Positions 1-53,156 of a DNA stretch of 53,156 nt are shown here, in pieces. Below the pieces are notes generated by a model, which saw nothing but the letters and a program-made list of their open reading frames with translations, was not told where the DNA came from and made no database searches. Source of the stretch: Belnapia moabensis DSM 16746 (GTDB lineage Bacteria; Pseudomonadota; Alphaproteobacteria; Acetobacterales; Acetobacteraceae); the NCBI RefSeq assembly GCF_000745835.1, contig NZ_KN050757.1, forward strand, positions 1 to 53,156. The letters run 5' to 3'. A program made the position numbers and the translations under genes. How positions within the stretch are numbered: position 1 is the stretch's first letter; each line of letters starts with the position of its first letter.

Positions 1-190
1 AGTCGCGCTCGCGGTAGCCGTTGCGCTGGTTCACCCGATCAGCGCTGCGCTCGCCGTGGCCGGCGCCGCAGGCCCCCTCAGCATCCAGCTCCATCAGTCG
101 ATGGGCTGCAAAGCCAATCATCTCCCGAAGGAAAGTAGCATCGGAGCCCTTTTCCATTAGCTCCCGAAGAGCAATCCTCTCATCGGTCAT
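1..190 (-). pseudogene. IS256-family transposase, N-terminal part (runs off window)
   Basis: The minus strand from an ATG at 190 reads about 63 residues beginning MTDERIALRELMEKG and ending in NQRNGYRER before the window edge. The combination of an N-terminal MTD...L..L, the GxGxxERS stretch and the RNGYRER motif is typical of the start of mutator-type (IS256) DDE transposases. Only the N-terminus is visible, so whether the gene is intact outside the window cannot be judged. Bases 191-306 would be its 5' flank; I see no other gene in them. Confidence 0.75.
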
Positions 191-306
191 CGTGGCGTCC
201 TTGGGTCAGAGTTGCGTGTCGCAACACAACCCTACCGAGGACCAACCACGATGGCCGCCACCGTTACGGTGACGGCCTCCTACACCACGTCCGGGGGCAC
301 GATCCA

Positions 307-501
307 GCGCGGCGCCGAGAGCGCCAGATGCAGCGGTTCAAGTCACCGAAGCAGGCGCAGCGCTTCCTATCATCCCACGCGATGATCTATGGCCATTTCC
401 GTCCGCGGCGGCACTTGATGACGGCTGCTGAGTACCGCGATGCCCGTGCCAAGGCCTTCCGGATCTGGCGGCAGGAGACGTGCGTCCAGATGGCCGCGTA
501 A
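307..501 (+). pseudogene. IS6-family transposase, C-terminal fragment
   Basis: A plus-strand frame ending at TAA 499-501 reads RRRERQMQRFKS, then QRFLSSHAMIYGHFRPRRH, and ends in WRQETCVQMAA. This is the C-terminal end of IS6/IS240-type transposases, and it matches the end of the second IS6 remnant at 38705-39345. Everything upstream of about position 307, including the DDE catalytic residues, is missing. The fragment lies between IS256 and IS1380 pieces, so it is old IS debris. Confidence 0.8.
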
Positions 502-559
502 GCACGACAGGTGTCGTGCCGCGCGGCCAAACGCGTCCATCAATCCAACAACTTGGCAA

Positions 560-717
560 TACCCCGCCAGCCGGTCACACAGACCAAGGTGGCGCTTGGC
601 CGCGGCCAACAGCATGACGCCGCCGTCCGAGGTCAGCCGACCGCCATCGAAGGCGGCGGCCACCTTCTTGCGGCCGATCGCTGGAAAGCCGAAGGGTTCG
701 GTCGTATTGTCATCCAT
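560..717 (-). pseudogene. IS1380-family transposase, N-terminal fragment
   Basis: From an ATG at 717 the minus strand reads MDDNTTEPFGFPAIGRKKV followed by AAFDGGRLTSDGGVMLL, the characteristic start of IS1380-type transposases. The resemblance is lost after about 50 residues (near 560), where the frame runs into the IS6 remnant's downstream flank. The catalytic core is absent, so this is a truncated, non-functional copy. The exact break point is uncertain by a few tens of bases. Confidence 0.7.
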
Positions 718-1123
718 TGCGAGTGTGGTGTGGCCTGACGGTGCTGCGGGTTGGTCTCGACACCCGAGTTCGCAAACGTCATCAGCAACTTACGCTACGC
801 CCGCCAGCCTCTCCGCAGACCCGTGGTGAATAAGAACGGTTTCCGTAATGGGCCCGTGGGTGTCAAGTCCCCCGAGTGATCGTCTCGCCGCCAGGTTCTT
901 GCTTCCGTCCGTGGTCGGCGCCAGGGCCGCCACATCATCCTGGTCAGAGGGGACCGGCAAGCCGATCTAGTGATCGCGTGGTCACCACCCCTTGGCAGCG
1001 CCACTCCGTTCTCAGCGGCTTCACCGTTCCCGCGTCCCGGCGACGGGACCTCGGGGGAGCGGGATCCCGTCAGGCCCGCTCCGATCTCGTCTCCTGCCTG
1101 CCTCTCCCTCCTGCCTCGCTGGG
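718..1123. other. Gap between IS fragments, no gene seen
   Basis: About 400 bases between the start of the IS1380 fragment and the end of the IS110 gene. It should hold the 5' flank of the IS1380 piece and the 3' flank of the IS110 element. The open frames here are GC-driven and rich in Arg, Pro and Ser, without a recognisable protein, so I call nothing. Confidence 0.5.
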
Positions 1124-2157
1124 TTACGCCACGGCCGTCGGCTCCTTGCTCCACCGGAACTCCGTGCCGTCCACCCAGATCCGGTGCAGCACCGTCCCGA
1201 GCTTGCGCGCCAGCGCCACCTTGGCCCGGCGCGCGCCGCGTCGCTTCGCCACCTCCATCGCCCAGCGCTTCAGCGCCGAGAACCGCGTCGTGCGCGTCAG
1301 CAACACGTTCGCGGCCTCATAGAGAGCCACCCGCACCGAGGCGTCGCCAACGCGGGTTATGCCACCCACTACATCCGTCTCGCCGGACTGATAGCGCTTG
1401 GGCGTCAGGCCGAAGTGCGCGCCCACATCCTTCGATCGTCTGAACCTGGTCGGGTCATCCACCGCGGCCACGAAGGTCAGTGCCACCACCGCGCCGACAC
1501 CCGGCACCGTCATCAGCCGACGGCAAACTTCGTGCTCCCGCACGATTGCCAGCATGCGCCGATGCAGGATAGCCGCCTCCGCTCGCAGCGCCTCACGCGC
1601 TCGCAGCATCGGCTCCGCCACCGCTTCGAGAATCGACTGCCCGGCGGTCAGCTCGCGCACCCGGCGGCGAAGCGGGATTTAGTGGCCTCCCCGAGCTTCA
1701 GGCCGAAGCCGCGCAAGATGCCTCGGATCGACAACTCAAGGTCGAGCAGCTTGTTAAGCAGCATCTTCCGCCCCGCGAGCAGTGCCCTGACCTCCTGCGC
1801 CGCCAGCGATTTGCTATGCACCGGGCGGTACCAGCCCATCCGCAACAGCTGCGCGATACCGCGCGCGTCCCGCCGGTCGGTCTTCACCACCATCGCCGAC
1901 AGCGCCGACTTCACGTGCCGGGTCTCCAGCAGCACGGTCTCGTGCCCCGCGGCCGTCAGCCCAGCGTGCAGCCACTGCGATAGTGGTCCCGCCTCCAGCC
2001 CAACCCGCGTCACCGCCAGCCCCAGCCCGACAAGGAACCCGACCAGCGCCTCCGGCTCGCTGCGGACCTTCGCCTCCCGGATGATCCGGCCTGTCCCGTC
2101 TACCACGCAGATGCTCGAGAACTCGAGCGAGACGTCGATGCCGACATAATGCTCCAT
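1124..2157 (-). pseudogene. IS110-family transposase, frameshifted
   Basis: The N-terminal part starts at ATG 2157 (MEHYVGIDVSLE) and carries the RuvC-like DEDD residues: Asp in YVGIDVSLE, Glu in VGLEAGPLS, and the Asp pair in KTDRRDARG. The C-terminal part (1124 to about 1660) contains the transposase-20 domain, with VPGVGAVVALTFVAAVDDP and HFGLTPKRYQSG. The two halves are in different frames. The N-terminal frame ends in FAAGCAS and the other resumes as VRELTAGQS, which places a single-base shift at about 1650-1675. Unless the shift is a sequencing error the element is dead. The upstream ATG-like start at 2205 is less likely, because family members begin with M-x-x-YVGIDVS. Confidence 0.9.
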
Positions 2158-2314
2158 GGCTGTCCTCCGCGATGTCGACGGCCGGTCCAGCCGGCCACCT
2201 CCCAAGCAACATCATTCTGGGGGACAGACACCCTCCGGAGCATCCGTCGGTGCGGGCCCGCTACCGGATCTAGCCCCACCTCACCCCAGGGCTGGGGCGA
2301 GGTGGAGCAGGGAG

Positions 2315-4246
2315 TCAGGGGCGATGCCAGACCGCGGCGAACCTTGAGCCTCCGGCATAGCCTTGGACCTTGTGCAGCCAAAAACCCTGGGGCGCGAGCT
2401 CGTCGAACTTGGCCTGGTAGCCTTCCGCGGTGAGGTCGAAGACGTGCCACTCGCCGCCGGCAGGCCTCCAAACCCCGCCGAAGAGCGGCCCCGCCGCCGT
2501 CTCTACGACACTGACGCTCACCACCTTCAGCCCGCTCGGCTTGAGTTCGTCGAACTTGGCCTGGAACGCGTCGCGGGACATGTTGTGGTATTCGAAGAAG
2601 GTGCTGCTTTCCGCAGTGGCGAAGACCGCCCCGTGCCTCAAGGCGCCGCCCACGTCGTAGCTGCACCGGTCATCAACGACGTAGTGTTGCTGTTCGACTA
2701 GGTTCTTCCAATTCGCCATCCAGCTGTTTTCGTCCATTTCGAAATAGGCGGCGAACCACTCGCCGGCCAGCTTTTGCCAGATGACCGTGAACAGTGGGAC
2801 CCCATTGCTGACCGTGGCGCTCATCTGCCGCGGTCGGAGCCCCTCTTTCAGGTATTCGCCGTGCCAACGCTCCCACTCCGCGCGGCTCATGTTGAACCGC
2901 GCGTACCATTCCAGAGGCAAGGTCCAATCAAAGGCGCCGGCGCAGCGCTGCCCCGCCGGCGTTTCGTAGACGCTCAGGGTTCTCAGCCCCGCCCCCATCG
3001 CCGGGTAGTAATCGAAGTATTTGGCGAAGATCTCGATGGGCAGTTCATGGAAGGCCAACAGGAAGGGCGCGAAGAAGCGTGGGCCGAGCGTTGACTTTCC
3101 CAGATCGTAGCAGTCCGGCGCGCTCCGGTCGCTGTAGACGCCGTACGGGTCGACGAGCATGAAGCCGGAGCCGTCAGGAGCCGCCACGCCGAAATATAGG
3201 TGGAGGTGTATGTTCCCGGCTTTCATGTCCGTGGGAACGCCGTCGTTGTCCAAACCCCAACCAGCTCCTCCCCATCCAGTGTTCCCAGCGTGCCCCACCA
3301 ACTGCCCGGCGTATACGCTGTCGCCCACATTGACCGGGATGGCGTCGCCGTCCGTCCCCCACAGGCGTTCAAGATCGGAAGTCATCTTGCGTCTAGCGAA
3401 CAGGTAGTATTTGTAATCCCGTCCGTAATTGCCGGCCGAGTCCCTAGCGTCGCTCGGCTTGGGCATCGCCTTGGCCCTCGCCACATCGTGGGTGAGGCCG
3501 TCGCGGAGATGCATGCTGAGGCTTCTGTAGCGGTCGCCGTTCGGTGCGACATGCTCAATAATCAGCACGTTCCCGGTCCGATCGTCCCAGAACTTGGCCA
3601 CGACCGTGCCGGCCGCGACGGCATGCACGGAGAATGACGGGCTGCCAGGGCTGCCATCGGTACGGCTGAAGTCGCACGCGGCGTGCATGCCCCTCACATT
3701 GGGATCTGCGCTCAGGTTATAGAACCATCCGCCGCCCAGTCCGACGTTCGGGTTCTGGTAAGGCAAATAGAACGGCATGCTGACACGCACGCCGCTGGCA
3801 ATCTCCCGTGCTTTGTTTTCGTCGTTTTCAAGAGTGAACGCCCCGATGGATCGGTAGTGCACCACAGTTCCGTTGGCGTCTGCGAACTGCTCGTCGTAGA
3901 AGGAGTCGTTCGTCCCCTTGGTCTCGTCGTTCACGTGAGGCGGCGTGCAGCATTCGGCTGCGCCGTAGCTGTTGGCAAAGACGACCCCGTCCTTGAATGC
4001 CTCCAAAGGCCCCTTGAGAACCCGCGCCCAGCGCCAGGTTTGGGGGACCGCTGGCTTGAATCGCCTCAGGCCGGGCCGGAGCCTTGCGATCGGACGTCCT
4101 GGCGCATGGGTTTGTCGGCTCGGAGCGCCTATCACGCGCCGCAAGTCGTCGCGGTGTTCAGGGGCGGAACGGACACCCCGGTAGTGAAGGTTGGACACGT
4201 CGACCCTCACGAGGCGCTGAAGCTCAGAAAAGGACCGTTGCGCCAT
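2315..4246 (-). CDS. M23 (LytM-type) metallopeptidase with C-terminal tandem repeats
   Basis: A 643-aa protein. I chose ATG 4246 because GGGAGGA lies just upstream; a TTG 18 bases earlier also opens the frame. The central part has the M23 zinc motifs: His in MHAACDFS (about residue 187, HxxxD) and HLHLYFG (about residue 347, HxH), so it is probably a peptidoglycan or glycyl endopeptidase. Residues about 400-643 are around five 48-residue repeats of the bacterial tandem-repeat (BTRD1, polyglycine-hydrolase-like) type, for example AKFDELKPSGLKVV and AKFDELAPQGFWLH. No signal peptide is visible. It is the last gene of the minus-strand run, separated from the rest by an IS5 remnant. The M23 assignment is strong; the substrate and the export route are unknown. 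Confidence 0.8.
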   Translation of the reverse strand: MAQRSFSELQRLVRVDVSNLHYRGVRSAPEHRDDLRRVIGAPSRQTHAPGRPIARLRPGLRRFKPAVPQTWRWARVLKGPLEAFKDGVVFANSYGAAECCTPPHVNDETKGTNDSFYDEQFADANGTVVHYRSIGAFTLENDENKAREIASGVRVSMPFYLPYQNPNVGLGGGWFYNLSADPNVRGMHAACDFSRTDGSPGSPSFSVHAVAAGTVVAKFWDDRTGNVLIIEHVAPNGDRYRSLSMHLRDGLTHDVARAKAMPKPSDARDSAGNYGRDYKYYLFARRKMTSDLERLWGTDGDAIPVNVGDSVYAGQLVGHAGNTGWGGAGWGLDNDGVPTDMKAGNIHLHLYFGVAAPDGSGFMLVDPYGVYSDRSAPDCYDLGKSTLGPRFFAPFLLAFHELPIEIFAKYFDYYPAMGAGLRTLSVYETPAGQRCAGAFDWTLPLEWYARFNMSRAEWERWHGEYLKEGLRPRQMSATVSNGVPLFTVIWQKLAGEWFAAYFEMDENSWMANWKNLVEQQHYVVDDRCSYDVGGALRHGAVFATAESSTFFEYHNMSRDAFQAKFDELKPSGLKVVSVSVVETAAGPLFGGVWRPAGGEWHVFDLTAEGYQAKFDELAPQGFWLHKVQGYAGGSRFAAVWHRP

Positions 4247-4547
4247 TTTTTCCTCCCGCGGCAATGCTGCCTTCGCGAGAGGATTGTGAGTCTCAGGCCT
4301 TTACAAGTAGGTTGTGAGGAATGCTCGCTTTCCCGCCTACAAACCGCCGTGATCCCGACACATTCCAGATTCACCGTTATGAGGCAGCGAATTGTCAGCA
4401 CAGTGGGTGGCGCGTGCGTTCCAAGCCTGGGCCAACGTCAGCGAGGTCACCGCCGCGGCCTGAACTCCAATCCGCATCGGCCCTCGGCCAGCAGCGTGTT
4501 GCACCGGTCGACGGATCGGGCGCATTGAGCCCGACCCAGGTTTCCGG
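4247..4547. promoter_or_regulatory. Upstream region of the M23 gene, bounded by IS5 remnant
   Basis: About 300 bases between the M23 gene and the IS5 remnant, with no convincing gene. The part nearest the gene (4280-4390) is less GC-rich than its surroundings, as expected for a promoter, but I do not see a clear -35/-10 pair. If the IS5 was inserted inside an ancestral operon, transcription of the M23 gene may now depend on this region. Confidence 0.3.
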
Positions 4548-5512
4548 TCATGCGATGCAGACGTACTCTGGGCGACCGAACTCAAGCATGCGGTTCAGCG
4601 CCTCGGCGGCGATGGCCACCTCGGTGCGCTATCGCCCGTCAGTTTGCGAACGCAGGCCATCACCGATGACGCGCTTCCATCTTGAGATGTCAGACTCCAC
4701 CAGAGCTCGATGGTTGTAGCCCGATCCCTTCTGCCAGCCCATGCGGCCGCGCTCGGCGATGAGTTGCAGGTGGCGATCGCGCTGGGTCGGCGCTGCCCCA
4801 GCCGTGTCGCTCGGCACTGCGCTTGAGCGAGGCGGGATGATGACATCGGCATCCGGATGCCGTGTAGCGATCCCAGCGTAGACGTCGTCCCTGTCGTACG
4901 CACCGTTACCAGTGAAGGACGCCACCGGCCCCTCCGCTTGGTCGAGCAAGGGGCCAGCCTGCGAGCCATCGTCGGCATCCTTATCGGTCAGTGCCAATGC
5001 GACGATGAACCCGGTGTCGGCGTCGGTGGCGAGATGAAGCTTGCGCCAGCCACGCCGCTTTCTCGTGCCGTGCTTCTCCACCAGCCACTCGCCAGGGCCA
5101 CAAAGCTTCAATCCCGTGCTGTCCACCAGCAGGTGCACGGGCTCACGCCCTCCGCGTGGGCGTGGCACCTCCAACGTCTGCGCTCGGTGGCTTATCGTGC
5201 TATGATCGGGGATGGCGAGGTCGAGGCCAAGCAGGCCGATGATGGAGGCCATGAGGCCTTCCGTCTGGCGCAGCGTCAGGCGAAACACCGCCCGCAGGGT
5301 CAATGCCGTGGTGATCCCAAGGCAGAGTAGCGCAGCTGTCCACCCCGGGTGGTTTGCGGCTCAGCCCGCCACGCCTCGATCGCCTCTGCTGAGAACCACA
5401 CGGTCAGGCTGCCGCGTGCTCGTAAACCAGCCTCGTAGGCAGGCCAATTCGTCGCCCTGTGTTGCTGGCGTGGAATGTGGTGCCGACGGTCTGCATTGGC
5501 TTTGAATGGCAA
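4548..5512 (-). pseudogene. IS5-family transposase, frameshift plus stop
   Basis: Reads from TTG 5512 (PFKANADRRHHIPRQ) to TGA 4548 (RPEYVCIA). It aligns along its length with the intact copy at 50388-51353. The DDE residues are visible: Asp in HLLVDSTGLK, Asp in NGAYDRDD and Glu in RALVESDIS. Two lesions are present: a frameshift at about 5305 between the N-terminal piece and TLRAVFRL, and an in-frame TAG at about 4629 just after SQTDGR. It lies between the lipoprotein gene and the M23 gene of an otherwise continuous minus-strand run. Confidence 0.85.
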
Positions 5513-5602
5513 GGTGAATGCCCCGGAGCGGTGGTAGGGCATAGCCCTGGTCCTATTCTACGCCGGCGATGCCCTTACGCCCATCCGTGCACCAAGCTCA
5601 CG

Positions 5603-5950
5603 CTATCTCTCCCTAGGTTCGGTAGGAGGCGGGCGCGGTGCGGTGTGCTGCCCACCAGACACCTTTCGGCCTGGCGCGCCGCCGCGGAGCAGCGGCGCGG
5701 CCGGGGGGAGGGGCACCGCTGACATTCGCTCGCGGTGGTCAAGCTCAGCGTCGGTCGGCGTGCCGTAGCCAGGAACAGGGGAAGAAGGCCGACCGGTGTT
5801 GCCGGCCCGGGTACGTTCGTCGTCGAGCGCCTGCACAAGCGCATTCGAAGCCTTCCCCGCTTGCACAGATTGGGTGCTCGCCGCGCCTCCGCCTTGCGCC
5901 GCGCAGGCGGCCAGCAATAACGCGGCGCCGAGCGCGAGGGCTGTCCTCAT
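5603..5950 (-). CDS. Small lipoprotein carrying a DAELDHRER module
   Basis: A 115-aa protein starting MRTALALGAALLLAACAA. This is a lipoprotein signal with lipobox LAAC (Cys16), so it is predicted to be anchored in the outer or inner membrane from the periplasmic side. A GTG at 5974 would add eight residues. The C-terminal half reads PTDAELDHRERMSAVPLPP and ends in PPPTEPRER. It matches the module found twice in the neighbouring gene at 7217-7702 (EELDRRDR, P..PAGPPLR, HTPP.PTEP). It is the only member of the minus-strand run with a signal sequence, so it may be the membrane tether for the other products. No function is known to me. Confidence 0.6.
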   Translation of the reverse strand: MRTALALGAALLLAACAAQGGGAASTQSVQAGKASNALVQALDDERTRAGNTGRPSSPVPGYGTPTDAELDHRERMSAVPLPPAAPLLRGGAPGRKVSGGQHTAPRPPPTEPRER

Positions 5951-5992
5951 TGCTGCACGAAGGGACCGGACCACGCCGCACCGCCGAGCCGC

Positions 5993-7201
5993 TTAAGCAT
6001 GGAACTCGATGTAACGGGGTTCGATATTTTTGCGCTCAGACCCGCCCTGCAACGTATAGCCTGCCGCGACCCAGTGGCTCGGGGCGCTGTAGTGCGCGAT
6101 GCAGGAGAGGTAGTCGCCCCAGGACTGGTCGGTCGGCCCGTGGGTGCTCGTCCCGGTCAGCACCGTGTCCCACCCCGTCGCGGTCCGCACTCCGACAACG
6201 TGGCAGGGATGGCGCAACCCGCCGCCGAAGAAGGCGCTGAACCCTATCTGCCCCGAGGAGTTCGCCGCTGCCGCTGGATAGGCCCAGGCGGAGTTGGCGC
6301 TCCAAAGATCGGGCTCGTCTAGGACCGCCTTCGTACTCTCGTTGATGCGAACAACTCGGATGTAGGGCAGAGGGTGGGTGGCATCGCGGTTGGCTGTCCA
6401 CATGAAGCAGATGATCCCGGCTCCAATCGAGGCGCCCGTGACGCGCCCGTCCGTGCGGAGCATCCAATCGACGTTATCGGGACCAGGCGCCGAATAAGTG
6501 CTGTTGGCCCAGGTACGAATGTCCACGTCCGTCCAGGTGACGTTCTCGGCGCCGTCTGCCCACTCAAAAAGCCGGATCTGCGCCAACGAATTGTGGCTGC
6601 CGAAGTACATGGTCGAGCCAGCGCTTCGGGTGAGCCGAAGCGAGCCATTCTCCGTGGTCGTCCACCAGCGGTAATTCAGACTCTCGCCAGAGGCCAAAGT
6701 GGCCAGCGAGAAGCGGAACAGGACGGAACGCTGCCACGCGTTCCCCTGGAAGGCATTGAAGGTCACGAACAGGTTGTCGTTTGTCACCGCCATGTCCGGG
6801 TAGTCGAACCATAGGTTGGTCCAGCTGGCGTCCACGCCGCTGGGCGCAAAATCCCAGTAATACCAGCTGCCGAAGGAGGTGTCGCGGCAGACTGCGATGC
6901 GGAAAATGTTGTCGCCTGCGGCCACGGTGGAATACTGCAAGAGCCAGACCCAGATGCGGTGCCGCGGGATGTACTGGACGATCTGGTCGCAGCAGAAGCC
7001 ACCCGCCGAGGCCGGAAAGCGGGTGAAGGGATCGACATAGGTCCAGTGTCCCCCGCCATCGGTGGAGGTGCAGGCGAACCAGTTGCCGGTCACCATAAGC
7101 TGGTTCTGGTTTGCCGCAGCAGTTGGCTCGCAGATGACCGAGGTGCGGGTACTGGTGGCCGCGTCGTCAAGGCCGGCGTTCTTTACGAGTGTGATCGGCA
7201 C
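5993..7201 (-). CDS. Sialidase/BNR-like beta-propeller protein, function unknown
   Basis: A 402-aa protein starting at GTG 7201, with a purine-rich GAGGGGGA about eight bases upstream. It has no signal peptide. Features of a sialidase-fold or exo-alpha-sialidase-like propeller include an Asp-box-like TSTDGGGHWTYVDPFT near residue 46 and many Trp/Tyr-rich strands (GSWYYWDF, LNYRWWTTTENGS). It also has a SWGDYLSC segment near residue 365 of the kind found in uncharacterised BNR-repeat proteins. I cannot see a complete sialidase Arg triad, so a carbohydrate-binding or structural role is as likely as hydrolysis. It lies 15 bases downstream of the 161-aa gene, in the same run. Confidence 0.6.
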   Translation of the reverse strand: MPITLVKNAGLDDAATSTRTSVICEPTAAANQNQLMVTGNWFACTSTDGGGHWTYVDPFTRFPASAGGFCCDQIVQYIPRHRIWVWLLQYSTVAAGDNIFRIAVCRDTSFGSWYYWDFAPSGVDASWTNLWFDYPDMAVTNDNLFVTFNAFQGNAWQRSVLFRFSLATLASGESLNYRWWTTTENGSLRLTRSAGSTMYFGSHNSLAQIRLFEWADGAENVTWTDVDIRTWANSTYSAPGPDNVDWMLRTDGRVTGASIGAGIICFMWTANRDATHPLPYIRVVRINESTKAVLDEPDLWSANSAWAYPAAAANSSGQIGFSAFFGGGLRHPCHVVGVRTATGWDTVLTGTSTHGPTDQSWGDYLSCIAHYSAPSHWVAAGYTLQGGSERKNIEPRYIEFHA

Positions 7202-7216
7202 GGCGGTTCTCCCCCT

Positions 7217-7702
7217 CTACTCTTTCGGTTCAGTCGGGGCCGGCGGCGTGTGCGTCTGCGCAGCGCGCAGCGCCGACATCGGCGCGACGTCACGCAGCGG
7301 CGGCCCCGCAGCCCGTCGAGGCCCAGCCTTCAGCCGATCGCGCCGGTCCAGGTCGTCGGAACTGGGCTTCGGTCCTACGAAGTCCGCAGGCCGTCCGGCT
7401 GCGCTAGTCCGGGTCGCGCCGAGGCGGGCTTTCGGCCCCTGTTCCGCTGGTCCGCCTGACGGCGGGCCAGGTACCGGCTCCGTCGGCAGGGGGGGCGTGT
7501 GTGGAGGCGCGTTCCGCGGCGCCGAGGCGGGCACGTCGTCGCGGAGCGGCGGTCCCGCAGGCCGCCGGGGCTTCGCCTTCTCCCTGTCACGGCGGTCGAG
7601 CTCTTCGTCACTCGGCCGCTGTAACACCGCCAGGTTGTTCGGCGGTCCGGCACTTCTCTCTTGGCTCGGGTTTCCCCTTAATCCTGGTGTCCTGTCGGAC
7701 AT
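7217..7702 (-). CDS. Proline-rich protein with two copies of a DEELDRRDR module
   Basis: A 161-aa protein from ATG 7702 (MSDRTPGLRG), with GGAAGGA six bases upstream. It is built of two copies of one unit of about 65 residues. The first copy has PSDEELDRRDREKAKPRR and PAGPPLRDDVP, then HTPPLPTEP. The second has PSSDDLDRRDRLKAGPRR and AGPPLRDVAP, then HTPPAPTEP. A third, more diverged copy ends the lipoprotein at 5603-5950. The protein is highly charged and Pro-rich, probably disordered, with no signal peptide or membrane segment. The repeat suggests a binding linker or adaptor. It is not a family I recognise. Confidence 0.6.
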   Translation of the reverse strand: MSDRTPGLRGNPSQERSAGPPNNLAVLQRPSDEELDRRDREKAKPRRPAGPPLRDDVPASAPRNAPPHTPPLPTEPVPGPPSGGPAEQGPKARLGATRTSAAGRPADFVGPKPSSDDLDRRDRLKAGPRRAAGPPLRDVAPMSALRAAQTHTPPAPTEPKE

Positions 7703-7726
7703 CTCTTTTCCTTCCAAAGGTTGCAG

Positions 7727-8629
7727 TCAGGCCATCGGCGCGTCCATGCTCACCATTGGTGCCCTGCGCGTTTTGGCGGTGGAGGTCCGTACGGCCTGAG
7801 ACCGATGGGTGGGCTCTGTACCGGCGCCGCGGCGCAAGCTCAGGGCTTGCGTCGCCGCCAGCGCCTCATGGCCAAGTAGGCGATGCCGGCAATCGGGATG
7901 GCGAAGGGCAGAATCTCGAACGCGCCTGAGCCGCCGTCCGGCGAAAAGCCGAAGAGTCTCTCGATGAAGTCCTTGGACAACCTCCAGGAGGGATGGGGAA
8001 AGTCGCGTCGCGCGATCATACCGCCGATCGCGCCGGGGCGACGGTACCAGGATAGACCATTGTGTGTCTCGCGTCGCGGTCATCACCTGGGCTTGGTGCC
8101 AGTCTCGGGTTCGCACGAATACGTCTCGGGCGGCGGCTGAAATTTCTCCGCTGACTGCCCGTGAAAGTTCCAGACAACACGCGACAAAGCGACACGCCAG
8201 ACTCAGCCGGAAAAAGCATTCAGCAAGACAGGTACCGTTGAGTTCGGAGATCTCCGAAAACACGGTACTAGGGTTGATGACCGGATCCCACAGCCGCCTA
8301 TAGCGGACAAACCACGGGTCTATGACCCCTTGTTCGAAGACTACGGCGAATATCTCTTTGCCGCTGGAGCCCGTAGCGCTGACGAGAATCGGCACGTAGC
8401 CCCGGTTGACGAGTTCGGTGAAGCGGGTTCGATACCGTGTTGCCGACGTGCAATGGACCGTCTGCCGGGCTGGTCTGGGGCGGCGCACCCATACGGTGGC
8501 GTAGCACGGATCGAGCGGATCTCCGGACACGCTGAACAAGCGCGGCCGGTATCCTCGCGTGTACAGTTGAGCGACGTGCGGCTGATGGCTCGTGCCTGAG
8601 ACATCATGATATGCGGTGAAGTCCGCCAT
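7727..8629 (-). CDS. BTRD1-type tandem-repeat protein, probably frameshifted C-terminally
   Basis: Start ATG 8629 (MADFTAYHDVSG) with AGGAG upstream. Residues 1 to about 110 contain at least two tandem repeats of the polyglycine-hydrolase-like type, e.g. VAQLYTRGYRPRLFSVSG and RFTELVNRGYVPILVSATG. This is the same repeat class as in the M23 protein at 2315-4246. From about residue 150 the composition turns Arg-rich and unnatural (RDRRYDRATRLSPS). Over 7840-8079 a different minus-strand frame gives a plausible membrane-anchor tail. I therefore suspect a frameshift in the region 8040-8280. As read, the last 150 residues are probably not the native protein. Confidence 0.5.
   Translation of the reverse strand: MADFTAYHDVSGTSHQPHVAQLYTRGYRPRLFSVSGDPLDPCYATVWVRRPRPARQTVHCTSATRYRTRFTELVNRGYVPILVSATGSSGKEIFAVVFEQGVIDPWFVRYRRLWDPVINPSTVFSEISELNGTCLAECFFRLSLACRFVACCLELSRAVSGEISAAARDVFVRTRDWHQAQVMTATRDTQWSILVPSPRRDRRYDRATRLSPSLLEVVQGLHRETLRLFAGRRLRRVRDSALRHPDCRHRLLGHEALAATQALSLRRGAGTEPTHRSQAVRTSTAKTRRAPMVSMDAPMA
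7840..8079 (-). pseudogene. Probable displaced C-terminal tail with membrane anchor
   Basis: This minus-strand frame lies inside the 3' part of the tandem-repeat gene and is open from 8079 to TGA 7840. It contains THNGLSWYRRPGAIGG, WRLSKDFIERLFGFSPDGG, a hydrophobic stretch GAFEILPFAIPIAGIAYLA, and ends in MRRWRRRKP. A hydrophobic helix followed by a basic tail is the shape of a C-terminal sorting or anchor signal. It looks far more protein-like than the overlapping frame, so it is probably the real end of the tandem-repeat protein after a frameshift. A separate 59-aa protein starting at ATG 8019 is the alternative. Confidence 0.4.
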
Positions 8630-8713
8630 GGTTTCTCCTGCCACCGCTACGTGCGTCGGCCGTTGTTGGATTTCGCCCGATTCGAGAGCCGCGGCCGACG
8701 GCGAAAGAGCCTG

Positions 8714-11700
8714 CTACCCGATCGGCCCCTTCCCACGCCAACTCAGTTCATCCTGCAGGGCTGTCTGATTTGCGTCGGGGAGCTGGCGCTGGAGTCTTCC
8801 CTTGCTCCTGAGGGTTCTGCCGGAGGAAAGCGCCACAATGCCGACCTGCGTCCGATCCGAGGAGGACGCCTCCCCGACACCGGCAGCCCCGACAGCCCGG
8901 TAGTAGAGGTTGGCGCCGCCCCGCATTGTACTCCACGCTTCCGGCGGCAAGCGCCACGATGTCCCTTCCTTCAACTCCGATTGCCGAAGGACGTCGGACC
9001 TGATCGACTGCTTCGTCTCAGAGCCAAGCTGGTCCTGAGAAGTCGCAACTTCGACTTGGCACGCGTCCTGCTCGGTGAACTCGATGTAGAAGACGGGGGG
9101 CTCAATGGCCCCTGCGGGGTATACGTCCGGACCCACGACCGAAAAGCTTGCTGCGGACAGCGGCATCTCCGCCCTCCCTTGCATCCGTGCCTCCGTATCA
9201 GCCGGGCCCACATCACGTTCGTCGCGCAACAGTCCGCCGCCCCCCGTCTCGACCATGACCTGCCCCACCCATTTGACAAAGGACGCGCTATCCATCTCTG
9301 CACCGGGTTCCGCCCAAGCCGCGTCACCTGCCCGGAGGTCGATGTGAATCCCGTCCGGGAGCAGCCCAATCCCGATCCCGCTGCTGCCCAAGGCTTGGAG
9401 GACGTACTGGGCCAGGTCCAGAGGCCGTTCGCCCCTGCCACGGATGTCCACGGCGAGCCCCGCCACATGCCAGGCCAAAGCCTGTCCACCTTTGCCGAGC
9501 TGGGCGCGTTCGGCCGCTAGGGCGGGGTGTAGGTACCCCGTCATGATCTCGATCGGCATCCGCGTCCTGCTCGTGATCTTGCGCAAGGCCTCGACAAGGG
9601 CCGGGGCGATCCGCGCGTAGTCGGCATACGCGAAGACCTCACCCTTCTCATCGTCCGCATCTGACAGCGGACTGGCAAAATCCCGCACCCGGAAGGACGT
9701 GCATAGGGGCCGGTCGAGCCTGTAGGCGACACCCACCAATGGGGCTGCGCCGGGAATCTCCGGCGGGGCCTCGTAGCTGAGACCGCCCCTGACCTTCTTC
9801 GGGTTCTGCACGGCCATCTCGGCCCCGCTTGGATAGCGCAGGACCATCCCCTGCCCGTCCTTCGCGCCGGGCCCGCGTTCCCCAGATTGGCGTATCGACC
9901 GGCCGTCCGCATCAATGCGGATTGTGGGGGCGTGCAGAGAGGCTTCCTCATCGCTCAGCGACGACAGGACGTCGGCCCAACGATCCGCCTGTGCCGAACT
10001 CCAAGCGCGGTAGTACAGGGCCGGCGCCGTCTTCAACCGCTCCCATGCCTCGGCCGGGGGACGCCAACTTGTCGGCTGCGAGACAGCGGGCAGTAGCCCC
10101 CCCAACTGCCAAGTGGCGAAGTAGCTGTCTGGACCGCGACGCGAGGCCGCCGCCACGTCCGAATGATTCAGTTGGTCTCGCTCAGTGGAGATCTCCACGG
10201 CGAAGTGCCGGCCGGCGCCAGGCGAGACAAGAAACGTCGGCGAGGCGCCCGAGCGCGGCGTATTGGCGGGGGCCGTGATGACCACGCTGCCGGTGCCAAT
10301 CCCCCGATCTTCCTCAAAGTCGACCAGCTCGAGGGACGGCGCCGAGGCATGGTCGCCGTCGTCGGTCGATGCGACGGCCCGCGTCCACGCCGAGGCCTCG
10401 TCCGAGCCCCAGATCCTATAAAAGAGGCGCGGTGCCACGCGGAGCTCGTTCCATGCGAGCTCTGGCATCGTCCAGTCCGCCGGGTACGACGGGGCTTGGA
10501 GTAGGGCCGCCTCGTCCCATGACGCGTAGAACTGGCTCAACGGCAGCGGACCGGCCGTACGGTTATCGGCATCAAAGAAGGCACTGTCCGTGGCAAATTC
10601 CACCGCGTAGAACCTCCCGGCGCCGGGGTCTACGCGTAACGTCGGCGGGCCAGCGTCGCGCACCCAGCGGGACGGGCCGTCTACCACGGCTTCGGGAACG
10701 CCACCGCCGTCTCCCGCCTTTCTCTTAAGCGCCTCGCGAACGGCCGCCGCCGCGTCGATGCGCCCAAACCCGAAATTCGGGCTGTGCCCGTTCGTGTAGC
10801 CCGAACCGATCTTCACCGCAGTGGCAGCCATGATCTCCCGCACCTCGCGCCCGCGAGGGCTCGTGGGGTTCTCGTGGAGGTCGGGGTTGGCGGAGAGGAC
10901 CAGAGCGGCAATGCCGGCGCTGAGAGGAGCCGCCGAGGACGTCCCCCCAAAGTCCCCGGTGTAGTTACCAGTGGCGTCGCCGAGTTCAGCGTCGCCGACG
11001 TTGTAGCCTGCCGTCCCGGCACGGTCCGTGGTGAAGATGGATAGCTCGCCGACGTCGCCGTCGCCGCTCGACGGCGCGCAGATCCAGACCTCCGGCCCGA
11101 AGTCGCTATACCAGGACCTGTCGTTCTTGTTTGTCGAGGCGGCCACGGCGATCACGTCCGAGCAGGATGCGTAGCCGTCCAGCGACACAGACTCGTCGCC
11201 GTTCCCGGCGGCCCAGAAGATGGGGATGCCGCGGCCGCCACGGCCCTTGGTGACGCAGTAGCGAAGGGCCGCGGCCACATTGTCCGGCAGGGGGTCGGTC
11301 GTCCCCTCGCCGTCCGCGGGCCCCCAGCTGCAACTGATGACATCGGCGCCCTGGTCTGAGGCCCACTGAAACATGCGGGCTTCTTCATCCACGCCGAGGA
11401 GCGAGGGGGTACGAGCCGCAATGATGGAGCAACCTGGCGCGGCACCCGATGCTGGCCCGACGCCGGCGGCCGCTGCGACCCCGGTGCACGCCGTCCCGTG
11501 GTTATCGCCCACGGACTTCGGTCTGACGTCCGCGACACCGTCCTCAAAGTCGAATTGCGCGATCACTCTGCCGACGAAATCCGGGTGATCGACATCGACG
11601 CCGTCGTCAAGGATGGCGATTCTGATGGCCTTGGCGCCGCGCTCGTTCCCGGCCTCAAGCCCGTCCAGCGTCCACGCCTCCGTCACCCGCGTCTGGGCCG

Positions 11701-12349
11701 ATCCGAGGTGCCACCGCTTGTCCGCTGGCACGACCCGCGCACTGCCAGGGCGCAGCTTGGGGGTGAGATCTGGCTTCTTGCCGGTGTCCCTCGTCTGGTC
11801 TTCGGCGATAGTGGTTGCGGCACTCTTCTTGGACTGCCGGCGCACCAAGACCGGGTGAGACCAAACGGTCGGCTCCTGCTCGCGGTACAGGTTCGCGAGA
11901 TGGATCACATCCTGCCCTGGCGCCTCGGCCTCCAGAGTATAAGCGTTCTCGGCATAGTCCAATTTGCCGACGATCCGGATCCCGTGACGCGCGTTGATCT
12001 CCGCCAGCCTGGCCTCGGTGACCTCGGGCTTGAACTTTGCGAGGAACTGGTTCGTCACGAACATTAGCTCTTCGTTACCCACGTTTCTCCGGTAGGCGGG
12101 GGTTGCGAACTCAACGGCGTGCTGCCGGGCCATGACCTCCACGGCACGCGGCTGCCCCGGGGTACGGTAGATCTTGATGCCCCGGTGGCCAACAAAGCCG
12201 GCGGGGACCAGCCGGTCCCTGAGGATCTGGAAGGCATCGGCATCAAGCGGGGTTCTCCCCACCGGGCCGGAGCGGAATTTCAGCGCCATCACCTCGGGGT
12301 CACGCTGAAGCGGAACTCGCTGACCGCCGGACCAGTAGTACTCGTCCAT
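8714..12349 (-). CDS. Subtilisin-like protease fused to an M15-type carboxypeptidase domain
   Basis: A 1211-aa protein starting at ATG 12349 behind GGAGG, without a signal peptide. Residues about 95-165 resemble the fervidolysin-type prodomain (FLAKFKPEVTEARLAEINA). The S8 domain has Asp near 247 (ILDDGVDVDHPDF), His near 284 (NHGTACTG) and Ser near 469 (GTSSAAPLSAG), all intact. Two beta-rich repeats follow (about 570-680 and 705-810, each starting PGAGR and containing FYRIW or YYRAW), with a third near 1080-1185. Between repeats two and three, residues about 880-1060 look like an M15/DUF882 D-Ala-D-Ala carboxypeptidase domain: YLHPALAAERAQ, the AWHVAGLAVDI motif (HxxGxAxD, His near 961) and GIHIDLR (near 1003). 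This would combine proteolysis and peptide cross-link trimming in one chain. Confidence 0.8.
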   Translation of the reverse strand: MDEYYWSGGQRVPLQRDPEVMALKFRSGPVGRTPLDADAFQILRDRLVPAGFVGHRGIKIYRTPGQPRAVEVMARQHAVEFATPAYRRNVGNEELMFVTNQFLAKFKPEVTEARLAEINARHGIRIVGKLDYAENAYTLEAEAPGQDVIHLANLYREQEPTVWSHPVLVRRQSKKSAATTIAEDQTRDTGKKPDLTPKLRPGSARVVPADKRWHLGSAQTRVTEAWTLDGLEAGNERGAKAIRIAILDDGVDVDHPDFVGRVIAQFDFEDGVADVRPKSVGDNHGTACTGVAAAAGVGPASGAAPGCSIIAARTPSLLGVDEEARMFQWASDQGADVISCSWGPADGEGTTDPLPDNVAAALRYCVTKGRGGRGIPIFWAAGNGDESVSLDGYASCSDVIAVAASTNKNDRSWYSDFGPEVWICAPSSGDGDVGELSIFTTDRAGTAGYNVGDAELGDATGNYTGDFGGTSSAAPLSAGIAALVLSANPDLHENPTSPRGREVREIMAATAVKIGSGYTNGHSPNFGFGRIDAAAAVREALKRKAGDGGGVPEAVVDGPSRWVRDAGPPTLRVDPGAGRFYAVEFATDSAFFDADNRTAGPLPLSQFYASWDEAALLQAPSYPADWTMPELAWNELRVAPRLFYRIWGSDEASAWTRAVASTDDGDHASAPSLELVDFEEDRGIGTGSVVITAPANTPRSGASPTFLVSPGAGRHFAVEISTERDQLNHSDVAAASRRGPDSYFATWQLGGLLPAVSQPTSWRPPAEAWERLKTAPALYYRAWSSAQADRWADVLSSLSDEEASLHAPTIRIDADGRSIRQSGERGPGAKDGQGMVLRYPSGAEMAVQNPKKVRGGLSYEAPPEIPGAAPLVGVAYRLDRPLCTSFRVRDFASPLSDADDEKGEVFAYADYARIAPALVEALRKITSRTRMPIEIMTGYLHPALAAERAQLGKGGQALAWHVAGLAVDIRGRGERPLDLAQYVLQALGSSGIGIGLLPDGIHIDLRAGDAAWAEPGAEMDSASFVKWVGQVMVETGGGGLLRDERDVGPADTEARMQGRAEMPLSAASFSVVGPDVYPAGAIEPPVFYIEFTEQDACQVEVATSQDQLGSETKQSIRSDVLRQSELKEGTSWRLPPEAWSTMRGGANLYYRAVGAAGVGEASSSDRTQVGIVALSSGRTLRSKGRLQRQLPDANQTALQDELSWRGKGPIG

Positions 12350-12402
12350 CTTATCTTCCTCCCTAAATGGCCCCGAACGGCTAATGGATGCGGCGGCCTA
12401 GG

Positions 12403-15400
12403 TCAGGCCGTCGCCGCGATCATTTCCCAAGTCAGGTGGACGGCTACCCCCTGGAGATTGAGATCCCAAGCAAGCCAGGGCGTGTCCTCAATCCTCCCGT
12501 CACTGAACGTCTTTGTGACCTTGAACTCGACGGTGCGGTTGGCAAGAAAGGTCGTCAGCGGCAGGATGAATGTGGCCACGCCGCTGCCGAGATTGGTCTC
12601 GTCGTTCCTCGTCATCACCACGCTCTGCTCGCCCGGCACGTTCCTGAGCCGCGCGGTCAGCGCAATCTTGGTAAGCGCATGGTTCTGGTAGTGGATCGGG
12701 TCCATGAACAGGATGTCCGCGGTCACGCGGTCCAGCACGCCCCGGACCTCCTCGATCGACGCCGGCGCCGCGGGCGGCACCTCGTAGACCGGGAACGCCT
12801 CGGCCGTACCCGTCGGCAGGACCACAGCGTGCGAGGCGCCGGCGACGAGTTTCACCTCGGCTGGCACGCGCACCGCGGCCGCTCCCGCCTTGAGGGCCAT
12901 CACCTCGGCGAGGTCGACAGCTCGCTCGGTGCGATTGGTCATGCGCAGCGCCCCGTCCTCCAGGCCAAGTGCGAAGGGCCCCGTCGCCCAAGTGCCGGCC
13001 ACGGTGCCGACGCCAACCTCCAGCACGGAGAACATGGGACTCCCGTCGGGCATCACGAACTTCACTTCCGCAGCCACCCCGTCCCTGCACAGCAAGTTCT
13101 CGAGGAGAACGACGCCGAGCAGGTCCGTGGTGAGAATGGCACGGAAGCCATTGGGGGCTCTCGTCGCTTGTCCCTCGATGGCGAGGCCGCCCGGGAAGTT
13201 CCAGGTGATGACGATGTCCTTGGCGACGTCGGTGGGGTAGTCCACCGCGGGTGAATCGATATGCAGACGCTCGCGCAGCGCCTGCAGGAGTTCCTGCCGG
13301 ACGAAGGGCGGCATGTCGGGCTCCAGGGCGGCGTCGACAGCAACGCGCGATCTGGTCTCGTTCGCTATATCGAGCGCGGAGTACAGGGCGATGGTTGGCG
13401 CAAAGGCGCGCGTGCCCGCCGACGCGTCGCTGCGACCGACCCGGTACCGCGCCGGTAGAGCGACGAAGCGGCCGAGCTGCTGGATCGACCTAAACACGCG
13501 GTAGCGGGTGGTAGCCAGTTCGGGGATCTCCTCGTGGGAGGTGGGATCCGTGCTGCCCAGCGCGAAGGCATCCAAGCAGCCAATGGCCGCATCGCCACCG
13601 TCTGTGCGGTCCCGGTACGCCGCGCCGAAACTGCTACAAGGCACGAGGAGATCGCTCGTGACCTCACGCACGATCGTCTGCTCGTAGTACTCCGCCCGGA
13701 CGAACACCAGTTTGTCGAGTTCGACTGGCCGCAGCTCTGGCCTGACGACGACCGACGGAACCGTATCGATGGGCCTTACCAGCAACCCAGGCTTAACAAC
13801 GGTGCCCACGGCCGGCCTCAACGCCAACGCAGCCTGTGGCCCCCGCTCCAGCGCGCGTTCGGGAGCGACGCCGGCCTCCGCACCCGGGAATTCTCGAGGG
13901 ACCGTCTTGAGGGTGCGCACGTTGGCCCGCGGCGCTTCGCGCTTCAGACGGAATTCGCCCGCCGCGTTTCGGACTACGCCTTCGGTCTCGTCGAAATGCG
14001 TCCGGCCCTCAAAGGCGGCCCCGTCTCCTGCTTTGCGCGCGATGAGGACCTTGGCTTCCTTGGAAAGCACCAACCAATCCATGGGTCGCACCCGCCCCGC
14101 CGGTATGTAGGCGGGGAAGGAGTACGCGACCGAGACCTTAACGGGCTGCTTCTGAAAATTCGGGATAGCCAGGGCACCGTAGAGCAGCCTAGCCCACTGG
14201 TTCACCAGGATGAGTGTACACCGCAGGGAGCCGTCCGGCTGCGGATGGAACGATGTGGGGAACGGCGCCGAACTCAGCGTCCCGTCGCCATCGTCGATGA
14301 ACGGCAGATGCAGTGTAACGGAAAGACCGTTGGTGACTGTCCAGAATACCACCTGCTCCTTTGCTGCGATGGCAGCGCCGCCCGACGCGGAGAATTCCCG
14401 GCTCAGCGTGAATGTCAGCGACGAGCGGATGCCCACCACGCCCGACTCCGTAACGCCGGTTTTCTCGAAGGTGAAGAGGAACGGGCTGTTGTCCGGGGTG
14501 GCTGCAGGATCCGGCATCCGCGGCGTGTAGGAGGGCGCAAACCAGTTCTTCCCCGCCGAGAGTCGGTCGGGCCAGGGATCCGCTCCCGGGTTCCCCACCA
14601 CAGGTCGGCTCTCGGCGCCATCGGTCGGTTTCACGGGCCTGAACGGCACCCTGATGTCGTCAACCCACCCGACCTTCAGCTTGTCACCCACTGGGCGCAG
14701 GAGCGTTGCGTCACTCAGCATGAGCGCGGCCGCTGGAGTGGTCCTGGCCCCCGTCTGTAGCACCGCCCCGAGGGCGCGGGCGCCGCCGTTCGCCTCGGCG
14801 ACCATCACTTGGCGCCCCCGTATGGGCGATCGCCACGGAGCTCCCTTGTTTGAGCGCACCAGGCGCGGCGCGGGCGTGGTCGGCCCCGTTGGTCCTGGAC
14901 GGCCCGGGTCACGCGAGGAAGCGCCGCCCAGCCGAAACTCGCCAGCGGACGGGCCAGAGGTGCCCTGCATCACGTGAAACTGGATGGCAGCGTCGAGCGG
15001 CATGCCCGCGGCGCGCACCTGACCGATCACCGCGCCCATGGACGCCGCCGCGAGAAACCGCCGAACCGACGTGCCTGCCGAAGTCCGGCGCACTGCGTCC
15101 AGCGTAAAGACCTCCATGGGCCTCGTCTCATCGAGTTGGTACCGGTTGGCAGCATCATCCGGCGTCAGGTGCGGCATCAGGCGCTTCAGCACCACCGACA
15201 CCGCCTGGGCTAGGAACAGGCGGAACGCGTCTTCCGGCAGGGGCGGCTGAATCAGGTGTTCGCCATCATCGTCCAAGTCGAAGGCTTGCAACGCTCCATT
15301 GCGCAAGATCTCGTCCACCGCGAACCTAACCCCATCCGGAGTGATCTCCTTCGCACCGCCGATAGCGACGGCCAAGGCATCGAAAATCGTCGCCCATGAG

Positions 15401-16041
15401 CCGACGAGCCGGAAGGTCCTGGGGGCTGCAGCGACTGCGCGGAAACCGAGCTCGGCCCTGAGCACGATGCTCTCCACCGGTGCGCCGGTCACGAAGGCCT
15501 CCTCAAGCTCTAGCGCTTCAGCCGAGGTCAGGCGGGCCGAGAGAGACGCCCTGGGCGTCGCGCCCGGGACCAAGGCTTCGGCCAAGAGCCTATCGGGCTG
15601 GCCGGACTGCCCGTCACCATTCGCGACTGCCCCCGCCGGGGTCGGACTGACAAGGCGGAAGACGCTGTCTCGGGCGAAGATCGGCAAGCATTTAGCACCC
15701 GTCTTCCGCGCTAACGCGTCGCGTGCCAGCGGAGGAGGGGTTAGAGTGACGTCAAGGTTAAGTTGCCCGCCGTCGACCAGCGGTGCCCAAGCCTCACCGG
15801 GGTTGGGCTTGCGCCGCAGGAAGACGATCAGCGAGAAGACGGGCCATTCCTCCGGCCCTGTTGGCAAGGATGGCGCCTCGAGGGCGACGTGGAGGAGCGG
15901 CATGCTCCCCTCCGCCTGAAGCGCCGCGTTGGACGCGTCAGGCAGCGTGAGGAGGGAGACAAGGCCTTCCCGCCCAGCCTCGACCTGATGCCGCTCCCAC
16001 GCCGCAGCCGCGGATGGACCGGTTTTTTGGTCGCTGGGCAT
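12403..16041 (-). CDS. Unknown 1212-aa protein of the giant-protein run
   Basis: A 1212-aa protein from ATG 16041, with a GGGAGAGAGG purine tract upstream. I recognise no family. There is no signal peptide and no clear membrane segment. The middle (about residue 370-400) is a Gly/Pro/Thr-rich linker (RPGPTGPTTPAPR). The N- and C-terminal thirds are hydrophilic and rich in predicted beta strands. The C-terminal 250 residues resemble stacked beta-sandwich units (FALGLEDGALRMTNRTER; TKIALTARLRNVPG). The 3' gene starts 53 bases downstream and the 5' gene ends 74 bases upstream, in the same direction, consistent with an operon. A structural or scaffold role for the enzymes encoded beside it is a guess. 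Confidence 0.6.
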   Translation of the reverse strand: MPSDQKTGPSAAAAWERHQVEAGREGLVSLLTLPDASNAALQAEGSMPLLHVALEAPSLPTGPEEWPVFSLIVFLRRKPNPGEAWAPLVDGGQLNLDVTLTPPPLARDALARKTGAKCLPIFARDSVFRLVSPTPAGAVANGDGQSGQPDRLLAEALVPGATPRASLSARLTSAEALELEEAFVTGAPVESIVLRAELGFRAVAAAPRTFRLVGSWATIFDALAVAIGGAKEITPDGVRFAVDEILRNGALQAFDLDDDGEHLIQPPLPEDAFRLFLAQAVSVVLKRLMPHLTPDDAANRYQLDETRPMEVFTLDAVRRTSAGTSVRRFLAAASMGAVIGQVRAAGMPLDAAIQFHVMQGTSGPSAGEFRLGGASSRDPGRPGPTGPTTPAPRLVRSNKGAPWRSPIRGRQVMVAEANGGARALGAVLQTGARTTPAAALMLSDATLLRPVGDKLKVGWVDDIRVPFRPVKPTDGAESRPVVGNPGADPWPDRLSAGKNWFAPSYTPRMPDPAATPDNSPFLFTFEKTGVTESGVVGIRSSLTFTLSREFSASGGAAIAAKEQVVFWTVTNGLSVTLHLPFIDDGDGTLSSAPFPTSFHPQPDGSLRCTLILVNQWARLLYGALAIPNFQKQPVKVSVAYSFPAYIPAGRVRPMDWLVLSKEAKVLIARKAGDGAAFEGRTHFDETEGVVRNAAGEFRLKREAPRANVRTLKTVPREFPGAEAGVAPERALERGPQAALALRPAVGTVVKPGLLVRPIDTVPSVVVRPELRPVELDKLVFVRAEYYEQTIVREVTSDLLVPCSSFGAAYRDRTDGGDAAIGCLDAFALGSTDPTSHEEIPELATTRYRVFRSIQQLGRFVALPARYRVGRSDASAGTRAFAPTIALYSALDIANETRSRVAVDAALEPDMPPFVRQELLQALRERLHIDSPAVDYPTDVAKDIVITWNFPGGLAIEGQATRAPNGFRAILTTDLLGVVLLENLLCRDGVAAEVKFVMPDGSPMFSVLEVGVGTVAGTWATGPFALGLEDGALRMTNRTERAVDLAEVMALKAGAAAVRVPAEVKLVAGASHAVVLPTGTAEAFPVYEVPPAAPASIEEVRGVLDRVTADILFMDPIHYQNHALTKIALTARLRNVPGEQSVVMTRNDETNLGSGVATFILPLTTFLANRTVEFKVTKTFSDGRIEDTPWLAWDLNLQGVAVHLTWEMIAATA

Positions 16042-16115
16042 TCCGCCTCTCTCCCGTTTTGACTGGCCGGAGCGAGCGTCGCTCCGGCCGTGGTGCAGCG
16101 TGCAGCGACCGGGCG

Positions 16116-18668
16116 CTACTTGCGCACGTCCGGGATCTCGATCCAGGCGTCGACTAGCGCGTCATCGGAGGCGCCACGCCGTTCCGCGTCGTCGGGCTCC
16201 TCACGAGAAGTCGCCCCCTTGTCCTTGCCCACGCGGCTGGCGGCGGCGGCCTTGCGCGCCAGCCGTTCAAGCTCCTTCACGTAGCTCGACTCTGCCTCGA
16301 CGTTCGGCGTGGCGGTGTCCGTGGTCGACCGTGCTGTCCGGCCATCGTCGTCGCTCGGCGTCGACACCATCACGTAACGCAGCGAAAGGTCCTCCTTCTC
16401 CGCAGGTGCTCCGCGACCCGCCTTTGGGGCACCGATGCCTCCACCCATGCGCGGGGCACCGATCCCGCCGGCTTCAGCCGGAACGGGCGTGGTACCGGGC
16501 GCACCGATCGGCTCGGTACCCGTAGGCTTCGGCTCGCCGACAACACCCGTAATCGGCGGGCTCCCCTCGGATGCGCGGACGATGTCGCGGGACGACATCT
16601 CTCGCGGCGTCAGACGGCGCATGACGACGCCTGGCGAATCCGGGGACGGCACGTCGATGATAATCGGACCGTCACCGCTGACCGTCACCAGCGGCCCGCT
16701 CCAGGCCATGCCCTTGCTGAAGATCGTACCGCGAACCGTGACGTGGACCCTATAGTCATAGGCCGGGACGTAGTCGGCTTGGCCGGTGAACAGCTTCCAG
16801 ACACGCCCCTCGGCTTGGTCGCCGAACGCCCAGCGGAAGCGGACGACGTTGCGCGATCTGTCGACCCCCTTGGCGGTCGTGCCCTTCGGGATAAGCTCAA
16901 CCTCCACCAGTTCCGCTTCGCTCTGCAGAATAGAGGCGAGGATAATGGGCCCCACTTCCAAGGTGCCTGCCCTGTCGGCTCGCACCTCGTGGACCTTCTC
17001 GGTGGTTGGCGTACCTGTCGGCGGATCGAGCAAGGCGTCGTCCTGCTCAATCTGGACCCGCAGGAAGGGGAACTCGGTTGCGCCCGGCGGCTCTCTCAGC
17101 GCGACCCTCCGCCTGTTGTACGTCATGGACGGATCCCAACCTGCGGGGGGATTTTTCACCTCGCCGGGGTTCCAGCGCACCCATGCCGGGTTGAAACTAG
17201 CGTCGGGCGGATCCGACTTTTGGAAGGTCGCAGCTTTCCAAACGATCGATCCGTCCTCTCCGGGGTAGCCAGCCTCGGCGACGCTGAAGGCCACGGGATC
17301 GCCCACCCAGTTCTTAGTCGGATCGCCGTAGTCGACCACCGGCTTGAAGAGTCTGGTGATCTTCCTGCCAATGCCGCCGAGCACCTGGCGCTTGAAGTAC
17401 TTCTGCTCCGCGGCCGGGTCCGCCTTGATGTCCTCATAGAAGCCTTGCAAGGTGGAACTGATAGTGTTCGGCTGGATGTAGCGGAAGTTGCGGGTTTCCT
17501 CGTAGCTAACGTTGAGTCTGGTCGTGTCGCGGCGGTACTTGAGCGCGAGGCCCACGCCGTAGCTGAATAGAGAGCTCAGGGTGCCGCCCTTTCCGGCTTC
17601 CGCCGGCGGGACCACTGGGGCGGGCACAAAGATCACGGCCTTTGCCTGCTCGGTAAACTGCGCGACAATGACGTCGATCCGCTTGTTGACCTCTTCCTCC
17701 ATCTTGTCGGCTCCGGGGAGGGTGCCGTCGACGTCAACCTCCACCTTGATGCCGCCGTTGATGCGGAGGTTGTTGAACTCGGCCTTAATGTCGGCGCTGA
17801 ACCAGGCCAGTTTGGCATTCACCGCTGCGGAGAAGTGCTCAAAGACGCGATCCCAGTCGCCGGTGATCTTGATGCGCATGCGCTGCGACCACATCGGCAG
17901 TTGCATCGCCATGATTACGTTAAGCGGGCTGTAGGCGCCGTGAAAGCCGGTCCAGATCACCTCGCTGGGCAGCGCGCCCATGACTGCCGAAAACGCGTTC
18001 TCGCCGCCGGTGACGCTACCCGGCCCTTGGCCGAACATTTTGAAGCCCCAGGGGTCGACTGAAGACGGGCCCCGGAACCCTTTGACGTTGTGCGGCACGC
18101 GCAGCGGGTCGAGCAGACGGGTGCGGGAAGACATAACGCTCCTCGGAGCGCCCCCTGCAGGGGCATCTCCCCCGCCCGGCAGGGGTGGGACAGCCCCCGT
18201 CATGTCGGGCACGACGTTGCTCATGGAAACGACATTGGCCACGATGGGGCAGATGGCGAAGCGTGGGGCGACGGGCGTCCGCCACCCCCAATACATGTCA
18301 TCTTTGCCCTTGAACTTGGCCAAGAGCTGGTCCTGGGCTTGCTTCAGGACCTCGGTCGGATAACGCGAGGTCACCGTTAGGTTGAGCACGCCGAACTGGG
18401 TCTCGGAGTTACCGAGCCCTACGTTGGTATCCTCATCGAAGACGCCGACGTAGTGGGTATGGGAGAACTTGTAGTCTCCTACGTCCCCCTTGCGCGCCAG
18501 CCTGACCTCGCCCGGCATCCAGTAGTACGCGGGCGCCTGCCCGCTCGCTTGGAGCTCCTGGTTGTTGCGATCGGCTAGGTACAAGATGGTGTATTGTTCG
18601 CCGGAGGTCCCGTTAACGACGAATTCTTCGAACCTGCCCGTGTATACAGGGCCCACTGCGCTGACCAT
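16116..18668 (-). CDS. Unknown 850-aa protein, first gene of the giant-protein run
   Basis: An 850-aa protein from ATG 18668 behind AGGGAGA. No family recognised, no signal peptide. Residues about 1-130 are beta-rich (TLYLADRN-like strands, FSHTHYVGVFDED). A central segment (about 230-430) contains amphipathic helices and beta hairpins (DKMEEEVNKRIDVIVAQF, LALKYRRDTTRLNVSYEE) that look like a pore-like or fibre-like insertion, but this is speculation. The last 150 residues are low complexity, Gly/Pro-rich (RMGGGIGAPKAGRGAP), then charged. It heads the co-directional run, and the intergenic region upstream carries a perfect inverted repeat at 18880-18898. Confidence 0.6.
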   Translation of the reverse strand: MVSAVGPVYTGRFEEFVVNGTSGEQYTILYLADRNNQELQASGQAPAYYWMPGEVRLARKGDVGDYKFSHTHYVGVFDEDTNVGLGNSETQFGVLNLTVTSRYPTEVLKQAQDQLLAKFKGKDDMYWGWRTPVAPRFAICPIVANVVSMSNVVPDMTGAVPPLPGGGDAPAGGAPRSVMSSRTRLLDPLRVPHNVKGFRGPSSVDPWGFKMFGQGPGSVTGGENAFSAVMGALPSEVIWTGFHGAYSPLNVIMAMQLPMWSQRMRIKITGDWDRVFEHFSAAVNAKLAWFSADIKAEFNNLRINGGIKVEVDVDGTLPGADKMEEEVNKRIDVIVAQFTEQAKAVIFVPAPVVPPAEAGKGGTLSSLFSYGVGLALKYRRDTTRLNVSYEETRNFRYIQPNTISSTLQGFYEDIKADPAAEQKYFKRQVLGGIGRKITRLFKPVVDYGDPTKNWVGDPVAFSVAEAGYPGEDGSIVWKAATFQKSDPPDASFNPAWVRWNPGEVKNPPAGWDPSMTYNRRRVALREPPGATEFPFLRVQIEQDDALLDPPTGTPTTEKVHEVRADRAGTLEVGPIILASILQSEAELVEVELIPKGTTAKGVDRSRNVVRFRWAFGDQAEGRVWKLFTGQADYVPAYDYRVHVTVRGTIFSKGMAWSGPLVTVSGDGPIIIDVPSPDSPGVVMRRLTPREMSSRDIVRASEGSPPITGVVGEPKPTGTEPIGAPGTTPVPAEAGGIGAPRMGGGIGAPKAGRGAPAEKEDLSLRYVMVSTPSDDDGRTARSTTDTATPNVEAESSYVKELERLARKAAAASRVGKDKGATSREEPDDAERRGASDDALVDAWIEIPDVRK

Positions 18669-19091
18669 CTCTATTCTCCCTTGTTTTCGTTATTGCGGAG
18701 CCGATAGTTTTGTTCAGGTCACAGGCGTCCAAGGTGTAAGCACGTTCGACGTGCCCGCACTAAACCTAACAAGAAATGGGCAAGCACACAGGGATGCCTC
18801 TCTTCACAGAGAGCGCATTCAAACAAATCTCTAGCCGACATCAATCCCTACTGCGAGATCGCAGCATGTAACTGCTGAACTAACTAGTGGCTAGTTAGGC
18901 TTAATGGTGTTGGACCCCAGCGGTCTACTCCTCAAGCTGCGTACGATCTGGAACAAATAGCAAGCAGGACCATGATCCAGCGTTGTCACCCGTCCGCACA
19001 CGTTCGCAATGCCAGAAACCATACCCAAACTCTCTGAAATCCGTGCTGCGGCTTACCAAGCGGCTCAAGGGCATTGATGCTCCTATGGTGG
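18669..19091. promoter_or_regulatory. Likely promoter region of the giant-protein run
   Basis: About 420 bases between the 850-aa gene and the IS110 remnant. It is visibly less GC-rich than its surroundings (18690-18910) and has no convincing gene. Because the minus-strand run starts at 18668, its promoter should lie here. I do not see an unambiguous -35/-10 pair. Confidence 0.4.
18880..18898. promoter_or_regulatory. Perfect inverted repeat, candidate operator
   Basis: CTAACTAG - TGG - CTAGTTAG: two perfect 8-base arms around a 3-base spacer, about 210 bases upstream of the first gene of the minus-strand run. The size and symmetry fit a dimeric repressor or activator site. A terminator is unlikely, because the arms are AT-rich and no T-run follows. 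Confidence 0.4.
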
Positions 19092-20159
19092 TCAAGAAGC
19101 GATTTGCGCCGGGCGGACAGTTTTGGGCCGACGGCAGAGATAACCGAAGATCTCACGCGCGACGAAGCGCTTGAGGCAACGGATGATCTCCCGCTTGCTC
19201 TTGCCCCCGGCGGTGGGGCGCCGGACGAAGTTGAGGGTGGGCTGGAGGGTGCGCATGCGCACCCTCCACGCGGTGGAGGGCAGCGTCGGCTTGCCGATGC
19301 CCGCCGCAGTTCAGCCTGTGTCTGCCGGTTTTGCCGCTCGAGGCCAGCACCGGGCAGGCGCCGCAGAGCTTGGCGAAGGCAGCTTCGGAGTGGATCCGCT
19401 CTGGCTCATCGCCGACGAGAACCCGCATCTCCGCCGCGGTTGCGGTCCCCATGCCATGCGCCGCGACCATTTTCGGTGCGCACCGCTCGGCCAGCCGGCC
19501 GAGATGGGCGTCGTGTGACCGGATCTCGACGTCGAGGTCGAGCCAGCGGCGAGCGATGGCACGCAGGCTGGCCTTGGCTGAGGCGGTGGTCGTGGTCAGC
19601 GGCCCCGGCCGCAATGCCGCCAGATGCCGGACCAGCGCCATCCGGCCGGCGACTGCCTCGAGCTGCTCGAGCAGAGCTGCCGGAGCGCTGATCATGATGG
19701 CCTTCAGCGCCAGCATGGCCTGGGTGCGCGCCTTGGCGGCGGTGTCACGGGCGACCTTAAGGTGCCTGATCATCTCCACCTCACCTGTGCCGGCTTGGGC
19801 GAAGCCGTGGCCTGCCCACCCAGCACGGCGCGGGCGGCGCCTTCGGCATCAAGGTGGTCCGTTTTGCCATGCCGGTGCCGCCGCCCGCGATCGGGCCGGC
19901 CGGCTTCATGAACGGTATGGCCCGTCGCACGAAGAAAGCGCGCCAGGCCAGCGCCGTACGCGCCTGTGCCCTCAATGCCGAAGGCGCGGACGGCTCCCAG
20001 TGATCGGGCCCAGACCTCGAGCTCACGGTAGCCCTCAAGGCCAACGCGGATCGTCAGCTCCCCAACCCGGGCGCCGAGCCCGGTGACGGCCACGGCGGCG
20101 TGGGTGTGCTTATGGGTGTCGATGCCGACAATGATGTCATGCGGGTTGGCCTCGTCCAT
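19092..20159 (-). pseudogene. IS110-family transposase, multiply frameshifted
   Basis: Starts at ATG 20159 (MDEANPHDIIVGIDTHKHTH). The DEDD residues are visible: Asp in VGIDTHK, Glu in GIEGTGAYGAG, and the Asp pair in KTDHLDAE. The N-terminal frame fails near 19775 and is continued by the frame starting EMIRHLKVARDT. That frame in turn fails near 19300. The last part (NFVRRPTAGGKSKREI, then FVAREIFGYLCRR) lies in another frame ending at TGA 19092. The gene is dead unless these are sequencing errors. The upstream flank (GGACAGGACTGTGA and CCTATGAGGTCACATCCCG, to about 20365) is shared with the IS110 at 39364-42654, showing the two are related elements. Confidence 0.85.
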
Positions 20160-20599
20160 GCTGCCGGTTCTCCCATCGGGTGCGGGTCCGGCGATCTGAC
20201 GGGCGGACAGGACTGTGACGGGATGGTCGGCCTCAGGCTCCTATGAGGTCACATCCCGCCCGATCGCCGAGCGTCGTCCGGCAGGCCGGCACGTCGGTAC
20301 CATGACACCGGGTCAATCAAGGTGAGGGTCAGACCTGCCGAACAACATCAACACTCTCACAGTCAAGTTGCTGACCCTGAGGCGAGCAAGCTGGCCGGTC
20401 GCAGCGGCCGTCGGTCTACAGTCAAGATGCCGCAGCGGCCCCGCTGATATCGGTCCACACTTCGAACGCGCGCAGCCTTGTGGGGCGATACTCACTGGTG
20501 GTGACGTGGTCGCGGCGTTGTTGCATGGATCCGGCCAGTGGCGCTGTGAGCCGGGCCCGCCGTAGGAGGATGGCCCCTCCTTTGACCCCGGATACCAAC
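20160..20599. other. IS110 end and IS5 upstream flank, no gene
   Basis: Bases up to about 20365 resemble the flank upstream of the other IS110 copy (42655-42860) and are therefore IS110 sequence. The rest leads into the IS5 copy. GTTGTTGCATGGATC at about 20518-20532 resembles, in inverted orientation, GATCCCTGCAAC at 21608-21619, and so may be the IS5 left terminal repeat. No gene seen. Confidence 0.45.
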
Positions 20600-21570
20600 T
20601 TGCCGTTCAAGCTGAACCAGGACCGCCGCCACCATATCCCCAAGTAGACCCGCAAGGTTCAGAACTGGCACGAGTACGACGCCAGCCTGCGCCAGCGCGG
20701 CAGACTGACGGTGTGGTTCTCCGATGCGGCGATCGAGGGATGGCGCGCAGCGCCGCGCACTACCCCGGCGGGCAGCCCTGGTACTCTCCCCTGGCGATCC
20801 TGACGGCGCTGACCCTGCGGGTCGTGTTCCGCCTCGCGCTGCGCCAGACAGAGGGGCTGATCGGCTCCGTGCTGCAACTGCTCGGGCTGGCTCTGGCGGT
20901 GCCCGACCACACCACCCTGTGCCGCCGAGCCGAGACACTGGAGGTGCCGCGGCCCCGGCAGCGCAGGGAGGGTGAAGCCATCCACCTGCTGGTCGACAGC
21001 ACCGGCCTCAAGCTTTGCAGCGCGGGCGAGTGGCTGCTGGAGAAGCACGGCACCAGAACACGCCGGTCCTGGCGAAAGCTGCACATCGGCATGGATGCCG
21101 AGACCGGTCAGATTGTCGCGGCGGCGCTGACCACCATCGACGTCGATGATGGCGCCCAGGTTGGCTCCTTACTCGGCCAGGTGTCAGCACCGGTGGCCTC
21201 GTTCACCGCAGATGGCGCCCACGACCAGGAAGGCGTTTCCGCTGCAGTCGCCGACCGCCATCCGGATGCTGCGGTCATCGTGCCGCCGCGCTCCACGGCC
21301 GTGCCGAGCGAGACGGCGGAGACCGCGCCAACGCAGCGGGATCGTCACCTGAAGAGAATAACCGAGCACGGACGCGCGGCTTGGCAGAAGGCATCTGGCT
21401 ACACCAACCGAGCCCGCGTCGAAGCGGCTACCGGCAGGTTCAAACAGGTGATTGGTGATGGACTGCGTTGCCGCACGGACCAGCGTCGGGCGACCGAGGT
21501 GGACGTCGCCGTCCATGCGCTGAACCGCATGTTGGAGCTGGGGCGCCCGATCTCCGTCCGTACCGCCTGA
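20600..21570 (+). pseudogene. IS5-family transposase with early stop and frameshift
   Basis: From TTG 20600 the frame reads PFKLNQDRRHHIPK and then meets TAG at about 20645. It continues as TRKVQNWHEYDASLRQ and shifts frame near 20770. From 20713 onward a long open frame carries the rest of the transposase to TGA 21568-21570. That part includes LRQTEGLIGSV, HLLVDSTGLKL, DGAHDQEG and ARVEAATGRFKQVIGDG. It is the same family as 4548-5512 and 50388-51353 but clearly diverged from both. It was inserted eight bases beyond the stop codon of the amidase gene. Confidence 0.85.
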
Positions 21571-21627
21571 ACCCAGACGGCGCTGGGCTTACTGCGTTCG
21601 TACTGTCGATCCCTGCAACACGCCCGG

Positions 21628-22425
21628 TCACGCGGTATCCAGGGCCGCCCAGCTCTTCGGGCCGAGGATGCCGTCCGCGACCAGCCCCTTGTCGCGCTGG
21701 AACTGCCGAACCCTGACCTCTGTCGCCGGCCCGAAGATGCCGTCCACGGCCAGACCGAGCTTGCCCTGCATCGCCCTGACGTCGTCGCCTCGGTCACCGC
21801 GGCGCAGTGTGGGGCGCGATTCGGCATCGACCTGCGGGATCAGGGGGCGCGGCACGTGATGCCCGTCGATGGCGGCCTGGACCATCTTGCGATGCCGGTC
21901 CATGGCCTCTCGCGGATCAGGCTGGCCATCCAGCCGCGGGTCGTTCTTGCGCCCGAAAGGCAGGGCGTACTCGCCATGCCCGCAGCACCTGTCAGCGCCG
22001 CGGCCAATATGCTTCAGCAGCGCGGCGGTGCCCCGGATGTAGGCATCGATCTGGACGTCCGGCCACGGGTCGCCGGCTCGTCCACTGTGCTCCGCCTCAA
22101 TCCCGATGAAACGGCCGTTCCCGTCGCGGATGGTCTTCCAGTCGCCTCCGCCGGCATGGTTGGCTCGGCCGGCGGCGATCACGTAGTAGGTGCCATCGCG
22201 CGCGAGCCCGAGATGGCAGAGCGGGCCAGGCAGGTCGCTGCGCCCTTCGACGAGGGTGTGGAGGCTCGGCATGTTGCCTAGCCTAGTGGTCGCGGTGTGA
22301 TGCCACATCACGCCCTCGGGCCGGCCGAACTCTCCGCGGCCGCGGCTCGCCCAGCCCGGATGTTCCGCCACCTTGAGGTCCGCCGCCAAGAGCACCTCCG
22401 GCAGCCAAGTCAGCGAGAAGGCCAT
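21628..22425 (-). CDS. N-acetylmuramoyl-L-alanine amidase with peptidoglycan-binding domain
   Basis: A 265-aa protein. I chose ATG 22425 because it lies two bases after the stop codon of the upstream membrane-protein gene. Residues 36-180 are an Amidase_2 (T7-lysozyme/PGRP-type) domain: His42-His43 in VMWHHTATT, His150 in CCGHGEYALP, and Lys160/Asp162 in GRKNDP. The expected zinc ligands are one of the first two His, His150 and Asp162. Residues 205-262 are a PG_binding_1 domain with the usual repeat LRRGDRGDDV, VDGIFGPAT, VADGILGPKSW. The enzyme should cleave the amide bond between MurNAc and the stem peptide. There is no signal peptide, which is the phage-endolysin pattern. Here it is paired with a membrane protein rather than with obvious phage genes. 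Confidence 0.85.
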   Translation of the reverse strand: MAFSLTWLPEVLLAADLKVAEHPGWASRGRGEFGRPEGVMWHHTATTRLGNMPSLHTLVEGRSDLPGPLCHLGLARDGTYYVIAAGRANHAGGGDWKTIRDGNGRFIGIEAEHSGRAGDPWPDVQIDAYIRGTAALLKHIGRGADRCCGHGEYALPFGRKNDPRLDGQPDPREAMDRHRKMVQAAIDGHHVPRPLIPQVDAESRPTLRRGDRGDDVRAMQGKLGLAVDGIFGPATEVRVRQFQRDKGLVADGILGPKSWAALDTA

Positions 22426-22427
22426 GG

Positions 22428-23573
22428 CTACGCCCCCTTGTCCCGGCCTTCGATGCCACCCTTCGCCGGCGGCAGTTCGACGTCGTGGGTGACCTGCTCT
22501 TCCGGTACGTCGTGGCCGGCTAGGCACCCATCGGGATCCGAGAGGTGCGCAGCGTCCGCGCCGCCGGCCAGCGGCACTCCGGCCACCGCGCCGCCCACGA
22601 GCCGATGGCTCGCATCGGACAGGATCACGTCGGTCTTGCGGTCCGACCGCGACCTGTCCTCCGAAGCCTCGTCGCGGCTCTTCTCCCTGGGCTTCACCGT
22701 CGCGCGGATCACCATCAGCTTATTGAGCACGTCGAACCAGAAGGGCGCGCCGAGCGTAGCGGCGATGGCCGTGATCGCCCAGCCGAACAAGGCGATTATG
22801 GTGGCCCAGAACCAGCTGCCGAGCGCGAACTCGCCTTGCGGGAGGGTGCGGCTCAGCGCGAACTCGCTCCAGCCGATCGGCAGGCCGACGTTGCGGACTT
22901 CCTGGTCGAGGAGGCGTAGCCGCTCCCGGCTAGGGCCGCCCCGTGGAAGTTCCTCTGCGGCGATGTTGCTGGCCAGGGAGACGATCTGCTCGCGCGCCGC
23001 AGGGGTCGCCGAGAGGTGCTGGGCAATGACGATCGGGTTGATGTTCAGTGCGACAGCCAGGGAAAGGCCGAGCCAGAACAGCAGCTTCTGGGTGCGTCGC
23101 TTATACCAGCCGGCGGCGCGATCCATCATTCCGTCATACCAGCTCTCGAGGTTAGTCCTCAGCGTGGCGACATCGTCTCCATAGAGTTGCCGGAACTTCT
23201 CGACGACGCGGTTCACGCCCGAGCTTACCGAGCCGGCGCTCTGCAGGTCCAGGACGACCGCTGAGAAGATGTCCCGCGGGATGTAGGAGGGCAGGTTGCC
23301 TCCCGTCTCCCGGCCGAAGAACAAGGACGTTCTGCTTTTCTCGTAATCGCCTTGGAACAACGCGAAGACGAGAGGGTGATTGTAGAAGGCCTCTGTTGCC
23401 TCTTTGCTTGCAGGCGTCTCCTGGAAAAGCAGAGTCACCGCCCGTTCCAGGTCCGCCGCCCGGGTCTTCAGTGCAGACTCGATTACTTCGACCAGCGCGG
23501 TCAGGAACAAGCTGGTAAGCAGGAAAATAAGCACAATGCCGACCACGACGTCGAGCGTCTCTGATCCGAACAT
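22428..23573 (-). CDS. Integral membrane protein upstream of the amidase
   Basis: A 381-aa protein from ATG 23573. Hydrophobic segments are at about 9-31 (VVVGIVLIFLLTSLFLTAL), 164-186, and a long or double one at 255-284. A soluble loop of about 130 residues lies between the first two (SYIPRDIFSAVVLDLQ). The C-terminal 90 residues are charged. I recognise it as belonging to a group of uncharacterised bacterial membrane proteins that begin with a similar helix followed by a HPL...SYIP region. It has no assigned function. The two-base gap to the amidase indicates cotranscription. A holin-like or export-channel role for the leaderless amidase is a hypothesis, as the protein is larger than classical holins. 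Confidence 0.65.
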   Translation of the reverse strand: MFGSETLDVVVGIVLIFLLTSLFLTALVEVIESALKTRAADLERAVTLLFQETPASKEATEAFYNHPLVFALFQGDYEKSRTSLFFGRETGGNLPSYIPRDIFSAVVLDLQSAGSVSSGVNRVVEKFRQLYGDDVATLRTNLESWYDGMMDRAAGWYKRRTQKLLFWLGLSLAVALNINPIVIAQHLSATPAAREQIVSLASNIAAEELPRGGPSRERLRLLDQEVRNVGLPIGWSEFALSRTLPQGEFALGSWFWATIIALFGWAITAIAATLGAPFWFDVLNKLMVIRATVKPREKSRDEASEDRSRSDRKTDVILSDASHRLVGGAVAGVPLAGGADAAHLSDPDGCLAGHDVPEEQVTHDVELPPAKGGIEGRDKGA

Positions 23574-24188
23574 GTGCTTCTCCGAACGGTGCTGGTCTGA
23601 TCAGCATCCTATCTTCGCAATTAATGCAAGATGTCTCTTTGATCTTAAATAAGGATTTTATATCGCGCCGCATCGTACTCCGCCAGTTTGGCACTCGGTG
23701 CCGCTGCCGAGGGATGCGATGCCGCCGCTCTCGGTCTGCCTCGAACGGCATGCTCGTCCCCTGCCGACGGCGCTACCGCCCCGCCGAGCCTGCTGCCCAA
23801 GCCGATCGGGCGCGATCCATGCGCCACGGTGTGTGCCGTGCCGACAATGACGGTTACGTCTGTGGCGATGAGCGATGTCGGAGGCGCGTGATCGACAATC
23901 CCCCCGAGAGCGATCTCTCGCTTGCTGCATCAGCAACAAAAGCGTAGCCTCGGCCGGTTTTGTTGTGACCTCTCCGGTGCGCCCGCCCCTTCCTCCGGAA
24001 ACCTGACAACGCTGTCGGACGTCACGGACAATCACGCGCTGCGGAGGGCGGACGCTACCCACAACGCCCCGCGATTCAAGTTGATCGCGACGTCCCGGCA
24101 GGTGCATTCTCTCGTAAGCACATCCCGGTTGTCGCGGCCCGATGCCGTGCGGCGGGCGCGGTCTATGCAATCCCAACGGGATACTGCC
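23574..24188. promoter_or_regulatory. Divergent intergenic region with IS5 scrap
   Basis: About 600 bases between the minus-strand membrane-protein gene and the plus-strand copper-oxidase gene. Apart from the IS5 scrap it holds no convincing gene. An AT-rich patch at 23610-23665 (containing TTGATC and TTTATATC) stands out from the GC-rich background and is the best place for divergent promoters. The plus-strand reading frame upstream of 24165 is open but has no family resemblance, so I treat it as non-coding. Confidence 0.35.
23662..23751 (-). pseudogene. IS5 transposase N-terminal scrap
   Basis: From ATG 23751 the minus strand reads MPFEADRERRHRIPRQ and RHRVPN, the same opening as the three IS5 copies in this window (compare PFKANADRRHHIPRQ). 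A one-base shift then gives LAEYDAAR, matching EYDAGLR of the intact copy. Only about 30 codons remain. It lies in the region between the divergent membrane-protein gene and the copper-oxidase gene. Confidence 0.5.
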
Positions 24189-27100
24189 ATGGCGCTCCTC
24201 CCCCCACGCGTGATCGGCCCTTTGTCGGAGTGCAGCGGCAGCGTCAGGGTCCAGGCCCACCTCACCGGGGCGACAGTTACTATTTTCGCTGATGGCGCCG
24301 TCGTGGCTACCGGCGTCGCATCCTGGTCGGATCAGACCTTCCCGCTCAGCGTGCCGCTCTCGCCTGACCAGAACGTCACGGCGACGCAGACGGTCGGGAT
24401 GGAGACCAGCCCGGCGTCACCGGAAGCCGTGCAGGTGCAGGCCCGGCCACCGACGATCGGTCCAGTCGGATTCCGCAGCCATCTGAACCAGTGCGGCGAA
24501 TGCGTGTGGCTCGAAGGCTTGGTTCCCGGCGCGAAAGTGGAGCTGCGCGACGGCGCCACCGTGCTCGGCAGCGGCGAGAGCTATGACGGCAACGCGCGCT
24601 TCCACCTCGCCACGCCGCTTGCGCTCGGCATTGCGATCACGGCGCAGCAGACAGCCTGCGGCATCGCGGGCAGCGTGACGAACGGCCCACCCGTCGATGT
24701 GGTGGTGGAGAAGCAGCGCACGCTGCCGACACCGGTGGTGCAGTCGCCGCTGCGCGAATGCGAACGCAAGGTCACCATCAGCAACATCGTACACGGCGCG
24801 CAGGTGACGCTGATGCGCAGCGCCGGGCCGAACCTACAGGCCTGCTTCGGCCTCGACTCGTTGTGGATGGGCGTGAACCCGCCGCTCGCCCTAGGGGAAA
24901 CCATCTCGGCGCGGCAGGAGCTGCGCGGCCGTTGCAACCTGAAGAGCGCGGACGCCGATCCCGTCACCGTGCAGGACAACACGCCGGTCCCGGTGGCGAA
25001 CGTGGTGCCGCCGCTCTGCGACGGCAGCACAACGGTCGTGCTCAGCGGCCTAGTCATGGGCGCGCGCGTGCGCATCCTGGCCGACGGCGCGGAACTCGGC
25101 CTGGCCGAATCTCCGGTTGATGGAACCTACGATTTTCTTGTGCCGCCGTTGGGCGGCGGCGCGATGATCACGGCCAACCAGGAGCTGTGTGGCGAATGGA
25201 GCCTGCCCGGCCCCGGAGTGCCGGTAGACAAGGCGCCGTCCGCGCTTCCCACGCCCAAGCTGCATGAGCCGCTGTACGAATGCGGCGCGGCAGTGCGCGT
25301 TTCCAACCTGCATTTCGGCGCGCGGGTCTATGTCTACTCCACGCTTCTGGGCGCGCCCATCGGCGAGCGGACCGTCGAGGCCGACCAGGTCGATGTCGGC
25401 GTAGCGCCGCTGCTGATCGCGGGCGACACCATCTTCGCTGTTCAGCGCGGATGCGGGCTGGTGAGCTCTAAGTCCAACGCCGTCGTAGTCGGCAAGATCG
25501 AACGGGTGCCGCCGCCGCGTGTCGTTGAGCCGCTGTACTCCTGCGAGTCCGCGGTCCACGTCGTGGATGTCGTGCCCGGCGCCCGCGTCGATGTTTACGT
25601 CGACGGAAATTTCCGCGGCAGCGCCACCGGAGGCGGGACCGACCTGACCGTTGGCGTAAGCGGCGAACTCGAAATCGGCGATCAGGTGACGGCGCTACAA
25701 CGCCTGTGCGAGCATACCTCGCGCTCCAGCAGGCCGGTGACGGTGCTGGAGTTCCTTGGCCGCTGGCATCAAGTCGGCGGCGACACGGCGGCGGGCATCC
25801 TGGCGGTCCACGCGGCGTTGCTGCATACCGGCAAGATCGTCTATTTCGGCGGCGACCAGCACGACAGCGGCCTCAACACGTCCGGCGACGTGGACCACAC
25901 GCGCCTGTTCGACTGCACGACGCACGCGGTAACCAACGTCACCGGGCTCCCGGGCAACAGCGACCTCTTCTGCGCCGGGCATGCCCAGCTTGCCGATGGT
26001 CGGATCCTGGCTGCGGGCGGCACCCGCAAATGGGGCGGCGGCGGCGTCCATCCGTCCGGTCACTTCATCGGCTTGCGCGACGCCTGGCTGTTCGATCCCA
26101 CGGACGACCAGTGGCATGCAACCGGCAAGCTGGTGACGCAGCGCGCCGCGGAGGTCGCCGCGGGTCTCGACATCGAGAAGACCGGCGGCAAGTGGTACCC
26201 GACCCTGGTAACGCTGCCGGATGGGCGCGTGCTGGCCCTGTCAGGCCATCCGGAAATCGACGACAGCCGCCACAACAACAACTCGCTGGAGTTGTATGAT
26301 CCGGCGACCGGCGTCTGGTCGATCATCGGGCCGACGGACTACGCCAACATCGATTCCGTCGATGCGCGCCGCTACGAGTATCCGCGGCTGCACGTGCTGC
26401 CGGACGGCACTGTGATTTCCCTGTCTCCGATGTCGAACGGGCGGCTGGAACGCTGGCATCCCTATGCCGACGCCAATGATTGGGACGATGTGATCGCGCC
26501 GCCGACCGAAGGCATCTACGACAACGGCTTCGCACAGGATACGACATCGGTCCTGCTGCCGCTGTCGCCGGCCGATGGATACCGGGCCCGGCTGATGCAG
26601 ATCGGCGGCTCGACACCGTTCATCCTGGACATGGGCAATGTTGCTGCCGGATGGAGCGCGGCAACACGCGCCATGTTTGACCATCCGGCGAGCGGTGACG
26701 TGAACCCGGTGCGCGAAAACGCGGATGCCGTCATCCTGCCGACGGGCGAGATCCTCATTGAAGGCGGAATGAAGGTTGGCAACAGCGATGCCACCGCGGT
26801 ACGTGCACCGGAAACCTTCGATCCGGCGACCGGCACCTGGCGTGTGCTGCCAGCGACGTCGATCGTCCGCGGCTACCACAGCGTAGCCCTGCTGATGCCG
26901 AGCGGCGCCGTGTGGGTGGCGGGATCGAACTTCAACGCGAACTCGGGCATCGCGAACCGTGAACTCCGGATCGAGATCTTTGAACCCTGGTATTTCTGCG
27001 GTCGTCGCCCGTCGATCACCGATGCGGCGCCGAAGGCCTGCCACGGCGACGATGTCGAAATCCGCACGCCGGACGCAACCGACATCCAGCGCGTCGTCAT

Positions 27101-28244
27101 TGTTCGGTGCGGCACGGTCACGCACAACTTCAACCCAGACCAACGGCACATCACGCTCGAGTTCCGGCGCGACAAGGGCGACGTCATAGTGGCGCGCATC
27201 CCGGCCGAACTGAATGTAGCCATCGTCGGCTACTACCTGCTGTTCGTGATCGATTCGACGGGGCGTCCCAGCACGGGCCGGTTCATCCAGATTTGCCCTG
27301 GCAGCAGCAGGCCGCCGCGGCCCTGGCGGGACCCGGCCTGGTGGGAATGGTTGCGCGACCTGCTGCGCGACGGGCGCCGGTTGACCCCAGCCGAGACGCG
27401 CGGCATTCAGCGCGACTTGCTCGGCAGTCGCACTCCCCCGCGCAAGCGGCCGTTTTCGACGGAACCACATGGCCCGGGGGATCAGGGTGGGCACGCGCCA
27501 GGTGGCGGTCATGGCGGTGGCCCCGTCGTCGGCGGCCCCGGTGGCGGCGGTCATGGCGAAGGCGGCCATGTCGGCGGCCCAAATCCGGCGCTGCCCGAGA
27601 TGCCACAGGCGCGCGCCGTTCCCTACGCCATGCAGGGCACGTTCCTGGAGGTCTGCGATTGCTGGACCATCTGCCCGTGCTGGACCGGCCGCGGTCCGGA
27701 TGAGGACGTCTGTACCGGCGTCTTCGCCTGGGTCATCGAGAACGGACGGATCGATGATGTGGATGTGGGCGGGCTGACCGCAGTCAGCGTTTCGACCCAT
27801 ACCGGACACCGGAAGGATGCGCAGCAGCGGGTGCAGATCTTCGTCAGCGACGACGCGGACGATGCGCAGGCGCTGGCCCTCGCTGGTGCGTTCAGCGGTC
27901 TATACGGAGGTCCGCTCGGCGAACTCGGGCGGCTGCTGGGCGACCTTGCCGGTGTAGCCCGTGCGCCCATCGAGATCGATTTAGCCGCGCGCCGCGCCAA
28001 GCTCACGGTTGGACGCAGTATCGCCACTGAAACCAAGACCCTGACCGGACTCAACGGCGAGCCGATGACGCTGGCCGGAGCAAGACTTTCGAACGTTCTC
28101 GGCACGCCGGCAGAGGTCGGCGAGTCGCTGCGCCTCAAGGTCGGAATGCCGTCGCTTGGAGTGCAACTCGATCTGCAGGGGCGCAGCGCCATGCGCGGCC
28201 GGTTTAGCTACCGCCACGAGCCGGGCGAGCCGGGCAAGGCATGA
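24189..28244 (+). CDS. Galactose-oxidase-like copper radical oxidase fused to DUF1326
   Basis: A 1351-aa protein from ATG 24189 (MALLPPRVIGPL); ATG 24165 is an alternative. Residues 1-520 are six repeats of 80-93 residues beginning near 4, 85, 178, 264, 352 and 439, most with a Cys pair. Residues 520-1040 are a Kelch propeller plus DUF1929 domain with all galactose-oxidase (AA5) copper/radical positions. These are Cys595 (DLFCAGHAQL), Tyr670 (KWYPTLVTL), Tyr896-His897 (RGYHSVALL) and His979 (THNFNPDQR); the Cys-Tyr crosslink and the radical Tyr are implied. After a Gly/His-rich linker (about 1100-1145), a DUF1326 domain fills the C-terminus, starting with the Cys-rich EVCDCWTICPCWTG. It overlaps the DUF2182 gene by ATGA. 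The substrate is unknown. There is no visible signal peptide, odd for a copper enzyme with disulfides. Confidence 0.85.
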   Translation: MALLPPRVIGPLSECSGSVRVQAHLTGATVTIFADGAVVATGVASWSDQTFPLSVPLSPDQNVTATQTVGMETSPASPEAVQVQARPPTIGPVGFRSHLNQCGECVWLEGLVPGAKVELRDGATVLGSGESYDGNARFHLATPLALGIAITAQQTACGIAGSVTNGPPVDVVVEKQRTLPTPVVQSPLRECERKVTISNIVHGAQVTLMRSAGPNLQACFGLDSLWMGVNPPLALGETISARQELRGRCNLKSADADPVTVQDNTPVPVANVVPPLCDGSTTVVLSGLVMGARVRILADGAELGLAESPVDGTYDFLVPPLGGGAMITANQELCGEWSLPGPGVPVDKAPSALPTPKLHEPLYECGAAVRVSNLHFGARVYVYSTLLGAPIGERTVEADQVDVGVAPLLIAGDTIFAVQRGCGLVSSKSNAVVVGKIERVPPPRVVEPLYSCESAVHVVDVVPGARVDVYVDGNFRGSATGGGTDLTVGVSGELEIGDQVTALQRLCEHTSRSSRPVTVLEFLGRWHQVGGDTAAGILAVHAALLHTGKIVYFGGDQHDSGLNTSGDVDHTRLFDCTTHAVTNVTGLPGNSDLFCAGHAQLADGRILAAGGTRKWGGGGVHPSGHFIGLRDAWLFDPTDDQWHATGKLVTQRAAEVAAGLDIEKTGGKWYPTLVTLPDGRVLALSGHPEIDDSRHNNNSLELYDPATGVWSIIGPTDYANIDSVDARRYEYPRLHVLPDGTVISLSPMSNGRLERWHPYADANDWDDVIAPPTEGIYDNGFAQDTTSVLLPLSPADGYRARLMQIGGSTPFILDMGNVAAGWSAATRAMFDHPASGDVNPVRENADAVILPTGEILIEGGMKVGNSDATAVRAPETFDPATGTWRVLPATSIVRGYHSVALLMPSGAVWVAGSNFNANSGIANRELRIEIFEPWYFCGRRPSITDAAPKACHGDDVEIRTPDATDIQRVVIVRCGTVTHNFNPDQRHITLEFRRDKGDVIVARIPAELNVAIVGYYLLFVIDSTGRPSTGRFIQICPGSSRPPRPWRDPAWWEWLRDLLRDGRRLTPAETRGIQRDLLGSRTPPRKRPFSTEPHGPGDQGGHAPGGGHGGGPVVGGPGGGGHGEGGHVGGPNPALPEMPQARAVPYAMQGTFLEVCDCWTICPCWTGRGPDEDVCTGVFAWVIENGRIDDVDVGGLTAVSVSTHTGHRKDAQQRVQIFVSDDADDAQALALAGAFSGLYGGPLGELGRLLGDLAGVARAPIEIDLAARRAKLTVGRSIATETKTLTGLNGEPMTLAGARLSNVLGTPAEVGESLRLKVGMPSLGVQLDLQGRSAMRGRFSYRHEPGEPGKA

Positions 28245-29029
28245 GAAGCATCATCGCTTTGCCGCCGAGGATTGTCGCGCCGGCGCGGGTCGCGCTGGCC
28301 GTGTTTGGGGTGTCCGGGGCGGGGCTGGCACTGCTGGCCGCTGGAGATGCGACCGGCTGGCTGCCCCACGCTGCAAACGCCGCGTTCTTGGGCGTCGCCG
28401 CCTGGATCGCGCTGTTCCTCGCCGGTTGGACCCTGATGACATGCGTGATGATGCTGCCGTCGTCTCTGCCGTTCCTGCTGACTGTGCAACGGGCGGGCGG
28501 CCCGGACGCGAGCATGACGGCGGGCATCGGGTTCACTGCAACCTGGTTCGCGGTTGGCATCGTGGTGTGCCTGGCTATTTGGGCCGCGGGCGGTTGGCTC
28601 GATGGCGCCGCGCTTGGAGAGGCTGAACGGCACTTGGCCGGCGCAAGCCTAATCGTTGCTGCGCTGTATCAGGCCAGCCCGCTGGCGCGCTCCTGCCAGC
28701 GCGCCTGCGCCCGGCCTTTCGGCATCCTGGCGCGGTCCTGGCATGGCGCGGGAACGCCCTGCCGCGACGCGTTCATGGCAGGGCTCCGCTACGGCATGAG
28801 CTGCGTCGGCTGCTGCGTGCCGATGATCGTCGTGATGATGCTTGTCGGGGTCCACGACCTTGGATGGATGGCCGGCCTGGCCCTGGTGATGATGATGCAG
28901 AAGCACGCCGTGTGGGGTCCAAGAATCATGTCGGCGGCGGCAGTGGCGCTGACGGTGGCGGGGCTTGGCATAGGCGCCGGATGGTGGGTGGTGCCCCTGC
29001 ATTCCTTGCGCGCGCTTTGTGGCGTTTGA
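28241..29029 (+). CDS. DUF2182 integral membrane protein
   Basis: A 262-aa polytopic membrane protein whose ATG overlaps the stop codon of the oxidase gene (ATGA), implying translational coupling. Family marks include MTCVMMLPSSLPFL near residue 65 and YGMSCVGCCVPMIVVMMLVG near 185. Near 210 comes ALVMMMQKHAVWG, with Met, Cys and His residues in membrane helices. DUF2182 proteins are annotated as predicted metal-binding membrane proteins and often sit beside DUF1326 genes. The Met/Cys/His content and the partner oxidase make copper handling the natural guess, for example passing copper to the DUF1326 domain and then the oxidase. The metal and direction of transport are not shown by the sequence. 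Confidence 0.85.
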   Translation: MRSIIALPPRIVAPARVALAVFGVSGAGLALLAAGDATGWLPHAANAAFLGVAAWIALFLAGWTLMTCVMMLPSSLPFLLTVQRAGGPDASMTAGIGFTATWFAVGIVVCLAIWAAGGWLDGAALGEAERHLAGASLIVAALYQASPLARSCQRACARPFGILARSWHGAGTPCRDAFMAGLRYGMSCVGCCVPMIVVMMLVGVHDLGWMAGLALVMMMQKHAVWGPRIMSAAAVALTVAGLGIGAGWWVVPLHSLRALCGV

Positions 29030-29342
29030 GCGGGTTGCCCAGGCGCGCGGACTGCCCTGACGGCATTGACCGGCTCACACTGTCAGCGACGGTACGATCC
29101 CGGGTGCACCTCCTCCGCCAACCGCTACACCCAGAGAGAGTTGTGTTCTCAGTTCCCACCGCTGCAGCGGTGGGAACTGGGGAACGAAAGTCTCTGGGGC
29201 GAACGGCAGCCCATTTACCAGTTCGCCAAAAAAGGCCGTTAGGTCCCTCGGTTTGCAGCTTCCGGCGACCTTCACAACCTGCAACGCCATCGAATAATCG
29301 TCTACCCAGACCTGCACCACCATTCTACCCAGCCGGCCACCT
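29030..29342. other. Downstream of DUF2182: palindrome, no clear gene
   Basis: About 310 bases after the DUF2182 gene. It contains the 26-base palindrome at 29152-29177. The minus strand has an open stretch (29075-29323, with AFFGELVNGLPFAPE) that reads like protein. It could be an out-of-frame continuation of the broken nucleoside-hydrolase-like gene, but I cannot establish that. Confidence 0.35.
29152..29177. repeat. Perfect 26-base palindrome
   Basis: Arms GTTCCCACCGCTG and CAGCGGTGGGAAC meet with no spacer. As RNA it would form a strong GC-rich stem with a minimal loop, about 120 bases after the DUF2182 stop codon and opposite the end of the minus-strand pseudogene. This position suits a bidirectional terminator, although no T-run follows. 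A protein-binding or recombination site is the alternative. Confidence 0.5.
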
Positions 29343-30403
29343 TCAACGCCTCGCGTTTAGTGGGCTACCTGCCGCGGCGGTGACGAGCGTCGCCCGAACC
29401 TCCCGTGCTGGAAGGTAAGGCTCGAGGTGTCCGCCGGAGCGGCCCGATGGATCGCGCACCCGACCGAATATGTCCAGCCGCAGTAGGTAAAGTGCGGCAA
29501 GGTCGTCCCAGAGCGAAGTGTTCTTTAGCCCAGCTGGGTCGCGCATAATCTGTGCAAGCCGCTAAGGTAGTACCTCTGAAGTCGCCGCAAACGCTCTTCT
29601 CATGTCCTCATTTGGCGAGAATGCGTAACTTCTCGTGTCTGCGACGTTTTGCGCTGGCTCAGCTGTGCCGCAACTTCTAGGTCCCTGCGAAATGTCGACC
29701 CAGTCGGCACGCAATCCCCGCGGGCCGAGCATTGTAAAGGCCGCGCGGCAGGCAGCCCAATCGTACCGCAGTTCCAGCCGTCGGGCTCACCACGCGCTTC
29801 GTCGTCAGGGAACGGGCTGCCTTGTGCGACGAGTTGGACCAATCGTCTGCCAACTACACTCTCGTACCGCAGAAACGAGGTCCATGGCCCAATGGCCAGC
29901 AGTGCGAGGCGCGCACAGCCCGCGGTCAGGCGCTCGACTTTCGCCTCCACGGGAGGCACGACCTCTTCGCTCACCCGAACGACGGGGCTGGGCGGCGGAA
30001 GCGTACCGTTCAGTGTCTCTGCGGTGACCCGCCAGGTATCCAACCCGCGGAAGCGGTCCGCATCAAACTCTCGGTCCGGCGCTGGCGAGGTACCCTCCAC
30101 AACGGGAATGCCAGCACCGCGCAAGAAGGTACGGAGCGCCCGGGCACCGCCACGCGGTGTCGCTAGGCCCTCTGTGACTACGACAGCAGCGATGCGCCGA
30201 TGCGGAGCAAGTACCGTAATAGCGCGTAAATCGTCTAGGCCTGCGTCGCTGTCTATCAGCGAGCAATCAGCACGGCGATCGACCGCAGCTACCGTTGGTA
30301 CGGGTTCAAGCGATGACACTGACGCTATTGCCGCCGGCTGTGAGCAACCTGCGAGCACTGCAAGTGCCAGAGAACTGAAGCCGAGGAAACAAATATCACG
30401 CAT
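29343..30403 (-). pseudogene. Nucleoside-hydrolase-like lipoprotein, broken
   Basis: From the ATG at 30403 there is a lipoprotein signal (SSLALAVLAGCSQ) and then IDSDAGLDDLRAI near residue 50. This corresponds to the DxDxxxDD calcium-binding motif of inosine/uridine nucleoside hydrolases. The frame is lost near 29770, after GEPDGWNC. The neighbouring frame continues sensibly (YDWAACRAAFTMLGPRG, then SYAFSPNEDMRRAFAATSE) to an in-frame TAG at about 29568. After that TAG the same frame goes on with NTSLWDDLAALYLLRLDIFG and ends at 29343. One frameshift plus one stop make it a pseudogene, unless sequencing errors are involved. It points away from the dihaem cytochrome gene. Confidence 0.65.
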
Positions 30404-30549
30404 GCGCGACTCCTCCTAGCCGATCACAATTTCCCTCGAAATGCCGCACCTTAACCAGCGCAATTCAGAAGAACTCGTATACGATTAATATAGCGAAGCG
30501 AAAGGTTTTCGCGCCACGCTCGGACGAGACGGATCGCTGGGAGGATTGC
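30404..30549. promoter_or_regulatory. Divergent promoter region of the dihaem cytochrome gene
   Basis: A short, AT-rich gap between the broken hydrolase (minus) and the cytochrome gene (plus). TATACGATTAATATA at about 30478-30492 is the most -10-like stretch. GGGAGG, nine bases before ATG 30550, is a good ribosome-binding site. Confidence 0.35.
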
Positions 30550-32397
30550 ATGGCAATCTGGAGGACGAGCTGGGCCGTTGGATTAGCCGCAGGCACAGCT
30601 ATTGCCGCCTGTGGCGTGCCACATGCCGAAAAGCCTACAGTTCAGGGATGGACTGAGATGCAGCGCTCGGAGTGGTACGAGGCTACCCAGGGCTCACGCC
30701 TCATCCCTTATGACTGGTTTGAAGCACTGGAACAGCCCGGCTCCGACCGCCCCTTCCTCGACGACGCCTACATAGCTAGCTTCCGCTACCTGCCTCGCAC
30801 CACCTCATTCGGCGTCCGCCTGCCCCTCGGCTTTGCGCTCGACCAAAGGGACGACACTAGCCTTTCTCACACGCGGCTGCGTTGGAAGGTCGGGCAGCGC
30901 TCCAACGAGCGTTGGGTCGGGATGAACTGCTCGGCCTGCCACACGGCCGAGATCACTTACGCAGGTCGAAGCGTACGGGTCGACGGCGGCCCAACGCTCG
31001 CAGACTTCCAGGGCTTCATTGAGAGCCTCAATCAGGCATTGTCTCAGACTTCGGCCGAGCCTGCCAAATGGGACCGCTTCGCTGCCCGCGTCTTAAGAGC
31101 TGAGGACACCTCGGCTAACAGAGCCATGCTCCGCGAGGCTTTTGGTGAGTTGACCTCCTGGCAGGCGACCCAACTGCGAATGAATCAGACGCCGCTGCGC
31201 TACGGCTACGGACGCCTAGACGCTTTCGGGCACATCTTTAACAAGGTGGCTTTGGTAGCAGACCCGACCAACGCTACGCCCAATCCGGCCGATGCCCCGG
31301 TCAGCTACCCCTACCTCTGGAATATCCACCAACTTGGCCACGTTCAGTACAATGCTATCGTTGAGAACTCACCCGTCCGGTCACCCATCAGCGGCGGCAC
31401 CTTCGATATCGGCGCCCTGGGCCGGAACACCGGCGAGGTAGTCGGAGTCTTTGCCGACGTAGCCGCACGGCGAGATCCCGGACTAGGCGGGTTCGCGTCG
31501 AGTGTGGACGTGGGTAGCCTAGTGGCGCTGGAGCAGCGCCTTATGCGATTGGAACCACCGAAGTGGCCATCCGACTTTCCGCCGATCGATGAGAGGCTAG
31601 CGGCGCAAGGGGAAACGCTGTTCAGGGCGAACTGCGCCTCCTGCCACATACCCTTGGCGAACCTCACCACCCGCGTGCCCGACCGGATTAGCACCTTCAA
31701 CCCTGCAAGCGCACCCGATGCGGCAGACCCTGCACGGGATAAGCCGCCAGGTACTGACCCCTGGATGGCGTGCAACGCTTACACATATCGCTCGGCGTCT
31801 GGAGTGATGGAGGGGCTGCCCGCAGCTTACATCTCTGGTGCTCCTTTAGAGCGCGAAGCTAATCTATCTGACATGCTGCAGACCACGGTGGCCGGCGTCC
31901 TAATCGGAGCGAAAAGCCAAGTCGTCCAGAGCGCGTTCGCCACCTTCCTCTTTGGCGACCGGCCACCTCGGGTTATTACAGCCCCGCCTCCCGTTGCTGC
32001 CGCCCCCACCCCACGTGTAATCGACCCGCGGCAGGCTCGGTTGGACCGTTGCATGCAGGAGCGCAGCGTACTCTTAGGCTACAAGGCTCGGCCGCTGAAC
32101 GGCATTTGGGCAACCGCGCCCTATCTACATAACGGCTCCGTGCCAAACCTTTACCAGCTGCTCCTCCCACCATCCCAGCGTGTCACTGCGTTCCATGTAG
32201 GCACACGCGAGTTCGACCCGCGGCACGTCGGGTACATCACGGATCAGGCCGCCCCAGGCAACACCCACACGTTCTCGGTCACGAATCTAGATGGGCGACC
32301 CATCCCCGGCAACTCGAACGCGGGGCACGACTACGGGAACGCAGAGCTTGACGAGGCCGCACGCCTTGCAATCATCGAGTACATGAAAAAGCTTTGA
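30550..32397 (+). CDS. RoxA/MauG-like dihaem cytochrome c, lipoprotein
   Basis: A 615-aa protein from ATG 30550 behind GGGAGG. The N-terminus (WAVGLAAGTAIAACGVP) is an export signal with a lipobox-like IAAC. Two c-type haem sites are present: CSACH at residues 127-131 and CASCH at 362-366. Near residue 510-530, RPLNGIWATAPYLHNGSVP is a signature shared with the RoxA rubber oxygenase and with annotated di-haem cytochrome c peroxidases. Likely an exported oxidoreductase using peroxide or O2. Whether it is a peroxidase, a dioxygenase or an electron carrier cannot be decided; the similarity to rubber oxygenases is family level only. A gap of 230 bases separates it from the next gene, so cotranscription is uncertain. 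Confidence 0.8.
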   Translation: MAIWRTSWAVGLAAGTAIAACGVPHAEKPTVQGWTEMQRSEWYEATQGSRLIPYDWFEALEQPGSDRPFLDDAYIASFRYLPRTTSFGVRLPLGFALDQRDDTSLSHTRLRWKVGQRSNERWVGMNCSACHTAEITYAGRSVRVDGGPTLADFQGFIESLNQALSQTSAEPAKWDRFAARVLRAEDTSANRAMLREAFGELTSWQATQLRMNQTPLRYGYGRLDAFGHIFNKVALVADPTNATPNPADAPVSYPYLWNIHQLGHVQYNAIVENSPVRSPISGGTFDIGALGRNTGEVVGVFADVAARRDPGLGGFASSVDVGSLVALEQRLMRLEPPKWPSDFPPIDERLAAQGETLFRANCASCHIPLANLTTRVPDRISTFNPASAPDAADPARDKPPGTDPWMACNAYTYRSASGVMEGLPAAYISGAPLEREANLSDMLQTTVAGVLIGAKSQVVQSAFATFLFGDRPPRVITAPPPVAAAPTPRVIDPRQARLDRCMQERSVLLGYKARPLNGIWATAPYLHNGSVPNLYQLLLPPSQRVTAFHVGTREFDPRHVGYITDQAAPGNTHTFSVTNLDGRPIPGNSNAGHDYGNAELDEAARLAIIEYMKKL

Positions 32398-32627
32398 AGA
32401 TCGACTCAAGGCCGCAGCTTCGGACCTTGGCCCATGGCACATAAATCCGGCGCTGCTTGGTGCATGGGCGCAGCGCCTGTTTCGCGAGCCGTAGCACGCC
32501 CAGCCTCCCTCTTCATCAGATTGCTTTGTTAAGTTGGTAATCACGACCCAGGGTAACGGCCATAAGTTACCGTATCCGAAGCTGCAAGGGTGGGGGAGCT
32601 ATTCAAAGCTGGGAGGACTATCGGCCC

Positions 32628-33995
32628 GTGGCACGCTTTGCTGATTTCCCGACCCACTTCTCAGATTGGTGCTCACTGCCATCAAATCCTGAGGCCACGC
32701 AACACTATTGGATTAGTTTCGTAAAAGCACGTCGCCATCCGCAAAGAGCTTCTTACTCCAAGGTATGCTGCTTGAATACTGAAGTACGCAGCGCCGGTGT
32801 GAGCCTTCCGCTCCAGGCGCTGCGGTGTGTGGGTTCATTCGAACCACAACGGTCGCACTTGGCACTGCCTTCTAAAAAGGGCGAAGCGTCTTGGCCGTTT
32901 CGCGTCGGAGCTGCCTGCGCATTCCTCGTTTTTCTCTTGGCCGGCTGTGGCGGGCTACGCGGGCCGGTTACCTTCGACGCGAGCGACCAAGCCGTTGTGG
33001 TCGAGGGGGGACGCGATGCGGCCCGTGCCTTCATCGTCCATGGTGCCTGCCCGACGCAGGCCTCACCAGCAACCGCCGGAGCGGGTGGTGCCCCCCCCCG
33101 ACGACCGCGGCGCTACCCGTCGTGTCAGCAGGTGCCCTGGCCACCTTGGTGCCCGTGGTCGCAGATTTCAGCGTGCGGCTGCTACAGGACTACCTCGCTC
33201 GGGCGCAGTCGAAGCAGACGGACAAGCTACCGAGCCTCGGGCGCCGGCATGCTCCGCAGCGGCGCCGGGGTTGCGCCCCGGGCCTGCCTGGTCGTCGCGC
33301 GTGGGCGATTCGGGACGACACTACCGACGGCGCTTCCGCCGACGTCGGGCCTCCTGACACGGCGGCACTTACAGGACCTGGGCCTCACCGTTTACCCGCC
33401 CCTCTACGTGGAGGTCAGCATTCGGTCGGCCCCGGACGCCAATGCCGCCACCCGCGCGGTGGCCGGGGCGGAAACCGGAACGCGGTTCACCGCCCCGGCG
33501 CGGCGTGGCGCCCCGCCGCGGGCTGCCGCTACCGCTGAGGTGGAGCCCGCGTACCTGCACCTGTTAGTCCGGCCCGAGGCGCTGCAGTTCGCGCACACCG
33601 CCGCGCGCCGCCCCGGGGACGGGCAGAAGGCCATCGGCATGCTGGTACTGCTGCGGGCAGAGCCGTTCGGCCGTGGGGCAACCGAGGCGCAGGCCCGCGA
33701 GGGCGCGCTTCTCGCCCTCCCGCTCGACTTCGGCGTCGTGCGGGAAGGCACCGCCGTCGCGGCGCCAGCGGGCGCGGCTGGGGCCGCGCACCCCTTCGCC
33801 AACCAGGAGCGCGCCGTGCGCGTGCCCGCGCTCTCCGCCACGGCCAACGCGGACGCGTTCGTCACCGAAGCCGGCGAGCCGAGCCGCGTGCTCGATCTGC
33901 TCGCGGCGACGCTGAAGGACAACGAGACGCCCGTCGAGAAGGCCATTGCGGACGCAGTTCGCGCGGCCGTCTCGCCGCCGGCAGGCCCGCAATGA
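32628..33995 (+). CDS. Lipoprotein of unknown function with C9 tract, frame disturbed
   Basis: Open from GTG 32628 to TGA 33995. The signal FRVGAACAFLVFLLAGCGG (lipobox LAGC) lies about 90 residues in, so the true start is probably a later GTG or TTG near 32850. Nine C residues at 33091-33099 precede an unnatural stretch (PPRRPRRYPSCQQVPWPP). With ten C residues the frame would read TTAALPVVSAGALATLVPV and VADFSVRLLQDYLARAQ, a convincing helix. A second shift near 33240 would be needed to return to GMLRSGAGVAPRACL and the natural C-terminus. Either two compensating errors or lesions exist, or the tract is variable. The C-terminal 250 residues are Ala-rich with no recognised family. It is the gene upstream of the trypsin. 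Confidence 0.5.
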   Translation: MARFADFPTHFSDWCSLPSNPEATQHYWISFVKARRHPQRASYSKVCCLNTEVRSAGVSLPLQALRCVGSFEPQRSHLALPSKKGEASWPFRVGAACAFLVFLLAGCGGLRGPVTFDASDQAVVVEGGRDAARAFIVHGACPTQASPATAGAGGAPPRRPRRYPSCQQVPWPPWCPWSQISACGCYRTTSLGRSRSRRTSYRASGAGMLRSGAGVAPRACLVVARGRFGTTLPTALPPTSGLLTRRHLQDLGLTVYPPLYVEVSIRSAPDANAATRAVAGAETGTRFTAPARRGAPPRAAATAEVEPAYLHLLVRPEALQFAHTAARRPGDGQKAIGMLVLLRAEPFGRGATEAQAREGALLALPLDFGVVREGTAVAAPAGAAGAAHPFANQERAVRVPALSATANADAFVTEAGEPSRVLDLLAATLKDNETPVEKAIADAVRAAVSPPAGPQ

Positions 33996-34234
33996 ATCCG
34001 ACTACTCCGCCGTCGAGGAAGGGTCTGGGTGTAGACATCATCCCGTCAACACCGCTCCAGGCTGCCCCCGACGGGCAGGTGCGGGAGCTCGGCTCCGCGA
34101 CGGCGAAGACGGCCGGACGCATATCGTGTCCAGCACCACATTTTAACCAGGGGAAAAGCAATGAAGCTTGTTCATACATCGTCAAAGGTGCTTGCGGCTT
34201 GGCTGGCGTTGCAGACGGCCACGGCTGTGTGTAA
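33992..34234 (+). CDS. Possible small ORF overlapping two genes
   Basis: Starts with ATG 33992, overlapping the lipoprotein stop as ATGA, and runs 80 codons (MNPTTPPSRKGLGVDIIPS...), overlapping the start of the trypsin gene by 74 bases in another frame. It has no signal peptide and no family. The coupling geometry supports translation, but the overlap into the trypsin signal peptide argues against it. Confidence 0.2.
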   Translation: MNPTTPPSRKGLGVDIIPSTPLQAAPDGQVRELGSATAKTAGRISCPAPHFNQGKSNEACSYIVKGACGLAGVADGHGCV

Positions 34235-35021
34235 CGCGCAGAGCACCGCCGGACTCGTGATGGACGCGGCGCCACTGCTCGCAAGTTCGGACTCTCGACC
34301 GCAGGTCACTGGGGGCCGCATCGCGTCGCGGGACGACTGGCCCTCCACGCTGGCCTTCCGCACGGCGAGTGGGGTTTGCACGGCGACTGCCATCGGTCCC
34401 CGCGTCGTTTTAACGGCGGCCCACTGCGTAGACGACGGGGCCACCGGCATCGTGCGGCTGAATCCTAGCGACGAGGTGGGCGTCCGTTGCGACCACCACC
34501 CACGCTACCGTGGTGGCGAGCAGGGCGGGGACATATCAGCTGACTACGCGCTCTGCCTGACCGCCGGCCCAATGCCTGTGCCGACACGCGGCTCTACAGT
34601 CGTGGGCTTTGAGGTTCTCGAGACATCGGCGGAGCGGCCCGGCGATGGTGCCGAGGTCGTCCTGCTCGGCTTCGGGTGCTCGGAGCGGAGCCAATACGGC
34701 TTACTGAATGAGGGCGACGCCAACGTCACTGTACGCCCGCCGCGATCGCAGTATGGTCGGAATTACATCGAGACCGGCCTGGCGAGCGGAGCGGGTCAAG
34801 CGGCTGTTTGCCCCGGTGACAGCGGCGGTGGAGCCTTCACGTCGTCGCTCAGCGGGCGCCGCGTATTCGGCGTCAACTCCCGCGTGCGGGATGGGGTTTC
34901 TTGGATCTCCGCGACGTCGACGGACGACTTCCGCGCCTGGGCCAATGGTTGGGTGGAGGATCCGCGCCGGCGCGTTGCAATATGCGGCCTTGTGGGACCG
35001 CAAGACAGCTGTCGGCGCTGA
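34161..35021 (+). CDS. Secreted trypsin-like serine protease (S1)
   Basis: A 286-aa protein from ATG 34161 behind AGGGGA. It has a signal peptide (VLAAWLALQTATAVCNAQ), then a short pro-region up to QVTGGRIASRDDWPS. The triad is complete: His88 in LTAAHCVDD, Asp128 in SADYALCL and Ser221 in CPGDSGGG. The VTGG segment stands in for the IVGG new N-terminus of activated trypsins, so removal of about 25 residues after the signal peptide is probably required for activity. The C-terminus (RAWANGWVEDPRRRVAICGL) is closely matched in the N-terminal domain of the next gene. This indicates a tandem duplication. The two genes are 61 bases apart. Confidence 0.85.
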   Translation: MKLVHTSSKVLAAWLALQTATAVCNAQSTAGLVMDAAPLLASSDSRPQVTGGRIASRDDWPSTLAFRTASGVCTATAIGPRVVLTAAHCVDDGATGIVRLNPSDEVGVRCDHHPRYRGGEQGGDISADYALCLTAGPMPVPTRGSTVVGFEVLETSAERPGDGAEVVLLGFGCSERSQYGLLNEGDANVTVRPPRSQYGRNYIETGLASGAGQAAVCPGDSGGGAFTSSLSGRRVFGVNSRVRDGVSWISATSTDDFRAWANGWVEDPRRRVAICGLVGPQDSCRR

Positions 35022-35082
35022 CGGACATCGGTTACAGGCGTCGGGTTCGAGGGGAATCAAGGGCTGATCAGAGGAGGACATC

Positions 35083-38058
35083 GTGCGCACCACAGTACGT
35101 TTGGCTGTTGTCGCCTTCGCGGGAGGCGCACTGCTCCGGCTCCTAACGGGTACGGCCGGCGCCATTGAGGGCGGCGAGGTCGCTCGCCAAGCCGACTGGC
35201 CCTCGACGGTGCTGATACACAACACCCAGGGCAGCATCTGCACCGGTACCCTCATCGGCCCACGCGTTGGGCTGATCGCCAGCTTTTGCGTGGAGGACGG
35301 TTTCCGCGGCCGACTGGCCCTGGCCGACGATGGCTTTACGGCGACCCAGCTCGACGACACGGCAAGCGGCCTGCCCGGCCGCACGTTCCGCATCGAGTGC
35401 ACCCATCACCCCGCTGCCAAGCAGTCAGCGTCGTTGGGCTTGGCTCTGTGCGTCACCGATGTGCCGATCCCGTCGCTCCTACCCGCGCGCGTCAACACCG
35501 ACGAGAACCTGCCGCGCGTTGGGCAGGAGGTTGCCCTGGTTGGTTACGGGTGCTTTCGAAGGACGGCCGCCGGGACCGATTTCGGCACGCTGCGCGTCGG
35601 CTCCACCCGCGTGGTCGAGCCGCCCGCGTCAATTAAAGGTCCCGCCGCGCTGTTTGACGGTGCGGTATTCACCGAGGGAAGCGCATCGAGCTGCGCGGGC
35701 GACGCAGGCGGCGGTGTATACGTGGCACCAGATGCAAGTACCAGCGTAGGACCACGTGCGCGCGGTCCGCTGCTAGTGGGGGTGCAGTGGGGCTACCGTC
35801 TATCGGGCACGGTCACGCAGTCCGTCGTCGCTCCAACCGGATCCGGTGAGTTCCTGCAGTGGGCGCGGGGCTGGGCGCGCGAGCGTCGCGTGGACATCTG
35901 TGGGCTCGAAGGCGATGTGGGCTGTGACGCTTCACCACCAGGGGACGGCGGAACGGGCAACCTCGCTGCCCCAGGTCTGGACGGAGGCCTGCCCACAACA
36001 GCGGTCGCGCCGCCAGCCCTGGCTAGCGCCGCGGCCAATGCTGCGGCGGTGCGCCGCGTGCGCCGTATTCTCGTGACCTACCGGAATGGGCAGACGGCGC
36101 GCGACGTCGTCGTCGAGCACTGTGGCGAGCAGCCGGGCATCTACTATGAGGATCTCGTCGAACCGGGCGGTCCTCCCTCGGCGGACCATCGCTTCGAGCG
36201 CGAGGGCACGACCCTCATCCCGATCTGCGCCGCGCTCGACCGGCTTCCGCCGCTGGACGAGCAGGCCGCGCTTCCAGGGGAGCGGATCTGCGATCTTTAT
36301 GCACGGCTCAGAAGCGCCGGTGGGCTCCGGGACGGGTGGGACCAGAGCTGCACGCGGCCGACCAACGGGAGCAGGCCTGAGCGCGGCTACGCAAGCGCCT
36401 ACTTCGCTGAAGTCTTTGCTCTGGTGAACGCCCGCGATTTGCGTGGCAAGAACGATGTGGATCTCTCTACCTTCGCCAGTGTCCAGGTCCCGCTCGCGCC
36501 GGTGCGACCGGACAGCGGTGCCGCAGCGTTCGCTACGCCGGTCACCTCGGTGGAGCGCTGGACCATGGCGTGGAGCGACGCGGACCTCCAGACTGCCCCG
36601 GACCGCCTGCGCTGCGAGGCGCCTCAGTCGGAGAACGCGGCGGCGCATCCGTTCGATCTCTATGCCATGCTGGACGCATTTGCGATCAACGACGTGGCGC
36701 GCGGCGACGAACGGCTTCGAAAACCCGCTCTGCTGCTGGTCGCCGACACGGGCCTCCAGCCCTCGGCCTACCTGCCGGAACTCTTCAGGCGTCGGTATGT
36801 CACGCTCCTCACAGGGTCCGACTACAAGCCGGCGGCCGGCGCTGCGCCCTTCAGGCGCGGCCCGGAGCCGCCCTGGCACGGCACGGCGGTCGCGTCGCTC
36901 GCTATGGGTGGACCCTTCTTTGTACTAGCTGCCCGGGGCGGCCTTCTGCAGGATCGAATTTCTTTCGAGGTCATGAGGCTTTACGAGTACGAAACATCGG
37001 GTGGATCGACCCCATACTATACGATTCGTACCGGGGCACTGACCCAGCTCCTGCGGCGCGTAAGCATTATGCCGTACGTCGTCAACCTAAGCCTCTCATC
37101 GCCGAACAATCTCCCGGAACTGAGCCGGCTTAGCGAGAGCTACTCGGACGACTTGTTCGTTGTCGCTGCGGGAAACGACGGGCACCCGCTCCACGACCCT
37201 AGCCGGCGCGTCTTCCCAGCTCAGTACGGCGGCCAGAGTCGCTCCAACAACATGCTCGTCGTCGCCGCCCTGGAGGGCGCCGGCGACCGCCTTGCACGCT
37301 TCTCGAACTACGGCACGGGCCACGTGGATATCGCCGCTCCAGGCTGCGAGGTTCCGGCCTTTGCATTCGACGTCGAACCCTGGCCGCCGGCAGGCTTTCG
37401 GACAAGCCGCCTGAGCGGCACGTCCGTGGCGGCGCCCCTCGTCTCGTTCGCGGCGGCGCTGGTACGCGCCGAAGTGGGACCCGAGGCTTCCGCGGCAGCT
37501 ATCCGGGAGCGCCTGCTGACAGCCGCTGACCTGGAGCGGCGGCTGCATGAGGAGAATCGCGACGGACAGCCCGATGCCATGGGTCAAGTGTATCACGGTC
37601 GTCGCCTGAATATCTCAAAGGCGATGCTGGTCTATCACGACCTGATCGAAGTAACCGGGCCGGCTGGGCGCCCGGCGTTGTATGCGGGCCGTCTAGTATT
37701 CGGGCGAAGGCGTGCGCCAGGGGGTGAGGCCGAACAACTGTCCGGGCGGGAAGCGATTGGCATGGCGTGCGGCCGTGGCGACCGACGTCTGTTCTCGCTT
37801 GAAAGCGACACGGAGCCGCGGATCGCTAAGGTTTGGCCACGCTACCGGAACGACGACGGCGGGCGAGCCATGGTGTACTTTAGGGCGGATCCGACGTCCG
37901 AGCTGGAGTGGGCGGAGTGCACGCTCCCGCCTGATTTGGTAATCGGCTTCCAGCGCGAGCGCCCGGAGAGGCGAGACACAGACTCAGTCGTTTGGTACGA
38001 CTGGAGCAGCATCCGTGACGTGATCCCGCGCTGGTACCCGCCCCTGCTACAGCGGTAG
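35083..38058 (+). CDS. Pseudo-trypsin fused to an intact subtilisin (S8)
   Basis: A 991-aa exported protein from GTG 35083 behind GGAGG. The signal peptide ends in TAGA, and the mature chain would begin IEGGEVARQADWPS, already an IVGG-like end. The trypsin fold (about 28-275) has lost its triad: AHC is SFC (Phe68 for His), the Asp position reads SLGLALCV (Gly119) and the Ser motif is CAGDAGGG (Ala208). After a Pro/Gly/Ala linker and an unassigned region, an S8 domain occupies about 545-840. It has Asp555 (LLLVADTGLQ), His599 (WHGTAVASLA), the oxyanion Asn in VVAAGNDG, and Ser781 (LSGTSVAAPL), all intact. The dead domain could bind substrate, act as an inhibitor or interact with the active trypsin encoded just upstream. 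This functional link is inference. Confidence 0.85.
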   Translation: MRTTVRLAVVAFAGGALLRLLTGTAGAIEGGEVARQADWPSTVLIHNTQGSICTGTLIGPRVGLIASFCVEDGFRGRLALADDGFTATQLDDTASGLPGRTFRIECTHHPAAKQSASLGLALCVTDVPIPSLLPARVNTDENLPRVGQEVALVGYGCFRRTAAGTDFGTLRVGSTRVVEPPASIKGPAALFDGAVFTEGSASSCAGDAGGGVYVAPDASTSVGPRARGPLLVGVQWGYRLSGTVTQSVVAPTGSGEFLQWARGWARERRVDICGLEGDVGCDASPPGDGGTGNLAAPGLDGGLPTTAVAPPALASAAANAAAVRRVRRILVTYRNGQTARDVVVEHCGEQPGIYYEDLVEPGGPPSADHRFEREGTTLIPICAALDRLPPLDEQAALPGERICDLYARLRSAGGLRDGWDQSCTRPTNGSRPERGYASAYFAEVFALVNARDLRGKNDVDLSTFASVQVPLAPVRPDSGAAAFATPVTSVERWTMAWSDADLQTAPDRLRCEAPQSENAAAHPFDLYAMLDAFAINDVARGDERLRKPALLLVADTGLQPSAYLPELFRRRYVTLLTGSDYKPAAGAAPFRRGPEPPWHGTAVASLAMGGPFFVLAARGGLLQDRISFEVMRLYEYETSGGSTPYYTIRTGALTQLLRRVSIMPYVVNLSLSSPNNLPELSRLSESYSDDLFVVAAGNDGHPLHDPSRRVFPAQYGGQSRSNNMLVVAALEGAGDRLARFSNYGTGHVDIAAPGCEVPAFAFDVEPWPPAGFRTSRLSGTSVAAPLVSFAAALVRAEVGPEASAAAIRERLLTAADLERRLHEENRDGQPDAMGQVYHGRRLNISKAMLVYHDLIEVTGPAGRPALYAGRLVFGRRRAPGGEAEQLSGREAIGMACGRGDRRLFSLESDTEPRIAKVWPRYRNDDGGRAMVYFRADPTSELEWAECTLPPDLVIGFQRERPERRDTDSVVWYDWSSIRDVIPRWYPPLLQR

Positions 38059-38101
38059 TAGTCGCTTTCAAAGGCTGTCTTGAAAGCTACGGGGTAGGAA
38101 G

Positions 38102-38680
38102 TTACTTGCGGTTTGGGTGAGCGAGGCGGTGGAGCATTAGGCGGATCGCGGCCAGGGTGACCATTGCCTCGGAGACCTCGGGCAGCGTCTCGTAATCCTT
38201 GGACAGTCGCCGCCATCGGCCGAACCAGCCGAACGACCTTTCGATCACCCAGCGGCGCGGTTGCACGACGAAGCCTGTGCTGCCTACTGGGCGACGGACG
38301 ATGATCAGCGCCAGGCCGAACACGAGGCAGGCGAGCAAGGCGGCCAGTCGATTGTAGATGCTGTCGGCGAACACGGCCCGAAGCCAATTGTGGAGTGGTT
38401 TCACGCGCTGCAGCAGATCGCCGAGACCGTCGGCGTCCTGGATGTCGGCGGCATGCACGAGGAGGCCGAGCAACAACCCGTCCGTATCCACCGCGGCGTG
38501 GCGCTTGCGTCCCTTCAGTCGCTTGGCGGCCTCCCAGCCGCGCGGGCCGCCGCTCTTTGTGGTCTTCACGCTCGGGGTGTCGACGATCACCACTGAGGGA
38601 CTGGCCTCCCGCCCGGCGCCCTCGCGCAGCATGACGACGAAGGGCATTGTCAACTTGGTGGACTTCGAGGCATGCGCCAT
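38102..38680 (-). pseudogene. IS5-family (IS427-group) transposase, C-terminal part
   Basis: Reads PSVVIVDTPSVKTTKSGG (Asp), GWEAAKRLKGRKRHAAVDT, ADSIYN, and GFVVQPRRWVIERSFGW (Glu region), and ends in LHRLAHPNRK. These are the second-frame (OrfB) signatures of the IS427 group. The first part of the transposase is missing. The frame begins where the IS6 remnant ends (about 38690), so the element was cut by, or recombined with, that IS6. It is a different IS5 subgroup from the copies at 4548, 20600 and 50388. Confidence 0.75.
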
Positions 38681-38704
38681 CGTGCGGCAGTACGCTGCTG
38701 AGCT

Positions 38705-39345
38705 TCAGGCAGCGATCTGGATGCACGTCTCCTGCCGCCACACCCGGAAGGCTGCGGCGCGAGCACGCCGGTACTGTGCCGCGATCATCAGGTGACGCCG
38801 CGGACGGAAGTGGCTGTAGATCATGGCGTGGGATGATAGGAAGCGTTGCGCCTGCTCCGCTAACTTGAACCTCTGCATCTGGCGCTCTCGGCGCCGCGTT
38901 GGTCGATGAGAGTTCTCAGCACGGTTGTTTAAGAGCGACTGGTCCGGTGCTTCACCTCGGGCAGGATCTCGCGGTGCGCGACCCCGTAGCTACGCAGGCC
39001 GTCAGTGACGAGGCGCTTCGGCTTGTACTTCAGCCCAGCGTGCAGCGCTCGAAGAGGCACTTTGCGGCCGTGGCGTTCCTGCGGTCCTGGACCAGGATGT
39101 TGAGCACGACACTGTGCTGGTCCACCGCGCGCCAGAGATAATGCAGCTCGCCGTCGATCTTCAGGAGCACCTCATCGAGGTGCCAAGTGTCGCCCGGCTT
39201 GGGCCTGCGCTGACGGAGCTTTCGGGCGAAGTCGGCGCCGAACTTGAAGCACCACTGCCGAATGCTCTCATGGCTGACGACGATGCTTCTCTCGGCCAGG
39301 ATAAGTTCCACCTCGCGCAGGCTCAGGCTGAACAGGTGGATGCTC
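38705..39345 (-). pseudogene. IS6-family transposase, 5'-truncated with two frameshifts
   Basis: Begins in SLREVELILAERSIVV and runs through WHLDEVLLKIDGELHYLWR (catalytic Asp) and HSVVLNILVQDRRN. A frameshift near 39035 moves it to the frame reading YKPKRLVTDGLRSYGVAHRE. A second shift near 38935 gives NNRAENSH, RRRERQMQRFK and WRQETCIQIAA before TGA 38705. The first 35 or so residues are missing where the IS110 sequence begins (about 39350). The C-terminus matches the fragment at 307-501. It is dead. Confidence 0.85.
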
Positions 39346-39812
39346 CTATATAAGTCAAGGGGCTTATGGGGCGGGGCTCGCTGGCTTCGGAGCGGCGCAT
39401 AGATGGCCGAAGATTCCCCGAACTATGAACCGCTTGAGGCAGCGGATGATCTCTGCCTTGCTCTTTCCTTCGGCCGTTCGCCGACTGACATAGCGAAGCG
39501 TGGGCTCGTGCGCCCGCATTCTCACGACGGCGACGCGGTGCAGAGCAGCATTGGCTGCCGGTTTCCGCTCCGGTTCAGCCGGTGCCTGCTGGTCTTGCCG
39601 CTGGAAGCCGGCACTGGACAGGCACCGCATAGCTTTGCCAGGGCAGCCTCCGAGCGGATGCGCTCGGGATTGTCGCCGACCAAGATCAGCATCTCCGCAG
39701 CGGTCCCCACCCCGATGCCATGGGCCTCGACCAACGCTGGCGAGCGGCGCTGGACGAGCTTCTGAAGATGGGCATCGTGTGCCCGGATTTCGTCGTCGAG
39801 GGCCAGCCAGCG

Positions 39813-39818
39813 TCGGGC
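39813..39818 (+). repeat. Target-site duplication, left copy
   Basis: TCGGGC directly precedes the IS21 left end (TGTCGGGCGACAT). The same six bases follow the right end at 42044-42049. Confidence 0.85.
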
Positions 39819-39895
39819 TGTCGGGCGACATGCAAAACCCATCCGGCGGCGACATCAGGAACCCAGCCACCCCTGGCTAGAGAGGGAGAGACAGG

Positions 39896-41194
39896 GTGTC
39901 TGACCAGATGAGCGTTGTTCCGCCCGTGGCCAGTGGGCGGGGGCAGTCGATGAGGATGCCGGACGAGGTGGCGGCGATGCTGCGGCTACGGGATCTGGGC
40001 TGGGGCACGCGGCGGATCGCGGCGGAACTCGGTTGCAACCGCGAGACCGTGCAGCGCTACCTCGGCGCGGGCGGGTGGGCGCCGTATCGCACGCCCGAGC
40101 GGCCCGGGGCGCTGGCCGGGCATGGGGCGTGGCTGGCCGCGCGGCTGCGCCGCCATCGCGGCAATGCCGACCTGGTGCGCCAGGAGCTGTCGGCCGAGCT
40201 GGGGATTGTTGTCAGCCTGCGCACGGTCGAGCGGGCGGTGGCGGACTTGCGGCGCGAGCTCGCGGCGGAGGCGCTGGCGACGGTGCGCTTCGAGACGCCA
40301 CCGGGGCGGCAACTGCAGATCGACTTCGGCGAGCGTTGGGTGGCGATCGGCGATGAGCAGGTGCGGGTCTACCTGTTTGTGGCGACCCTCGGCTACTCGC
40401 GCCGGGTCTATGCCCACGCCTTCCGGCACGAGCGGCAGTCAGCCTGGTTCGAGGGGCTGGAGGGTGGGTTCCGGCATTTCGGCGGCCTGCCCAAGGAGGT
40501 GCTGCTCGACAATGCCAAGGCGCTGGTCGAGCACCATGACCCGGCCACCCGGGAGGTGGTGTTCAACGCCCGCTTGCACGCCTTCGCGCGGTACTGGGAC
40601 GTGCGGCCAGTGGCCTGTGCGCCGTACCGGGCGCGGACCAAGGGCAAGGACGAGCGCGGGGTCGGCTACGTCAAGCGCAATGCCATCGCGGGCCGGAGCT
40701 TCGCCAGCTGGGCGGCGCTGGAGGCGCACCTGGCGTGGTGGATGCGCGAGATCGCCGACCAGCGCGTGCACGGCACCACGGGCGAAGTGCCGATGCTGCG
40801 GTTCGAGCGCGAGGAGCGGCAGGCGCTGCGTCCGCTCGGCGGCAAGCCACCGTTCCGCCAGATGCGTGAGCTGACCCGCTGCGTGCAGAACGACGGCTGC
40901 GTGGACGTCGACACCAACCATTACAGCGTGCCCTGGCAGCTGATCGGCGCCCAGGTCAGCGTGGTGGTCAACGACGGCGAGGTGCGGATCAGCCATGCGG
41001 GCGCCGAGGTGGCACGTCATGGGCAACGGCGGGGTCGGCGCGAGCGCGCCGTGGATCGTGCCCACCTGCGCGGCATCGTGGTGGGTGCTCAAGGCGAGCC
41101 GCGGCTCGACGGCGTGGTGGAGGCGCTGGCGCCTGGCGCCGATCTCCTGCGGCCGTTGGCCGAGTACGAGCAGGTGACGGGAGGCGCGTGGTGA
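39896..41194 (+). CDS. istA: IS21-family transposase IstA
   Basis: A 432-aa protein from GTG 39896. An N-terminal helix-turn-helix region (GTRRIAAELGCNRETVQRYL, residues about 37-56) should bind the IS ends. The rve-type catalytic core has Asp in QLQIDFGERW (near 140), Asp in EVLLDNAKALVEH (near 206) and Glu in KGKDERGVGYVK (near 255). The C-terminus contains VDVDTNHYSVPW, a usual IstA element. The stop codon overlaps the start of istB by a few bases. It performs cut-and-paste or replicative strand transfer with IstB as its ATPase partner. Confidence 0.93.
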   Translation: MSDQMSVVPPVASGRGQSMRMPDEVAAMLRLRDLGWGTRRIAAELGCNRETVQRYLGAGGWAPYRTPERPGALAGHGAWLAARLRRHRGNADLVRQELSAELGIVVSLRTVERAVADLRRELAAEALATVRFETPPGRQLQIDFGERWVAIGDEQVRVYLFVATLGYSRRVYAHAFRHERQSAWFEGLEGGFRHFGGLPKEVLLDNAKALVEHHDPATREVVFNARLHAFARYWDVRPVACAPYRARTKGKDERGVGYVKRNAIAGRSFASWAALEAHLAWWMREIADQRVHGTTGEVPMLRFEREERQALRPLGGKPPFRQMRELTRCVQNDGCVDVDTNHYSVPWQLIGAQVSVVVNDGEVRISHAGAEVARHGQRRGRRERAVDRAHLRGIVVGAQGEPRLDGVVEALAPGADLLRPLAEYEQVTGGAW

Positions 41195-41985
41195 GCGGCG
41201 CCGCGGCATCCTCCCTGCCCGAGATGCTGGGGCGGCTGAAGCTGACGGCGCTGCGTGACCGCCTCGACGTCCTGCTGGACGAGGCGGCTCGACGCGACCT
41301 CAACCTGCCCGAGGCGCTGGGCCTGTTATGCGCAGCCGAGGTGGCGCACCGCGAGGAGCGGCGCATCCAGATGGGGCTGAGCATTGCTAAGTTCCCCTAT
41401 GTGCGCACGCTGGAAGGCTTCGACTTCGCTGCCCAGCCCTCGCTCGATCCCAAGCAGGTCCGCGACCTGGCCGCCTGCCGCTGGGTAGCGAACGGCGACA
41501 CGCTGCTGGTCCAGGGGCCGCCGGGGGTGGGGAAAAGCCATCTCGCGGTCGCCCTCGGGCGCGAGGCGGTACAGCAGGGCTACTCCGTGCTGTTCACTTC
41601 GGCCATGGCGCTTATCACCGACCTGATGAAGGCGCAGGCGGAAGGGCGGCTGGAGGAAAAGCTGACGCGCTACGCCAAGCCGAAGCTGCTGATCATCGAC
41701 GAGTTCGGCTACCTGCCGCTCGAGCCGCATGCCGCGCACTTGTTCTTTGCCCTGGTGAGCTGCCGTTACGAGCGGGGCAGCAATCTGGTGACCAGCAACC
41801 GCAGCGTCAGCGAGTGGGGGATCGTCCTAAACGACCAGGTGGTAGCGACAGCCATTCTGGACCGGCTGCTGCACCACAGCGACGTGCTGACCATCCGTGG
41901 CGACAGCTATCGTCTGCGGGAGAAGCGGCGGTCCGGGCTGCACAAATCCAATGTCGCACCGGCTCCGGCCGGGGCATCAGCGTGA
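41188..41985 (+). CDS. istB: IS21-family ATPase helper IstB
   Basis: A 265-aa AAA+ ATPase. Possible starts are GTG 41188 or GTG 41191, both overlapping the istA stop at 41192-41194, so the two are translationally coupled. Walker A is GPPGVGKSHLAVALG (near residue 110) and Walker B is LLIIDEFGYLPL (near 172). The stretch HHSDVLTIRGDSYRLREKR near the end is the standard IstB C-terminal motif. It binds target DNA and stimulates IstA. Full length, no lesion seen. Confidence 0.93.
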   Translation: MVSGAAASSLPEMLGRLKLTALRDRLDVLLDEAARRDLNLPEALGLLCAAEVAHREERRIQMGLSIAKFPYVRTLEGFDFAAQPSLDPKQVRDLAACRWVANGDTLLVQGPPGVGKSHLAVALGREAVQQGYSVLFTSAMALITDLMKAQAEGRLEEKLTRYAKPKLLIIDEFGYLPLEPHAAHLFFALVSCRYERGSNLVTSNRSVSEWGIVLNDQVVATAILDRLLHHSDVLTIRGDSYRLREKRRSGLHKSNVAPAPAGASA

Positions 41986-42043
41986 CCGGGGTGGCTGGGT
42001 CTTCGGTGTCGCCGGTGGCTGGGTTCCTGATGTCGTTTGACAT

Positions 42044-42049
42044 CGGGCA
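42044..42049 (+). repeat. Target-site duplication, right copy
   Basis: TCGGGC directly after the IS21 right end (ATGTCGTTTGACA), repeating 39813-39818. The IS110 transposase sequence resumes here. Confidence 0.85.
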
Positions 42050-42979
42050 ATGGCACGCAGGCTGGTCTTGGCCGAAGCCACCGTTGTGGTGACCGCGCCG
42101 GGCCGTAGCGCAGCGAGGTGCCGCAACAGCATCTTCTTGCCCCGAAGAGCCTCGAGCTGCTCGCGGAGGGCAGCGGGGGCCTCGACGATGAGTGACTTCA
42201 GCGTGAGCATGGCTTGCGTGCGTGCCTTGACCGCGGTGTCACGGGCAACTTTGAGGTGCCTGATCATCTCAGCCTCGCTCCTCCCCGACTTTGGAACGGC
42301 CGCGCGATAGCCGCTGAGGAGTGTGCAGGCTGCGACCTCGGCGTCGAGGTGGTCTGCCTTGCCGTGCTGGTGGCGAGCTCGCCTATCAGGCCGGCAGACC
42401 TCACGGACGGTATGCCGCCTCTCGCGCAAGAACCGCGACAGGCCCGCGCCGTAGGACCCGGTCCCCTCGATGGCGAAGCTGCGGATGGATCCCAGCGAGG
42501 CGGCCCAAGCCTCCAGGTCGTAGTAGCCTTGTGTGCAGGCGGAGACAGTCAACTCTCCCACACGCGCACCAAGCGTGGTGATGGCGATGGCGGTGTGGGT
42601 CTGCTTGTGTGTGTCGGCACCGATTATGACGTCTGATGAGGTGGCCTCGTTCATTGTGCCGGGTCTCCGGAACGGGTGAGGGTCCGGCAGTCCAGCAGGG
42701 GGACAGGACTGTGATGGGACGAACACCGCCAAGTTCCTATGAGGTCACATCCCGCTTGACCGCCGGTGCCGCTCGGAAGGCCGACAGATCCACCTCAGGA
42801 CACGCGGTCAGTAGAGATCAGGGGTCAGACCCGCCGAGCGGCCTGGATACTCTCACAGTACAGCCAGACGCCGTGGCTGATATTCTCGGCTGGGAAGCGG
42901 TAGCCAGGGTAGGTGGTGGGCTCGGGCATCATCTCGCCAGCATGGCCCAGTCTCTTCGTTACGGCCAGCGACCACGAAG

Positions 42980-43330
42980 TTGACAATGCCCCTGCTTAAG
43001 TTCGAGCCGCAGACCGTGTCGGCGGAGATCAAGATCTATCTAAATCAACCGGTCGTCGCCTTCGGTAAGGCCGTGGCCTACCGGCTATCCCCTCACAAGA
43101 GCTATATCGTGGTTCCGGGTACCATCAGCAAAGATGATTTCGGCCGCTTGAAAGCACTTTGCAGTATTCACGGCGTTGGACTCGCCACCTTCAGTCTCAA
43201 TAAAGATGCGCCGGACTATACAAAGATCGTCTTGCCCACGCAGGCGAGCTCCGACATGTTCTACGCTAACCAAATGGCTCGCCGCCTTCTCGACGCCCAA
43301 CCGGAGCTGTTTAACAAGCTCTTTTCATAG
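42980..43330 (+). CDS. Unknown 116-aa protein, probably a C-terminal gene fragment
   Basis: From ATG 42980 (MTMPLLKFEPQTVSAEI) to TAG 43330. The sequence is protein-like throughout (SYIVVPGTISKDDFGRL, GVGLATFSLNKDAPDY, MFYANQMARRLLDAQPE), with no signal peptide or membrane segment. It reads like the C-terminal end of a larger soluble protein, for example a nuclease-like or restriction-associated one, whose start was removed by the IS110 ending near 42860. I cannot name the family. A free-standing small gene is possible, but I see no good ribosome-binding site. Confidence 0.5.
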   Translation: MTMPLLKFEPQTVSAEIKIYLNQPVVAFGKAVAYRLSPHKSYIVVPGTISKDDFGRLKALCSIHGVGLATFSLNKDAPDYTKIVLPTQASSDMFYANQMARRLLDAQPELFNKLFS

Positions 43331-43502
43331 CTTCGCACTGAAATCAAAGGCAATGCTCTTGCTCCGGAAGAGCCGCTATGGAGCGTGAAAGACCGACGTA
43401 GCGCGTGGACGCTGACATGGGTTATGGCGGGCTGATGTCTTCCAGCGGCAAAGCGGGGCCTGATACTATCTGGTCCTTGATGCTGCAGCCAGGAGGACTG
43501 TC

Positions 43503-43619
43503 ATGGACCACTATGTTGGGCTGGACGTATTACTGGAGCAGACCTCGGTCTGCATCGTCGACGGCAATGGCAAGACGTTGTGGCAAGGCATAAGAGAACA
43601 GAACCTTTGCGCAACGTAG
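43503..43619 (+). pseudogene. IS110 transposase N-terminal scrap
   Basis: From ATG 43503, behind AGGAGG, the frame reads MDHYVGLDVLLEQTSVCIVD and GNGKTLWQGI, the standard opening of IS110 transposases (compare MEHYVGIDVSLE at 2157). It hits TAG at 43617 after 38 codons. Resemblance ends at about residue 30, so the rest of the element has been lost. Confidence 0.8.
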
Positions 43620-43987
43620 CGCCTCAGCCGAGCAAGCAGCATTTTCGCAGCTGTTATGAGGAACGAGAAATTACAGAACTACTCGGAAGTTGATTGGCCG
43701 GTCCAAAGGTCACGTTCAAAGATGATTGCTTGCCGGCGTCAGCACGCCCTTCAATCAGCATGGAAAGTACGACCGAACTGGTCGAGAAACAGCGCATCCG
43801 CTATGGCTTAGGTTAGAAATCCACTAGCCTCGTCCCGCTTTTCGCTCTGGATGTGCGATTGTCCAAACTACCTCACTCAATGTCCAAGCGGAGGCCGGGG
43901 CCAACATCAATATGCCCCGAAGCGGGCTGAAACTTACGCGACGGCAGTCTGTGCCGCTCGTCGGAGAGTCCATAGGAGGAAGCTGCC
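43620..43987. promoter_or_regulatory. Region upstream of the metzincin gene, no gene
   Basis: About 370 bases after the IS110 scrap, with mixed composition and no protein-like frame on either strand. It should contain the promoter of the metzincin-trypsin pair. GGAGGAAG ends three bases before ATG 43988 and is the ribosome-binding site. Confidence 0.4.
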
Positions 43988-44749
43988 ATGCGCAGAAGCT
44001 CATTAAAATTAGGCGTACGTGCCGCACTTACCACCGCGTACGCCTACTTTGGACTGCTGTCGGCATTCGCGCAACAAGCTCCCCGCATCGGTCCCGAAGC
44101 TTACCTTGATCAGGAGGGTTACTGGCCGCCCACCTCGCGACCTGTCAGAGTGTGCTGGAACTCTCCAGAACCGCGGCACGAGGCACAACGGCGCATGGTG
44201 CGTTCTGCAGTGAAGGAGCACATCGAAAACCAGTCAGGAGTGGAATTTAATACATCCTGGCCGGCGTGCGGCGAGTCAGATCTGGGCATCCGCATTGCCG
44301 TTTCCGATCATACATGGCCTGTCAGTCACGTCGGGCGCCAGTTCGCTCGTGATCCGGACGGGCGATTGCTAAGGCGATTTGGTCACTTCGGGGACTACCA
44401 GGAACTGCCAACACAAATGACCTTGAACTTTCAACTTGACGAGTTTGCAGGGTTCGAAAGCTGCCGAGGACGCAATGACGAATGTATAGCGGTCGTCGCT
44501 ATCCACGAGTTCCTCCACTCCCTTGGCTTCCTCCACGAACACATTCGCCAGGAGGCTGCCAGCCGCCAACCCCGATGCGCACAAGCGTTGCACCCACCAC
44601 AGGATTTTCATGGCTTCCGACCGTTGCGGGTCGGCGACTACGACGAAAGTTCCATTATGAACTATTGCAACAACATATACCGGGGGGGGGCGCCTCGATT
44701 AAGCGTGGGTGATCTAGCGGCTCTACAGCTATGGTACCCGAGGAACTAG
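43988..44749 (+). CDS. Secreted metzincin-type zinc metalloprotease
   Basis: A 253-aa protein from ATG 43988. Signal peptide: positively charged start, then a hydrophobic core ending in SAFAQQ (cleavage around residue 28). The zinc site is VAIHEFLHSLGFLHEH, that is HExxHxxGxxHE with His173, Glu174, His177 and His183. The Met-turn is ESSIMNYC. This matches astacin/matrixin-like metzincins. The spacing and the final E-H of FLHEH are astacin-like, while the chain is short and has no obvious propeptide. Cys residues (VCWNS, WPACGES, FESCRGRNDEC, PRCAQ, MNYC) suggest disulfides. A G9 tract lies near the 3' end (44682-44690). The next gene starts two bases after the stop. Confidence 0.85.
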   Translation: MRRSSLKLGVRAALTTAYAYFGLLSAFAQQAPRIGPEAYLDQEGYWPPTSRPVRVCWNSPEPRHEAQRRMVRSAVKEHIENQSGVEFNTSWPACGESDLGIRIAVSDHTWPVSHVGRQFARDPDGRLLRRFGHFGDYQELPTQMTLNFQLDEFAGFESCRGRNDECIAVVAIHEFLHSLGFLHEHIRQEAASRQPRCAQALHPPQDFHGFRPLRVGDYDESSIMNYCNNIYRGGAPRLSVGDLAALQLWYPRN

Positions 44750-44751
44750 CC

Positions 44752-47643
44752 ATGCTGACACTAACCATGCCGAACGGAACGGCATCTTCCCGACAAAGGG
44801 ACAAACTGTTTCTCCGCTATGGTATCACGGCGCTGACGCTGCTGCTCACAATGGGGGCAGGCACTGCAACTGCGCAGCTGCCATCCTCGCCCGCTGCTGC
44901 TTGGACAGCTGAGCACCGCGAAGCACTTGTCTACGTAGAGATGGCTGGCCGGAAGGGCACCGGATTTCTGGTCCGGTCGGAGCGAGGTGGTCTGTTTGTC
45001 CTTACCGCTGCGCATAATATATTTGGTGTTGTTGATCCAACCGCCCGCGGCATAAACCAGCAAGCGGTTCCACCGAACACCTGCCAGCCGGTGGATGAGG
45101 CGACACTTACTCTCCGGATCGGAAACACTGGCGGCGATCCGGTGTTTGCGGAATGTATAGTATACCTAGGCGGACCGGATCTCGGTGCTATTCTCATAAA
45201 GCCACCTGGCCGAATGAACGCGAGTATAGCGGGTATGCGCCTCGGCCGCTTCCGCGACACATCACACCGAAGCCTCGCATTCATAGGCTTTCGATCAGGT
45301 TTGCCACTTTCTGAGACGCCCGAGGTGGCCCATTTGGACACCACCGCAGGGCCGCAGGGAAGTATTATATTCCGTGCAACCAGTGCAGGTGGCCTTAGCG
45401 GGGCACCATACCTCTCAGCTGAAGGTACCGTAGTTGGGATCCATTCAGGCGTGCTGACCGACGAACGTCCGCGGCCGGGATACGCTGCAATGGTTCCACT
45501 TTCAGCTGCTATTGGCGCACTCGCAAACATGGGGCTCCCGCTCGATCCCGCTCCCGATCTTCCACCAATCGAAAGGCGGCCTCTCGGGAACCGAACCTTA
45601 CCAGGAGATACAACGATACCGCCTATATTTCCTCGTTCGCTCGATCCCTCCCAAGCTCCGAACAACCTCTGCGTCTTTCCTGTTTCGCCCCCGTTAGCGC
45701 GAGACCTATATCAAGCCCCAGCCGCATCGTTGACTGGCCGAATCTTTGGGGCTCGAGGTGTACCAGACAACGCGGTACTTGTCGCCGAGCGAGGCATTTG
45801 GAGGTATGACGGACTTATACTCTCGCGCTTGAACGTCGCCAATTCTGAGCGCGGCGGTAACGCAGGCACGATACAAGACTGGTTAATCTGGGCAGCCTCC
45901 AGCGGAGAGCGATGGTCAGAGCGCCTCATCATTGCACTGGAAAATGGAATCTTTTCACTCGTTTTGCGCGCTGGGGAGGCGCCAGAAGCAACCGAAGTCC
46001 CCGGCCGGGCTGCAGGGCGGATCCGAAAATGGATGCGACTCAACGAGCTGAACGCCCTTCTTATTTCCGCCGACGACGGGCTATACGTTTTTAACGGCAA
46101 CGAATTACGAAAAATATCGAGGCCCGGGTTTGGCCGTGTGATAGAATGGTCGCGCTTAGGAAGCGCAGTGCTTATCCAGGAGGAGCGGGCCTGGTACCAT
46201 ATAACCCTTGATGGCGGGCCGTTAATGCCAGAGCGCTTGACGGGGCCAACGAGGCGATCACGTGTTTTCTGGCGCACGCCGCCAGAAGCTGAGGAGCGAC
46301 GTACACCAGGATCCTCGCACACGGTTCTACATGCGACCTCTGGACTTAATCATCTCTTGCTTGTTTATGACGGCCGATCCGTAAGCGAGCTAGGCGACAT
46401 CAGAACTGACATCACACTCGGTGCATACGATCTCAGCTCTGGTAAGACATTGGTAATCGGTCGGCGAGGACTCTCGCTTTACGACCCTGGCCTCCGGCAA
46501 CTATCCCCTGTGCCAGCGGAGGATCAGGATCAATCGCCCAGCTTCATCCATACATGGTATAAAACTGACTCAGGAGATCTTCTTATTTCTTCTGATTCGG
46601 GACTATTCTATTACAAACTCCCCGATGCTGACCGCCCAAATGGTTCTATAACTAAGGCAAGTGGAAACGTGAACGGCGTTATCACAGCGTGGCTGCCCCT
46701 CTCCAGTAATTCGCTACTAGTACAGTCTGGCTGGAGGAATTGGCATCACGCTGAACTCGGATGGGGAGGCTGGTCCACGAGCGCGGTCGAATACCATGGA
46801 GTCAACCTCAACAGCTTGGTAGTAGCAACCTGGACAGCCATCCCGAACGCAAACGGGGAATTTCTCATTGGCACCGAGAGCGGCCTGCTCCTCTACGAAC
46901 GTGGCCGTGAACGGATTAGCTTAGTCCCAGGCACTGAAGGGGCAGCAATTTGGCATTTGCACCAGTCTGCCGGCCCAAATCGGGATACATACTACCTCTC
47001 CAGCACACGAGGACTGCTAGGCTACAGCCGGAGCGTCGGCGTACAAGGAGCTGCGAGCCGCGTTGATCCGCGAGCTGGTAATGGCATTGTTTACTGGCTG
47101 CCCCTTTCCGCGACAGGTGAGATATTGCTAAAGGACCGAAGTAGATTCCTTTATGCACAGCCCGATCGATCGGGTTCGGCGATACTGCATACCCACGGAC
47201 TACGAATGGGCGTCGAGGCAGCCGTTCGAAGTCAGCTGCGATCCCCCTCCGAACCACGCGACGTTCTGCTGATTGCTGACTATCAGGTTTTTCGAGCACT
47301 GCCTGTTACCTCTGGGGCGGTGACACGACTCCAACAGGTCAATTGGCGCGGGTCTAACCAGCTCGAAGTGGCCATTCAGCTGCAACATCCATGCGCGCTG
47401 GACGCACGTGAAATGCAGTTGGAGCTTGAAGTCCGCCGAGGCAATGAATTGTTCCGCCTTCCTCTTCCCGCGAGGGCGATCCGGCCTAGTGATGAAGGAG
47501 CATTAATTCATGCGACAATTAACGTCGCGCAGAGTCCGGATATAAGCTTTCGCGTTGTCCTACCCGTAGATGACCCGGATAATCGGCTCGATCCGAGCTA
47601 CGTGCCGCTTGGCGCAGATCTGGCGATCGGAGCAGCAAATTAG
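44752..47643 (+). CDS. Trypsin-like protease with a C-terminal propeller-like region
   Basis: A 963-aa exported protein. I use ATG 44752, two bases after the metzincin stop, with GAGGAA upstream. The signal peptide is near residues 22-42 (ALTLLLTMGAGTATAQ). The S1-type domain (about 55-270) has GTGFLVRSERGG, His88 in VLTAAHNIF, Asp143 in GGPDLGAILI and Ser216 in AGGLSGAP, the short-loop HtrA/V8-like form. The remaining 650 residues are repeats of the type LLISADDGLYVFNG, LLISSDSGLFYYKL and FLIGTESGLLLYERG, resembling the blades of two-component-regulator propellers, and end in a beta-sandwich-like tail. The propeller may recognise the substrate or partner. The gene is visibly less GC-rich than the copper-oxidase block, suggesting a separate origin. 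Confidence 0.75.
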   Translation: MLTLTMPNGTASSRQRDKLFLRYGITALTLLLTMGAGTATAQLPSSPAAAWTAEHREALVYVEMAGRKGTGFLVRSERGGLFVLTAAHNIFGVVDPTARGINQQAVPPNTCQPVDEATLTLRIGNTGGDPVFAECIVYLGGPDLGAILIKPPGRMNASIAGMRLGRFRDTSHRSLAFIGFRSGLPLSETPEVAHLDTTAGPQGSIIFRATSAGGLSGAPYLSAEGTVVGIHSGVLTDERPRPGYAAMVPLSAAIGALANMGLPLDPAPDLPPIERRPLGNRTLPGDTTIPPIFPRSLDPSQAPNNLCVFPVSPPLARDLYQAPAASLTGRIFGARGVPDNAVLVAERGIWRYDGLILSRLNVANSERGGNAGTIQDWLIWAASSGERWSERLIIALENGIFSLVLRAGEAPEATEVPGRAAGRIRKWMRLNELNALLISADDGLYVFNGNELRKISRPGFGRVIEWSRLGSAVLIQEERAWYHITLDGGPLMPERLTGPTRRSRVFWRTPPEAEERRTPGSSHTVLHATSGLNHLLLVYDGRSVSELGDIRTDITLGAYDLSSGKTLVIGRRGLSLYDPGLRQLSPVPAEDQDQSPSFIHTWYKTDSGDLLISSDSGLFYYKLPDADRPNGSITKASGNVNGVITAWLPLSSNSLLVQSGWRNWHHAELGWGGWSTSAVEYHGVNLNSLVVATWTAIPNANGEFLIGTESGLLLYERGRERISLVPGTEGAAIWHLHQSAGPNRDTYYLSSTRGLLGYSRSVGVQGAASRVDPRAGNGIVYWLPLSATGEILLKDRSRFLYAQPDRSGSAILHTHGLRMGVEAAVRSQLRSPSEPRDVLLIADYQVFRALPVTSGAVTRLQQVNWRGSNQLEVAIQLQHPCALDAREMQLELEVRRGNELFRLPLPARAIRPSDEGALIHATINVAQSPDISFRVVLPVDDPDNRLDPSYVPLGADLAIGAAN

Positions 47644-47875
47644 TCGCGGATAATATCGTAACTCCATGCAAGATTTATGGATCAAGTAGAAATCCACTAC
47701 CGGTTGCATGAAGTGCTTATTTTTCCATGATCCTTTTTCATCCACTGGTCAAACCATCCATCCCTCAGCCAAGCCGTTTCAGGCTACCCGTGGGCTGTGG
47801 CGGTCCCGTCGCATAGAAACTGCGTATCAGAAGAATCTGAAATGGCAAAGAGGTTGCACGGCGAGGAGGGGTAAA

Positions 47876-48484
47876 ATGGCGGTTCATGTCAAAATGGGCG
47901 TTTCGCTTCTGTTGGCCGCCTTCCTTATGCCGGCCGCTGCTGAACAGTCGAGCCCCGTCGATAATGATAGCGTATTTCGACATATAGGGAAAATGAACGC
48001 ACCGTTCGAGGATAGAGAAGTTGTGGCCTTGGAATGCCAGGGTCACCATTCCCATGACAGGGCGTTCCTGCAAGCGGTTTCTCCGACCGAAGTGCGCGTC
48101 ACCACTGAGGTTGATGAGAGGAGCCAAACGATATGGTGGCGCGTCCACCATATCGGAGGCGGCTTTTTCGCCTTCCGGAGCACCACTATCAGTACGGCTG
48201 AAGCTTGGCTCGACGGCGTGACCGATCTTGGATTAGTGAGGCTTGCTACGTCTGGTGAGTTTACTGGAACAGCTTGGACTTTGCACGTAACAGACCGCGG
48301 CTTCGGTTTACGAAACGAGGGAAATGCTCCGGGTCCACGTTGGCTAGACTGCGGACAAGCGACGAAGATGGGTCTCTGGGAGATGTCGTCCGGCCAGCCA
48401 GGGCTCGTACACCGTCCTAGTGCGCGGCAAGCTGGCAGCGGCTGGGGGACCGGCTGGGCGATAATTCGCCGTGGCAGCAACTAG
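47876..48484 (+). CDS. Small secreted protein, possible beta-trefoil
   Basis: A 202-aa protein. I chose ATG 47876 because AGGAGGGG lies seven bases upstream and a signal peptide follows at once (MAVHVKMGVSLLLAAFLMPAAAEQ). An in-frame ATG at 47708 would put 56 unlikely residues in front. The mature part is rich in Trp, Gly and His (QTIWWRVHHIGGGFFAF, AWTLHVTDRGFGLRN, PRWLDCGQATKMGLWEM), with strand periodicity suggesting a lectin-like or beta-trefoil fold. No catalytic motif and no family recognised. It lies 230 bases after the protease-propeller gene, in the same direction. Confidence 0.5.
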   Translation: MAVHVKMGVSLLLAAFLMPAAAEQSSPVDNDSVFRHIGKMNAPFEDREVVALECQGHHSHDRAFLQAVSPTEVRVTTEVDERSQTIWWRVHHIGGGFFAFRSTTISTAEAWLDGVTDLGLVRLATSGEFTGTAWTLHVTDRGFGLRNEGNAPGPRWLDCGQATKMGLWEMSSGQPGLVHRPSARQAGSGWGTGWAIIRRGSN

Positions 48485-48757
48485 CATCGTCTGGTTGGCG
48501 TCTTCAGATTGGGACCGATGCTCGACCTTGAAACTCGCAGGCATTTGCAGGGATGTTAACAGCGACGCTGCTTTGTCCGTTAACTGGCATACAGTTGCCG
48601 CGAAGATGCAGGGGCGAGTACGGCTCGCTTGGCGGGCCCGGAGATGCCGGCGACACGGCTTTCAAAGCAGCTGAGAGTAGCAGGCCCGTGCTGGAGGAGG
48701 TTCAGTCGGACCGACCAAGCGCGTTTCTGCTAAATTCGCTCAGAATGGGGGGCTCAA

Positions 48758-49666
48758 ATGCCGTCGCGTCGATCGTTCACATCTTCTGCTGTCCTTGGGG
48801 CCGGCATATCCCTTGCGAGGGACGCTGTGGGGCAGCCACATAGCTCTTCGCGTCCACTGCTGGGGAAGTCAGCACTCGTCACCGGGGCAGCCAGGGGAAT
48901 CGGCCGCGCGATTTCGATCACACTCGCGCGGCATGGCGCCGATGTAGCTTTGCTTGACATAGCTGACCCCAATGCAATCCCAGCCGTGCGTGGGTATCGC
49001 CTCGCCAGTTTGGAGGACCTTCAAGAATCTGTACGCCTCACAAGCGCTGAAGGAGTGAGGACTTTGCCTCTCGTTGCTGACATTCGTGACCGTGCAGCAA
49101 TCGAGGGGGCGACGAGACGCGCGGTTTCAGAGTTCGGTGCGCTTGACATTCTGGTTGCAAATGCTGGCGTCGCTGTAGATGACCGGTTGGAAACCTTAGA
49201 TCCCGAGAGCTGGCGTGCTGTTGTGGACGTGAACCTAACAGGCACTATGCAAACAGCTCTAGCTGCTTTGCCTAGTCTCAAGAGGCCCGGGGCGCGCATC
49301 ATCATTATCACATCTCTTCAGGCTCGGCTGGGGGTTCCCGACTCAATGAGCTACTCAACTACCAAATGGGCGCTTACCGGGATGATGAAGTCCCTCGCTG
49401 CTCAGCTTGGCCCCGAAGGGATTACAGTTAACGCGGTCGCCCCGACAGCAGTCGATACAGCTATGTTGCGCCGTACCGGTGGCGGATTTAGCAGCGGAGA
49501 TGCAGGTACGAATGCGAAGGCAATGCAAAATGCCCTTCCTGTTGGAGCCCTTCGACCGCAGGATATCGCCGATGGAGTTGCATTCCTCGCAGGGCCAGCG
49601 GCGCACTTCATCTCTGGAACCACCCTGGATATAAATGCAGGCCGATCTGCGCAGATCACAGCGTGA
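48758..49666 (+). CDS. Short-chain dehydrogenase/reductase with Tat signal
   Basis: A 302-aa protein from ATG 48758. The N-terminus MPSRRSFTSSAVLGAGISLA is a twin-arginine signal (SRRSF plus a hydrophobic stretch), so the folded enzyme with bound cofactor should be exported. SDR marks: TGAARGIG at 42-49 (nucleotide binding), DIAD near 67 (acidic residue favouring NAD over NADP), NAG in LVANAGVA, and the catalytic Ser186 (ITSLQ), Tyr199 and Lys203 (YSTTK). The insert GYRLASLEDLQESV after the second strand resembles that of mycofactocin-coupled SDRs, which keep their NAD tightly bound. That would fit an exported dehydrogenase passing electrons to a non-NAD acceptor. The substrate is unknown. 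Confidence 0.8.
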   Translation: MPSRRSFTSSAVLGAGISLARDAVGQPHSSSRPLLGKSALVTGAARGIGRAISITLARHGADVALLDIADPNAIPAVRGYRLASLEDLQESVRLTSAEGVRTLPLVADIRDRAAIEGATRRAVSEFGALDILVANAGVAVDDRLETLDPESWRAVVDVNLTGTMQTALAALPSLKRPGARIIIITSLQARLGVPDSMSYSTTKWALTGMMKSLAAQLGPEGITVNAVAPTAVDTAMLRRTGGGFSSGDAGTNAKAMQNALPVGALRPQDIADGVAFLAGPAAHFISGTTLDINAGRSAQITA

Positions 49667-49935
49667 AAAGACCATGCAAAACGCCGTGGTGAGTCGACAC
49701 GTAATCCACACATGGAGTTTACGTTAGTTTAGCCTACTAGATTATGGGCGATGTTGCCATCCGAGATTAGATTGGCATTGTATTTAATCAGCCGTGAAAT
49801 AGGCTGAAAGTGGAGGATTTCTGCGGATTTACGACGCTTGGGAAGTATGGCTTTGTCAGGTCTCGCGCCGGTAGGGCATTTGGCCGGCTGGAATAGGACT
49901 GTTAACCTCCCGAGGCGAGGGAACGGGGGTCAGGA

Positions 49936-50100
49936 ATGGACTGTGTAGCCTGTGGCTCCGCTGCTGTGGCGGAGCGGCCTGAGCGTACCGCCCAGGGCTA
50001 CCGCCGGTTCCGCTGCCGGAGCTGCGGCAAGCAGTCCAACGAGCGCAGCGCCGGGCCGCTGAACCAACCCAATACCCGGCCGATGTCATCGCCCTGGTGG
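49936..50100 (+). pseudogene. IS6-like transposase N-terminal zinc-ribbon fragment
   Basis: From ATG 49936 the frame reads MDCVACGSAAVAERPE and RFRCRSCGKQSNERS, a four-Cys zinc ribbon. It is of the kind found at the start of some IS6/IS240-like transposases. Near 50045 a frameshift moves the sensible reading to QYPADVIALV, and resemblance ends at about 50100. From 50100 to 50300 I see only another short protein-like stretch (LEIKPFIHLPCGEW) that I cannot assign. Confidence 0.55.
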
Positions 50101-50303
50101 GTATCTGTTCTCTTATGGCGGGCTTGGAGATCAAGCCCTTTATTCACCTGCCTTGCGGCGAATGGCGTCCCGGCCGGATCACGGTTCTCTCCGCGGTCGG
50201 CATGGGCCGCCGCATGATGGTGTCGGAAGCATTGGCCTCGTGATGTCAGAGACGCGGTCACCCAATCCTTGGATCAGGGCCGCAACAGAACTCCCGCGAT
50301 GGT

Positions 50304-51409
50304 ATCTTGTTGCATAGGTCGCTCGGTCGGGCGCCTTGGAGTAGCCTGGCAGAGAGGGGAGCCCTCGAGCCGTGAGGGACGCCCGGCATGCCGTTCAAGG
50401 TCAACGCCGATCGCCGGCACCACATCCCCAAGCAGCGCCAGAAGGTCACCAACTCAGCTGAGTACGATGCCGGGCTGCGCGCCCGTGGCAGCCTGACTGT
50501 ATGGTTCACGGCCGAGGCGATTGCAGGGTGGCGCGCCGAGGCGCGCACTGGCCGGGGTGGCCAAGCGAAGTACTCGGACCTGGCGATCGCAACCGCCCTG
50601 ACGCTGCGTGCCTTGTTCCGCCTGGCGCTGCGCCAAACCGAAGGCCTGATTGGCTCCATTCTGCAGCTGCTTGGCCTCGACCTTGCGGTGCCGGACCACT
50701 CCACCCTGAGCCGTCGGGCCGAGACGCTGGAGGTGCCGCGGCCACGCTGCGGGCGCGAGCCGGTGCACCTGCTAGTGGACAGCACCGGCCTGCGGCTGTG
50801 CGGTCCCGGCGGTTGGCTGGAGGAGAAGCACGGCACCAAGCGGCGCCGAGCCTGGAAGATGCTCCACCTCGCCACTGACGCCGACACCGGCCAGGTCGTC
50901 ACCTCGGTGTTGACCAGCAAGGATGCCGATGACGGCTCGCAAGTTGGCTCCCTGCTCGACGGGGTCGACGGTTCCGTGGCGTCCTTCACCGGCGATGGAG
51001 CCTACGACCGAGACGACGTCTGTGCCGAGGTTGCGGCGCGGCATCCACATGCCTCCATCATCGTTCGGCCGCGTGCGAATGCGGTGTCGAGCGGCACAGT
51101 CGAGACCGCGCCGACACAGCGGGATGCACATTTGCGCTGTATTGCCGAGCGTGGGCGCATGGGCTGGCAGCAGGCGTCAGGACACAACATTCGTGCCCTG
51201 GTGGAGGCGGACATCTCAAGATGGAAGCGCGTCATCGGTGACGGGCTACACTCACAAACTGATGGACGCCAGACGACCGAGGTGGCCATCGCTACCAAGG
51301 CGCTGAACCACATGCTCGAGCTTGGGCGGCCGGAGTACATCCGGACCGCATGACCCTAGACGCGAGCAGGGCTCAGTGTGTCCAGGCCGCTGACCCGTAC
51401 AACAAGATG
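50304..51409 (+). mobile_element. IS5-family insertion sequence, apparently intact
   Basis: About 1.1 kb around the transposase gene. ATCTTGTTGCATAGGTC at 50304-50320 and the inverted GACCCGTACAACAAGAT near 51392-51408 match at 14 of 17 positions and are taken as the terminal repeats; the exact ends could extend a few bases further. The right end cuts a minus-strand gene (51410-51615). It is the only undamaged IS5 of four copies or scraps in the window. Confidence 0.75.
50388..51353 (+). CDS. IS5-family transposase
   Basis: A 321-aa protein from ATG 50388 (MPFKVNADRRHHIPKQ). The DDE core is complete: Asp in VHLLVDSTGLRL (near 126), Asp in FTGDGAYDRDDVC (near 205) and Glu in RALVEADISRWKRVIGDG (near 270). 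The length is normal for the subgroup. It is the intact relative of the copies at 4548-5512 and 20600-21570 and of the scrap at 23662-23751. No lesion seen. Confidence 0.92.
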   Translation: MPFKVNADRRHHIPKQRQKVTNSAEYDAGLRARGSLTVWFTAEAIAGWRAEARTGRGGQAKYSDLAIATALTLRALFRLALRQTEGLIGSILQLLGLDLAVPDHSTLSRRAETLEVPRPRCGREPVHLLVDSTGLRLCGPGGWLEEKHGTKRRRAWKMLHLATDADTGQVVTSVLTSKDADDGSQVGSLLDGVDGSVASFTGDGAYDRDDVCAEVAARHPHASIIVRPRANAVSSGTVETAPTQRDAHLRCIAERGRMGWQQASGHNIRALVEADISRWKRVIGDGLHSQTDGRQTTEVAIATKALNHMLELGRPEYIRTA

Positions 51410-51615
51410 TCTTCCGATCCCTTCGCCGTCCCGAGAGCGAGGGCAAGCTGCTGCGCCTTAATCCCCCGCTGGACCAGAGTGCGCTTGCTAGGATCTTCAG
51501 TGTCGCCCCGGAAGAAGCGTACCGGCACGCCGTCGATCAGGAAACTGCAGTGATGGGTGGGGTCGAGTACGTCGAGCCAGCGATAGCGCCTGGGCGCCGC
51601 GGAGGAGGCGATCAA
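51410..51615 (-). pseudogene. Unknown gene truncated by the IS5 insertion
   Basis: From TTG 51615 the minus strand reads MIASSAAPRRYRW, LDVLDPTHHCSFLIDG and VPVRFFRGDTEDPSKRTLV. It continues QRGIKAQQLALALG and TAKGSEDI, then runs into the IS5 right end. The formal frame stops at 51373 inside the IS. It lies just downstream of the helix-turn-helix gene in the same direction (gap about 40 bases), so the two were probably one operon. I do not recognise the family. Confidence 0.55.
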
Positions 51616-51654
51616 CTCAGTCCTCAGCTGACATGGTCTGCTTGGGTCGCCGGA

Positions 51655-52296
51655 TCAGAAGTCATCGCCCAAGGCGTCAAGGTCGATCTGCTGGATCGAG
51701 AACCAGACTGGCTCTGGGCTGCGCGCCGCGGTCCGCAGGAGGGGTTTTGCCGCGGACAGCAACTCCTCGAGCGAGCGGAAGGGGTTCACCGCTTCCTCGC
51801 CGTCGCTGGTCCGCATCAGCAGGGCGTACCCAGCCTTGCCCGCCCGCGGTGGTGACACCGGTGCGGCCGGCTTTGACGCTGCAGTCCGTGCAGCCCGACT
51901 GGGAGTGACGGCTCTTGGCTTTGGCTCTGTGCGGGCAGGCTCGCTTGGCGAGGTTGGTGGTGGCCCCGCCGGCTCAGTTGGAGGCAAAACTGGCGCATTC
52001 GACGCCAGCGGGAGCGAAGGCAGGGGTTCCGGCGGTCCCGCGGGCGGGGCAGCAAAGAGGTCGACCGTGGTAGCCCGCGCCGCCACGGGTGCGTCATCAG
52101 CGTCGGCTGTGACTGGCCCTGGCGGTGCCGGGGCTGGAGCAGCCTCGCTAGTGGCCTGACGGCGCAGCTTGCTCAGGATGGCGTAGATGTTGGCGGGCGT
52201 GCAGCCATAGGCCGCGGCAACCTCGGCCACCTTGTGTCCCTCGACATCGACCCTGCGGACGATCGTCGCATGCTCCTCACGCGGTATCCTTGGCAT
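51655..52296 (-). CDS. Helix-turn-helix DNA-binding protein with Pro/Ala-rich linker
   Basis: A 213-aa protein. I chose ATG 52296 because the protein begins with a good domain there: MPRIPREEHATIVRRVD, then VAEVAAAYGCTPANIYAIL (residues about 22-40), a resolvase/transposase-type helix-turn-helix. Residues about 55-155 are a Pro/Ala/Glu-rich linker. The C-terminal 55 residues form a small domain (GYALLMRTSDGEEAVNPF, SLEELLSAAKPLL, PVWFSIQQIDLDAL). An upstream frame to 52482 is open but unlike protein. The architecture suggests a small regulator encoded on accessory DNA. The partner gene downstream was cut by the IS5. Confidence 0.6.
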   Translation of the reverse strand: MPRIPREEHATIVRRVDVEGHKVAEVAAAYGCTPANIYAILSKLRRQATSEAAPAPAPPGPVTADADDAPVAARATTVDLFAAPPAGPPEPLPSLPLASNAPVLPPTEPAGPPPTSPSEPARTEPKPRAVTPSRAARTAASKPAAPVSPPRAGKAGYALLMRTSDGEEAVNPFRSLEELLSAAKPLLRTAARSPEPVWFSIQQIDLDALGDDF

Positions 52297-52512
52297 TCTG
52301 CCCTCGTTGCCCGACGCTGCTGAAACGAAAAATGAACCGACGAAGTCTGGCGGTATCATGAGGAGCAGCGGATTCAAATTTGAACTTGAAGTCCAGCGTT
52401 GGGCAGTTTGCCTGTCAGCCTTTGAGCATGCTGCCGTTGGGAGCAGCTTTGGCCCAATGCATTTCGCGACACCGTGGGGCAATTTGCCCAGACAGCGAGG
52501 GCGTGGTCGATG
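52297..52512. promoter_or_regulatory. Upstream region of the helix-turn-helix gene
   Basis: About 215 bases between the minus-strand regulator gene and the plus-strand glyoxalase-family fragment. The AT-rich part at 52320-52390 is the likely promoter region. No gene seen. Confidence 0.3.
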
Positions 52513-52764
52513 CTGGCCCTTTATGCCCGGCTCGTCGGCCTGGGCGCCACCATGAACGTGCCGCCCGGCGAAGTCCTTGGCTGGCGCTTTTACATCCTCG
52601 TTCCCGAAGTCAACGATGCTATCGGGCGCCTGACGAGCGCTGGGAGACGCGTGTTGAGCGGCCCCGACCAGATCTCCGGCGGTGATTTTGCCGTGGTTAC
52701 AGAGGATCCATTTGGTGCTCGCTTTGGCCTCGTTGGTCGCCGGCGCGAAGGAAAGACGGTATGA
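52513..52764 (+). pseudogene. VOC/glyoxalase-superfamily C-terminal fragment
   Basis: The plus-strand frame ending at TGA 52764 reads NVPPGEVLGWRFYILVPEV, then NDAIGRLTSAGRRVLSGPD, then DFAVVTEDPFGARFGLVG. This is the second beta-alpha-beta half of vicinal-oxygen-chelate proteins of the bleomycin-resistance/glyoxalase type. The N-terminal half and its metal ligands are absent. The frame is open upstream to 52474, but resemblance starts at about 52513. Confidence 0.65.
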
Positions 52765-52909
52765 CCCGCTTTACCTCTATCCTCTGAAATGACGGATCCG
52801 TTTGAAGAGAGGGCCCAAGTTTGTAGGGGTAGTATTGATTTTGGCTCACCGTTCGCGGGTGTTTGCCGTAATGATCATTAGCGCACTCGGCAGTGTCACC
52901 GCAGGCGCA
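52765..52909. other. Short gap, nothing recognised
   Basis: About 145 bases between the glyoxalase fragment and the zinc-ribbon gene. It contains an AT-rich stretch (52800-52850) but no protein-like frame. Confidence 0.3.
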
Positions 52910-53156
52910 TCAGCCACACTTCGAGCACGTCCACAGGCCACGTGCTTCCCGGGCCCGCTCGACGAGATACCCGCAGCGGATGCAGTTGGCGCCGTCATCG
53001 CCGTCGGCGAAGGGGTCCGCAAAACGCCGCACCCTCACCTTCGGCAGACGTGGCTTTGCATCACGTCGGTCGAGGCCCTCGATGGCCTGCGTGCTGTTCG
53101 GCCTTTCGCCGGGCTCAGCATCCGCCGTTGCTGGCTGCTGCACCGATGGCTCCCAC
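52910..53156 (-). CDS. Partial zinc-ribbon protein at the window edge
   Basis: The minus-strand frame ends at 52910 and is still open at the right edge, so the start probably lies outside; GTG 53143 is a possible start. The C-terminus CIRCGYLVERAREARGLWTC and CSKCG carries two CxxC pairs, a zinc ribbon. The upstream part (PRLPKVRVRRFADPFADGD) is basic. I do not know its function. Small zinc-ribbon genes of this kind are common on alphaproteobacterial accessory DNA. Confidence 0.5.
   Translation of the reverse strand, partial: WEPSVQQPATADAEPGERPNSTQAIEGLDRRDAKPRLPKVRVRRFADPFADGDDGANCIRCGYLVERAREARGLWTCSKCG

Follow-up and report, generated by a model that had tools for sequence, protein, structure and literature searches.

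A copper radical oxidase fused to DUF1326 and encoded next to a DUF2182 membrane protein: a candidate copper-loading module in Belnapia moabensis

Why does a copper radical oxidase carry a DUF1326 domain on the same polypeptide, and what does this arrangement indicate about DUF1326 and its neighbor DUF2182? The question is raised by a stretch of 53,156 nucleotides from Belnapia moabensis DSM 16746 (contig NZ_KN050757.1, positions 1 to 53,156 of the forward strand), which was analyzed as a whole and is referred to here as the window. DUF1326 is a widespread orphan family, present in approximately one in nine of the sampled genomes of Pseudomonadota (44 of 398) and one in six of those of Actinomycetota (60 of 376), and a full-text literature search found no role for it. 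The fusion points to a likely client and a likely cargo, and thereby makes the function of the orphan pair testable by one enzyme assay. We propose that the two genes encode, in outline, a copper radical oxidase together with an apparatus dedicated to loading it with copper, and give this reading a probability of about 0.55. Its main weaknesses are that the fusion comes from a single draft genome, that the DUF2182 copy has lost residues, and that the pair is only thinly associated with copper enzymes across genomes.

Structure of the fused gene

The locus contains the following features (positions in the window).

24,189–28,244, + strand: fused gene of 1351 amino acids with Ig-like repeats, AA5 oxidase, Gly/His linker and DUF1326 (open reading frame, Pfam)
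24,189–25,748, + strand: array of about six repeats at the N-terminus, each of 80–90 residues, Ig-like by our reading (self-similarity)
25,749–27,311, + strand: AA5 domain, a kelch propeller and a GO-like_E_set domain (Pfam, PDB match)
25,971–25,973, + strand: Cys595, predicted partner in the Tyr-Cys cross-link (alignment with 4unm_A)
26,196–26,198, + strand: Tyr670, predicted radical and ligand Tyr, with Trp669 ahead of it, as in 4unm (alignment with 4unm_A)
26,874–26,879, + strand: Tyr896 and His897, predicted copper ligands (alignment with 4unm_A)
27,123–27,125, + strand: His979, predicted copper ligand (alignment with 4unm_A)
27,312–27,620, + strand: linker with a Gly/His/Pro-rich stretch, containing five His
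27,621–28,241, + strand: full-length DUF1326 domain, which includes five invariant Cys (1156, 1158, 1162, 1164 and 1175; Pfam, alignments)
28,241–28,244, + strand: ATGA overlap of the stop of the fused gene and the start of the DUF2182 gene
28,241–29,029, + strand: DUF2182 (PpoB2-family) membrane protein of 262 amino acids (Pfam, hydropathy, model)

The oxidase part contains all the elements by which membership of the AA5 (galactose oxidase-like) family was judged: the Cys/Tyr cross-link pair, the axial Tyr, two His, and the kelch propeller with the E-set domain. Inspection of the translation and alignment with 4unm_A place the five ligand and radical residues exactly where the first-pass annotation had located them. 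Pfam identifies Kelch repeats, GO-like_E_set (9e-18) and DUF1326 (1.3e-34) in the fused protein, and no Pfam family reaches its cut-off in the N-terminal repeats. The top PDB match is 4unm_A (5.9e-39, phmmer), labeled 'secreted protein' in the PDB table, which we take to be GlxA of Streptomyces lividans; the Cys, Trp-Tyr, Tyr-His and His positions of the two proteins pair. The NCBIfam equivalog of GlxA (NF052501) scores 200.5 bits against the whole protein and 207.5 bits against the AA5 part, far below its cut-off of 800. Therefore, the oxidase is GlxA-like rather than a GlxA.

The fused frame may start at ATG 24,189 or ATG 24,165 and stops at 28,242–28,244; the mechanically called open reading frame begins at TTG 23,922. 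The GC content increases from codon position 2 to position 1 to position 3 in the Ig-like, AA5, DUF1326 and DUF2182 parts, and this order is broken in the Gly-rich linker. The length of the open frame by itself proves nothing, because all ten of the inspected long frames over DUF1326 elsewhere (L062, L143, L144, L146, L148, L149, L150, L151, and the second copies in L145 and L147) were ruled out as non-coding upstream of DUF1326 by composition or codon-position GC. It is the homology on either side of the linker that confirms the AA5-DUF1326 fusion as a real observation. The overlap of the two genes claimed in the first-pass annotation is likewise present in the sequence. Protease genes are located downstream of the locus.

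The DUF1326 domain and the DUF2182 protein

The C-terminal domain, noted before for its CDCWTICPC start, begins this motif at residue 1156, and scores 120.3 bits against PF07040 (cut-off 25), with the pattern C-x-C-x3-C-P-C plus a fifth Cys. The five Cys are invariant in all 26 domains of the subfamily, and likewise in 10 more diverse domains. The window domain is 33–39% identical to the aligned stand-alone members, which begin about ten residues ahead of the first Cys and without a hydrophobic leader; the window domain retains this short segment. The predicted structure has a pLDDT of 89 and a pTM of 0.86; its less confident parts include residues 21–30 (63), which lie between the fourth and the fifth Cys. 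In a structure comparison with the PDB, it comes closest to barrels of the acetoacetate decarboxylase-like type (E 1.3e-6, TMq 0.41–0.49). This weakly suggests a barrel resemblance, which assigns no role and is not a resemblance to a known copper chaperone. A PDB sequence search with DUF1326 gave no match.

The protein encoded after the fusion matches PF09948 (1.3e-37, 130 bits, cut-off 28.7), which Pfam names PpoB2, 'Copper chaperone'; plasmid records label matches of the window protein as DUF2182. It has six hydropathy segments, as expected of a multi-pass protein, and is predicted to be all helical (mean pLDDT 80.8). Comparison of the model with the PDB gave nothing better than E 0.5, and a PDB sequence search gave no match. 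The identity to aligned members is 26–35%. Five Met (66, 70, 71, 210 and 217) and five Cys (152, 156, 188, 191 and 192) are invariant in all 38 DUF2182 proteins compared, including that of the window. By contrast, the window protein has Ala, Tyr, Ile and Gln in place of the near-invariant His34, His184, Met196 and Glu220, which are present in 35, 36, 37 and 37 of the 38 proteins, respectively. The four residues are not known to be essential, so that these losses leave the protein within PF09948. The loop formed by residues 145–173, which contains a CxxxC motif, is the most basic one (family mean of 5.5 Lys/Arg versus 1.6 Asp/Glu). According to the positive-inside rule, it probably faces the cytosol, and thus lies on the same side of the membrane as the leaderless DUF1326.

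We take COG5486 and DUF2182 to be the same family. PpoB2 of Marinomonas mediterranea is the first COG5486 protein to which a role was given, as described in passages of a 2010 review (PMC2855505): it is encoded in one operon with the tyrosinase PpoB1, and its copper transfer is specific to PpoB1 and does not extend to the laccase PpoA. Therefore, the earlier statement that DUF1326 and DUF2182 have no established role holds for DUF1326 as far as the literature search reached, and no longer for DUF2182. The Marinomonas operon resembles the window locus in combining genes for a copper oxidase and a PpoB2-family membrane protein; however, the client is a tyrosinase instead of an AA5 radical oxidase, and DUF1326, which is present and fused in the window, is not mentioned in those passages of PMC2855505 that describe PpoB1 and PpoB2.

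DUF1326 and DUF2182 form a conserved unit

An alignment of six domains of DUF1326 served as the query for a scan of GTDB genomes, which gave 230 confirmed loci; the best 80, largely from Burkholderiales, were retained. A DUF2182 gene follows on the same strand in 78 of these best 80 loci; the exceptions are L062, where the contig ends, and L068. In the sample of Pseudomonadota, DUF1326 occurs at 61 places, 56 of which have PF09948 within 1.5 kb. Both counts bear out the view that DUF2182 is the usual neighbor of DUF1326. The two genes overlap by four bases in 38 of the 78 pairs, a count based on the first available start codon, which favors overlaps. DUF2182 comes after DUF1326 at 33 of the 56 linked places and before it at 23. 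Therefore, the gene order and the ATGA overlap of the window mark a subfamily rather than the whole family. The two genes make up a conserved unit whose overlap is ordinary for the subfamily. Stand-alone pairs share with the window the adjacency, the four-base overlap and the invariant Cys and Met residues; they differ from it in lacking a fused enzyme. One such pair is located on contig C200 of the window genome, and both domains of the window score below this other copy.

Proposed copper loading of the oxidase

In the mechanism that we propose, the polytopic, Met- and Cys-rich DUF2182 protein would handle Cu(I) in the inner membrane and present it on the loop with the CxxxC motif, on the cytosolic side. 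The copper would then be accepted by the Cys-rich DUF1326 domain, which a flexible Gly/His linker connects to the oxidase, and passed on to the AA5 site, where copper and O2 would form the Tyr-Cys cofactor. Copper binding by DUF1326, the direction of transfer, loading in the cytosol, and the oxidase activity are all predicted. Copper loading is the most likely role of the pair, because the DUF2182 relative PpoB2 delivers copper to the tyrosinase of its own operon, according to the passages of the review cited above; the idea is therefore not wholly new. The invariant thiols and Met, and the conservation of the pair as a unit, also favor copper delivery. The earlier proposal that the pair delivers copper to the oxidase is partly supported, by these three lines of evidence, and is weakened by the four residues lost from DUF2182 and by the weak wider association described below.

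A 19-residue hydropathy scan detected no hydrophobic segment or leader in the fused protein, nor in the first 200 residues of the frame read from TTG 23,922. The absence of a leader is judged by hydropathy. Since no signal peptide is evident, loading would be cytosolic. The relatives of the window oxidase in Cupriavidus oxalaticus (L021) and in genome G086 (L134) also begin without a hydrophobic leader.

If the proposal is correct, a copper radical oxidase would be assembled in the cytosol, a compartment in which free copper is kept very low. The orphan family DUF1326 would gain a function as the copper-accepting partner of PpoB2-family membrane proteins, and in the fusion the soluble component of a copper relay with two parts would have been welded onto its own client. 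This fuller version, in which the enzyme is a self-loading cytosolic copper radical oxidase and DUF1326 is a general partner of PpoB2-family proteins, is tentative, and we lean somewhat against it. One stand-alone DUF1326 protein elsewhere (L152) has a Tat-like leader, with a stop codon inside the match; because of this leader, the cytosolic location may not hold for the entire DUF1326 family.

Association of the pair with copper enzymes

From the first-pass annotation, a wider association of the pair with AA5 oxidases or other copper enzymes would be expected. AA5 genes are present within 10 kb, or less where the contig ends, in two of the best 80 of the 230 loci (Burkholderia arboris and B. 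cepacia), and tyrosinase genes within 10 kb likewise in two of the 80 (Caballeronia), by a crude search with one query sequence and a motif. An equally crude motif scan of the 80 loci found no multicopper oxidase. The 211 neighbor proteins of 38 largely non-redundant loci matched 140 and 127 families for the two halves of the set; the 25 commonest families of each half are those of sensors, transporters and metabolic enzymes, and include no copper enzyme.

The B. arboris locus was considered as an instance of the association and rejected. Its AA5 protein is matched in 14 of 65 Burkholderia genomes, strongly (E below 1e-30) in seven, and only two of these seven genes adjoin a DUF2182 gene. The adjacent genes are convergent, and the AA5 gene of B. 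cepacia (L055) has its own SCO gene. We read the adjacency in Burkholderia as a coincidence.

AA5 (PF09118) occurs in 10 of the 398 Pseudomonadota genomes and, in the nine other than that of the window, never beside DUF1326. In Actinomycetota, the phylum of the L062 genome, AA5 occurs in 35 of 376 genomes, and AA5 and DUF1326 never share a contig, as judged by eye on contigs many of which are short. DUF1326 is present in four of the nine Pseudomonadota AA5 genomes, with the window genome excluded (expected 1.0, p 0.010), and in nine of 34 in Actinomycetota with the center genome of the sample excluded (expected 5.3, p 0.066), or 10 of 35 with it included (p 0.035). These p-values ignore genome size and kinship, and the co-occurrence carries little weight. 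The expected association is therefore weak in the genomes surveyed. The annotation named an absence of association with copper enzymes elsewhere as refuting its idea, and the results go some way toward this: as a rule, the pair does not serve AA5 as an accessory.

These results bear on the alternative that DUF1326 and DUF2182 are a general cytosolic pair for copper buffering or detoxification, and that the fusion serves to anchor the oxidase at the membrane or to shield the cell from its copper, instead of loading it. The absence of copper enzymes from the commonest neighbor families would fit such a role, as would the presence of AA5 in only 5 of 44 DUF1326 genomes in Pseudomonadota and 10 of 60 in Actinomycetota, and the retention of a stand-alone pair in the window genome. 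However, the only DUF2182 protein with a described role supplies one enzyme with copper but not a second one, according to the passages on PpoB2 in PMC2855505, and the physical fusion to a copper enzyme favors delivery. We consider buffering rather unlikely.

The fusion is found in one genome

No second AA5-DUF1326 fusion was found in 299 genomes of the order by a protein search, among up to three candidates scored per genome. A frame of 700 amino acids or more was regarded as capable of encoding both AA5 and DUF1326. Such frames cover DUF1326 at one place in the 398-genome sample, which is the window itself, and at two places in the 376-genome sample, both spurious; among the 80 loci, the only one is the spurious frame of L062. 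The remaining DUF1326 frames, of at most about 400 amino acids in the 398- and 376-genome samples and at most 587 in the 299 genomes, are too short for AA5 plus DUF1326. The fusion is a singleton from one draft genome of 6.73 Mb in 282 contigs, 98.95% complete and 4.24% contaminated.

A singleton from a fragmented and partly contaminated assembly could be incidental or degenerating, in the sense that an oxidase became joined in frame to the leading gene of an operon already present, with no functional link between the two. The four near-invariant residues missing from DUF2182, and the higher scores of the other copy of both domains in the genome, agree with decay. By contrast, the 1351 open codons have a coding pattern, the four-base overlap is retained, and the five AA5 residues and the ten Cys that are invariant in the pair are all in place, which makes an incidental joining quite unlikely. 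Export of the oxidase without a classical signal peptide, with DUF1326 as a binding or sorting barrel instead of a metal carrier, would suit the leaderless start of the window protein and its relatives L021 and L134, the N-terminal Ig-like arrays, which are typical of surface proteins, and the downstream protease genes; however, it is very improbable given that DUF1326 is intact, all thiols are kept, and the gene of the membrane partner is present.

SCO chaperones beside other AA5 oxidases

The proposed copper-loading pair occupies a position in which some other AA5 loci have a different chaperone. SCO1-SenC genes, seven in total, adjoin AA5 in 6 of the 15 loci read (L055, L123, L128 with two genes, L130, L131 and L133), of which five are from Burkholderia and one (L123) is from the family of the window organism. 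None of the other AA5 neighbors tested, in L123, L129, L131, L135, L136, L138, L140, L141 and L142, is a SCO gene; L137 and L139 were left out of these tests. At the nine AA5 loci that the phylum sample contains besides the window, whose neighbors were partly tested, no SCO gene was identified beside AA5. SCO beside AA5 is therefore rejected as a general rule; it is a recurrent layout, mainly of one genus, and this confinement slightly lowers the probability given to the loading model and to its fuller version.

According to passages of PMC4736821, Sco is required for the maturation of GlxA in S. lividans, GlxA stays immature in sco and dtpA mutants grown without a copper supplement, and a co-occurrence of Gox and sco genes is reported for Burkholderia. 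In these passages, the GlxA-Sco-DtpA system, like the module proposed here, comprises a GlxA-type AA5 enzyme whose Tyr-Cys formation depends on a copper chaperone. It differs in having an extracellular Sco, whereas the window oxidase lacks a nearby SCO gene and an evident leader, and is accompanied by another chaperone family. The AA5-SCO neighbors of Burkholderia, and of G682 from the window's family, similarly have a copper-chaperone gene adjoining the AA5 gene; however, this is SCO1-SenC rather than a fused DUF1326 with DUF2182, and the Burkholderia oxidases possess a hydrophobic leader, as judged by eye. At the window AA5 oxidase, the DUF1326/DUF2182 pair holds the place that SCO takes at some other AA5 loci, and we count this parallel in favor of copper loading. 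The window lies on contig C29, the only SCO match above the cut-off in the genome is on contig C9, and a weak one below the cut-off is on contig C50.

Possible companion genes of copper oxidases

The pair of DUF1326 and DUF2182 in the window is followed by a peroxidase gene located 1.5 kb away on its downstream side.

30550-32397, + strand: di-heme cytochrome c peroxidase, including a RoxA-like stretch (NF040606, 579 bits)

By analogy, the H2O2 that an AA5 oxidase produces could be a substrate that this peroxidase consumes. GlxA, the AA5 oxidase of Streptomyces lividans, has a peroxidase companion too (PMC4736821). In Caballeronia, a DUF1326/DUF2182 pair is positioned about 2 kb from the gene of a tyrosinase with a Tat-like leader (loci L030, L032, and L027), an arrangement that resembles PpoB1-PpoB2, the tyrosinase and copper chaperone of Marinomonas mediterranea.

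Variants of AA5 oxidases and DUF1326 in other genomes

The AA5 protein of locus L134 (2354-6160, genome G086) represents a further unusual architecture, in which the AA5 domain is followed by about 740 residues without a Pfam family match; a leader is not evident. Putative genes with AA5 inside very long open frames occur at L139 (3154-12708, genome G070; 3185 aa) and in the Burkholderia genomes G740, G746, and G718 (about 1700 aa). DUF1326 is preceded by a Tat-like leader at L152 (G200:C140:84608-85129), where the match is interrupted by a stop codon; some members of the family may, judging from this sequence, be exported. One actinomycetotal genome contains three DUF1326 matches in tandem (G858:C5:50722-52652).

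Other genes of the window

The window also encodes proteases and proteins with hydrolase-like repeats, and insertion sequences are abundant in this region.

2315-4264 and 7727-8644, - strand: BTRD1 polyglycine-hydrolase-like repeats in both encoded proteins, one of which is fused to an M23 peptidase
8714-18668, - strand: three large open reading frames (1211, 1212, and 850 aa)
34161-38058 and 44731-47643, + strand, downstream: trypsin-like protease gene and fused trypsin-subtilase (991 aa)
4629-5303 (-), 20713-21570 (+), and 50388-51353 (+): three DDE transposases
39896-41985, + strand: IS21-type pair

The first of the large reading frames encodes a subtilase that also matches M15 weakly, and a Pfam search assigned no family to the second and third. 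The trypsin-like match in 44731-47643 is under the Pfam cut-off. The DDE transposases are related, with 63-75% identity.
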